Assembly (NCBI GenBank): GCA_019096065.1
Contig: JAGUCH010000002.1
Location: 694,501-758,500 of the forward strand
DNA: 64,000 nucleotides
Direction of reading: 5' to 3'
Origin: Paracyclopina nana
Lineage: Eukaryota > Arthropoda > Copepoda > Cyclopoida > Cyclopettidae
Below are positions 1-64,000 of this stretch, in pieces. The notes beneath the pieces are model-generated. The model saw only the letters and a program-made list of their open reading frames with translations. It made no database searches and had not been told where the DNA came from. A program made the position numbers and the translations under genes. Numbering within the stretch: position 1 is the first letter of the stretch; each line of letters begins with the position of its first letter.

Positions 1-553
1 GATTCTTGACAAAATGACAAGAAAATACATGGTAATTTCAGTGTTTTGGTCAGCCATCACTTTTTACATCTCATACTTTTTGCATGATGTCATTTTGACA
101 GAAAAAAAATTCCTGGCTGAAGAGAGGTTTAGCAGTGATTTAAATCAAACTTCCGCGGTGTAAACATTAACTAGATTAGAATAAAATCAATATAAATGTT
201 GTTTTTTGAATAGTCCATTGTGCACTTATTGGTTTTCCATGTGATTGCTAGGGTCAGGAAATTTCCTAGAAATGACCACAAATAGCTCTAGGAGTATCCA
301 TTTATAGTCTGAGTTAAAAGATACACAAGCAAGAACATAAGCAAGAAGTAGAAAATAACAGACAAAAAATTGTATTAAGGCAATTAGTCTTCAGTAATAC
401 AAATGATGTATTGCAATTTAGACTTTTAAATTAAGTTTTGCTATTTATGGTACATACTTTTAATGTGTATAATTATGCAGGTATGTAAAGAAAATTTTTC
501 ATTATATGTACCTCACTTGCTAAGCTACTCTCTTATAAAGCAAGCTTAGAAAT
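1..553. other. AT-rich upstream sequence, no gene seen
   Basis: No open frame or RNA gene is recognisable here. It precedes the first LNR/lectin paralog and probably holds its promoter and 5' UTR, but no promoter element could be identified. The part just before the start codon is similar in spirit to the sequence before the second paralog (both mention an AAATTTCCT/GAAATTTGCTGG-like stretch followed by ATGACCACAAAT), so some of the shared upstream sequence may date from the gene duplication. Confidence 0.4.
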
Positions 554-930
554 ATGATTGTTTCTAGAAGTAAATTATTTGCAACGGTTGGAATTGCTTT
601 GATTCTTGGTGGAATAATAGCAGCTATTCTGTCATCACTATCAAGTCCACCAACAGAGACCAAGAAACTTTTGAGTGGTGTGAAATTCCATTTTGATGAA
701 ATCATGAAATCTTCTTTATGCTTACAATTTAGATTGCAATGATTGTATTTTCCCGTTTGAGTTCCAAGGAGCTGAATTTACAGAGACTTGTGCTGCAATG
801 GGCGATTATTACATCTGCCCCATAAGCGTTGATGCCAAAGGATCATTGATTCACAGAGCCCTTGCAGTTTGTCCTACTCAAGAGAGATGCAGAAAAAATG
901 CAACATCTCAAATTGTATCCCTGGATACAA

Positions 931-1217
931 CCCAACCAGAAATTCTGAGCCCTCATACGCCAAAAAAACTCTCAGTAAAACTTACACGTTTTATCAACAT
1001 TGAGTTTTAGTCATTATGTAACATTAACTGCCTTGATACCTAGGTAAAATCGAAAACACCCATTTTCCTTGTCACATTCGATTTTTTCCAATTTTTTTAC
1101 TTAGGTGGTATGGAAGTTAATGTTACATAATGACATAAACTCAACCTGGGTAAAACGAAGGAGTGCTAACACGTTACAATAACTTTCAGAAAACTTAGGA
1201 AAATTTCTGGTTGGGAA
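931..1217. mobile_element. Inverted-repeat MITE inserted in a coding exon
   Basis: The element starts CCCAACCAGAAATT and ends AAATTTCTGGTTGGGA, so the termini are inverted repeats. It is flanked by ACAA at 927-930 and 1218-1221, read as a 4-bp target duplication. It interrupts the exon between the FN2-like domain and the LNR of the first paralog; deleting it with one ACAA gives a continuous reading frame. A longer relative lies at 53141-53653 in a collagen intron. No coding capacity, so a non-autonomous element. Confidence 0.75.
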
Positions 1218-2159
1218 CAAATACGTATGGTGGAACCATGAATACATTGATCTCAACTACATCAATACTCAATTTTGAAAATGAGTGCATCATCACTTAT
1301 TGGAAAGGCGATGATTTTTGTGATGATGGAAACAACAATGAAGGCTGTGATTTTGATGGTGGTGATTGCTGCAACCCATTGGCTAATTTTGACTTTTGCA
1401 ACCTTTGCCAATGCTCTGATTTCAACATGAAGGATAACTACACCAAAGCTACAACTTATGGGCCAGAAATGTGTAATTCCATTTCTTAAGTCTATAAATC
1501 CATTTCTATTTCATCTTAGGCATTTCTGTTCTTATATGAGTTTGATTGTAGTTATGTGCAATTTTAGTATTGTTTCGTCCAAGCCAAATTTTTTTTTGTT
1601 AATGCATTGATAGAATCAAGTATTAGTTTGGCTTATTTTCAGATTGTGACTTTGGTGGGGTTTTGATTGGGTATGAGTGTTTTTGGCTGAAATCATATTC
1701 GAGAACTTTTGATGATGCAGTTGAACAGTGCAAAAGTCTTGACACAAAGCTGTATGAGCCAAGGGATGCCGCTAAATATTCCTTAGTTATGAAAGCATTC
1801 AGTCAACATGCTCAACCAATCTGGATTGGCATTACTAGACAGTCAACGTCAACGTACAATTAAAATGTATTTGGTTGCTATCTGTGAGAAAATAATAATA
1901 ATTATTTATTCAGATTTGTGTATCACAGTGATGGCTCTTATCTCATGTACTCCAATTGGAAGCCAGGAGAGCCAAGTTCGCCAAAAGGCTTGGCAGATTG
2001 TGTGCAAATTCATACAAATTTTGCACAATTTGGGCAGTGGCCAGATAACCAGCGCACAGAAATCCCGAAATCACACAATGCACACACCAGCCTCATTAAC
2101 CATAGAAACACACAGAAATCCCAAAATCATACATTGCACACAACCTCACTCATCTCACG

Positions 2160-5100
2160 TGCCTCATCAGCCTCACTCACCTCATCAACCTCACTCACCT
2201 CATCAACCTCACTCACCTCACAATCCTCATCAACCTCACTCACCTCACTCACCTCACTCTCCTCACAATCCTCACTCACCTCATCAACCACACAATCCTC
2301 ATCAACCTCACAATCCTCATCAACCTCACTCACCTCACTCGCCTCATCAACCACACAATCCTCATCAACCTCACTCACCTCACAATCCTCATCAACCTCA
2401 CTCACCTCACTCGCCTCATCAACCTCACTCACCTCACTCGCCTCATCAACCTCACTCACCTCACAATCCTCATCAACCTCACTCACCTCACTCGCCTCAT
2501 CAACCTCACTCACCTCATCAACCTCACTCACCTCACAATCCTCATCAACCTCACTCACCTCACAATCCTCATCAACCTCACTCACCTCACTTGCCTCATC
2601 AACCTCACTCACCTCACAATCCTCATTAACCTCACTCACCTCACTCGCCTCATCAACCTCACTCACCTCACAATCCTCATCAACCTCACTCACCTCACTA
2701 GCCTCATCAACCTCACTCACCTCATCAACCTCACTCACCTCACTCACCTCATCAACCTCACTCACCTCACAATCCTCATCAACCTCACTCACCTCACAAT
2801 CCTCATCAACCTCACTCACCTCATCAACCTCACTCACCTCACAATCCTCATCAACCTCACTCACCTCACAATCCTCATCAACCTCACTCACCTCACTTGC
2901 CTCATCAACCTCACTCACCTCACAATCCTCATTAACCTCACTCACCTCACTCGCCTCATCAACCTCACTCACCTCACAATCCTCATCAACCTCACTCACC
3001 TCACTAGCCTCATCAACCTCACTCACCTCACCAACCTCACTCACCTCACTCACCTCACCAACCTCACTCACCTCACAATCCTCATCAACCTCACTCACCT
3101 CACAATCCTCATCAACCTCACTCACCTCACTCGCCTCATCAACCTCACTCACCTCATCAACCTCACTCACCTCATCAACCTCACTCACCTCACAATCCTC
3201 ATCAACCTCACTCACCTCACAATCCTCATCAACCTCACTCACCTCACTCGCCTCATCAACCTCACTCACCTCACTCGCCTCATCAACCTCACTCACCTCA
3301 TCAACCTCACTCACCTCACAATCCTCATCAACCTCACTCGCCTCACAATCCTCATCAACCTCACTCACCTCACAATCCTCATCAACCTCACTCACCTCAC
3401 TTGCCTCATCAACCTCAGTCACCTCACAATCCTCATCAACCTCACTCACCTCACTCGCCTCATCAACCTCACTCACCTCACAATCCTCATCAACCTCACT
3501 CACCTCACTCGCCTCATCAACCTCACTCACCTCACTCGCCTCATCAACCTCACTCACCTCATCAACCTCACTCACCTCACAATCCTCATCAACCTCACTC
3601 ACCTCACAATCCTCATCAACCTCACTCACCTCACTCGCCTCATCAACCTCACTCACCTCACAATCCTCATCAACCTCACTCACCTCACTCGCCTCATCAA
3701 CCTCACTCACCTCACAATCCTCATTAACCTCACTCACCTCACTAGCCTCATCAACCTCACTCACCTCACAATCCTCATCAACCTCACTCACCTCACTAGC
3801 CTCATCAACCTCACTCACCTCATCAACCTCACTCACCTCACTCACCTCATCAACCTCACTCACCTCACAATCCTCATCAACCTCACTCACCTCACAATCC
3901 TCATCAACCTCACTCACCTCATCAACCTCACTCACCTCACAATCCTCATCAACCTCACTCACCTCACAATCCTCATCAACCTCACTCACCTCACTTGCCT
4001 CATCAACCTCACTCACCTCACAATCCTCATTAACCTCACTCACCTCACTCGCCTCATCAACCTCACTCACCTCACAATCCTCATCAACCTCACTCACCTC
4101 ACTAGCCTCATCAACCTCACTCACCTCATCAACCTCACTCACCTCACTCACCTCATCAACCTCACTCACCTCACTCGCCTCATCAACCTCACTCACCTCA
4201 TCAACCTCACTCACCTCACTCACCTCACAATCCTCATCAACCTCACTCACCTCACTCGCCTCATCAACCTCACTCACCTCATAATCCTCTTCAAACTCAC
4301 TCACCTCACAAATCTCATCAACCTCACTCACCTCACTCACCTCACTCGCCTCATCAACCTCACTCACCTCACTCGCCTCATCAACCTCACTCACCTCATC
4401 AACCTCACTCACCTCACAATCCTCATCAACCTCACTCGCCTCACAATCCTCATCAACCTCACTCACCTCACAATCCTCATCAACCTCACTCACCTCACTT
4501 GCCTCATCAACCTCAGTCACCTCACAATCCTCATCAACCTCACTCACCTCACTCGCCTCATCAACCTCACTCACCTCACAATCCTCATCAACCTCACTCA
4601 CCTCACTCGCCTCATCAACCTCACTCACCTCACTCGCCTCATCAACCTCACTCACCTCATCAACCTCACTCACCTCACAATCCTCATCAACCTCACTCAC
4701 CTCACAATCCTCATCAACCTCACTCACCTCACTCGCCTCATCAACCTCACTCACCTCACAATCCTCATCAACCTCACTCACCTCACTTGCCTCATCAACC
4801 TCACTCACCTCACAATCCTCATTAACCTCACTCACCTCACTCGCCTCATCAACCTCACTCACCTCACAATCCTCATCAACCTCACTCGCCTCACAATCCT
4901 CATCAACCTCACTCACCTCACAATCCTCATCAACCTCACTCACCTCACTTGCCTCATCAACCTCACTCACCTCACAATCCTCATCAACCTCACTCACCTC
5001 ACTCGCCTCATCAACCTCACTCACCTCACAATCCTCATCAACCTCACTCACCTCACTCGCCTCATCAACCTCACTCACCTCACTCGCCTCATCAACCTCA

Positions 5101-6472
5101 CTCACCTCATCAACCTCACTCACCTCACAATCCTCATCAACCTCACTCACCTCACAATCCTCATCAACCTCACTCACCTCACTCGCCTCATCAACCTCAC
5201 TCACCTCACAATCCTCATCAACCTCACTCACCTCACTTGCCTCATCAACCTCACTCACCTCACAATCCTCATTAACCTCACTCACCTCACTCGCCTCATC
5301 AACCTCACTCACCTCACAATCCTCATCAACCTCACTCACCTCACTAGCCTCATCAACCTCACTCACCTCATCAACCTCACTCACCTCACTCACCTCATCA
5401 ACCTCACTCACCTCACAATCCTCATCAACCTCACTCACCTCACAATCCTCATCAACCTCACTCACCTCATCAACCTCACTCACCTCACAATCCTCATCAA
5501 CCTCACTCACCTCACAATCCTCATCAACCTCACTCACCTCACTTGCCTCATCAACCTCACTCACCTCACAATCCTCATTAACCTCACTCACCTCACTCGC
5601 CTCATCAACCTCACTCACCTCACAATCCTCATCAACCTCACTCACCTCACTAGCCTCATCAACCTCGCTCACCTCATCAACCTCACTCACCTCACTCACC
5701 TCATCAACCTCACTCACCTCACAATCCTCATCAACCTCACTCACCTCACAATCCTCATCAACCTCACTCACCTCACTCGCCTCATCAACCTCACTCACCT
5801 CATCAACCTCACTCACCTCATCAACCTCACTCACCTCACAATCCTCATCAACCTCACTCACCTCACAATCCTCATCAACCTCACTCACCTCACTCGCCTC
5901 ATCAACCTCACTCACCTCACTCGCCTCATCAACCTCACTCACCTCATCAACCTCACTCACCTCACAATCCTCATCAACCTCACTCGCCTCACAATCCTCA
6001 TCAACCTCACTCACCTCACAATCCTCATCAACCTCACTCACCTCACTTGCCTCATCAACCTCAGTCACCTCACAATCCTCATCAACCTCACTCACCTCAC
6101 TCGCCTCATCAACCTCACTCACCTCACAATCCTCATCAACCTCACTCACCTCACTCGCCTCATCAACCTCACTCACCTCACTCGCCTCATCAACCTCACT
6201 CACCTCATCAACCTCACTCACCTCACAATCCTCATCAACCTCACTCACCTCACAATCCTCATCAACCTCACTCACCTCACTCGCCTCATCAACCTCACTC
6301 ACCTCACAATCCTCATCAACCTCACTCACCTCACTTGCCTCATCAACCTCACTCACCTCACAATCCTCATTAACCTCACTCACCTCACTCGCCTCATCAA
6401 CCTCACTCACCTCACAATCCTCATCAACCTCACTCACCTCACAATCTTCATCAACCTCACTCACCTCACTCG
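2160..6472. repeat. Left-arm minisatellite of 9-bp modules with higher-order repeats
   Basis: About 4.3 kb built from 9-bp modules of the form CTCAnnnnC: mainly CTCACTCAC, CTCACAATC, CTCATCAAC, CTCACTCGC and rarer CTCATTAAC. Modules combine into 18- and 27-bp units and then into long higher-order units: the same block starting near 3401 recurs near 4499, 4949 and 6047, giving spacings of 1098, 450 and 1098 bp. A rare variant block occurs once near 4280-4320. Because every module is a multiple of three bases, several frames on both strands are free of stops for kilobases. I take these frames to be by-products, not genes. Confidence 0.92.
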
Positions 6473-6473
6473 C

Positions 6474-9400
6474 GCTTTGGTGCGCTATATCTCGATGAAC
6501 AGTAGATCATTTTTTTATTTCATAGCAATTGATATCTCCACTTTTTCTTGCACTACTTCTTAACGAAAAGCTCTTTGTAGTACCTGGTACATGGCACTGT
6601 ACTTAAAACTCGGTAAGCATGCCAAAATTCGAAAAATGTTCCGATTTTGGATCTCTTTACAGTTTTGGAAAAGGGAGATCAAAATGACCACTTTTTAATA
6701 CATTGTAAACAAGATATCTTTGCGCCTTGTCTCCGTAAAACTCAGCAGTTAGGCTGTTATTAAGCGGTAAACTTTGGCACGCGATATCTCCGGTTCTATA
6801 CAAGATACTATCTGGCTCCAACTTGATACTGTGATGTCAGGGCTCTACAAGTTTTATTAGTAGTCGCTTTTAAGTCTTCAAATTCATGAAAAAGTCAAAG
6901 AAGGACTTAAAGGAAGACTTGGCAGGAAGGATTGCCCCTTATCCGTCATTTTTAGCCCCAAAAACAGCCCAAATTCGGAATGTAATATTCAGATGCGAAT
7001 CCGCAAAAATACGAAAAGCAAAACTACTGATTTTAGTTAAACCACGCTGATTCTGGTTAAACAAAACGCTACAAGAATGCCTACTTTGGAACAGCCATTT
7101 TTGCCCATGTTTTGAGCCGCCACATTAAGAAGACAAGGCCTTCATTTTCTTTGCAGTCTTTATGCTAGCTAAATAAGTAAAGTGGCACTTCCATTACCCA
7201 AATTCGGGCCCAAAATGGACAAGTAAACAAAGACTCTATATCTCAGCAACAGTGCGTCTCAGCTCACTTCTTTTTGCGGCTATGAATTCGTCTTGACATT
7301 CTCTATCACTTTTATTAGTACTTTTAAAGTCTCTCAGCGCATTTTCAGTTACGAAGTTCTGTACAGCTGAGAGCTTAGCGCTATCTCAGCCTGTATTTGT
7401 CCGATTTTAAAACTGTTTACTTCTATGAAATCCTGAGACTCAGCAGATCAATTTTTTATTTCATAGCAAACGTGATATCTCCACTTTTATTAACGCTTCT
7501 CCTGAACGAAAAGCTCTATGTTGTACGTAGTACATAAGGCTGCGTTTCATCCATCTATTCAATGCCAAAATTAGAAAAATGCACCGATTTTGGAGCTATT
7601 TACAGTTTTGGAAATGGGAGATCAAACTGAACACTTTTTATTAGTAAATCATTCAAGCAACTCAGCTAGAAGTCTCCGCAAAACTCAGCAGTTAGGCTTC
7701 TATTAAGCAGTAAACTTTGGCGCGCGATATCTCCGGTTCTAGACCAGATATCTGGCTCAAATTTGAACCTATGAAGTCAGGGCCATCAGCTCTACAAGGT
7801 ATATTAGTAGTCAAATACCGTGGACCGACTTTTATTTGATCGGCCAAAAGTTGACGCGATCCGTTTTTCGCGGAAAAATTATACTCTAGAATGCAATTAA
7901 GTCTTCAAATTCATGAAAAAGTCCAAGAAAACAATAAGAGGAACACTTGGCTGCATGAATCCCCCTATTTCGAGCTGTTTTAAGCCCCCAAAACTCAAAA
8001 ATTCGGGCTCAAAAGCAAAAGTAAAAAAGACTATATAGTAAACTTTGGCGCGCGATATCTCAGCAACGTCTCAGCACCCATGAATTCGTCTTGACATTCT
8101 CTATCACTTTTATTGGTACTCAAAGTCTCTCAGCGCACTTTCATTGCGAAGTTGTGTACTGCTCAGAGCTCAGCGCTATCTCAGCAACGGAGCATCTCAG
8201 CACAATTCAATTTACGGTTTTGAAGCCAGGCTGATCTCCTCTACAACTTTGTACTTCATAGTCAAGTCCATAAAATGACTTGGGAAAAAGTTGAGTTTTC
8301 CCAAGGGGGTAGCCTTAGAAAAAGTGGCCGATTTTCCAAAGTGCTCCGATCCAGCTGAAACTTGGTACGACTGGTCTCCGTCACATTTTGAGCAGATAAT
8401 CTCAAGTCAACATAAGTCCAAAAACGCTCAGCAGTTGAGTTATTCAGCCTCCCATTTGACCCCATTTTCAGAACTTTGCTTAATAACTCAGCAGAATGAT
8501 GAGATATATGAAATGCCTTTACTGATAAATGATCACTGTCTTATGAGCTATTAGAAAGTGTCATCAGTTTTTTTCACAGCTAAGCTGGTTCTCTGCTGAG
8601 CAGGGTTTTATGCTGTGCATATCTAGCTAAATAACTCCGCTGCTGAGCTGCTGAGCGCCAAAACCTTTGGTGTGCTGACTCATGGCATCTAGTAAATCAT
8701 TTGTACTAAGTCTCAGCCAAATCGGAGAACTCAGCGAAAAAGTGCACTTTTTCTTGGGGCTCAGCAGTAGTAAACTTTGACGATCCATATCTCAGCAACG
8801 GAGCGTCACAGCTCAGATCAATTTACTGTTCTGAAGTCGTGCTGAGCTCCTCTACAACTTTGGACTTCAAAGTCAAGTCCACAAGTCCACTTCCAAGTCC
8901 GCTTGTTCTGTACTGCTCAGCGCTCAGCGCTATCTCCGCTCATAGTTGTCCGATTTTAAAACTGTTTACACTTTTGGAATCCAGAGACTCAGCAAAACAA
9001 ACTTTTATATCATAGTAAAGTTGATATTTCCACTTTTACACCCGCCAGTTCTGAACGAAACGCTCTATGTAGTACGAAGTACATAAAGCTGCCGTTTTAT
9101 CCGTCTATCATATGCCAAAATTCGAAAAAAGCTCCGATTTTGAAGCTCTCTACAGTTTTGGAAATGAGAGCTCAAACTGTACACTTTTTATTACATAGTA
9201 AACAAGATAGCTCCGCTAGAAGTCTCCGCAAAACTCAGCAGTTGGGCTGCTATTAAGCGGTAAACTTTGGCGCGCGATATCTCCGGTTCTAGACTAGATA
9301 TCTGGAACCAATTTGATTCTATGAAGTCAGGGCAACCTCCTCTACAAGGCTTATTAGTAGTCAAAGCCCGCATTTCAACTTTAAATCGATCGCACGAAAT

Positions 9401-9628
9401 TCGACGCGAACCGTTTTTCGCGGAAAATTCCACTCTAGAACGCCATAAAATTCATTAAAAAGTCAACGAAAAGACTGCAAGACAGACTTAGGAGTAAAAA
9501 TTCCCCCGTTTCCAGCTGTTTTAGCCCCAAAAAGACAAAAAATTCGGGCTTAAAAGGAAAATATATCTGCTTTTACTTGGGCTAATTTTAATCATTACCG
9601 AGTTTTAAGTACTGGGTTATGTAATACA
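6474..9628. other. Non-array core of the foldback element
   Basis: AT-rich sequence lying between the two inverted arrays. It contains diverged internal repeats: a block with GGTAAACTTTGG followed by GCGATATCTCCGGTTCTA occurs near 6765-6800, 7708-7745 and 9258-9295, each with similar flanks covering about 170 bp, and several CTCAGCAG/CTCAGCGC motifs recur. The longest frames here are under 90 codons with no recognisable domain. Nothing resembling a transposase, its DDE/D motifs or a zinc-finger DNA-binding domain was seen. Confidence 0.6.
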
Positions 9629-9629
9629 A

Positions 9630-12360
9630 GGCGAGTGAGGTCAGTGAGGTTGATGAGGTGAGTGAGGTTGATGAGGCGAGTGAGGTGAGTGAGGTTGATG
9701 AGGCAAGTGAGGTGAGTGAGGTTGATGAGGATTGTGAGGTGAGTGAGGTTGATGAGGATTGTGAGGTGAGTGAGGTTGATGAGGCGAGTGAGGTGAGTGA
9801 GGTTGATGAGGATTGTGAGGTGAGTGAGGTTGATGAGGCGAGTGAGGTGAGTGAGGTTGATGAGGATTGTGAGGTGAGTGAGGTGAGTGAGGTTGATGAG
9901 GATTGTGAGGTGAGTGAGGTTGATGAGGTGAGTGAGGTGAGTGAGGTTGATGAGGTGAGTGAGGTGAGTGAGGATTGTGAGGTGAGTGAGGTTGATGAGG
10001 CGAGTGAGGTGAGTGAGGTTGATGAGGATTGTGAGGTGAGTGAGGTGAGTGAGGTTGATGAGGATTGTGAGGTGAGTGAGGTTGATGAGGTGAGTGAGGT
10101 GAGTGAGGTTGATGAGGTGAGTGAGGTGAGTGAGGATTGTGAGGTGAGTGAGGTTGATGAGGCGAGTGAGGTGAGTGAGGTTGATGAGGATTGTGAGGTG
10201 AGTGAGGTTGATGAGGATTGTGAGGTGAGTGAGGTTGATGAGGTGAGTGAGGTGAGTGAGGTTGATGAGGTGAGTGAGGTGAGTGAGGATTGTGAGGTGA
10301 GTGAGGTTGATGAGGCGAGTGAGGTGAGTGAGGTTGATGAGGCGAGTGAGGTGAGTGAGGTTGATGAGGATTGTGAGGTGAGTGAGGTTGATGAGGATTG
10401 TGAGGTGAGTGAGGTGAGTGAGGTTGATGAGATTTGTGAGGTGAGTGAGTTTGAAGAGGATTATGAGGTGAGTGAGGTTGATGAGGCGAGTGAGGTGAGT
10501 GAGGTTGATGAGGATTGTGAGGTGAGTGAGGTGAGTGAGGTTGATGAGGTGAGTGAGGTTGATGAGGCGAGTGAGGTGAGTGAGGTTGATGAGGATTGTG
10601 AGGTGAGTGAGGTGAGTGAGGTTGATGAGGCGAGTGAGGTGAGTGAGGTTGATGAGGATTGTGAGGTGAGTGAGGTTGATGAGGCGAGTGAGGTGAGTGA
10701 GGTTGATGAGGCAAGTGAGGTGAGTGAGGTTGATGAGGATTGTGAGGTGAGTGAGGTTGATGAGGATTGTGAGGTGAGTGAGGTTGATGAGGCGAGTGAG
10801 GTGAGTGAGGTTGATGAGGATTGTGAGGTGAGTGAGGTTGATGAGGCGAGTGAGGTGAGTGAGGTTGATGAGGATTGTGAGGTGAGTGAGGTGAGTGAGG
10901 TTGATGAGGATTGTGAGGTGAGTGAGGTTGATGAGGTGAGTGAGGTGAGTGAGGTTGATGAGGTGAGTGAGGTGAGTGAGGATTGTGAGGTGAGTGAGGT
11001 TGATGAGGCGAGTGAGGTGAGTGAGGTTGATGAGGATTGTGAGGTGAGTGAGGTGAGTGAGGTTGATGAGGATTGTGAGGTGAGTGAGGTTGATGAGGTG
11101 AGTGAGGTGAGTGAGGTTGATGAGGATTGTGAGGATTGTGAGGTGAGTGAGGTTGATGAGGTGAGTGAGGTTGATGAGGTGAGTGAGGTTGATGAGGTGA
11201 ATGAGGTGAGTGAGGCTGATGAGGCACGTGAGGTGAGTGAGGTTGATGAGGTGAGTGAGGTGAGTGAGGTTGATGAGGTGAGTGAGGTGAGTGAGGATTG
11301 TGAGGTGAGTGAGGTTGATGAGGCGAGTGAGGTGAGTGAGGTTGATGAGGCGAGTGAGGTGAGTGAGGTTGATGAGGATTGTGAGGTGAGTGAGGTTGAT
11401 GAGGATTGTGAGGTGAGTGAGGTGAGTGAGGTTGATGAGATTTGTGAGGTGAGTGAGTTTGAAGAGGATTATGAGGTGAGTGAGGTTGATGAGGCGAGTG
11501 AGGTGAGTGAGGTTGATGAGGATTGTGAGGTGAGTGAGGTGAGTGAGGTTGATGAGGTGAGTGAGGTTGATGAGGCGAGTGAGGTGAGTGAGGTTGATGA
11601 GGATTGTGAGGTGAGTGAGGTGAGTGAGGTTGATGAGGCGAGTGAGGTGAGTGAGGTTGATGAGGATTGTGAGGTGAGTGAGGTTGATGAGGCGAGTGAG
11701 GTGAGTGAGGTTGATGAGGATTGTGAGGTGAGTGAGGTGAGTGAGGTTGATGAGGATTGTGAGGTGAGTGAGGTTGATGAGGTGAGTGAGGTGAGTGAGG
11801 TTGATGAGGTGAGTGAGGTGAGTGAGGATTGTGAGGTGAGTGAGGATTGTGAGGTGAGTGAGGTTGATGAGGCGAGTGAGGTGAGTGAGGTTGATGAGGA
11901 TTGTGAGGTGAGTGAGGTGAGTGAGGTTGATGAGGATTGTGAGGTGAGTGAGGTTGATGAGGTGAGTGAGGTGAGTGAGGTTGATGAGGATTGTGAGGTG
12001 AGTGAGGTTGATGAGGCGAGTGAGGTGAGTGAGGTTGATGAGGATTGTGAGGTGAGTGAGGTTGATGAGGCGAGTGAGGTGAGTGAGGTTGATTAGGATT
12101 GTGAGGTGAGTGAGGTTGATGAGGATTGTGAGGTTGATGAGGATTGTGAGGTTGATGAGGTGAGTTAGGATTGTGAGGATTGTGAGGTGAGTGAGGTTGA
12201 TGAGGATTGTGAGGTTGATGAGGTGAGTGAGGATTGTGAGGAGAGTGAGGTGAGTGTGGTTGATGAGGATTGTGAGGATTGTGAGGTGAGTGAGGTTGAT
12301 GAGGTGAGTGAGGTTGATGAGGTGAGTGAGGTTGATGAGGTGAATGAGGTGAGTGAGGCT
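9630..12360. repeat. Right-arm minisatellite, inverse of the left arm
   Basis: About 2.7 kb of the reverse complement of the left-arm modules (GTGAGTGAG, GTTGATGAG, GATTGTGAG, GCGAGTGAG). It is shorter than the left arm and arranged differently. The rare variant found once in the left arm appears twice here, near 10430-10465 and 11434-11475, about 1 kb apart. A copy of the outer-edge signature (GAGGCTGATGAGGCACGTG) also lies internally near 11214-11232, which suggests an internal duplication of the arm. Confidence 0.9.
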
Positions 12361-12829
12361 GATGAGGCACGTGAGATGAGTGAGGTTGTGTGCAATGTGT
12401 GATTTTGGGATTTCTGTGTGTTACTATGGTTAATGAGGCTGGTGTGTGCATTGTGTGATTTCGGGATTTCTGTGCGCTGGTTATCTGGCCACTGCCACAA
12501 TTTGGCAAATGGAATGACAAATCTTGTACTTCTGCATCAACCAAAGCATACTCAATTTGCCAAGGTATACAGGAAAGTAAAGTAAAATATTATCTATTTT
12601 GCTCATCACTTTTAAATGACAGCACATTGTCCAATGCTTTTCTCAATACAAACTGTGCTCATGATTTAACTCGTGTGCTTTTCTCTTTGTAAAATAATGG
12701 ATAATAATCAATCAATCATGTGCAGAGCACATAATGATGTTACTAATGTATAAAGCAAGCTGCTTTTCTGAGCAAGCATAGTATAATAGTATTAAGACAA
12801 AATGCTCTTTGCACTATTTATATTAGATG

Positions 12830-13170
12830 TGCTTCACTCATTGCTCACATCAATGTGCTCAATGCTCTTGTCAATGTCCTCATTGTTCAAATTAATGTGC
12901 TCATTGTTCGTGTCAATGAGCTTATTGTTCATATCAATGAGCTCAGTGCTCATATCAATGAGCTAAGTGCTCATCCAATTGTGTTCTATGCTCATCCAAT
13001 TGTGCTCAATGCTCATATTATATGCTCACGTCAAAGTGCCCAATTGAAATTTTTTTGTGCTCAATGCTCAAACAAAGTACATGTAACTCTTACCAAAAGT
13101 ACGCTCTTTGCTCTTAGTGATGTGCTCATGTTATTGTGCTCATTGCTCATATTGATGTGCTCAATGGCTC
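12830..13170. repeat. Irregular TGCTCAT-type minisatellite in an intron
   Basis: Loosely repeated units of about 12-21 bp sharing GTGCTCA(T/A) or TGCTCATAT followed by CAATG. It lies in the last intron (12565-13268) of the disrupted paralog. The second paralog has related GTGCTCA repeats in its corresponding intron. Confidence 0.6.
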
Positions 13171-14280
13171 ATCTCAAAATTGTCAAGAAATACTGTGTTA
13201 TTTTTCCCCTTAAAACATTTGCTAGGTTCAAACTGTAAGCACAAAAAACAACAACTTCTTTTTTTAAGGCCTTGCCAAGCTAACAACAGAGCAAGTTTTG
13301 CCATGTGTCTATGGTTTTACTGTTGGTGATGGGATCTGCGATGATATATCAAATACAGAGCAATGCAATTTTGATGGAGGTGATTGCTGCTTACCCCAAA
13401 TATTTGCTATATGTATGCAATGCATTTGCAATGAAGATGGTATGAAACATCCAACTATAAATGACCCAAATAACGGCTGTCGTCCTAACATAAACATTGC
13501 AAATAGTAATTGTCAATGAATTCAACAAAAACATTTGCTTCATTTTGTTTTTCTCGAGCAATTTAAAAAGGAAAGAATATTTTACAGCAGCCAAAGAAAA
13601 GTTATTTTTTTCAATGTGTATGGATATGTCTCAACCAAAGTTGATGTGGTAAAAAAATAGCCTTAATAAGATTTCCAATGTGAGTTTTTATAAAACTTAT
13701 GTGAAATATAAATATTTTACTTCAATGAGCATCCAATTGAAATTTATCATCTTTAAACAAGAAAAGTGTTACTAATAATTCTAATAATTAAAGTATTTAG
13801 GTGAATTTCAACAAGGATTTAGAGTCCATTCTAAATTACTGCTGAGCTTGCCAACTTGGTATATTTTTGGTCAATTGATTGCTCAGTTCTGCAAAAGGAA
13901 ATTTGCTGGAAATGACCACAAATTGTTCTGGTATTCAAGGAACAGTCTGACTCAATGATATGAAGCAATATGCAAAAACAAAGTACTTGCATTGCTTTTA
14001 GCTGAATTGCCTAACTTGCCCAAAATTCTTAAGTTGACAAAAAAAAAAAAAATACAGCCATGAAAATTTGTGAGGCAGAACTTATGATTTATCATAAACA
14101 CAGTCTTGTGCAAAGAATATAGAACACTTATGTGGTAAAAATTCTCTGAATCAGTCTGCATACCTAAAATTAGAGCAATAGTCAATAAAGAAATAGTCTA
14201 GCTATACTATTGGAATTTTTCATTTTGGGCCTCAATTACTTGTGAACTTTTTTCTCTACTGACTGAACTAAAAAAGACAA

Positions 14281-16354
14281 ATGGCCAACCCTAAGATTAG
14301 AGTTTTCACAGTTATGGGAATTTCTGCGATTCTTGTTGGAACTATTATTGCAGCTATTTATACAACATTTTCAAAACTACCAATAGAGAATCAGGAGACA
14401 ATAAATGGTATAAAGTTCCATTTTCATTAATCCAACATACTCTTATGTCTTCAATTTAGATTGCAACTATTGTATTTTCCCATTTGAGTTCCAGGGAGTT
14501 GAATTTACAGATACTTGTGCTGAAATGGGTGATCATTACATCTGTCCCATGAGCGTAAATTACATAGGCTCATTAAGTCACAGAAAGCTTGCGATATGCC
14601 CTACAAGAGAGCGATGCCAAATAAACATAGAAACCAACATCACATCTAATAGGATTGGAACCAGTAACACAGTGAGCTTACCTATTCGACATTTTGACAA
14701 TGAGTGCATACATGAAAATTGGAAAGGGGATGATTTTTGTGATGATGGAAACAACAATGAAGGTTGTGATTTTGATGATGGCGATTGCTGCAACCCATTG
14801 GCTAATTTTGACTTCTGCAACCTTTGTCAATGCTCTAATTACACCAAGACATCTAATGACACTAACAGCACTACAAGTGGAGCTGAAATGTGTAATCACA
14901 TCTATCTACTATTTTTCTTTTTATTTAGCACGCATTATTGAATTATAGCCACTTTAACATTCAGAGCTTATTCAATTAAAATTACCTTTGCTGTGTTTAA
15001 AGCACAAAATATAAATTGTTTTGATTTCTTTTCAAATATTTTCACATTATTTATGATTTCAGATTGTGATCATAATGGGGTTTTGATAGGAGTTGAGTGC
15101 TTTTGGCTGGAAACATATTTGAGGACATTTGTTGATGCGGTTGAACAGTGCAAAAGTATTGATTCAACGCTGTACGAACCAAGAGATGCAGAAAAATATT
15201 CCATGGTGATGAAAGCATTCAGTCAAAATGTTCAACCAATCTGGATTGGCATTACTCGGCAGGCAACACCAATGTATAATAAAAATGGATTTGTGGTATG
15301 TTATAAACAAATTTTTATTTAGGTTTGTGTATCATAGTGATGGCTCTAACCTCACATACTCTAATTGGAAGCCAGGAGAGCCAAGTTCACCAAAAGGCTT
15401 GGCTGATTGTGTGCAAATTCATACAAATGATGCAGAATTTGGAAAATGGAATGACAAATCTTGCTCTTTTCTAGCCAATAAGGCATATTCAATTTGCCAA
15501 GGTAACCTAAAAAAGTCAAATTATAATTGATTAACGCAAAAAAATGCTATCAATGATGATATGAGCAAGCTTTAGCACACATTATCTCAATTCAGTTTAG
15601 CATTGCTTGTTTGCAATGGAAAGAATTGTGCTCAAAGGTTTTGTCAATGTGCTCATGGCTCATTTCAAGGTGCTCATTTCAATTTGGTGTCGTAGCTCAT
15701 TCCAATGAGGTCATAGTTCATTTCCTTGATCATACAGCTCATTTTGGTGTGCTCATACCTTGTTTTGAATGACCGCATAACTTATTTCATATGTGCTCAT
15801 CACTGATTTTAATGTGCTCATTTCAAACATCCTCACAACTTAACTCAATTTCTCAATCTCTCAACATATATTAAAAAGTGCTCAGAGCTCAGTTCAATGT
15901 GCTCAGAGCTCAGTTCAATGTGCTCAGAGCTCAGTTCAATGTGCTCAGAGCTCAGTTCGATGTGCTCAGAGCTCAGTTCAATGTGCTCAGAGCTCAGTTC
16001 AATGTGCTCAGAGTTCAGTTCAAGTGTTATAGCTTACCTCTTGATTGGCACTCATGGTTTATTCAATTTCATTAAATTACCATTACTTTGCAATCTTTTC
16101 AAATAGCTATGGTCAATTTTTGTGTCGTTTAAGTGGTTTTACCAACCAAACAAACATATTTTTATTTTAAAGGCCATGCCAAGATGACAACAGAGCTCCC
16201 TTGCTACTATGGTTTAGCTGTTGGTGACGGAATGTGTGATGATGTAACAAATAATGCTGTATGCAATTTTGATGGAGGAGATTGCTGCTTGCCCCAAATA
16301 TTTGTTATGTGTTCTGAATGCATTTGCAGGGAAGATGGCAGGAGGCATACATGA
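14281..16354 (+). CDS. Type II membrane protein with FN2-like, two LNR and C-type lectin domains
   Basis: Five exons (14281-14407, 14460-14891, 15063-15273, 15323-15501, 16173-16354) with consistent phases encode about 376 residues. Residues ~8-30 are a signal anchor (VMGISAILVGTIIAAIY). A Cys domain follows, starting DCNYCIFPFEF, that resembles a fibronectin type II module. Next comes an LNR (WKGDDFCDDGNNNEGCDFDD then GDCC), then a C-type lectin domain (FWLETYLRTFVDAVEQC, WIGITRQ, YSNWKPGEPSSPKGLADC, WNDKSC), then a C-terminal LNR (VGDGMCDD, CNFDGGDCC). The ectodomain should face the cell exterior and could bind glycans, but the canonical EPN/QPD sugar-binding triplet is not obvious. Introns are short (49-170 bp) except the last (671 bp), which holds a minisatellite. 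Tandem duplicate of the disrupted gene upstream. Function unknown; the architecture is well supported. Confidence 0.88.
15879..16026. repeat. 21-bp tandem repeat, about 7 units
   Basis: Seven near-identical 21-bp units containing GTGCTCAGAGCTCAGTTC, in the last intron of the intact LNR/lectin gene. Surrounding sequence (15620-15870) has degenerate GTGCTCAT units. Confidence 0.9.
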
Positions 16355-19300
16355 ATGAGTGAACCAAAAAATGGCTGGCCATGAATAAAAAAAAAATTTT
16401 GCTCCCAAAAGACTGTTTTTTCTGACAGTATTAAACATGGAATAAAACCACTGTAAAAACACATCCAATGGTACAAGAGTTTTTTTCGTGAGTAATATGC
16501 TTCATTTGGTCTTACTAAAGCCAGATTAAGCAAGATTCGCCTTAAAATTGATCATTATACAGATTATTATGTTTTTGATAGCACTTATATGACAGTTTCT
16601 TGGCCGGTTATTCATTAACATATGACTTGACCCATGTCAATGTGCTCAAAGATGGATGATTTCATAGTGCTCAAATCTTATGTCAATGCGCTCAAAGTAA
16701 ATTTAAATGTGCTCAAAGCTATCAATTTACACAAAGCCAAAATTCAAGCCAAGTCTGCATTTTGCTACTGGAGATCAAAGTTGAGATAATATATGAAATG
16801 CAGTAAACATATTTGTTTTGATAAGTGAGGTTCTGTGATTCACATACTCTGAAATTCCGAGAAAATAATTAGCCATTAAATAATATCACAACTTTTTTCG
16901 ATTTGAAAAAAGGCTAATTTACCATGCTACTCCAAGTTGCATTTCAGCTGAGATTTAGAATTTTTGCACCATCATCTTAACCTTATTGAGCATATCTTTA
17001 CGACTTAGGCAATAAAAATGTGCTACTTTGCTATAGGAAAAAGTGACAAAACAATCGTAGAGTCCTGTCAGCCGTGAAGCCAAAGATTGCTAGCACAGTG
17101 GATAAATTGAGCATTTTATCTAAAGCGTTTCCCTTTGTAAAATTGACAGAATGTGCTCATCCCATCTGATGTTGCTTTTTACTTATCATATTTTGTTGAC
17201 TTCTGCTGATTGTTTATTGGCTTGTGCATATTGTTTATTGACTAGTGCTCATTGTTAATTGACTTGTGCTCATTGTTAATTGACCATTGCTCATTGTTTA
17301 TTGACTAGTGCTCATTGTTAATTGACTTGTGCTCATTGTTAATGGACCATTGCTCATTGTTTTTTGACTAGTGCTCATTGTTAATTTACTTGTGCTCATT
17401 GTTAATTTTCTTGTGCTCATTCTTAACTGACTTGTGCTCATTATTAATTGACTTGTGCTCATTATTAATTGACTTGTGCTCATTGTTAGTAGACTTGTGC
17501 TCATTGATATTAACTTGCGCTCATTGTTAATTAACTAGTGCTCACTGTAAATTGACTTGTGCTCATTGTTATTTGACTTGTGCTCATTGCTAATAAAGCT
17601 GTGCGCATCCTTAATTGAGCTGTGTTACTAATTAATTGAGGTGTGCTCATCATCAATAAAGTTGCACTTATCTTTAATTGAGCTGTGCTCAACCTTATTT
17701 GTGTGGCACTTAAGTGATTTTGTGGCAGAACTTTGCTCTTCCTTTAAGCCCGTGTAATTTAGAAAAATGGTATATACACAATAAGCTGTTATGTATTTTA
17801 GATGCATTAAGTGCTTTTTAGCCAGGGATGCCCCGCAGTGGCCACTGCCCAATTCTTCAATTTTTGGCGGGCCAAAATTTGAAATTTGAGATGGCTTTTG
17901 TTATCTTTCTTTATATTTGCATCTAAAGAAACGAGGATTTATGATAAGTGTTTTCTGCTGTCAAGTCAAATTGGTTGATGGACACGTTAGCACAGCCAAA
18001 CCTTAAAAATGCTTGGTTGAAATATATATAGAAATGCACAGAGGAGTGTAGAAAAAGTGACATCCGGCCCAGAGTGGATTTCCGACCAACTTGGGCACAC
18101 TGTGCTTTTTGTAGTAAAAACGTTGCGTCAGCTAGCGCGCAACGGAAATAGCGCGCTAGTTAACTTGGTAGTTTTCATCTGCCAAAGCAGCAATCAACAT
18201 CATCATCAAAATTACCAAGGACAAAAGCAAAAATTGATCTTTTTTCCATGAGAAAATCCAAAATAATTCAAGGTAACTGACATTTTCAAATACATTTTAA
18301 AATAAGTCAAATATAGATTTCTTTATTTTTTTAAAAAATACTGCACTTTTGGTGAATTGTTGTAACTTATGAAATGGAAATGGCAAAAATTGTTAAAAAA
18401 ATCCAATTAATTCAAAATTGCTCATTCAAAGGCCAAAAATACAATTTTAGACTTTTTAAAATAAATCTTAATTCTTGCTAATGAAAGGTGAACTTCAAAA
18501 TATGTTCAAAGTAACTTTTGAAATTGTTTTCCAAAAGAGATGCTATCAGTTTTTGCTTAAGCCTCAAATATTTTATTGTGCGTCAATTCTCCTATTTTCG
18601 GCTCACAGTCACGAACAGAAAATAATGAGGGGATTTCTACCATAAAACCGTACAATTACTTTTTCACAGTGAGCCATAGCAAAAAAATTGCTTAAAATCC
18701 GCCTTGAAGTACCCTGATTTTGAGTTTGAATTATTTTTTACGATTTACGTTTTTTTAGTGTTTCGGCCCAGTGTGCTCCCCATTTAATAATACAACGGGC
18801 AACAGATGATGCCGTTGAGAGATTTCACTTTCACGCTCAACTTTAATGCACACTGGGCCGAAATGTGGGCAAAACGCAAAAATTGGAAATTCATCGAAAA
18901 CTTGACTTTTCCTCGTTTCTTCAAACTCAAATTGTTTTTCGTCAATTTCAGCTAATCTTAGAATAAAGGGTGATTCAAAAAAGCGATATATTACAGTTAA
19001 ACTGTGATTAAACACTTTGACGCATTCGGCAAAAAATTGCCTTATTAAAAATTCTCATTGTTATGCTGTATTGTGTTGGCTTACTTGCCAAGGTTGCAAA
19101 TTAAATTATAATTCGCGTGAAATGGCTCATTTCCATATTCTACAATTCCTTCGAGGCCAAAAAATGGTTCATTTCAAAGTTTTTGGCTCAAGTCAATTTA
19201 ACCCATTTTTGACATGCCATTGCAAATTTGTAATTGCTCTCTTGGAATATGATTCCCCATCATGATCATATTTTGCCTCAAAATTGAGATTTGAGCCCCG

Positions 19301-19505
19301 GAGGCAAAAATGGCAATTTAATTCACACTAGATTATTAGTCCAAATTAGATTTTTAAAATTGCATTAAAACATTAAAATATGTTGGTTGGTAGGACATAT
19401 TTAAAACTAGAATGTGCAACAATAGCACTTGCATTTTTGTCAGATAAAAAAGATACAAATTGAAAAATTAAATATTTAATCTATTTTTTAATCAGCAGAA
19501 CCAAA
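16355..19505. other. Intergenic region, no gene seen
   Basis: Three kilobases with no convincing exon on either strand. It contains the minisatellite at 17200-17700, a short palindrome GCAGTGGCCACTGC at 17835-17848 resembling the large foldback element's termini, and a perfect 15-bp inverted repeat (TTTCGGCCCAGTGTG at 18761-18775, inverse at 18849-18863). Some of the right part may be promoter or 5' UTR of the EML gene. Confidence 0.5.
17200..17700. repeat. 20-21-bp minisatellite with GTGCTCATTGTTAA core
   Basis: About 20 imperfect units of the type TTGACTTGTGCTCATTGTTA, degenerating towards the right end. The unit shares the GTGCTCA core seen in the introns of the two LNR/lectin genes upstream. 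Confidence 0.85.
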
Positions 19506-22500
19506 ATGAAGAGTGAGCCTTTGAAGCCTGGATTTCGCGGATTGTCCTTCAGCAGCAGCAGCCCTTTGACTGCTAAACCAGAAGCAGGATCGAATAATAG
19601 CACCGCAGCTGAAATTCCGCATAACTCTTGCTTCCTCGTCAATGGCAAAGAACGAAAATTGTCCAACTCATATTTGCGTTTTCAACGCCGATACTCCAAG
19701 CATGGGTGAGTTATGCTGTTGTTACACCTGGTTAGCTCCTATAGTTGATGCGCTTCACCTAGTTCCACGATAAAAATCACATCAATCCAATCACAAAAAT
19801 GTAGCAACAGGAGAAAACGCTTTGTTTCCTTATTACAGGAGGAAAATGGTAGGATATCAGTAGTGTATCAGAAGCGTATGATAATAGTCCCATTAAGTCT
19901 CAGTAAATTATCCATAGAGTCTTTGTATAAGTCTCAGTAGAGTGTGAGTATAATCACATAAGTCTCAGTAATGTCTCCTTGTTGTTGGAGTTAAGTTATC
20001 AATTTTCAAGTTCTCAGTAGAGTCTCAGTAGAGTCTCAGTAGAGTCTCAGTAGAGTCTCAGTAGAGTCTCAGTAGAGTCTCAGTAGAGTCTCAGTAGAGT
20101 CTCAGTAGAGTCTCAGTAGAGTCTCAGTAGAGTCTCAGTAGAGTCTCAGTAGAGTCTCAGTAGAGTCTCAGTAGAGTCTCAGTAGAGTCTCAGTAGAGTC
20201 TCAGTAGAGTCTCAGAAGAGTCCCATTAAGTGGAGTCTCTGTAGAGTCTCAGTAGTCTAAGAAGAGTCTCAGTAGAGTCTCAGAAGAGTCTCAGAAGAGT
20301 CTCAGAAGAGTCCCATTAAGTGGAGACTCTGTAGAGTCTCAGCATTCTTATTATGGTCTCAGTAGAGTCTCAGAAGAGTCTCAATAAGTATCAGTAGGGT
20401 CTCAGTAGAGTCTCAGTAGTATTTGCTGCTTATTCTTAAAACTGCCACAATAAACTGTAAATGGTCTTACTCTAAAGAGTATTATTGCAGTTTTATTAGG
20501 CCCAATGAAGAGCAATGCAGGTTTAATCCTCTCAGCTTCAAGATTGAGGGTGTGTAGCCTCCTTTTTGTGAATGCAAGCATTGTAGCTCTGTTTCAATTG
20601 CTCTTGCCAAAAAAGTGATCATTTTGGACATAATGGCTATTGAAAACCTCTTCCAGGGTTTGAATAGAAATGTTTATGAGCCAAGTTCTTTTCCAAGCCA
20701 TAATTGATTCTCAATATATAAAAAAATATCCAGCCAAGTGTTCATTGGCTCCTTTTGGAGCCATCGAGGAAAATTCTTAATTTCACTCATGGCTTTTCAG
20801 GACCAAGGATGCCATTTATGATTTCAAAGAAGGCTCGGTGCACATGCACCTAAGAGGCAAACCAGTTCAGTTCTTTGCGCCTTCCACTCTCAGAAATAAC
20901 TACAGCTTAACCGGTTCTCACAACAACAACAAAATCAGCCCTAGTCAGCTGACCCTGGACTGGGTATATGGGTACAGGGGAAAAGATGCCAGATCTAACC
21001 TGTTCCTTTTGCCCACTGGTGAACTGGTTTATTTTGTGGCGTCAGCTGTTGTCCTGTTCAACCCTGAGATCCACAAACAGCGTCACTACTTGGGCCACAC
21101 TGAAGAAGTCAAATGGTAAGCATAAAAGCCATTTTTGCGTATATCTAGGTTTGATAACAATTTTGACTTTTTAAAGTTATCAGTTTGTTTACACTATTTA
21201 TTGTCTTAATCGTCAGCTGGTAGTTTACTAATAACCAGGTTTGATAACTTTTATCAGCTGGTAGCCTACTCCATCAGCTACTTTTTTTCCGCATCAGTTG
21301 TTTGTTTACTGCATCAGCTGTTTGCTTATTGCATCAGCTATTTGGTTTCGTGCATCAGCTGTTTGTTTACTCTATCAGCTGTTTGATTTTTCATCAGTTG
21401 TTTGTCTACTCCATCAGCTATTTGTTTTCTGCATCAGCTGTTTGCTTGATGCATCAGCTGTTTGTTTATTGCATCAGCAACTTTTTTATTCATCAGCTGT
21501 TTGTTAACTGTATCAGCTGTTTATTCACTGCATCAGCAGTTTGTTTATTGCATCAACTGTTTGTTTATTGCATCAGCTGTTTGTTTTTTGCATCAGCTGT
21601 TTGTTTATTGCATCAGCTGTTTGTTTACTGCATCAGCTGTTTTGTTAAGTGCATCAGCTGTTTGTTTATTGCATCAGCTGTTTGTTTATTGCATCAGCTG
21701 TTTGTTTATTGCATCACCTGATTGTAAACTGCATCAGCTGTTTGTTTACACCCATTTGAATGACAACAGCTGCAACAGCTGTTTTTTGTTTATTTTTCCA
21801 AACTCATTGAACTTATCACAGGAAAATCAACTAAGCTATTTAGGATTCTAATAATTTTCGACTAAACTTGGCATTGCTGCTACTCATGCTTTGACTTGTA
21901 GTTCTTGCCATACATTTGCTTGACTTGCTCAAAGGTCAGATCATTGGTGGGCACTCCCAATGCAGCTGCCATGACATTCCTCACATTGGCAGCATACAAA
22001 TTGGGGTCTGAGATCTCTGCTTGACTAGGCTCATACACTGGAAGGAATTCCAAGCTTGCTTTGCTAAAAGGTTGAGACAGGGTGAGCCACATGATGGTTC
22101 TAGCACCATGAGGCTGGTTCCAAGTCCAAGTCACTGTGTCAACTTCATTGGGGTACCTTAAGGGCCAAAATTTGCTCACATTTTTCTCTTGAGACCAAAA
22201 TTTCAAAGTAGTTTACCTTATGAGGATGGGTTGGACTGGTTTTCCTGGGACGAAGGCTCCAGGCTTGAAGGTCATCAAGGCCTTTCTGTTGGAAGTGGAG
22301 CCTTCAGGAAAGATCAAAAGTTGGGGCCATTTTTGGCCATCTTTGGAACGCTCAATGATCCGTTTGACCGTTTTTTGCCTGGATTCAGGGTCCTCCCTGG
22401 ACACAAACAGGGACTGGGCAAACTCGATGCATTTCCCCAGCAGGGGGATCTGCCTGTTTTCCTGCCTGCTCACTATGTAGGGCAGGCCACACCAGAACAC

Positions 22501-25500
22501 GACAAAACCATCCAGAAATGTGGAGTGGGGGGCTACAACCAGGACTGGAGCTTCTTCAGCACTTGCCAACTCTCCTCTGACCTCAACATGCATGAAACCA
22601 GTAGCCCTGGAAATGCCAACAAACTTAAAAACTACTGCAGTAAAAACGGCTCCAATATTTTTTTCTCACAATTTTTTCTTGCAAAATGAAATGAAATTAA
22701 TTATTTGATTGATTTGCTAACATAAGTAAAAGTCTCAGAAGTCTCTTACTTTTTAAATAAGCCAACAAAAGCAAAACAAGCTTATCAAATAATGACAATT
22801 CTCAGTCTGATATTTCACCACTCAAAAATGGTTAATCCCAATCAAAAGAATGCAATTTGGCATTGAAAAAAAATAACTTTCAGTCAAAAGTTAATTTCTG
22901 TCAAAATAACTTATTTAAAGTGACCTGCTAGTCAAAATTAACTCCCAATTTGAAGCTACCTCATGATCAAAAAGTAGCTACCAATTTAAGTCACCTCCTT
23001 ATCAAAAAGTAACCCTCCAATCAAAAGTTATCCCCAATCAAATGTAACTCACATAAGTAACTCATGGTTGAAACTAACTTACGTAATTTCCACTCAAATC
23101 TAACTTGCCTTTGAAAAGTAACCTCCTTGTCAAAAAGTAAGTCACTCTTAAAAGCAATTACTCCCACTCCAAATAAAGTAACTACAAGGCAAAAATTATT
23201 ATTTAAAGTGACCTGCTAGTCAAAATTAACTCCCAATTTGAAGCTACCTCATGAAGTAACTACCAATTTAAGTCACCTTCTTGTCAAAAAGTAACTCCCT
23301 ACTCAAAGTAACCTCCTTATCAAAAAGTAACCCTCCAATGAAAAGTGTCCCCAATCAAATGTAACTCACATAAGTAACTCATGGTTGAAACTAACTTACG
23401 TAATTTCCACTCAAATCTAACTTGCCTTTGAAAAGTAACCTCCTTGTCAAAATGTAAGTCACTCTTAAGCAATTACTCCCACTGCACTGCACTCCAAATA
23501 AAGTAACTACAAGGCAAAAAAGCTAGCTGTCAAAAGTAACTTCCAGGAGTAGTAGGTAAACTCCAAGAAAAAAAAAGAAAAAAAGAAAAATAGACAAAAG
23601 GTTAGTTTTGCTCAAGTAATTTGGCAGACAAAAATGCCACACTTTTTAAAAGCTGCTTAAAGTCCAACTCTAAAACAATTACTCCCACTCCAAATAAAGT
23701 AACAAAAGTACCTTCATGGAGAAAAATAAACTCCCAGTCAAAAGAAAAAAAAACTTTCAAACTTTTGCCAGACTTATTGAAAGCTGCTTTCAATTCAAAA
23801 GTGTAACTCTAGGGCTAGGTAAAATCAGCAAAATTTTACCTGAAGGCCATTCTGCCAAAAAACGAGGCCACTTGTTTGTTGACATTCCTCCAACCAGTCA
23901 GAGGCTTCTTGAGCATCTCATCTTCTGACAGACCCAACAGTGAGACATAAGAGACCAGCCAAGCCAAAGTCACCACAATGAGTAGAACCAAGAACCGAAT
24001 TGGAATCAAAATGGGAGTGAGCAGATAGGTCCTCATCCATCTCAGTGGGGACATGACAATCCTGTGCCTGAAAGGGTCAGTGGACTTGTCCATAATTTGG
24101 CCATTTTGAGCTTCAGTTGCCATGTTCCTGCAAAAATGACAAATTTACCCTCAATTCCCATATGCCAAATTATTCTTCTGCTGACCTGTGCACTAAGTTT
24201 CAGTCTTGACAAAGAAGCCACAAAGAAGAAGTGATTTTTTGAGTCAGCCATCCATTGTCATATTTTCAATTTCAGCTGATTTTGAGTCTTGCTGCTATGG
24301 CTGAGTTTGGCGCATGCGCGGAAAGTCGCGCGCGCGCGCGCGCTCTACACTGAGACGCAGAGCGAAAACTGAGACTTTCTACTATTTTGTCAAAGAGGTT
24401 CTATTCAAAATTGCCTCAGTTTTACACATTTGAAATCATTGTTTGGCAAATCAATGTAAAATGATTGTGAACTTGATATTCCGGATTTGTTTTTAATTTT
24501 CCAAAAAATCTTGTCAATTCATGTCAAAGCACAATATTGCTTTGTGAAAAGGGCTTAATTTTAAGGATTTTAGTTTATTTACGTTTTTAAAGTTGTCTTC
24601 CCCAACTCAGTTTTTTAATCTCAATTTTTCAAATAGAGTAGCAATCCAATGTTTAGGGAAAAAATAGTTCCAATTGTCAATTAATTAAAGGCTCAGTTTT
24701 GCGATTGCAAGGATGTAGACTCAGCGCTATCAGTGTAGACTCAGTTTTACGATTACAGAGTCCGTTTTGTTATTCTGTGCTCAGTTTTGTCATTCCGGAC
24801 TCATTGTTTTCATTATTGACTCAATGGTGTCATTCGGGACTCATAATTCGGGACTCAATTTTACTTACCACTCAGTTTTGTCAGTCTGGGCTCAATATTG
24901 TAATTCCCACTCAGTTTTGTCATTCCGGACTCAGTTTTGTCATTCCGGACTCAGTTTTGTCATTCCGGACTCAATATTGTAATTCCCACTCAGTTCTATC
25001 ATTCCGGACTCAGTTTTGTCATTCCTGACTCAATATTGTAATTCCCCCTCAGTTTTGTCATTCCGGACTCAGTTTTGTCATTCCGGACTCAATATTGCGA
25101 TTCCCACTCAGTTTTATCATTCCGGACTCAGTATTATCATTCCGGACTCAGTTTTGTCATTCTGGACTCAGTTTTGGCTTTCTGGACTGAAATTATTTTG
25201 ATCATTCTGAACTCTGTTGATCATTCTAAACTCAATTTTGTAATTTTGACTCATCTTAGTCATTCTGGTCAGTTGAGTTATTCCGGACTCAGTTTTTCAT
25301 TCTGGCTCAGTTTTGTCATTCTTGACTCAATGTTGTAGTTCCAACTACAAGTTCCAACTCAATTTTGTCATTGCGTAGTCAGTTTATAGTCATCTTGTCA
25401 TCTCTGACTCAGTTATGTCATTTCGGACTGAGTTTTATCAACCTAGACTCAGTTTTGTCATTTTGGACTGAGTTTTATCAATCTTGACTCAGTTTTGGTT

Positions 25501-28014
25501 TTCTGGACTGAACTCAATTTTGTCATGTGGACTTTGTTTAATCTTTCCGTACTTGGCTCAATTTTGTCACTCCAGACTAGGCTGTGTTCTTCAGTACTCA
25601 GTTTTGTCATTCGGGCTCAGTTTCTCAGCTTCTCATTAGACTCAGCTTTACCGTTACAAATTTGTGTTTTTTTAGCTTGTCTGTCCACCCTAACAAAATC
25701 CTGATTGCAACTGGCCAAGGAACATCAGGGCAAGACCGCAAGGAAAATAAGGTACATTTGCCTAAGAAAATCCCAATTTTTTTTTTCAATTTACATTTAA
25801 TTTGATCATGAACAGCCTCATGTCAGAATTTGGAACTCAGCCAGTTTGCAGACTCAGAGCATCATTGGCATTGGTGAGTTTGAAAGGTCAGTGGTGTGCC
25901 TGTCATTCTCCAAGGACAATTCCAACTTTTTGGTGGCTGTTGATGAAGGCTCTGACCACACCATGACAATTTGGGACTTGAACAGCTGTACTCAGCACCA
26001 AGGAGTGGCCAAGATTGCTGAGGCCAAATGCAGCAACAAGGAGACTGTGGTAGCAGCTGAGTTCCATCCCTTGGATCCTGGACTCATTGTCACTTGTGGC
26101 AAAGGCCATGTCAACTTTTGGCATCTCAATGGTATCTTCTCAAATTCCCTACATTTTTCACCTTCAGTTCCAAGTCAAATTTCAAAAAGTAGTTTAAGTT
26201 TCCTATCTCAAAACTAAATTCAAACCAAAAAAGGTTTTTTCCAGAAAAAATCAGAAAAGTCATTAATTCTTGAGATCTAAGCAAAAAAATTGAATTTGAT
26301 ACTTTTAAAGCCATGTGTCTTAATAAATTCTAAGCAGCTAAGTTGAGTTTGTTTTCATTTCTCATAACTGAGCTGAAACAGCTGTTAGTTTGTTTTGTTT
26401 ATTTTGTGGCCGTTTTCCAGCAGGAAACGCCACTTTGGTGAGGAAAACTGGACTGTTTGATGCCAAAGAGAAACCCAAGTATGTGACTTGTTTGGCCTTC
26501 GGCTCCAATGGAGATGTTTTGACGGGAGACTCCAGTGGGAATGTCTTCATTTGGAGGCATGGATACAATGCAGTGACCAAGAGCCTCAAAAAGGTCCACA
26601 ATGGACCAGTTTTCGCCATTTGTGTCCTCAAAGATGGCGCCATAGTGACTGGAGGTGGCAAAGATGGGAAATTGGTCCAATTTGATGCCAACTACAAAAG
26701 CAGTGAAGCATTTGCTGAAATTGATCCGGATCATGGAGGAATCCGGACAATTTGCCAAGGGAGATCCAATCAGCTGATCATTGGCACCACTCACAACTCC
26801 ATTTTGAGTGGAAGCCTCGAGAGCGGAATTGGGACAGTTTTGGGACTGGGACATGATGAAGAAGTGAAGCAGTTGGTCCCATTCAAGCATTTCTTTTTGG
26901 CTTTGGCTCATGACAAAAAACTGAGAATTTGGGATGGCCAAAACCACTTGACAACTTGGAACCACTCACTAAAAGTAACTTTTAAAAACTTGTGATTGCA
27001 ATTTATTAAAGTTGGTTTTTTTATTAATAGGAAGTCCCAAATTCTTGCTGTTTGTCACCAGATGAAAAAAGAGTTTTGGTTGGATTCATCAATGGATCTT
27101 GGATGGTGATGGACATAGAGTCCAAAACAGTAACCTTTGAGTGTCATGACAGCAATGAAGAAATTCAAACTCTTCAGTTCTCTCCAAATGGAGCCATTTT
27201 GGCTATTGGTACCAAGCCTGGGATCATTCATCTGTACCAAGTTTCCAATGAGTGCAGCAAATTTAGCAAAATGGGGAGATGCTCAGTTAACTCAACTTTA
27301 AGTATAAATCATTGAATTAAGCTAAAAAAATATTTTTGTTTTTCAGGAAGATGGCAAAAAGCAAAGGTCTGCCAGCACTGGATCTCCCATCAATTTTGTG
27401 GTAGCAAAAGTTATAAACATTTTAATAAAATTATTTTTTATAATTATTTTAGGGTCAGTCAAATTACAGCCTTGTTATGGACTGGTCTGCAGACAGCTGT
27501 TACATAAGGTCAAATTCACATGAAGCTTCAATAAGCTTTTGTAAGTCAAACTCCAAAAAAAAATTTTAAATATATTTTATAATAGTCAAGGCTAATTTCC
27601 AGGGAATGCCACAACTTGCAGGCAAATTTCAAATGCTGCCACATTGAGAGACACCAAGTGGCAGACTCAGTTTTGCCTCATGTCATTTGACACAATTGGA
27701 ATCTGGCCTGAAACTGTGGATGGCACAGATTTGACTGTGGGCTGCAAAAATGGCAGCAGCAGCCATTTTGTGTCTGGTGATGACTTTGGCAAGCTCAAAC
27801 TCTACACTTACCCAGTGAACTCAACCAAGGTGAAATAAAATCATTTCTTGAAGAAAGACTTTTAAAAATAATATTTCTTAAATTTCAGGCTCAGCACTCT
27901 GTTTATGGTGGGCACAGTTGTGCAGTGACTTCAGTCACTTTTATAAATGATCAAATTTTGGTGTCATCTGGTGGGAAAGACACTTCCATATTTCAATGGA
28001 AATTATCAGCTTAA
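19506..28014 (+). CDS. EML: Echinoderm microtubule-associated protein-like (EML)
   Basis: Ten exons (19506-19705, 20801-21115, 25676-25751, 25816-26131, 26424-26974, 27031-27285, 27347-27400, 27453-27540, 27603-27829, 27889-28014) give about 735 residues with continuous phase. Exon 2 carries the HELP motif (LRGKPVQFF, LDWVYGYRGKDARSNLFLLP, ETGELVYF-type turn) at the start of the TAPE propeller. The rest is WD-repeat sequence characteristic of EML1-4, for example RHYLGHTEEVKW, ATGQG, PHVRIWNS, GKDGKLVQFDANY, SGDDFGKLKLYTYP and the ending GGKDTSIFQWKL. EMLs bind tubulin through the tandem beta-propellers. The short N-terminus lacks a visible coiled-coil; an acceptor-like AG just before the first ATG means 5' exons may be missing. 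Exon 5 has a tandem CAGCAG acceptor (one-codon alternative). Intron 2 (4.6 kb) contains a nested gene on the other strand. Confidence 0.93.
19905..20430. repeat. 11-bp minisatellite AGTCTCAGTAG in EML intron 1
   Basis: About 18 perfect tandem copies of the 11-bp unit AGAGTCTCAGT between 20011 and 20213, flanked on both sides by degenerate copies with insertions such as CCCATTAAGTGG. Perfect homogeneity in the middle suggests recent expansion. Confidence 0.95.
21255..21770. repeat. 20-bp minisatellite GCATCAGCTGTTTGTTTATT in EML intron 2
   Basis: Roughly 24 imperfect units of about 20 bp sharing CATCAGCTGTTTG, starting 140 bp after the exon-2 donor. The repeat includes E-box-like CAGCTG in every unit. 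Cys/Leu-rich open frames across it are repeat by-products. Confidence 0.9.
21880..24123 (-). CDS. LPCAT/AGPAT-family lysophospholipid acyltransferase
   Basis: Three exons (23840-24123, 22217-22606, 21880-22156) encode about 316 residues. The N-terminal part has a hydrophobic segment (LTPILIPIRFLVLLIVVTLA). The PlsC acyltransferase core follows: motif I with catalytic His-Asp (APHSTFLD), a region with VSRQEN, VSREDPESRQKT, motif III FPEGSTSN, and motif IV-like FKPGAFVPGKPVQP. The order and wording match LPCAT1/2/4, enzymes that reacylate lysophosphatidylcholine and related lipids at ER or lipid-droplet membranes. The downstream YPNEVDTVTWTW and LGVPTNDLTFE segments also match that subfamily. 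It stops soon after them, so the C-terminal EF-hands of LPCAT1/2 are absent, and it has no KDEL-type ending (ends KSKHE). The gene lies entirely inside intron 2 of the EML gene on the opposite strand. The choice of acceptor for exon 2 is fixed by phase (AG joined to G) and by alignment. Confidence 0.9.
22900..23540. repeat. Tandemly duplicated repeat-rich intron segment
   Basis: A ~290-bp block is present twice in tandem: GTGACCTGCTAGTCAAAATT occurs at about 22919 and again near 23208, and GTAACTCATGGTTGAAACT recurs near 23052 and 23366. The block itself consists of degenerate AAAAGTAACCTCC-like units. It lies in intron 1 of the LPCAT gene. Confidence 0.8.
24300..24360. promoter_or_regulatory. 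CG-rich segment upstream of the LPCAT gene
   Basis: In otherwise AT-rich DNA, GGCGCATGCGCGG (24309-24321) matches the NRF1-type palindrome GCGCATGCGC, followed by an alternating (CG)n run at about 24327-24343 that could adopt Z-DNA. It lies about 190 bp upstream of the LPCAT start codon on the minus strand, a plausible promoter position. The functional role is inference. Confidence 0.4.
24690..25620. repeat. 20-bp minisatellite GGACTCAGTTTTGTCATTCC in EML intron 2
   Basis: About 40 imperfect units of the type GACTCAGTTTTGTCATTCCG, with variants such as GACTCAATATTGTAATTCCC, running up to 55 bp before EML exon 3. The CTCAG core is shared with several other arrays of the window. Confidence 0.92.
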
Positions 28015-28310
28015 ACTTCTATGAAATAAACTAGTCTAACTCCTAGAAAAACACCCAGGCATCTTTTCACTTTTTTTCAAAGCTCAAAAACTCAAAATAG
28101 CAGCTTTTTGGCTTATTTAGTATTTCATTTAGAAATAAATTCATTTTTGCAAATCTGTCAAAAAGGCCAATAAAGTGTCACTTTTTAGCTTTGCAAAAAT
28201 CTTTCATTTCACTTGCAAGCTGTAGCAGCACTTTGGATAATTTATGGGATAAATGTTAAAAAGGGGCATTAAAGCGCACCTTATGTGATTCAGTTGACAC
28301 AGCTTCTAGT

Positions 28311-28341
28311 CACATCAACCTGAGGGCTATTGTAACCCAAA

Positions 28342-28393
<52 letters not shown>

Positions 28394-28929
28394 TGAAAGC
28401 TTATGCTCTGGGTGTTTGTTTGGTAGTAATTTTAAAATCCTGGCCTAGCGCTTCCCATATCATCAAATTTTAAAAAACTTCTAGCGCCGAAAGCATTGAC
28501 TTGGTCGGATTTTGTATGTATACCCCCAATAAAATTACAAGATCTATCTTTCTTTATTTCATAAGAAAATTGCTAGGATGCCCTGGAATCGAAATACAGT
28601 GGTGGCAGGTTTCTTCTTTGTCAAATGGCGTGAATTCATCAGTGGATGATGCGACCACAATATCTCGATTCCTGGGCATCCTAGCAATTTTTGTATGAAG
28701 TTAAGAAATATAGATCTCGCAATTCTAGTGGGGGTATATTAACATACAAAATCCGACCAAGTCAATGCTTTCGGCGCTAGAAGTTTTTTAAAATTTGATG
28801 ATATGGGAAGCGCTAGGCCAGGATTTTAAAATTACTACCAAACAAACACCCAGAGCATAAGCTTTCAGAATATGTATATATTTTAGGTGGGCAATTTTTT
28901 TGGGTTGCAATAGCTCTCAGGTTGATGTG
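28311..28929. mobile_element. 619-bp palindromic (foldback) MITE
   Basis: Starts CACATCAACCTGAG and ends CTCAGGTTGATGTG, flanked on both sides by TAGT (28307-28310 and 28930-28933), read as a 4-bp target duplication. The two halves are inverse copies of each other over roughly 270 bp each, for example GACTTGGTCGGATTTTGTATGT near 28499 and its inverse near 28745. A (TA)n tract at about 28346-28391 is present only in the left half. No coding capacity. It lies about 300 bp downstream of the EML stop codon. Confidence 0.85.
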
Positions 28930-29109
28930 TAGTGAAAAAGCCACGGTCTAAATGGCAACTAAGATAGCGCAAAAAGTTCTTTAGTCGGCTTCTTGTCGTG
29001 TATGCAAATGAAATAAAGCGGTAAGTCTACAAAGACTTTATATCCCATTCAGAGTTGAGACAGAAGGGAAATATCTTTTACTACAGTACTTCATGCTCAA
29101 GAAAGATGA

Positions 29110-30245
29110 TTTAGACAGTTAAGTACTGTCTTTCAAGTACTGCACAGTCTCAAGAACTCAAGTCTTGACAGCTCAAGTCTCAACAACTAAGTCTCAACAA
29201 GTCCGGTCTCAGCAAGTTGAATCTCAGCAAGCAGAGCATCAAAAAGTGTAGCGTTAGCTTCAAAGAGTAAAGTCTCAGCAAGTCAAGACTCAGCAAATAA
29301 AGTTTCAAGTCTCTGCAAGTCAAGTCTCAGCAAGTCAAGTCTCTGCAAGTCAAATCTGTACATGCCAAGTCCCGTCAAGAGAAGTCTCTTAATGTCAAGT
29401 ATCAGCAAGACAGGTCTCAGCAAGTCAAGTCTTCGCAAGTCAAATCTCAGCAAGTCAAGTCTTTGCAAGTCAATTCACAGCTAATCAAGTCTTTGCAAAT
29501 CAAGTCTTTGCAATTCAAGTCTTCGCAAGCCAAATCTCAGCAAGTCAAGTCTTCGCAAGTCAATTCACAGCAAGTCAAGTCTTTGCAAATCAAGTGTTTG
29601 CCATTCGAGTCTCATCAATTGAAGTCTCATCACCTCACATCATGTCTCAGCAAGGTCATTCTCAGCAAGTCATGTACCTGCAATGCAAGTTATGCAAGCC
29701 TGGTCCCACCAAGACAAATCCCAAGTCTCAGTGCAAAGTCTCAGTAATTCCAGAATGGGCAAACTTAGTCCTAGCCTTCCAAATCTCAGAAATCAAAGTC
29801 TCAGCAACCCCAGTCTCAGCAAATTAAGTCTCAGCAAATTAAGTCTCAGCAACCAAAGTCTCAGCAACCAAAGTCTCAGCAACCAAAGTCTCAGCAATCC
29901 AAGTCTCAGCAACCCAAGTCATCGCAAGTCAAGTCTATGCAAGTCAAGTCTCAAGTGAGATTTTAGTAAGCAAAGTCTCAACAAGTCAAGTCTCAGCAAC
30001 AAGTCTCAGCAGCAACAAGTCTCAGCAACCCAAGTCTCAGCAACTCAAGTCTCAGCAACTCAAGTCTCAGCAATCCAAGTCTCAGCAACTAAAGTCTCAG
30101 CAATCCAAGTCTCAGCAACCCAAGTCTCAGCAACCCAAATCATAGCAACCCAAGTCATATCAACCCAAGTCATAGCAACCCAAGTCTCATCAAATTAAGT
30201 CTCAGCACGTTAAATCTCAGCAAATAAAGTCTTAGTAGTCTCAGC
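29110..30245. repeat. 15-bp minisatellite AAGTCTCAGCAACCC / GTCTCAGCAAGTCAA
   Basis: More than 60 imperfect ~15-bp units. The left part favours CAAGTCTCAGCAAGT and CAAGTCTTTGCAAAT, the right part AAGTCTCAGCAACCC, so it shows regional homogenisation. Frames across it are repeat by-products. Confidence 0.92.
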
Positions 30246-30929
30246 ATGCGTTCTGCTGTTAAAAAGATCCTGTTTCCCTTTATGGGAGAAAAGGTTAGGA
30301 GATTCTCACAGCAATTTGTGCAAGTCATCATTTTGCCAATTTTGGATTCACTTGGTTTTGGAGTGCCTATTTATGCCTCGAAAAAAGTGAGCACACACAT
30401 TGCTAATGATGATCTCATATTGATTTTTGTTTTGGCGAGTTACCAAGCAAATTCCCAGAATTCGAAATGATCATGGCGGATCTTGAAAATGTGGGTGTGG
30501 CTGCTACAAAAATGCGTGATTTTCGAGCCTCAGAGAGCTTGAGCAATTAGAGACGCAGACAGACGCAGACAAGCTTATTATTATTATTGTGCCTTTTTGC
30601 AAGCCAATCTCGTCGAAAACCACATGCAACTTCAGGATCAAGAGTCAAAATTAAATTAATGCTATAAAAGTTCAGATCATGAAGATTTGAAATTAATTTT
30701 AAGCCGAGATTTGATTTATAGCAAATATGAGATGAAAAAGATAAAAGGATATTTTCCTGAATATATAAGCAAGATGTTATTAAGCTATAAGTCTTATGCA
30801 GATAATGTAAAAGTGAGGTATTGTTTATATGGTTTATCTATACATGAAGTACAACAAAATTATAAATTATTGAACTATACTTCATTGAGGTACATTAATG
30901 AAATGCCATAGTTACATAGAAGATATAAC

Positions 30930-31445
30930 AGAAAATTATCAGAGATATAATTAAAATATTTCAGGGATTTAACCGAAATATTTCAGAGATTTAACAGAGA
31001 TATATCAGAGATACACCAAAGATATACCTAAAACATATAGGAAATATACCAGAGATATACCAGTGATATTAGGGAAATATGCCAGAAATATATAAGAAAT
31101 ATGAAAAAGATATAACATTAGAGAGAGATATCAGAAATATACCAGAGATATGAAAAATATATACCAGTGATATAGGAGAGACATATCAGAAATATACCAG
31201 AGAAATACCAGATATTTGAAAAAGATATACCAGTGATATAGGAGAGACACATCAGAAATATACCAGAGAAATACCAAAGATATGAAAAAGATATACCAGT
31301 GATATAGGAGAGATATATCAGAAATATACCAGAGATATACCAAAGATATGAAAAAGATATACCAGTGATATAGGAGAGATATATCAGAAATATACCAGAG
31401 TTATGAAAAAGATATACCAGTGATATAGGAGAGATACATTATTTA
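30930..31445. repeat. GATATACCAGAGATAT minisatellite with ~60-bp higher-order unit
   Basis: Short units such as GATATACCAGAGATAT combine into a higher-order unit of about 55-75 bp (GAAAAAGATATACCAGTGAT followed by AGGAGAGATATATCAGAAAT) repeated about five times between 31140 and 31430. Confidence 0.88.
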
Positions 31446-31999
31446 GTACCACAGATACACGAAAATTATCAAACTCTGTCATAATTCAGCCAGATATTGG
31501 CCACACATAAAGTTCCACTAGGGATTTATAGTAGGATTTATAGGTGATTTCAGCCAGGCCAAATCACTTCAGCTAAATAATCCTGACATTTTTACAACTG
31601 TCTGAAGAAGGTCTGACCAAAAATTTAATCGCCCTCAATAAAGATATGCCAAAAGGCTTTCAATGGCTTTAAAGTGTTGCTATCAGTGAGAGACCAAAAT
31701 CCAGAGCAAAATCCTGGTGATATTGTAAACAATTGCGCCATGCAAGATGCTGCAAGCATCTTTGAGAGAAGCACAGCGGGGCAAACGGTACGAAAAAACC
31801 TCACCTGATTCTCAAGCCTTGCGGGTGAAAAATGACTTTTTTATGGCCCTATTTTTCCCAGTGTGTGCGTCCACCAGGCGCATTTTGCTGTGCTGTGCGC
31901 TACGCAAGAAAGATTCTTCTTCAAAATCTTCAGTCGCCTTTGTGACCCGAACCACAGTGGATTATTCCCTACACTGGCACCAAAAACAATCCTGACGCC

Positions 32000-34900
32000 A
32001 TGAGGGTGAGTTGGTATTTTTATTGCGAAATGGTCAGCTGACGCCGGCCGAGGCTGGCTGAGATGCGGGCCGGTGCGGCGGGCGCGTTCTGCCCTGACCC
32101 GTGCGCGCTCTGCAAAATGTAAACAAACTCAATTAAACTTGAGCTACCAGAGTTTTGAGGCCGAAAATAGCCAGAAAATTAATGAATTTACTTAAATTGA
32201 CGGCATAATTAGCCCATAAATGTCGGAAATGAAGGAGAACTGATCTTTTTGGCGGAAATTGAGCCGTTTTATGGCAGTAATTCACGTTTTTCGGAAATTG
32301 CAGCCAACAACAGTGATTTTTTTTAATTATAAAAAGCTGGCTTCAAAATGAGTGACAAGATGTAAAAAAACACTGATGGCAACTTTTGTGCATGCATTAT
32401 TATTATTACTATGGTGCACAGTGGGCGTGAGAGCCAAAATGGTGTCAGAATTTTTCCCATATTTGAAAATCCTCCATTATTACCAGACTAATTTGTGAGA
32501 AAACTGTTTGATTTCCAGTATGCAATCTTGAGTCAAATCCTGTGCTGTGATTAACTCAGGCATAGCTAAGACAAATTAATGAACTTGGCCAGCCATGAAT
32601 ATAATACTTTTCATAAAAATAAGTACATTTTTTCTTTTACTGAGCTTGCACTTAAACTTGGAGCCATCTGCTTTGGATTTTTGTAGCTTTTCGAATATAT
32701 TTTGCTAATGCTCAGATGCAAAAGATGCAATAATTTATGGCAAGAATAGCCAAAGGGCCATTTTTGTAAGTATCAAATATTCCCCCGAGCTTTTCGAATT
32801 TGACAATCATTTTTTGCTAATTTCCATATATAAAGTTTCAAAAACTTCCTTTTTCATGCAATTTTGCATGTGTTTTTCGGATTTTTAAAATAAGTCCTCT
32901 CTGATTTATGACTTAAAAAGTAAAAATAAGAAGTTAAAGTAATTTGGAAAATTGCAACTTAAATAATCATGTTAGCGTTCAAATCACAGCTGAATTTTGC
33001 TTGCTTTTTTGAAGGAAACGAAAATAAAACAATCTTGGCCAGTGTGTGTGTTTGAACAATGTCAGAAGTATTTTATAAAAAGATTTCACAATGCAGTTTT
33101 TGGCTCTACTTTGTAATCGGATTAACTCATTTCTTGGTAGGGAAAAAATAATAATTAACTTTTGCTCATGTGAGCCAACTTTTTATGCCCAAAATTATCG
33201 TGTTCAGACACATCAATTACATTCAAGGTCTTTTTTCGATCTATCTTCTTCTTCTTAATAAAGGGATGAGAAATAGACAAAACATGTGGGCTGAATTCCA
33301 ACAAGATTGCTTTTTCCATTAATTTGTCATTTTTCATTTACACTTCGCCTCTGCATTCATTTAAAAATGTATTTTGGTCCATTTTTATACATATTGGTCC
33401 ATTTTTTATCCTAAGATACATTTTGGTCCACTTGTATCTTTTTCATAAATTTTGCAGCATTTTTCATATTTTGATCCATTATTTACAATCTAGTCCATTT
33501 TTTTATTTGTATTTGGTTCCTTTTGTAGAATTTCGGTCCATTTTGTTGGATTTTGATCCATTTTGTTGAATTATGGTTTTTTTAATAACAAGCTCTACTT
33601 TCCTATTACAACTTTGGGCTAAATTGGGCCAAATTTGGGCCAAAAGATGCAATTTGTCAACTATAAAACAATTTAATTGATCCTTGTTGATCCTTTTAGA
33701 TCAAGTAGGTCAAATTTGTCCATTTAGATCGAGTTGATCCTTTTAGATCAAGTAGGTCAAATTTGTCCATTTAGATCAAGTTGGTCCAATTAGATCAAGT
33801 TGGTCTAATAAGATCAAGTACTTCCATTTAGATTTAGTTGGTCCTTTTAGATCAAGTTGGTCCAGTTAGATCAAGTTGGTCCTTTTAGATCAAGTTGGTC
33901 CAGTTTTATCAAGTTGGTCCAGTTAGATCAAGTTGGTCCTTTTAGATCATGTTGGTCCAGTTAGATCAAGTTGGTCCAGTTAGATCAAGTTAGTCCATTT
34001 ATATCAATTTTTTGATTTAGATCAAGTTGGTCCATTTAGATCAAGTTGGTCCATTTAGATCAAGTTGGTCCATTTAGATCAAGTTAGTCCAATTAGATCA
34101 GGTTGGTCCAATTAGATCTAGTTGGTCCTTTTACATCAAGTTGGTCCATTAAGATCAAGTTGGTCCTTTTAGATCAAGTCGGTCCATTTATATCTAGTTG
34201 CTCCAAGTAGGTCTAGTTGGTCCTTTTAGATCAAGTTCTTCCATTTTTATCAAGTAAGTCCATTTTACACCTTTTGGTACCACTTTTACTACTGATTGGC
34301 AGATTTAGGTCCATTTTGATTGATGTCATCATTTCTCATCAATTTAGTGCATTTTTGAAGTATTTCAGCTAACACATTGACAAAAATAGTATAAATTACC
34401 TTTGCTTTTTAGACATGTATTTTCAGCCTAGTTTATTATGGTGATTGCAGTTTTTTTTTCTATCATGGTGTGTGACAGAAAAAAGGTGACCAAGCTCAAT
34501 TATTTTTCTCAAGTCAAGGTCTTTTGTCTCTGATGATATGCTCAATTCCAGCCAGTCAAAAAGATCATTCTTCATTGCTACATAGAAGCAAGCAGATTGG
34601 CAAATAATAAGTATGGGCTGATTGTACACTTTTAAGTTTGAAATGATGTCATAGCCTTAGTCACGACTCTTGTGGTTCTTTAAGAACTAATTGTGCTGGT
34701 ATCTTCAGTTACCAGCAAAAAATCTTGGGAAAACATGACTTTGCCACATTATTGCATTTTTTCTTTTGTTTGATTGTTCAAAGTAACTCAAGCTCATCAA
34801 AGTAATGGCAGACCACTTATGATAATGGACTGGAATGGTGAAATGGGCCTTAATGCATGTTAAAATTTGTCAAAATTTGTTTGCCAAGACAAATTTTTTT

Positions 34901-37900
34901 TAGATAAAATTCACTTTACATTTTGACAAAAGGACCTTACTGAAGAGCTATTAAATTTGAGCAAATGTTTTTTCAAAAGAAATCTTGTCAAATCACGTGA
35001 ATATTAAACTATAAGCATAAAACTTGATAAAGGAATTTTTTTAAATCTATTTTCTTGACTTTTTAGGTAAAATCGCAGCTACTTTTTGTGGCTGTTCTCC
35101 TTTTGATTGAGGGGGGACAAGCACAAAAGCAGGGCGTGTCCACAATTTTTGGGCGGAGACCTTCCACAGCTGCAAGGATTAACCAGTCTCAAGATGGAAG
35201 AAGTGGTAAATCCTTGTTAGCTACATTTCCATTCAATGCCAGACATCAACATGATGAGCATAACCATCATCATCATCACCATCACCATGAGGAACAGGTA
35301 TGGAAAACACACCCACTTTTTTCTAGGCATAAATTGTGTATTTATTTATGCACTATGATGACCACTTGACCATGTACACAAGTCCTTAAACTAAGACATA
35401 TCGATCAATCCATCGACCTTGACTAAATCTTTTTTTTTTCACACTCCACATAAGTGAGTAAAAATTCAGTCAAAATCTTGAGTCCTTATGCAGAAAAGGT
35501 TTCAATGTCAACATTTGGTTAAGTGACTGGTATGTTAATTTCAATGGTCTGGCAGAATCTGTCGTCAATAGATTACAAACCCTTTGCTATGTTGCTTTGT
35601 CTATGAATACACTATTCGCGTATCAAGTAGCTTTGACTGGATGCTTGCCCACTTTTTGCCATTCTAGAGACATTTCAAATTTGATCACTTATGTAAAAAT
35701 TTCTATGAAAACTCTTCTCTTTAAGGCCCGAAGATTTCTTCTGAATTTTTGCTCACTTATAAAAGTGGCGAAAAAAATTTTTTGCAAAGACAATGATGAT
35801 TTGAAGTGGTTCTAAGTTGATTATGCTAATCTTGTCCACTTTAAAGCAAGGATAGAACAATGGCATGTAGTACTACAAATCTCCTCTTTTATTACCATCT
35901 ATTCTCCTAAAGTTATGGCCATGTTTTAGCTCTCCTAAGTCCAGACATAAAATCTTGGAGTCATGAGTGAAATGATGCAGATTACACTCTTTTTCAGGAT
36001 GCTGCTGCAAGGGGTTCAAGGCAGGGAGATTTGCCAGCAGAAACCAATTTTGCCCTGGACATTGGCACAATTGCAGCAGCTGGAGAAAGATGTGTGGACA
36101 AGGTTGTCATGGTCCAAGAAACTGAGTATGATGATGAGATCCTTTGCAGACACAGCTACAGTGAAAGATGTCACATCACCTACAAAACTGACTATGAGCC
36201 ACAGCAAGAGGAAGAGTGTGAGGACAACTACAAGAAAAAGTGCTACATTGAGTTCAAAAATGTGGCCAGCCAAGAGCAAGTCCAGTTCTGCTTCACACCT
36301 CTGGTGAAAAATTGCAACACTCCTGGGCCAACTGAGTGCACCACTGAATACAGATCTGAGTGTACCACAAGGTAAAAACACCAAATTGATTTTAATTTTG
36401 GAGTTTAGTACAGCTTGTCATCTTTGATTGAGCTCAGAAGGCGATTTTACTTTTAATCACTTATTTTGATTGCGCAATAACTTTTTGCTAAAAATTTGTC
36501 CAAAGATGCAAAATCAGTTAATGTCATCTGTCTGGTTCAAACTTTTGAGTTAGAAGCTTTCATTCAATTAAAAATTATATAGCTTCAACTTTGGTCATGT
36601 TAGTACTTCAATTGAAAAAAGCAAAGCTAGGATGTTACATTCTGAATCATTGCGAAAACATCTCATGTTAAGGTCAGATTTTGCCATTCTGATTCATCAT
36701 TTTCCAGCCTGACTTGAGTAATTCTAGGCTGTATTTTTTGGCCCTTGTCCTCTGGTATCCTCAGCAATTTGAGCTTGACCTTTTCATTTCCAATCTTCAG
36801 GTATCATGAGCATGAGGTGGAAGAAGACACTCCGATTTGCAGGGAAGAGCAGGAACAAAAATGCCAACAAGTCACTCAAGTAAGTGCTAAAAAGTCTGCC
36901 AACTAGCCAAGCCAACCAATTGGGTTTTTTAGGGATACTCCACCAAAGAGGAATGTACCAAGTGGCCCATCACCAGGTGCACACTGGACAAAAAGGTGGT
37001 CAAAAAATACACACCTGAGACGGAGTGCAAAAAAGTGCCATTCCAACTGTGTGGACCTTCAGGATGTCCAGTGGAGCCCGGAAAGGAGCAGTGCTTTGAC
37101 AAGTCTGAAACGGTAATAAATGCATTTCAATGTGGGGAAAATTGACAAGACATTCTTGACATTGATGACCAAGGATGGTTGAATCTGTCCTAAACCTGAA
37201 ATGGCTTCACATCCTCTCAAAATGGTCACTCCTAGTTAGGCTTTGTGTCATTGTTGTAAAAGTGTGGCAAAAGTTGGGGGGAAAAATTACTTTAAAAGAT
37301 AGCGATAATGTCTTAGCTAGTAGTAATTTTTAACAGGGCTTTAATAATAAAAGATGACCTTGGGCAGTACAAATGCATGCCTCAATTTTATGATGGGTTC
37401 AGGAATAAGCCTAAGCTATAATAAATTTTAAGAGTTAGAATGAAATAAGCCTTTAAGGCTCAACATCATGTGTAAAATCCAACTGAACTCCATGATTTGT
37501 TTCACTTCTGATTTTTTTATGCATTGAGCAATTTGAGGAGTAGCAATTTTTGCAAATGATTCCAAGGTCCTCATCTAGGTCCAATTTTGCTGATTTATTA
37601 TTGCACATGCTCAAAATTACAGCAACCCTTTGTGTGCATGTCTGTACAGCAAGCAAATTATTACAGGTGGTGCAAGAGGTGCCAGAGGAGCAATGTACAT
37701 TGGAGCCTCAAAGAGAGTGCAAACAAGTGACCAAATTGGTACCACTGCTCAAGCCAGCTGAAGAGTGTGTGGACATTCCCAAAGAAGTGTGTGTGAGACA
37801 AAGGAAAAACCCAAGAAGGATTCAGAAGCCCATTGTGAAAAAGTGGTGCTATACTCCCACTAAAGAGTCTGGATTGTTGCCACCTGCACCTGCTCCAAGG

Positions 37901-40900
37901 TAACTAAAAGCACCTATAATTCACAAATTTGCCATTTTATGATATGGCAAATCAAATGGTTAAGGGTCAAATGTATATATCCATTTTTTTAGGCCTCCAC
38001 CACCTCCACCTACAGCCAGGCCACCAAGGCCAGGCTCTGATGAGCCCATTCCTGACCAGAATCAGGGAAGCAAGCCAGACTACCAGACCACTCAACCACC
38101 TAGAGGCTGCAATCCCCAATATGATGTCAACTATTGTCCCCAAAGAGCTGGAAATGGCAAATGTGACCAGGTAGGCTTTCAAAAACTAAGTAGCACTTTT
38201 AAGCATTGTCTTAAAGTGGCTTTCTAAATCTAGGAATGTAACACTGGACTGTGCAATTTTGATGGTGGAGATTGTGCTCCCAAACCAACAACAACATCAA
38301 CCACTCCAGCTCCCTCGTGTGCTCAGGGTTACCCTGCGACTCATTGCCCCCAAATGGCAGGAAACGGAAAATGCAATCCGGTAAGCCATCACCAAAGGTT
38401 GTGTGACTCTTTAAATCTTAAAAAGATGACTTAATTTCTGCCAAATATCATGAAAATGCCATTATATGCATCAATTGGCTAAAGTACGCTAACCTGAAAG
38501 AATTATCAGTTTGATATCAGACATGTTGGCTTTTTGCAAAAAGAAACCTAGAGCAGTTGGCTTTTTTGAGAGAACAATTGGAAGAAATCTATCAAAATGT
38601 CACATCCACGCTTAGACTCTCAGTAGTGCGCTCTTGCAATCAGTTGGTCTTAACTATTTTAAGTATGGCGGCTTTACTTAGTTTTCAGCTTTATTCAGTA
38701 CAACCAGCATTGCCTATTTTTCAATTCCTTGGGAATCAAGTGCCAAAATCGGTTGGCCAGCTTCTTGTAAATAATGATCATTTCATCAAAAGAGTGATTT
38801 GCATTGATAACATAAACCCTGCAAAGAAACTCAGTTTGAGCACAGACTCTTTGGCTTTTTCCAAAAACAAATATGCAGCAGTTGGCTCTTTTGAGCGAAC
38901 AATTGGCGGAAATCTGTGAAAATGCCATACTCACGTTTTACTTGGTACGTGAGCATTTGAGGTAGAGTTGCCATGGATTAACCAGTCTTCATGCAGCCGG
39001 TGCAGCTTCTCCAAATAGTTTAGTGTGATTTTGCTCTCTTCGGGGCGACCACGTTGCTTGATCCGGTTAAATACCAGTTCCGGATCAGCTTGCAAATAGA
39101 CTGAAGCAAAAATGCAAAGTTGATTAACCCGTGCAGAATTGGCGGGAAATTTTGAAACACAACCAACTTACAAATCATATCTGCATCGAGGTCAAACCCA
39201 GATATTTCCTCATTGATGGCAAATTTGTACCAGCTATCAAGCAGAGCCAATTCCACTTGCTTCATTTGGCCAGATTGGTAAAAGTTCTCAGCAAAGCAAT
39301 ACCTGGCACTGTGTATGGACCTTTCCATGCCTTTCAAGATTGAAGAGGCTTTCAAATGCTCCTCAAGCATAGTCAGCAGCACATACGATTCCTAGCAAAT
39401 AAGAACTGTTAAACCCATCTGTAGCAGCGCCCTCATTTGGGCCTGCGGCGGAAATCTGAACTAAAATCCCCATGCTTGGGCCAGCCTATACCCAAAAAAA
39501 TTTTTATACCTGAGTTAAGGCCCATCTGTAAGGATTGTCAAAAGCCAGCTGAAGCAAATCGGTGCCATTCAAATTGGTCCACAGTTTAACTGGTTCAGGG
39601 TAAATCTCCATCATTGGATACTTCTAAAAATGCAAGCTAGAAATTGGTTTATTTTGAGAGAAGTTGTATTCACTTTGAAAGGCTCCAAAAGGGTGCTTTT
39701 TCCAGCTCCTACAATTCCTTCCACAAAAAAGGTGAAAGGCTTTTTGCGCTTTCTCATCACTTGCCAGCTGGGCATGTTGATTTCACTAATAACTCTGTCT
39801 GCATTGGAAGGATTGACATAGATTATTTGAGGCCTTCCCTCATTGTTGCCATCATTGGATCTTCTCACCACTTCATGGCTCCTTTTTTTAAAAAAATTAA
39901 TAAAATTGTAATAAATTAGGGATTTGAAAACATTGCAAGAAAACTCACTCATCCTCTACCAGAATATTGTTTGAGATTCTGGCGCCAGAAGTGGCATGAC
40001 TTGATAGGAAAATTGCACTGAGTACCACGTGGGTCAAAAACATTGTTTACTTCTTGAGCTCCAATCATGAATTGAGATTTTAGACGACAATGCCGGGTGC
40101 ATTTTAAGGAAATTGCTCGCAAAGCAAAAATGAGCTGTCTAGACCGAAAAAACTCGATAGTGAGAGTAGCGCCACTTCCTTTTTTCGCTTGCACTTTTGA
40201 GACACTTTACCTTTTACAAACCCATTTATAAGCTATTTTTAATGCAAAATTGACTTTTATCATATACAAAGCTCCAATAAATGGACTAAAGCTATCTTAT
40301 TTCAAGAATTTATAAGCCTCCAGTCAATTCTTTTTATGTGAATAGATTAAGAGAAATTAGGCCCCGCCCATTAGCAATACTTGATTTAGACCAAAGCGAA
40401 ATCAGACTCTGAGTTTCAGGCTAAAAATGACACTACTTTTTTTAAATGTCCATCAGGTCATTTTTCATGCATGCATGAAGAATCTTTAAACACATTTTTT
40501 GGACATGTTCAAGGCATGTCTCAACATAGTGCAACAAAGCTGACTCGGTTATATTTAGAAAAATAAGGATAATCATGCCACCGCCAGATGACGAAATCAA
40601 TGAATTAAAGTAGTGCAAGTTTCTTTCCTTTTTCAAGCTAAAAATAGCAAAAAAGTACAACTGAAGACAAAATAAAGCACAGTTTGCCCTGCACCCAATT
40701 GCAATCCAGCCGATGCTAAGGGATGATTTTGTTTTTGTTGCGGCTTGGGTGGCTGATGCTCAGTTTGTTGCTGAGTCATTGTCAGCTGTTGCGCAGCTGT
40801 TGTCATAGGCCCAGCCGTGTCAGCTGTTTGTTGTTGTTCTGTCACGCTGGGAAATGTTTGACTTGATATTTGTTGTTGTAGTGTCAGCAAAGGATTTCCG

Positions 40901-42634
40901 GGCTGTTGTAGCTCAGGCTGAGACATTTGTTGTTGTTGAGGCTCAAGCTGAGAAGTTTGTTGTTGTTGAGGCTCTAGCTGAGAAGTTTGTTGTTGTTGAG
41001 GCTCTAGCTGAGAAGTTTGTTGTTGTTGAGGCTCAAGCTGAGACAATTGTTGTTGTTTAGGTTCTAGCTGAGAAGTTTGTTGTTGTTGAGGCTCTAGCTG
41101 AAAAGTTTGTTGTTGTTGAGGCTCAAGCTGAGACAATTGTTGTTGTTGAGGCTCAAGCTGAGACATTTGTTGCTGTTGGGTCTGTGACAGTTGTTGTTCT
41201 TGCTGAGGCATTTGCTGCTGTTCAGTAAAAGCTGCATCTAATTGAAGTTGAGCTGCTGCAAAATGCAACAGTATGAAAAAAGACAACTCAACTTTGCCCT
41301 GTGCAGAAAAAAACGAGAGAAAAATAGAAATTGCGTTCTACTTTTCAGTTGTCCAGCTCTTACCATGCTCATCTCACTTGGATCAATCGAGAACTGAGCA
41401 AAAATCCGTGTAAATTCATTTCTGGAACATTTCTTTAATTACTGGGCCAAATGAGGTGTCGGATTTTATGGCATGGCATAGGATCAAATTCTCAAGAGAG
41501 CAGCATTTTTATGCACACTAAAACATGAAAAAAAAGGTTTCCGACACCGGGAATCGAACCCGGGCCTGCTGGGTGAGAGCCAGCTATCCTAACCCCTAGA
41601 CCATGCCGGATATTATAATATTATCTGTATTATCTCAATAGAAATAACGCCAGCTCTCAATGAAAACATATTAGCAACTAAGGTAAATGGCATTTTAAAA
41701 AAATATTCCTTGAGTTGTTTTGAATGATATCGTTAAGTTTCAATTTTGTGATATAAATTCTGTAATTGCAAAGTACAAAAATAATACAAAAACTACAGTT
41801 AAGTAATCTAAAATCAACCATTTTGTTTTATCAAAATACCTTGTCTCGAAAAAGTATTTTTGACAAAATAAGGAAAATAGGAATATTTTTTAGATATTAG
41901 TTCAATCTAAATGGAATAGCCTTAGTGGAACTTAGTTGCGGTATTTTAACACAGAGTGGCGCTACAGTTGCTCATCGGGGCAGTCCGAAAAAAAATGCTC
42001 TGAAATTCGGTTTACACTTAGCTGAAAATGCTAAACTCCCTTCGATGCGTCGAAATATCATCAAGTTTGCCTCAAAAGTCCATTAAAAACCACTGAAACC
42101 CTTGAATTACGAAAATAATCTGCCCTGATGGAGCTCCCAGCGCCATCTCGCGTAGGAATTATCCCTACTCAAAACTGTTGTTCCACTAAGGCTATTGGGA
42201 AAATGTGGAAAAAATGTTTCCGCCCGGGATCGAACCGGGGACCTTCTGCGTGTTAGGCAGACGTGATAACCGCTACACCACGGAAACAACATGTCAACGA
42301 GGCTAAAATACAAATTTTTAAACCAAATTTTCCAAATAATTAAATAATAGGACTAATTACAACCTAGCATGCTGCTATATAATAACGAAAAAATTAAAGC
42401 AAATTGTTAGTTGCCTATATTTGTGTGAAGGCTACTTAAAATTCTTGCTATAGATGGCGCCACTTGCTGTTCAAAGTAAGAGGCGCCCCCTATCGTTTTT
42501 TCAAGGAACTAACATTACTCTATTTTCAGGAATGTAACACAAACGCTTGTGGATTTGATGGAGGTGATTGCGAAATTTTGCCCCCCACCAATGGCTATTT
42601 GCCACCCCACAATGGATACAGTGGAAGAAAATAA
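32000..42634 (+). CDS. Secreted Cys-rich protein with two C-terminal LNR repeats
   Basis: Nine exons (32000-32005, 35067-35297, 35998-36371, 36801-36879, 36933-37112, 37667-37899, 37993-38170, 38234-38380, 42530-42634) give about 510 residues in phase. The first exon codes only Met-Arg before a consensus donor (GTGAGT); joined to exon 2 it makes a signal peptide (MRVKSQLLFVAVLLLIEGG). A His-rich stretch (HNHHHHHHHHEEQ) follows. The centre has spaced Cys in the pattern (E)EC or RC every 15-25 residues (CRHSYSERC, EEECEDNYKKKC, TECTTEYRSEC, EECTKWPITRC, ECKKVPFQLC, EQCTLEPQREC, ECVDIPKEVC), with many charged residues, a paired-Cys type seen in arthropod extracellular proteins whose role is unknown to me. 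A Pro-rich linker leads to two LNRs (GNGKCDQECNTGLCNFDGGD and GNGKCNPECNTNACGFDGGD). The 4.1-kb last intron contains two protein genes and two tRNA genes on the other strand. Confidence 0.85.
33360..34265. repeat. 18-bp minisatellite GATCAAGTTGGTCCATTTA
   Basis: About 30 imperfect 18-bp units between 33690 and 34265 (variants CCATTTA, CCTTTTA, CCAGTTA), preceded at 33360-33580 by looser TTTTGGTCCATTTT units. It lies in intron 1 of the Cys-rich/LNR gene. Confidence 0.9.
38550..38935. repeat. Diverged ~65-bp direct repeat around the dNK 3' end
   Basis: GCAGTTGGCTTTTTTGAGAG near 38550 with AACAATTGGAAGAAATCT recurs, diverged, near 38877-38935 (GCAGTTGGCTCTTTTGAGCG and AACAATTGGCGGAAATCTG). The right copy overlaps the stop codon of the kinase gene on the minus strand, so its last codons derive partly from this repeat. 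Confidence 0.6.
38931..40043 (-). CDS. dNK: Deoxynucleoside kinase (dNK/TK2 family)
   Basis: Five exons (39949-40043, 39674-39881, 39510-39623, 39172-39391, 38931-39100) encode about 267 residues, close to insect dNK. It phosphorylates deoxynucleosides in the salvage pathway. The P-loop is FFVEGIVGAGKST; the substrate-binding EPVKLW and ERSIHSARYCFAEN (the ERS and R motif) follow; then FYLQADPELVFNRIKQRGRP with the lid arginines and the HEDWLI motif near the end. All are in family order. The N-terminus is unusual: exon 1 reads MFLTHVVLSAIFLSSHATSG, like a secretory signal peptide and poor in Arg/Lys, followed by about 50 residues before the kinase domain; initiation at a Met in exon 2 is an alternative. 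At the 3' end a donor-like CGTGAGT overlaps the stop codon, so an extra C-terminal exon cannot be excluded. The gene lies wholly in the last intron of the Cys-rich/LNR gene on the opposite strand. Confidence 0.9.
40633..41372 (-). CDS. Gln-rich repeat protein with signal peptide and hydrophobic C-terminus
   Basis: Two exons (41364-41372 and 40633-41298) encode about 224 residues. Exon 1 codes Met-Ser-Met before a GTAAGA donor; joined to exon 2 it forms a likely signal peptide (MSMGKVELSFFILLHFAAA). The middle is about ten imperfect repeats of a 10-residue unit SQLEPQQQQT (30 bp). The C-terminus is a hydrophobic tail (VLYFVFSCTFLLFLA) directly at the stop, after a small-residue region, as in GPI-anchored or tail-anchored proteins. 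No homolog recognised; low complexity makes function unpredictable. It is nested, with the kinase gene, in the last intron of the Cys-rich/LNR gene, and starts 167 bp from the end of the tRNA-Glu gene. Signal peptide plus tail make coding likely, but expression is not shown by the sequence. Confidence 0.68.
41539..41610 (-). tRNA. tRNA-Glu(CTC)
   Basis: On the minus strand the 72-nt sequence starts TCCGGCATGGTCTAGGGGTT (acceptor, A box) and contains GGTTCGATTCC (B box). The anticodon loop is CTCTCAC, anticodon CTC. Acceptor arms TCCGGCA and TGTCGGA pair with one G-T. No intron and no encoded CCA. It lies inside an intron of the Cys-rich/LNR gene. Confidence 0.95.
41915..42196. repeat. Short inverted-repeat element between two tRNA genes
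   Basis: AATAGCCTTAGTGGAAC at 41915-41931 is repeated inversely as GTTCCACTAAGGCTATT at 42178-42195, enclosing about 245 bp with no frame of note. The layout suggests a MITE, but no target duplication is clear. It ends about 20 bp from the 3' end of the tRNA-Val gene. Confidence 0.6.
42215..42287 (-). tRNA. tRNA-Val(AAC)
   Basis: On the minus strand the 73-nt gene starts GTTTCCGTGGTGTAGCGGTT (A box), has GGTTCGATCCC (B box) and an anticodon loop CTAACAC, anticodon AAC. The acceptor stem GTTTCCG pairs with CGGAAAC. No intron. Lies in the same host intron as tRNA-Glu and in the same orientation. Confidence 0.95.
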
Positions 42635-42881
42635 TTCTCAAACATCAACAACTAGTCTGGACATTGAAGCCTGCCAAAATTACAACTACTTTACTATACT
42701 TTGCTACGTACATGAAAAGACACAACACAATATATCTTCGAATGAGAGCCTGCAAAAAAGTCCTTTTTAAGTCCTTTCAAAGTCCTTTCGACGTTTATTT
42801 CATCGTCAGCAAAACTTTGAAGAAAGCTAGAATACATTTTCTTAAATTACACATTTTGAAGGCTGGGCATAGAATAATATT

Positions 42882-45038
<2,157 letters not shown>

Positions 45039-45119
45039 TTAACTAATCCTGACAGACCAACTAAAGGAACGAGCCAACAATTCCACTGCCCAACTCTCAG
45101 ATTTCGAATTTGAATTAAG

Positions 45120-45720
45120 GTCAATTAGAAATATTTAATGAAGTACTCTAAGGCTTGTGTTGAGTAACTTGGGTTACCTTTAGTGACTTATGCTTCATTG
45201 ACAAACTTAAGGAGCATATTTCGGGTTACCTCAAGTGGAGTAACATAAGTGACTTCATGTGTGACTTTACTGACTTAACTGGTATCATTAGGGTTGGCTC
45301 AAGTCGAGTGACATTAGTGACTTCATGTGACTTGACTAATATCATGCTTAATAAGTGACTTCATTTGAGATAGTTTAAATGACTTAATGTTAGTCACTTG
45401 ACTTAAGTTCAAGGATGCGATTTGATTTGAGCTACTTAAAGTTGCCTTAATTGAGCTTATTTATATGAATTAAGTGACTTTATTTGCGTCCGTAATAGTG
45501 AGTTGACTCTCTTGATAGTTGTTTGAAGTAACTTTGAGTAATTTGACTGACTTCATGTGACTTGAATTGAGTCACTTCAAGAGGCTTGAATTGAGTCACT
45601 TCAAGAGGCTTGAATTGAGTCACTTCAAGAGGCTTGAATTGAGTCACTTCAAGAGGCTTGAATTGAGTCACTTCATGTGACTAAAGTTGAGTCACTTCAT
45701 TCAAATTTTCAATTTTAGAT
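45120..45720. repeat. GAGTCACTTCA-type minisatellite with a 24-bp core array
   Basis: Five almost identical 24-bp units (GAGTCACTTCAAGAGGCTTG plus AATT) at about 45555-45672. Flanking sequence on the left consists of degenerate GTGACTTCATGTGACTTGA-like units. It lies upstream of the enolase gene and ends about 520 bp before the zinc-finger gene. Confidence 0.9.
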
Positions 45721-46244
45721 ACTTTATAGATTTTTGGCCTGAAAAATGCCGAAACGCATTTTGGTAGAGGACACGCAAAGTCAAAGCTGGCTTTCCGCAC
45801 GTGATTGGTGCGACCTAGTAACAACTTACATGGCGCGTGCCTTGCTTGGAATAGCGCGCGAAAATTCAAACGCACTATACCTACATAATATTAAAATCTT
45901 GAACCCTAGCTTTACCTAAATAGCCTCAGAATGAATAAATGCCTTTTTTAAGCGTCATTTAAGTGTTTTGAAGATTTTGGCCTTGAATAAATGCAACAGT
46001 CCAAGAAAAGACAAAATATGGTGAAAACCTTTTCAAAGCTGCGATTCAATTTGCTAACAAAATGAAAGACTTAAAAGACTAATAAGCATTTTTGAAATTC
46101 TTAAACTCACCAAAATGCTCAGAATTAAAAAAGCCGTCACTGCGTTTGAATTCACGCGCGCTTTTTGTTTAAAGTCAGCTGTCGCAACTTACGGCCGCTT
46201 TGTTATTGTTTTGTTTTGAGCTGCGCGATTTGGCGAGAAAAATA

Positions 46245-48339
46245 ATGTCCGACGTTGAATTCGAAGCTCCGAGCGAGCAAGCTCCAAAAGTAAACAAAAG
46301 CAGCGAGAAACCCAAACCGAGGTCACGTAAACAAAACTTGAGCACTCGAAAAGAAGAAGTAAGTTTGAATTTAGGAAGCTTTTTAGAGTTATTCAATTTT
46401 ACTCTCCAGGATGAAGAAGACATTGATGCTCCGGATCCAAGTGATTTTTTGGAATCGAATATCGTCGAAGATCCTCATGTTACCATCAAACCTGAGCCCA
46501 TGGATGAGACTACTTTTGTCTCGGTTGACAGCAGCAGCGAGGTTCAGCCCACAATCACTGGCACTTTTGCCATCAAGGAAGAACCAGTGGATCCTTTTGC
46601 CACCAGACCTGTGAGAATTGCTCCGAAACCAACCACGACAACTTCAGTGACCACTTTTTCCACGGTGGCCACTGAGGCTGACGATGAGTCCACAAAGAGT
46701 GGAATGTCAGCCAAAGACTACAAGTCTTATGTGCTGAGCACTTCCACCACCTACATTGTGGACAATGTCAAGATCTACTTGAAGAACATCCAGTTGGCAA
46801 TGGTTGGCTCGAAAGGATACAAGATCCATTTGGATTGCCCTTGCTGTTCCAATGTCGAAGCTCACACACTGATTGGCAAGCATTTGAAAGTGGCACATGG
46901 AGCCACTCACATTTCTTGCCCTGGATTGAAGTGCCATAACAGGCTTGAAATCCCTGTGCATGAATTCAAGGATCACTTGCAGTAAGTGTGTGTTAAGGTT
47001 AAAAGAAGCAATTAGGTAATTGTATTATTGCAGGAGGCATCACATGACCATCCTTTGCAATTACTGCCACATGCCTCATAATGCAGTCAAAATGCAGGAA
47101 CATGTCCAATCCGATCATCCGGAGAAGACTTTGTTGAAGAGCGAAAAGGCCTCAGTTCTGGGATCTTCGTCTGCTGCCAAGAGGCTCAAAGTTCAAACGG
47201 TGAGCAAACTGACGGGTCCAACTGAAATCAAGAAATCTGTCACCTACGAAGTCCTTCAGAATGGCCAATTGGTTGTTGTTGATGGAATCCACTTTTTCGT
47301 CAAAAACAGTGTTGTCTTCTTGGACTGCCCAATGTGTGTGGAAAAGGCGATGGCCATGACACTTTTGCCCGAACACCTTTACGAGCACCACAACTTGAGG
47401 TATTCAAATTGTCACTCGCCATGATTTGTTGCAATCGAAATGTCTTGGTGACACTTTATTATGCTTTCTTATCAGTGCAGTAGTTGACGACTTTCATATG
47501 ACTTATTAACGGCTTTAATTGCAGTTACGTCAAATGCCCAGCTGATGACGATTTGTGTGGAGAAACCATGCCATGGCACAAGTTGATCAAGCATATTGTC
47601 TCCACTCATGGACGAATCCCATGCGAATTTTGCTCCATGATCATTCGTGTCAACGACTTACACCTACACCTGACCAAAGTCTGCGGAGTCTCTTATTACC
47701 ACATGTCACAAAGCAATGAGAATGCCATGAAAAGCAACTCATTGGGCAATTCCACATCATCGTCTCTGCATTACAAGTCATGGCTGAACAAGCCCAAGTC
47801 AAAAATCAAGGAAATGCTACTCGCCAATCGAAAAAAGGTAACTATTACTTGACGACTTTACTGCTTTTGCTTTCAAGCATGGAGGCATCTTTTGCAAGCT
47901 TCTTGATTGGAACAAATCTCGATGTTTTGCAATGACGTTTAATTAAATTTTTCAGAATCAGATCAAATGCCCCACATGTTCGCAAACCTGCCAACACTTG
48001 GGCAAGCATATAAGGGAGCATCATCAGACTCAAGTGCCTTGCGAGGTTTGCTTCAAGCTTGTCTCATTAACCAGGTTGTCCCAGCATAAAAAGTCCCACG
48101 AGAAGAAATGTCCCATGTGCTCGAAAGATGTTCTGGACCTCATGTTCCATTTGCGGGATCAGCATGATGATCTGGATGATGATGACATTGAAAGGATCTA
48201 CCAAGAGGCCAGTGGCAAGCCCAAAAATAGGCATTTGAGTCGAGTCTACAACAACGATGAAAGTTGTGACAGCTCCATTCTTGAGGAAGGCGACGAAGAA
48301 TCAATCACCGTTGAAGCTGATGTCCTCTTTGACGAATAA
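46245..48339 (+). CDS. C2H2-like zinc-finger protein of unknown function
   Basis: Five exons (46245-46358, 46410-46981, 47034-47399, 47525-47837, 47956-48339) encode about 582 residues. The first ~190 residues are acidic, Pro/Ser/Thr-rich and look disordered. They contain IKPEPMDE and IKEEPVDP, both fitting the IKxEP-type sumoylation consensus. Then come several Cys-pair/His-pair fingers spaced over the protein: CPCCSNVEAHTLIGKHLKVA, CPGLKCHNRLE with HEFKDHLQRHH, CNYCHMPHNAVKMQEHVQSD, CPMCVEKAMAMTLLPEHLYE, CEFCSMIIRVNDLHLHLTKV, CPTCSQTCQHLGKHIREHH, CEVCFKLVSLTRLSQHKKS, CPMCSKDVLDLMFHLRDQH. The tail is acidic. The spacing is less regular than classical Kruppel fingers. Probably nuclear; no ortholog recognised. 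Intron 1 is 51 bp, in frame and stop-free, so retention would add 17 residues. FIGNL1 follows 168 bp downstream on the same strand. Confidence 0.85.
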
Positions 48340-48507
48340 ATCAATTATATTTTTTTATAAATATGTCAAAAATAAAATTTTTTCATTTTTCATGGCCCTC
48401 GAATTCCACTCGGGAGTTTTTCATGAGCTTTACATTTCACTCAAGTTTTTTGTTTACGTTTTGAATTTGTGCGGGAACGGGGAGTTAGATTATTTTTTTT
48501 CTGCGAA

Positions 48508-50364
48508 ATGAGCTGGGGTCACAAGAAGCCCATGATGAACTTTTACACGCAAGCGGGGAAGAAAGGTGGCGATGGCGAATTAGAGGCCGAAAGCTCGGCC
48601 AAAAGGCCGAAAATGGAGGAAAAGTTCAAATTCCGGCCGAGTCAAAGCAGTCAAAGTGAGGAGCAGCCCAAAAAGGCCGTTTATGCGCCGAAAATAATGC
48701 AGGAAAAGCCCTTTTCGGCAGTTGTCAAGCCGAAAAGTGAAGAGGAGGAAATTGACTATATTGATGCCTATTTTGCGGCCTTGCCCAAACCAGCAAGCTC
48801 TTACATAGAAAAAAGGCCAACTGTGAAGCCAACTTTTGTCACCAAAACTTCCCTAGCGGGTACTTATGATTTCCTTTCTATTTTATGCTTAATAGATTAA
48901 GCAATTTTGAAAAATTTGGTTTTTCAGGTTTGCCAAGTTCAGTCCCATCAAGGCCGTTGAAGGAAAACAAGGCCAAGCATGTTCCAAATTACATGAAAAA
49001 GTACAAAAAAGATGATGAAGAGGAAAAAGAGGCAAAAGAAGATGTGGAGCAGGTTGAGAAGCCGAATAACACTTGTCTTGTCAAGCCTCAAAGAGCTTTG
49101 GCCTTTAAAACTGCTTCTGCTCAATTAGCCATGAATGTCACGAAGAAAAAGAATGGACCTTCTGGTGTCAACGGTTCATTCAAGCCTCCCATATTACGTA
49201 ACAATGATGCTCAACAGCCAAAAGAACCAGATGGAATCCTCGAGGATGAAAGGTTTGTCATTTTGCATTTTAGACATTCTTCAAATTAAATTATTTTCCT
49301 AAGGCTGAAGAATATTGATCCCAAAATGGTGGAGCTGATTGAAAATGAAATCATGGACCATGGTAGCCCTGTCAGTTGGGATGACATTGCTGGGCTGGAA
49401 TTTGTCAAAACAACTGTCAAGGAAATTGTGGTGTTCCCTTTACTAAGGCCCGATATTTTTCATGGTTTGCGAGGTCCTCCAAAAGGATTGCTTCTATTTG
49501 GCCCTCCAGGCACTGGCAAAACACTCATTGGCAAGTGCATTGCTAGCCAGTCCAAATCTACATTTTTTGCCATCAGTGCCTCAAGTCTGACCTCTAAGTG
49601 GGTTGGAGAGGGTGAGAAAATGGTGCGAGCCTTGTTTGCAGTGGCTCGAGTTCACCAGCCTTCGGTGATCTTCATCGATGAAATCGACAGTGTCCTTAGC
49701 TCCAGATCCGACTCTGAGCATGAGAGCTCAAGGCGAATCAAGACCGAGTTCCTCGTTCAATTGGTGAGTACAACATTTTACAATCTAGATACATTTGTAA
49801 AACATTGTTGTGAACTGGACTTGTGATTTGTTCGATGGTCACTTACAAGTCATCAAGATTATGACAGACATCATTTTCACTCATTGTCGTTTTCATTTGG
49901 AGATAATATTTTTTTTCTAGGATGGAGCCTCGACAGTTGGTGAGGAGCGTATATTGATAGTAGGCGCAACTAACCGGCCTCAGGACTTGGATGAGGCTGC
50001 CCGCCGAAGACTGGTTAAGCGCCTCTATGTGCCTTTACCCGAGCAACCTGCTCGAGTTCAAATCATGCGGAATCTCTTGGGTTCTCAATTCCATCAAATG
50101 GAGGAATGTGAGTATGAGAAAATTGCTCAACTGACAGAAGGCTATTCAGGGGCGGATATGGCCAACTTGTGCAAAGAAGCGGCGATGGGTCCCATTCGCT
50201 CCCTTGATTATTCACAAATGGAGTCGATCAAACCTGAAGATGTTCGAGCCATTAATTTTGATGACTTTGAAGTGGCTCTGAGTCAAATACGAGCCTCAGT
50301 CTCTGACAAGGACTTGCAAATGTATCTGGATTGGAACAAATTGTATGGAAGCTCCGCTAAATAA
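48508..50364 (+). CDS. FIGNL1: Fidgetin-like 1 AAA ATPase
   Basis: Four exons (48508-48859, 48928-49252, 49304-49763, 49921-50364) encode about 526 residues. The N-terminal ~250 residues are charged and poorly conserved. They are followed by the meiotic-clade AAA module: [40 protein letters not shown], Walker [16 protein letters not shown], the pore loop [19 protein letters not shown], Walker [13 protein letters not shown], sensor and arginine-finger region [20 protein letters not shown], and the C-terminal [26 protein letters not shown]. The [15 protein letters not shown] and [16 protein letters not shown] wordings are those of FIGNL1 rather than spastin or katanin. In other animals FIGNL1 dismantles RAD51 filaments during recombination. 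It is shorter than vertebrate FIGNL1 (about 670), mainly in the N-terminus. Start chosen at the first Met after the upstream gene. Confidence 0.95.
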
Positions 50365-52534
50365 TGAAATTACCAAAGTGTTAATACATTCATAAATATT
50401 TACATAGCTCGTCAGGCTATTGCAGATTTTGCATTTTGAGCATAGACATGGAAAAAGAGGTTTAAAATTGAGTCAATAATTTATGGCAAGCCACATTTGG
50501 TCCCTCCCTCGCTTTCTTCAGCTACTTTTGCAATTGGATGTCTTTCTCTTCTTCTCTTTATAGAGAAGCAAAGGAGTAGAAGGGGAAAGATAATGAAAAA
50601 GTTTCCACTGCAAAAGGAACAAAAGTACAGCCATTGTGGTGCCAACTTTTATTTCATTTCAGGGGGAGCTAAATTAAAACACTGGAGCCCTTTTGAATTG
50701 AGTTATTTACCACTTTGTTGTCATTATAGGAATTTGGCCCTACATAAAATTAGGCAATTTGTGCTGAAGACAACAAGGGAAGACATGGGCTGGTAAAGGC
50801 GTGGATTTGGCAAGCTACAAAAGAACAAATTGGCTGTGAAAGCCACCACTCAGTCCTTACTTCAAGTCCTTTCAGATATTGGGGAAGATAACTTGACACT
50901 CTTGGTCAATATATACCATGCTGACTTGCAGAACTAACCACACTTTAAGTAGCTTTATTTTTACAACCTTCAACAATGTCATAAACTAAGAGAAAAAGCA
51001 TAGTAGAACATTTCATCAGCTCATTTTAATGAATATTATACGTACATCAATGTATGATGAATACTTAAATGCAATTGTTGAATTAATGTTAATTATCATA
51101 ATTTAGACTAGTTGATGTAAGCAAAGTAATCATCATATTTAAATGATGAACGCTAATGTATCACAGTATCGCATTATGAAAACTTAATTGAACATGTTCG
51201 CATGTTTTGGAAAAGAGAAAAATGTATTCGCAGAGGAGGCGTTTAAGTGATGCACTAGGAGAGTTTAAACTAGTATAGAAATGCATTGTGAACCATAAGT
51301 ACTCATGCCATAGATACATATGAGTGTACAAGTCGACTCCCTTACAGAGAATACATATACTGCTGTGATCTCGATATAATGCGAGAAAGGCAGCCGCGGA
51401 TCAAGGGAGAGCAAATTGCATCTATGTACTAGTCAGTCACTTTGGCACCTCTTCTGTGAACACATTGTGCGTATGGCCAAACCATGTGAGCATGTGCGAA
51501 GAAAGCTTCATTAGATCTGTGCACTTTTGACTCATCATTGCGCAGCATGATGATGCATCGTCAGCATATTACACCTCCCCTCTAAGATGTATTTGATGTA
51601 TTCCGCTTTATGCACTTGTAAGTATGTAAGCGTAATGCTTAGCCTCTATAAGTGACAAATTATGCATGCATGAAATGATCAACCATGCTTTTCTTGAGCA
51701 TCTATGAGATTGTTCCAAGTTGTTGTATCCAAGCAATGATATGTACGTAAATATTCCAGGCCAAAGTGCTTTACATTTTTGGGGAAATGGAAAATGCCTG
51801 CTGCCTATTTTGGCAGAAAAATGCCATTATTTTGAAGGGATCACCCTAACTTCCAGCCAGCATGGGCATGCCAAACAGCACACAATAAGATCAGAAAAGC
51901 TTTTACCAATAGTTACTAGTTTTGTTTACCTTTTACACGCGAGGCGCCAGATTGTCTGGCTCTGAGCCAACGGTTTTCTGTATTGGCGCCACTCTCCTGT
52001 CTGGGATACATTATAGTGCGTTTTCATTACATTACGCTTGGTTTGGCTCTCATTTGGAGCAAACATAATGTGCATATACAATAGTATGTCAAGCTTCAAA
52101 ATGCTTCTTACTTTGCTTTTCATTGTGGTATTTTTTTGTAAGTTGAACAGAGAAATCAATAAGTGGGAATTAGTATTTGAGCTGTGCTTGTTGACCCCAA
52201 AATGTACTACATTCATTCCATGCTTAAAAATGATATTGTATTGAGCAAAAGTGAGCTGGGCTGACTGTAGCAAATCACTTAGAACAGTCTATGACCCCAT
52301 TTGTCTGGTGAGGACTATGATTATTCAATATAGCATTGTTTACAAAAACCGAAATAATAAATGAGCTCAAAAACATAGGAGTAGCAGGAAAATGGAACTG
52401 CTTTAAATTGGAAAGCTCCATTTCCTGCAAAAACAAGGAAGAATGGAACCCAATCACAGTGTGGTAACCTGTCCAAATAACAGCTCTAAAAAATAAAAAT
52501 TTGACTGGTAATTTTGGAAATTGAATTGCAGGAA
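50365..52534. other. 2.2-kb gap with no gene seen
   Basis: AT-rich sequence between FIGNL1 and the collagen gene. No frame over 120 codons and no domain on either strand. A splice-acceptor-like ATTGCAG lies directly before the collagen start codon, so a 5' UTR intron of that gene may cover part of this region. Confidence 0.5.
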
Positions 52535-55486
<2,952 letters not shown>

Positions 55487-56222
55487 GCAGTTTTCAACAT
55501 TTCACTTCAGCTTTGTTCCCCATAAGAGCACACTTTCAATGTCAATGGCCAATGCTGAAATCTTCACCAAAGGATTCCATCTTTGAGCATGGGCCAGCAA
55601 AAAATGGCAAATGTGTTGCCATCATTTTAATCACTTGAGCTCCAAGCCAAAATATGAAACGTGTGTAATTGTCATGGACATCTTTTAAAGCCCGGTTAGA
55701 AACTGGCAAAGCCATAGAACACTCTCTGATCAAATTTTGTTAAAAACATTGAAAAATCTTGAAATCTGCATGGCATCAACCCAACAATGAAAGTTATTAT
55801 GAAATTCCACAAATCAAAAAGATGGCAAAGTTGGCATAAGTGAGAAGTTTTCGATAGTTCATTTCGGCTTTGTTTCCTGATCAGACACACTTCGAATGTA
55901 AATGGCCTCCTCCAGGATCTTCTCTGGAGGATGTTCATCTTCGTACATGTAGGAGCAGGCAATGGCCGATGTGTTGCCATCAATTTTTAAAATTACTTGA
56001 GCTCCAAGCCAAAATATGAAATGTGTAGAATTGTCATGGACATCTTTTAAAATGACCAGTTAGAAACTGGCAAAACCATAGGTCACTCTCTGATCAAATT
56101 TTGTTAAAAACATAGAAAAATCAAGAAATCTGCCTAGCATCAACCCGACAATGAAAGTTATTATGAAATTCCACAAATCAAAAAGTTGGCATAAGTTAAA
56201 CACTAGTCTAGTATTTAGCATA
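55487..56222 (-). repeat. Tandem duplication of the BUB3 3' end, two extra copies
   Basis: Two units of about 357 and 384 bp precede the genuine BUB3 3' exon. Each carries a copy of its last coding part followed by shared 3' sequence with ACTTGAGCTCCAAGCCAAAA (near 55633 and 55992) and AATGAAAGTTATTATGAAATT (near 55785 and 56150). The unit nearest the collagen gene is the most diverged. This is a stepwise tandem duplication in the tail-to-tail gap between two genes. Confidence 0.88.
55859..55983 (-). pseudogene. Duplicated BUB3 C-terminal exon fragment with intact frame
   Basis: On the minus strand this reads about 40 codons matching the end of BUB3 ([31 protein letters not shown]) and ends with a stop at the same place. 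Differences are few (for example LEE for PEE). The frame is intact, but upstream WD-repeat sequence is missing, so on its own it is a gene fragment; use as an alternative 3' exon cannot be excluded because no good acceptor was identified. Confidence 0.82.
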
Positions 56223-56242
56223 AGTGAGCAGTTTTCGATAGT

Positions 56243-57534
56243 TCATTTCGGCTTTGTTTCCTGATCAGATACACTTCGAATGTAAATGGCCTCCTCCGGA
56301 ATCTTCTCTGGAGGATGTTCATCTTCGTACATGTAGGAGCAGGCAATGGCCAATGTGTTGCCATCATTCGAGAAACTCAAGCTTGAGATCGATGTGTGGT
56401 ACTTGTGGAATTGGCACAGACGTTTCTTGTTCTGACCGTCCCAAATATTGACCAAGCCTAGAAGACAGAATATGAAGAAATTACTTTTGAATTAAGCGGA
56501 CTGGAAGACTTACCATCTGATCCTCCAGTGGCAAAAGTGTTGTACTCTTTGTGGAAAGAAATGGCATTGACTGGGTAAATCTGCTCCACACCTTGGTCCT
56601 TGTTTCGGTGACATTTGAAGGCATATTTCCTCTTTTGTACTTCTGGACTTGGGTCCAAATATTCCACTGCGACTCGCCCTTCAATAGAGCTGAGTACATA
56701 GCCTTGCTTATTTGGGAAGCAGCTCAAGCATCGAGTCTGATATTTGAGAGAAGATTCCCTTTTCTGCTGGACAAATCCCATATTCCTCAAGTCCCAAACC
56801 CAGACCTTAGAAAAACGAAAAGTGGACCTTAGCTCAAAAAGAATAAGCTTTTTGGAAGGCATCTCTTTCGGATAGCACAGTAATAAAAACAGAGCTACCA
56901 GATCTCACCTTTCGGCTAGCCGTTCCCACCACAACTTTGTCCCCAGCCAAGCTCATGGCATACACTCGTTCAGGTTGGGAGTAGGTCCCAGTGCAAGCCT
57001 GATTTCCAGCCCGAACGTCCCAAACTTTGACTGTGGAGTCCCATGAACCCGTGACCACAACGTTGCACTCTTGGCTGTACTCAATGCACCTGGAAAAGAG
57101 ACAAATCCTCGAGAAAACGGCCAAACCAGGAGCAACCATGACAATATGACAATACTCATTTTTTAAGCACGATATTGCCAAAAAGTTGGATCTACTACTC
57201 ACTAATAATCTTACCTTATTGCATTGTCATGTTGACCAACGACAACCTCTTGGTTGGAATTGATGTCGAACGATTTCAATTTGCCTTCCAGGCATCCCGA
57301 CCAGACATGAATGGGATCTTGAAAAGCACACGCCAAAACTGGCCTTTGGTGCGAGTATTTCACGCGCAAGTTGTTGTTGGTCACATCGTACAGCCGGACA
57401 TTTTTGTCCCAAGATGAGACAAGCAGGAATTGGGACGTATTCGGGCCGAAGCGGACCGAGGAAATTCCGTCATCTGGCGCGTCTTTCAGGCGGAATTCAC
57501 TCTTGTTGTTGCTCTCGCCGTTCGACCCCGTCAT
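56243..57534 (-). CDS. BUB3: Mitotic checkpoint protein BUB3
   Basis: Four exons (57215-57534, 56909-57089, 56514-56805, 56243-56457) encode about 335 residues, like other BUB3 proteins. It is a seven-bladed WD protein that recruits BUB1/BUBR1 to kinetochores and takes part in the spindle assembly checkpoint. Matching segments include [130 protein letters not shown] and [19 protein letters not shown]. These wordings separate it from the related RAE1. The start is the only Met ahead of the conserved N-terminus. Head-to-head with NUDCD2 (219 bp between start codons); its 3' end faces the collagen gene across two partial copies of its own last exon. Confidence 0.97.
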
Positions 57535-57753
57535 TTTCGCGAGTTTTTCTCACTTTTGAAAATCAATGTAAACAAACGGAATAACAGAGCGCGCCGCGCT
57601 GTAAAGGCGATCCGGGCCGACTTTTCTCGCATGACAACCCTGTTAACCGCCAAAATTGAGCAGAAAAAGCCAAAATTTTGATGTTTAGTGTCCATATAAA
57701 ATGACCATAGTGCAGCTTCGAATTTTCATTGATTCGATTTGGAGGAATTGAAA
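57535..57753. promoter_or_regulatory. Candidate bidirectional promoter BUB3/NUDCD2
   Basis: Only 219 bp separate the two divergent start codons, so both promoters and 5' UTRs must share this interval. A CG-rich patch (GAGCGCGCCGCGCT near 57588) stands out from AT-rich surroundings. No TATA box was convincing. The assignment rests on gene layout. Confidence 0.5.
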
Positions 57754-58305
57754 ATGTCTCATTTTGACGAGAAATCCGGAGTGGTTCCACATGGGACAGA
57801 ATTTGGCCAATGGTACCAGACTGTGGCTGAGGTTGTCATTGAAGTCCAAGTGGACAAAGGCACCAGAGGCAAAGATGTCAGTGTTGACATCAAACCTAAC
57901 TGGTTGTCATGCAAAGTCAGGGGCAAGTGCATTTTTGAAGGGAAGCCATATTCCACTGTGATTGTAGATGAGAGCACTTGGACCATTGAAGACCAAAGTT
58001 TGCTGAGGATTTTGCTGGCCAAAGCGGACGAAAAGGTCAAGGATCAATGCTGGATGTCCATGCTTGAGGACAAGTACCAACCTGATGCTGTCACCCTTCA
58101 TGAAATGAGGAAAAAGTTGGACCTTGAAAGGTTTCAAATTGAGGTGCAACAATAATCTCTAGTCTTGAATAAGAAAAAAGGTAGCAATTTTTCGGATTGA
58201 TTTCAGAATCCTGGATTTGACTTTAGTGGGGCCAAATTGGATAAACACTATGAAGACAAAGGTGTCACAGAGTTTGAGAGACTTGCCAATAAAAAAAAGA
58301 TGTGA
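57754..58305 (+). CDS. NUDCD2: NudC domain-containing protein 2
   Basis: Two exons (57754-58143, 58207-58305) encode about 162 residues, close to the 157 of vertebrate NUDCD2. The sequence aligns throughout: KSGVVPHGTEFGQWYQTVAE, VVIEVQVDKGTRGKD, the CS-domain strands VDIKPNWLSCKVRGKCIFEG, STVIVDESTWTIEDQSLLRI, CWMSMLEDKY, and the C-terminal KLDLERFQIE joined across the intron to NPGFDFSGA. NUDCD2 is an HSP90-linked chaperone factor connected to LIS1/dynein. The start is the Met just before the conserved SGVVP motif. The stop codon lies 13 bp from the stop codon of the convergent XK-related gene. Confidence 0.96.
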
Positions 58306-58318
58306 GATTGTTGTGTAT

Positions 58319-61256
58319 TCAGGATTTCAGACTTTGCATCTCATAGTCATTGTAGTTTGATAATGATGTGCAGTCCTCTGATTTGTATTTGGTTTTGAAG
58401 AGGGCAAACCTGGCTGCAAAAACAGTGCAAATTTGGAACAAGGCTGCCATGATTGCAGTGAGGGAGGCAGCATGGACGCTCCAGCACTCTTCAGGGGAGC
58501 AAAAGTCGCCCAGAATCGATATTTTGCTCACATTCTTCATGAAATAGCCACCAGTGATGCTGGAGGTGTCATACATCAGCCCGTTGACCAAAACATGCAC
58601 TGCTATTGAGGCTGTGAAGAAGCTCAAGCTGTTCCACAAGTAATAAGCATAAAATTCCTCTCCATAGCCTGAAAAATAGCAGCAACTTTCCAACTGAAAA
58701 TCACCCAACCTTCCTTCCCACTACTAAGCTCCTTTCTGGTAGCACTTAATTTATTACTGTGTTATCCAAAAGAGAACTGCTCCACTCTAGCCATTCTCGT
58801 TTGAGTTAGTGCGCCCTACTTGTCATCAAGCAAGTGCTTACTTATGTGATCCTTGATCTTGTCCTTGGCCACGAAGCAAATTGGAGCCATGGTGGACATG
58901 AGTCCAGTCCACACATTTTTGGCTGTTAATGTCTTCAAATTGAGGCTAGCCAAGGTGAAATTGATGGGCAGCAGAGCTGCCAGAAAGAGCCCAAACCAGT
59001 CACCAAAGAAGATGGTCAAAAGAGCCAAGGAGGGAAGCCTCAAGCAAATGGTGACCAAGTAGAAAATCATGGTGGGGAAGACTTGAGAGCAGTAAGGGAT
59101 GTAGCTTTTTCCTGACAGCTCATGGAAATGGTGCTCAGCACAGTCTTTGGCCAAACTGGTCAAGTTGAGCCCAATCAGGGCCAATTGAGCCAAAGTCTCT
59201 TCCCTCTCCAATTGGAAGTTGTGGCAAAGAATGTGAGTTTGTAGCAGCAGCATGAGAAATGACTCAGTTTGCACTTGCAGAGTTCTCAGCACCTTGGCCA
59301 TGGCATACTTGGCCCTGATCTTGTCTCCATCTTGACAACTGACAATCAAATGCCTGAAATTAGAAGAAGAAGGTCAAAATCAGATGAGCCTTTTTATGAT
59401 AGTATAAGAAAACAAGCTGAACTCAGCAATTGCCTCTCAGCTTAGATACAAACTCAATTCAGTACTTGTGTGCAAATTATCTTTGCACTTAAATGACACT
59501 TTTAGTCTCAGCTCATACACTGAGTTGAGAACCTTCAAACACCAGGCCAAGTCTTCTGCTCAGTTTTAAAAAGTCTTTAAATCTCAGCTTCAAATAGTCA
59601 GCTGTTTTGGAGCAACATGAGCTTCTTGCAAACAGCTTCAAACATTCAGCTGGATTGTGTAATCTCAGCTTCAAACAATTAGTTGATACTTTAAATTTCA
59701 ACTTCTAATAATCAGATGAGTGCGAATCCCATCGTCATTTAATCACCCGAGTGGGAATCTCATCTTCAAATAATCAGCTGAATCTTAGCTTTAAGTAACC
59801 AACTGAGTCTGCATCTATGCTTCAACTAATCCACTGAGCCTGAATCTCAGGTTAAAATAATCAGCAGAGTATGAATCTCTGCTTCAAATTATAAGCTGAG
59901 TCTGAATCTCAGCTTTATGTAACTAGCTGAGCCTGTATCTCAGCTTCAACTAATCAGCTGAATCTCAGCTTTATGTAACTAGCTGAGTCTGTATCTCAGC
60001 TTCAACTAATCAGCTGAATCTCTGCTACAAATAATCAGCTGAGTCTCAGCTTCAACAAATCAGCTGAATCTCTGCTACAAATAATCTGCTGAGTCTCAGC
60101 TTCAACAAATCAGCTAAATCTCAGCTGAGTCTGAATCTAAGATTTAACTAATCAACTGAGCCTGAATCTCAGCTGCAAATAATCACCCGATCATGAATCT
60201 CAGCTTCTTCAAATAATCAGCAGTGTCTGAATGTCAGCTTCACATAATCACCCGAGTCTGAATCTCAGCTATACATAATCACCTGAGTCTGAATCTCAGC
60301 TTTAAATAATCAGATGAATCTCAGCTTTGAATAATCAGCAGTGTTTGAATCTCAGCTTCAAATAATCAGCTAAGTCTCAGCTTCAAATAATCAGCTGAGT
60401 CTAAGCTTCAAATAATCAGCTAATTCTCAGCTTTAAGTAACCAGCTGAGTCTGAATCTCAGCTTTGAATATCAACACAGTCTGAATCCAAGCTTCAACTA
60501 ATCAACTGAGCCTGAATCTCAGGTTAAAATAGTCACCCGGGTATGAATCTCAGCTTCTAACTGAAAGCTGAGTTTGAATCTCAGCATTGTATAATCAGCA
60601 GAGTCTGTATCTCAGCTATACATAATCACCTGAGTCTGAATCTCAGCTTCAAATAATCAGATGAATCTCAGCTTTAAGTAACCAGCTGAGTCTGAATCTC
60701 AGCTTAAAATAACCAGCTGAGTGATTCTCAGCTGCAAATAATTAGCTGAGTCGGAATCTCAGCTTTGAATAATCAGCAGAGCCTGCATCTCAGCTTCAAA
60801 TAATCACCTGAGCCTAAATCTCAACTTCATATGTTAACCCCAGCCTGAATCTCAGCTTCAAATAATCACCCGAGTCTGAATCTCAGCTTAACGTTATTTG
60901 TGCCTGTAAGAGTTCAGCAAGAGCAGTTGAAATTACCAAGCCACAAGGGTGAAAGGGAAGAGGATGGGATTGTAGAAGAAGATCCATTGGCAGCACTTGT
61001 TGAAGGTGGTCTCTTTGCCGCCACAGAAGCAGGATCCAGTCCAGTAGATGCATTCCAGCAGTCCAGGCAGAATCATGGCCACAATCATCATGAGGGCCCA
61101 TTTGTACTCATGCCTCTGGAACAGGTAGACCAGCACAATGAACTCTGCAGCTTTCTCAAGCAGAGGCCAAAGGATGTCAAAGAGCCAAATCCTGAGGCAG
61201 AGGCAGCATTCGAGCCCGCCATTTCCCTGCTTGCTCCCACTGTGGCACCCTCCCAT
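58319..61256 (-). CDS. XK-related (XKR) membrane protein
   Basis: Three exons (60937-61256, 58842-59353, 58319-58668) encode about 393 residues, the usual XKR size. Family features: early hydrophobic segments (LEKAAEFIVLVYLFQRHEY, WALMMIVAMILPGLLECIYW), the loop with a TG-Cys-Cys-rich stretch, the conserved LVAWHLIVSC followed by KVLRTLQVQTESFLMLLLQ (the family's xxESxPQ-like amphipathic helix, here with less conserved PQ), then further membrane segments (FPTMIFYLVTICLRLPSLAL, FFGDWFGLFLAALLPINF) and a last pair near the C-terminus. XKR proteins include phospholipid scramblases activated by caspases; no obvious caspase site was noted. The start Met chosen begins MGGCHSG. The 1.6-kb first intron is filled by a minisatellite. 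Homology by pattern, not by exact ortholog. Confidence 0.8.
59440..60895. repeat. ~29-bp minisatellite AATCAGCTGAGTCTGAATCT / CAGCTTCAA in an intron
   Basis: About 45 imperfect units of 18-31 bp built on CTCAGCTTCAAATAATCAGC with an optional TGAGTCTGAAT insert. It fills nearly all of the first intron of the XK-related gene and ends about 40 bp before the exon-1 donor. Confidence 0.92.
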
Positions 61257-61621
61257 TTTTTGGCACAACTGAGCTCAATAATATTTGTTGAGGGATTGGG
61301 GTATCACCTTACAATTCGGCTTATCAGGATAGCATGCATTGAGAAAAATGATATTACATTTTTGCTTTAAAGAATCAATTATTATTGTTTGACTGTCACA
61401 CACATCATAGATATGGATACTATATGTACACAAGCTAGTAACGGTTAGTAATGAGCATAAATTGAGGCTGGGATATTTGAATTCAAGAGAAAAAATTGTG
61501 GAGGTTGGGTTATCACAGTGTTCATCTTCTTCTTCTTCTTCATCTTCTTCTCTATGGAATTGCCATTGAAAGAGCCATTGGTTCTATTATAAGAATAATT
61601 TAAAGATAAAGGGCGCACGGG

Positions 61622-62336
61622 TCAATCTTTGACATTTGTAAACAAATCTTCTAGCTCGTAAGATTCTGTGTGGTAGTAGCTGCTCTCCAAGCTGGTTACA
61701 GTGTGGTCTTCTTTGGTATCTTCTTCACCTGGTGCAACTGAGTTTACCGCCCTGCTTTCCTCCTGCGTCGAGGCCAAAATGAGCGGGACCTCGAGGCCGT
61801 CAGAAGCCTCGGGACTTCGTATCCAAAAACCTGAAATATTAAAAAAACAACTCCATTAAACCCAAGCAAAAATTAATTATGCTGCAAAAAATGGAATTTT
61901 CGTTGAATTTCCGTTGGATTTAGCGGGAATTTGAAAGTACACAATTTTTCCCTTAAGTCAAGTAAATAAGCAATTGTGGGGGGCGGGCGCTTCGCCCGCT
62001 GCACCCCGCAAAAACTCAAAAAGTGCCCGACTCACCGGTGAACTCCTCGACTTGCTGATTTTCGTTGTCTGCCAAATGCTGAGGCGTGACAATCATTTTT
62101 TGCCGGTGATAATTGTCCACGGCTGTGTCGATGATTTTCTGCTTTTCCCTCGATTTTCGCCCGGGATCGAGGAGCAAATTTTCAATTCTGTGGTAAATGG
62201 TTTGGCGGAAAAGCGAAGTGAGCAGCTCGGTGACAATGCTGCCTCCATTTTTTTTTTCGGCTGGTCGGGATCGCACAGTGTGCACCCCCACCAAAAGTAG
62301 GCACAGCACAATGAAAAAAGGGATTTTCATTCTCAT
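61622..62336 (-). CDS. Small secreted protein of unknown function
   Basis: Two exons (62036-62336 and 61622-61830), consistent phase, about 169 residues. A clear signal peptide (MRMKIPFFIVLCLLLVGVHT) is followed by a basic/amphipathic part (IVTELLTSLFRQTIYHRIEN) with a GRKSREK run that could be a prohormone-type cleavage site preceded by Gly, then an acidic C-terminal half (TQEESRAVNSVAPGEEDTKE, YELEDLFTNVKD). No Cys in the mature part. The layout resembles a neuropeptide or short-hormone precursor, but I recognise no family and make no assignment. The donor (GTGAGT) and acceptor (TTTCAG) are good. Upstream neighbour of the XK-related gene on the same strand. Confidence 0.7.
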
Positions 62337-64000
62337 TACTTGGACGTCTAAAGGAAGACTGAAAATTCACTTGTTGCGGACCTGGCGCTAAAATCCCTGG
62401 CCACACTGGGAAAATGGCCGCTTTGAAGCGTCCGCAATTTCCGCACAGCCCACCGTGCCAAAATCGAGTAGGTTTTGGGGGGGGATGAAGCGCGTGGCTT
62501 TGAGGCCCGTTTACCCCGCTGTGCTCTACTCTTGGTGGCTGCAACGCTCAAACTCCCAGGAATTTTCAGTTGACTTTTGTTCCAACCCAAACTTGGAATG
62601 TTCATTGAAACTCAAAAATGCAGATGTTTACATCGACTCCAAAAAAAATTATCATAAATTTGATTTTAGGGTTGTTTTATCAGGTATTTTCTGAGTGGAT
62701 TTCAAGGCTCTCAGGGCTTTAAAAATTGGCAAAAGTTGGCAAATTTAAAGCTACTTTGTATTAAAAATGTATCAGGTGTATTTGTTAGGATTTCTTAGGG
62801 CTTTGAAAAATTGCTCAGCAATTCAAAGTTCAACATTAATCCATAAATTAAATTTATTAAAAAAAACTGAGAGCATTTTTCTATTGAGCCCCCAAAAAAT
62901 AAAAGTCTAATTTCAAATGTTGCAATTTATTTTCCTGTCAAAGCTTCAGGGTGAAAATTCAAATTTTTTTTTGAGCCTCAAAGGCCTCAAAAACCTCTAT
63001 TTTAAGTGAGCATGAATTGAGAAAGTGACTTCAGAGTGATTTTGGCCTTTTTGCCAAAAAAAGCCAAAAACTCAGTAACTCAGCATCTCAGCAGCTAGGG
63101 CAGTAGCTGACTTTTGAGGATTATTTAATCAGCTGTTGATTGTGGCTGTGGAATGTGCTCCACCCCTTCTTTGACCAGTGCCATTTTAGCCAACATTTTT
63201 GCTGGTGGTGGTGATAATTTGAAGGAATTCGGATGATAATCTGGTTGATCTAATCATAACAATCATTTAAGAGAGCAGCGGCGGAGGAATTTCCTGGGTC
63301 GCCTGTCAACAATCCAGGATGCAAAAGTTCCGGCTGATTTTTTCCTCTAATCACAATGGAACAACGCGAATGCGGAACCTTACTGAATTTTCTTCTCATA
63401 GCTCAGCATGACCCACAAAAAAGCCCACTACTCAGCTTAGTAGGAACTATTTCGCTTTTATTTTCTTTTTTTTAAAAAAAAACTCTCTATAATACAGTTT
63501 GGTTTTTTGTGAGTCAGACTCTTTTGATGAAAGTCTGCAAAGGTAGGAGAAAATGTTGCCATTCATTTGGACGCGAGTATTTTTGGGCACCAGAATACGG
63601 CGGAGTAATTACAAGGAAAACCGCAAAAATGCGCGCGCTTTTTGATGATGGCCGCGCTCACCTGAAGAAATGGAGACATTCTGTCGCGTAATATATCAAG
63701 CAAACTCTCATCACCTCTAGCCAAAAGTCTACAAATTATTTTTCGCCAAAATGTCATTTTGAAAATGGGCTTTTTCAGTTTGAAATAGTTCCAAAATTGC
63801 ATTAGTTTTCAGGGAAAAGTATGCATTGACTTCTTTTGTTTTAGAAAAACATTCAATTCAATTTAAGGCGGGAAACCTTTATTTATACAAATAATAATAT
63901 TTGGAAAGGTTCAAAATAGCTCAAGCTATGAAAAACATTTTTTTCAAGGCTTCAAAATAGTTCCAAATCAAATGACTCTTCTTAAAAGAAACCACATTAT
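62337..64000. other. Terminal region, no gene seen
   Basis: AT-rich sequence with scattered CTCAGCA motifs but no array. Frames at 62348-62605 and 63509-63691 have no domain or splice context. The first ~200 bp probably contain the promoter of the small secreted protein gene. Confidence 0.45.

Follow-up and report, generated by a model that had tools for sequence, protein, structure and literature searches.

A putative non-autonomous foldback transposon with minisatellite arms in a lectin exon of Paracyclopina nana, and its dispersed family

The window, that is, the whole stretch of 64,000 bp analysed here, carries a mobile element of 10,464 bp at positions 2033-12496, flanked by perfect 8-bp duplications (ACAATTTG) and lodged in an exon of a C-type lectin gene. 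This element is very probably a non-autonomous foldback DNA transposon, with long terminal inverted repeats (TIRs), and its family numbers dozens of copies across the genome. The features on which this reading is built are as follows.

1642-1848, + strand: first lectin exon (Lectin_C, PF00059), by domain match
1909-2032, + strand: interrupted lectin exon, 5' part, including one copy of the duplication, by reading frame
2025-2032, no strand: left target site duplication ACAATTTG, by direct reading
2033-2185, + strand: left terminal inverted repeat, starting GGCAGTGGCCAGATAACCAGCGCACAGAAATCCC, with 2 mismatches to the right end over 153 bp
2053-2164, + strand: two subterminal repeats of ~56 bp sharing CACAGAAATCCC[G/A]AAATCA, from a side-by-side print
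2162-6469, + strand: left arm, a minisatellite of 9-bp units in 18/27-bp order (Tandem Repeats Finder, unit count)
6473-9628, + strand: core (middle) with diverged internal direct repeats, by self-comparison
9629-12388, - strand: right arm, the left-arm minisatellite inverted (Tandem Repeats Finder, unit count)
12344-12496, - strand: right terminal inverted repeat, by comparison with the left end
12497-12504, no strand: right target site duplication ACAATTTG, by direct reading
12505-12563, + strand: interrupted lectin exon, 3' part, by reading frame
15062-15500, + strand: tandem lectin paralog (exons 15062-15268 and 15318-15500), uninterrupted at the corresponding site

The ends of the element read GGCAGTGGCC and GGCCACTGCC and differ at 2 positions over the first ~153 bp; further in, the two arrays are no longer in register. 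The original prediction, made from the same letters, had counted the two mismatches correctly but had set the length of the termini at about 142 bp; its perfect 8-bp duplications are indeed identical at both sites, and its inverse arrays of 4.3 kb and 2.7 kb and its 3.1-kb core agree with our measurements of 4.3 kb, 2.76 kb and 3.16 kb. The internal direct repeats of the core, of ~77% identity, are an additional observation that it did not contain. Inside each end, two 56-bp repeats are followed by arrays of 9-bp units, and the internal subterminal repeat is also visible in terminus matches elsewhere in the assembly; we infer that these CACAGAAATCCC repeats are candidate transposase-binding sites. 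The left arm comprises 471 counted units, nearly all of 9 bp, and the right arm 295, the commonest being CCTCACTCA, CCTCATCAA and CCTCACAAT; at fixed register the two arms show 77-80% complementarity. The arms carry long open frames on both strands, which we attribute to the 9-bp period and do not take as evidence of coding; the ORF list holds no frame of 150 aa or more in the core.

When the flanks are joined without the element and one duplication, a C-type lectin frame is restored (...NFAQFGKWNDKSC...; ...NFAQFGKWNDKSCTSASTKAYSICQ), as had been claimed for the exon on both sides of the insertion. The rejoined exon is 85% identical over 61 residues to the paralog exon at 15318-15500, which reads ...NDAEFGKWNDKSC... 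(...NDAEFGKWNDKSCSFLANKAYSICQ), and the paralog is intact, as predicted. Lectin_C matches cover the exon preceding the insertion and both paralog exons. In its present state the interrupted frame extends into the left arm and meets its first stop at 4282.

The window contains other repeats. At 28347-28881 a near-perfect inverted repeat of 140 bp (28380-28519 / 28742-28881, 99% complementary) comes after a (TA)n run and encloses another, nested inverted repeat; the structure resembles a small hairpin or MITE-like element. A 187-bp inverted repeat (53139-53655, 86% complementary) lies between collagen-like-looking frames, Tandem Repeats Finder reports a 384-bp tandem duplication of 2.1 copies at 55603-56366, and short-period minisatellites with different units are found across the window, for example at 15878-16023, 17196-17650, 20012-20419 and 33753-34265.

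The assembly that contains the window (G000; 91,952,342 bases in 10 contigs, C1 to C10) holds many further termini. A 148-bp terminus query gave at least 52 matches (40 of 83 candidates scored), and the 20-bp terminus GGCAGTGGCCAGATAACCAG, with up to 3 mismatches, gave 64 + 66 = 130; because its reversed control gave 1 + 1, this recurrence is not due to chance. A 34-bp sister terminus (...GATATCCAGCGCACAGAATCCCC) was found 39 + 43 = 82 times against 0 + 0 in the control. Many of the terminus matches form inverted neighbour pairs, others being single or out of order. The exact 29-bp terminus had 0 matches in viral contigs and 0 in genome contigs, a search that is little informative for an animal element.

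The original prediction depended on inverted pairs of the terminus recurring elsewhere with 8-bp duplications, and it survives: perfect 8-bp duplications flank 25 of 27 adjacent inverted pairs, namely 11 of 11 complete pairs in a first set (in which three further regions held one end only), then 6 of 7 and 8 of 9. Since the pairs were picked for neighbouring ends with few mismatches, this rate is valid for well-kept copies. One of the two exceptions is identical at 7 of 8 positions; the other has no duplication, its ends come from two different subfamilies, and it is unlikely to be a real pair. C8:1299212/1303967 was rejected as a pair, and two other pairings, of 1299212 with 1310590 and of C1:11054202 with C1:11039710, did not match. 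Across the 25 perfect duplications the inner four positions are AT-rich (87 of 100, against 60% expected from window composition), and no target palindromy is seen in them (30 of 100 positions, against a mean of 34.8 after shuffling).

The 11 fully read copies measure from 4,564 to 30,137 bp, a 2.7-kb copy was also read, and two pairs of 53.4 kb (C3:4075315-4128744) and 30.4 kb (C3:1636274-1666723), known from their ends alone, have perfect duplications. The copy at C9:1530528-1536227 combines one AACCAG end with one ATCCAG end inside a perfect CCTAATTT duplication, and C2:4327469-4336444 has similarly mixed ends; ends of two subfamilies can thus be moved as one unit. The copies are dispersed, with a single between-element match among the flanks of 11 copies (87 aligned positions, 71%). 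As in foldback-type TIR transposons, long inverted repeats with tandem repeats surround a variable middle, and target duplications of fixed length occur at independent sites with unrelated flanks.

Our comparison of cores points to recent movement, as the original prediction had suggested. The core of the copy at C4:8172225 is 98.1% identical to that of the window over 3,095 aligned positions, and that of C8:2882964 matches it in pieces at 99.5% (1,435 positions) and 96.7% (1,662). All three copies have both arm/core junctions in common, the left junction differing among them at a few bases, but they carry different duplications and no match was found among their flanks up to 950 bp; the copies were therefore made by transposition, and segmental duplication as their source is ruled out by the unrelated flanks. 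Hence, the family is a recently active, non-autonomous foldback one.

The terminus is constant and the arm repeat variable. The arms are made of CCTCA-type 9-bp units in 10 of 11 copies, C5:7277785 having another 9-bp unit, and the sister copy C2:8923108 bears, by eye, a different repeat of ~100 bp inverted at its two ends; the terminus is thus combined with two or more plainly distinct arm repeats. Arm lengths range from ~0.9 to 5.3 kb by a density rule (the right arm of C3:6564098 being left out), and left and right are often unequal. The terminal 105 bp, compared end against end, show 0-3 differences in 10 of 11 copies and 22 in one. The longest run common to the two window arms is 19 identical units, against a maximum of 11 in shuffled order (30 trials); 64 identical units in succession are common to the window right arm and the left arm of the C8 copy, while in the window left arm 69 units recur at an offset of 292 units. 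It seems, then, that arm sequence is copied between the two arms of an element and also taken from other copies, probably by unequal exchange, conversion or synthesis-dependent repair.

No transposase was found between the termini of any pair, the interiors read being those of 12 of the 26 pairs and one in part. In the latter (C1:11039710/11052974) the 5 of 13.3 kb that were read consist of satellite with no ORF above 103 aa; the 13.9-kb copy C5:7277785 has open frames. The two longest copies read inside, of 30 and 18 kb, contain nested retroelement-like inserts and no recognised transposase. In the 30-kb copy (C8:2882964-2913100, L031-L033) a ~14 kb LTR-type insert has a segment repeated at both sides, an integrase core in one piece at 30.2 bits, just below the Pfam cut-off of 32.6, and, by eye, frames of pol and possibly env type. 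In the 18-kb copy (C3:6564098-6582044, L043-L044) the retroelement-like insert has integrase core and DUF5641 domains, is presumably BEL/Pao-like and apparently lies in the right arm, to judge from the array at 6973-7886.

Transposase-like genes do exist elsewhere in the assembly. The P-superfamily domain PF21787 and a P-protein query have 11 matches each and MULE domains with open frames number 5; none of these falls inside the 26 pairs when coordinates are compared by eye. Two P-type transposase-like genes (L065 and L066) are 76% identical over 2.27 kb, and the PF21787 match of L066 is preceded by a frame that looks THAP-like by eye. The best terminus likeness in the surroundings of both is 4 errors in 15, and a third P locus, L068, has no terminus within 4 substitutions; these three loci may be host genes.

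In the mechanism that we propose, a transposase made elsewhere would bind the shared terminus GGCAGTGGCCAGATA[A/T]CCAGCGCACAGAA..., and probably also the subterminal CACAGAAATCCC repeats, cut the element out and paste it in with an 8-bp staggered cut; such cut-and-paste would operate in trans, while the arms would grow through unequal exchange and repair, both inside one arm and from one arm to the other. P elements make duplications of 8 bp, and the duplications of the present family have that length, not the 7 bp of Galileo. Our tentative first choice for the motor is a P-superfamily (THAP) transposase, favoured over Muta1-like MULEs because the duplications are strictly of 8 bp and those MULEs mix 8 and 9. 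In Galileo, a foldback of the P superfamily, transposase sites lie within the repeated TIRs, and a P-type THAP domain can bind there (PMC3688188).

Possible, although on the unlikely side, is that a hAT or other 8-bp-duplication transposase, lost or too diverged for recognition, moves the family; an autonomous partner can be missing, as in Tetris, for which none was found (PMC4079207). The assembly has no hAT dimer domain and no KDZ match, two weak negatives since no control genome was positive for either, and no Merlin IS1595-type DDE transposase (one of 14 controls positive). hAT elements make 8-bp duplications, which would fit, and have a target pattern nTnnnnAn and CA ends; however, the pattern is not seen here (T at position 2 in 4 of 25 duplications, A at position 7 in 3 of 25), and the element ends start with GG.

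We consider it unlikely that a Mutator-like (MULE) transposase moves the family, as it does Muta1 and Tm1, in spite of several likenesses. The 14 Muta families of Aedes all have duplications of 8-9 bp, 10 of the 12 with long TIRs have subterminal tandem repeats of 9-15 bp, and Muta1 has been termed a type-2 foldback (PMC5225508); Tm1 is assigned to a Mutator/Foldback family (PMC3169594), and the report on Tetris states that foldback elements seemingly belong mostly to Mutator (PMC4079207). In addition, the five MULE domains include one (C1:17718506) at 4.4 kb from a terminus (C1:17714075), on its outer side, a proximity that may be due to chance. However, all 25 perfect duplications here are of 8 bp, whereas Muta1 in yeast produced 8 bp in 21 of 60 cases and 9 bp in 39 of 60 (PMC5225508), a mix at which 25 straight 8-bp duplications would have a chance of ~0.35^25, and those of Tm1 (PMC3169594) and Tetris (PMC4079207) span 8-10 bp. 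Moreover, coordinates place no MULE between termini, and no such ends occur in the 5 kb around the MULE locus L067. An assembly or repair artefact, in which palindromic minisatellite was amplified with no mobile element involved, is practically inconceivable: inverted tandem arrays of this length are prone to poor assembly, and the arms do vary in length among copies, but the perfect duplications at 25 of 27 pairs, the different flanks and the common junctions refute it for the family.

A search of the assembly with the core as query gave at least 165 matches (40 of 251 candidates scored). Of the best 43 of these 165, five lie in the window, C4 and C8 elements and 38 elsewhere; 28 of the 38 are less than 50 kb from a contig end (~1.1% expected by length, neighbouring rows not being independent) and 10 are interior. 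The end-near matches occupy at least 11 of 20 contig ends (both ends of C2, C3, C5 and C6, the start of C7 and the ends of C9 and C10), with repeat units for example at C2:15-33 kb, C3:1-39 kb and C6:7.150-7.164 Mb, and among the top rows listed all 15 at contig starts are on the + strand and all 13 at contig ends on the - strand. Two segments of the core are involved.

8177-9561, + strand: core segment (query 1705-3089) matching the contig-end repeat, mostly at 86-87% identity
7198-8185, + strand: core segment (query 726-1713) matching the adjoining part of the contig-end repeat, at ~76-81%

Counting partial rows, the first segment ranges from 82 to 92%. The contig-end copies have 1705-3089 followed by 726-1713, an order that the C4 copy keeps beyond 3089. 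Because none of the terminus matches listed lies within 20 kb of the contig-end clusters, the latter do not look like whole elements. The telomere-type repeat TTAGG, which is compatible with an arthropod host, has 13,959 matches against 19 in the control, the first 100 listed places all being on C1, where arrays lie ~12.7 kb from the start and ~18 kb from the end, with some short interior ones.

Core-like DNA also occurs in and around other elements. Their middles have weaker matches to the core (~65-88%), the flank of C7:5063678 holds a core-like stretch of 183 bp, and at C2:2261391, C8:1125022 and C2:7812420 (one end known) core-like DNA flanks the terminus on either side, a pattern compatible with insertion into such DNA or with capture from it. 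In 7 of 10 other copies the middles contain satellites of 159-169 bp. A 25-bp piece of the 169-bp unit has 245 + 206 matches against 0 + 0 in the control, and 100 listed places form 20 clusters, 5 of them within or beside known element ends; this satellite exists both inside and outside elements.

The core shares ancestry with the contig-end repeat, the element having either taken its core from there or seeded the repeat there. Whether the family as a whole trades DNA with chromosome ends, its middle being a captured subtelomeric repeat or the seed of one, is a proposition that we hold to be evenly balanced. If it is true, transposons would bring subtelomeric DNA to interior sites, in this case a lectin gene, or would deliver element DNA to subtelomeres, and homology would arise between chromosome ends and interior sites. 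Among the papers listed in the literature searched, which was covered in part, on foldback elements with subtelomeric repeats and on those of crustaceans, no case of this kind is described.

The foldback elements FB of Drosophila and TU of sea urchins have tandemly repeated arm domains, TU with 8-bp duplications and 15-bp repeats, and are likened to the present family by description alone. Foldback elements with repeat-built arms occur in sea urchins and plants too. Published accounts come from a few insects and nematodes (PMC5225508, PMC3169594, PMC4079207, PMC3688188). Among these, Muta1 and other Aedes MULEs share with the present family subterminal tandem repeats in the TIRs, non-autonomous copies and foreign middles, but Muta1 has a mixture of 8 and 9 bp, a TIR of 145 bp and a known transposase (PMC5225508), whereas only 8 bp is found here. 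Tm1 of root-knot nematodes likewise has composite TIRs with tandem motifs and non-autonomous groups, and differs in its mostly 9-bp duplications, asymmetric 7-bp end motifs and known transposase (PMC3169594).

The original prediction had named Galileo of Drosophila (P superfamily) as a parallel, and rightly so, its long inverted repeats being internally repetitive. It also resembles the present family in its variable arm length, its copies with ends of two subfamilies and its non-autonomous copies, but it has 7-bp duplications and a known transposase, its TIRs reach ~1.2 kb against ~5 kb for the arms here, and its chimeric copies, in the part of the reports available, are without matching duplications, which the mixed pair C9:1530528/1536227 does have (PMC3688188, PMC3573991).

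By structure, the closest relative is Tetris of Drosophila virilis, a foldback without coding capacity, with tandem repeats in its TIRs, a variable middle and repeats that also form satellite-like arrays outside the element (PMC4079207). Its duplications of 8-10 bp stand against strictly 8 bp here, its 220-bp TIR repeats against 9-bp units and its three structurally complete copies against 26 pairs, and, unlike the present family, it has no subtelomeric link in the available part of the report; this comparison is one of descriptions, not of sequences (PMC4079207). Foldback elements with repeat arms are already known, and the link to subtelomeres is the unusual part. With dozens of copies, near-identical recent ones at unrelated sites and arms of up to ~5 kb, the family allows tests of how such ends are recognised by a transposase and of what keeps two arms alike, and the module common to middles and contig ends provides a concrete case for asking whether transposons are the builders of subtelomeres or draw on them.
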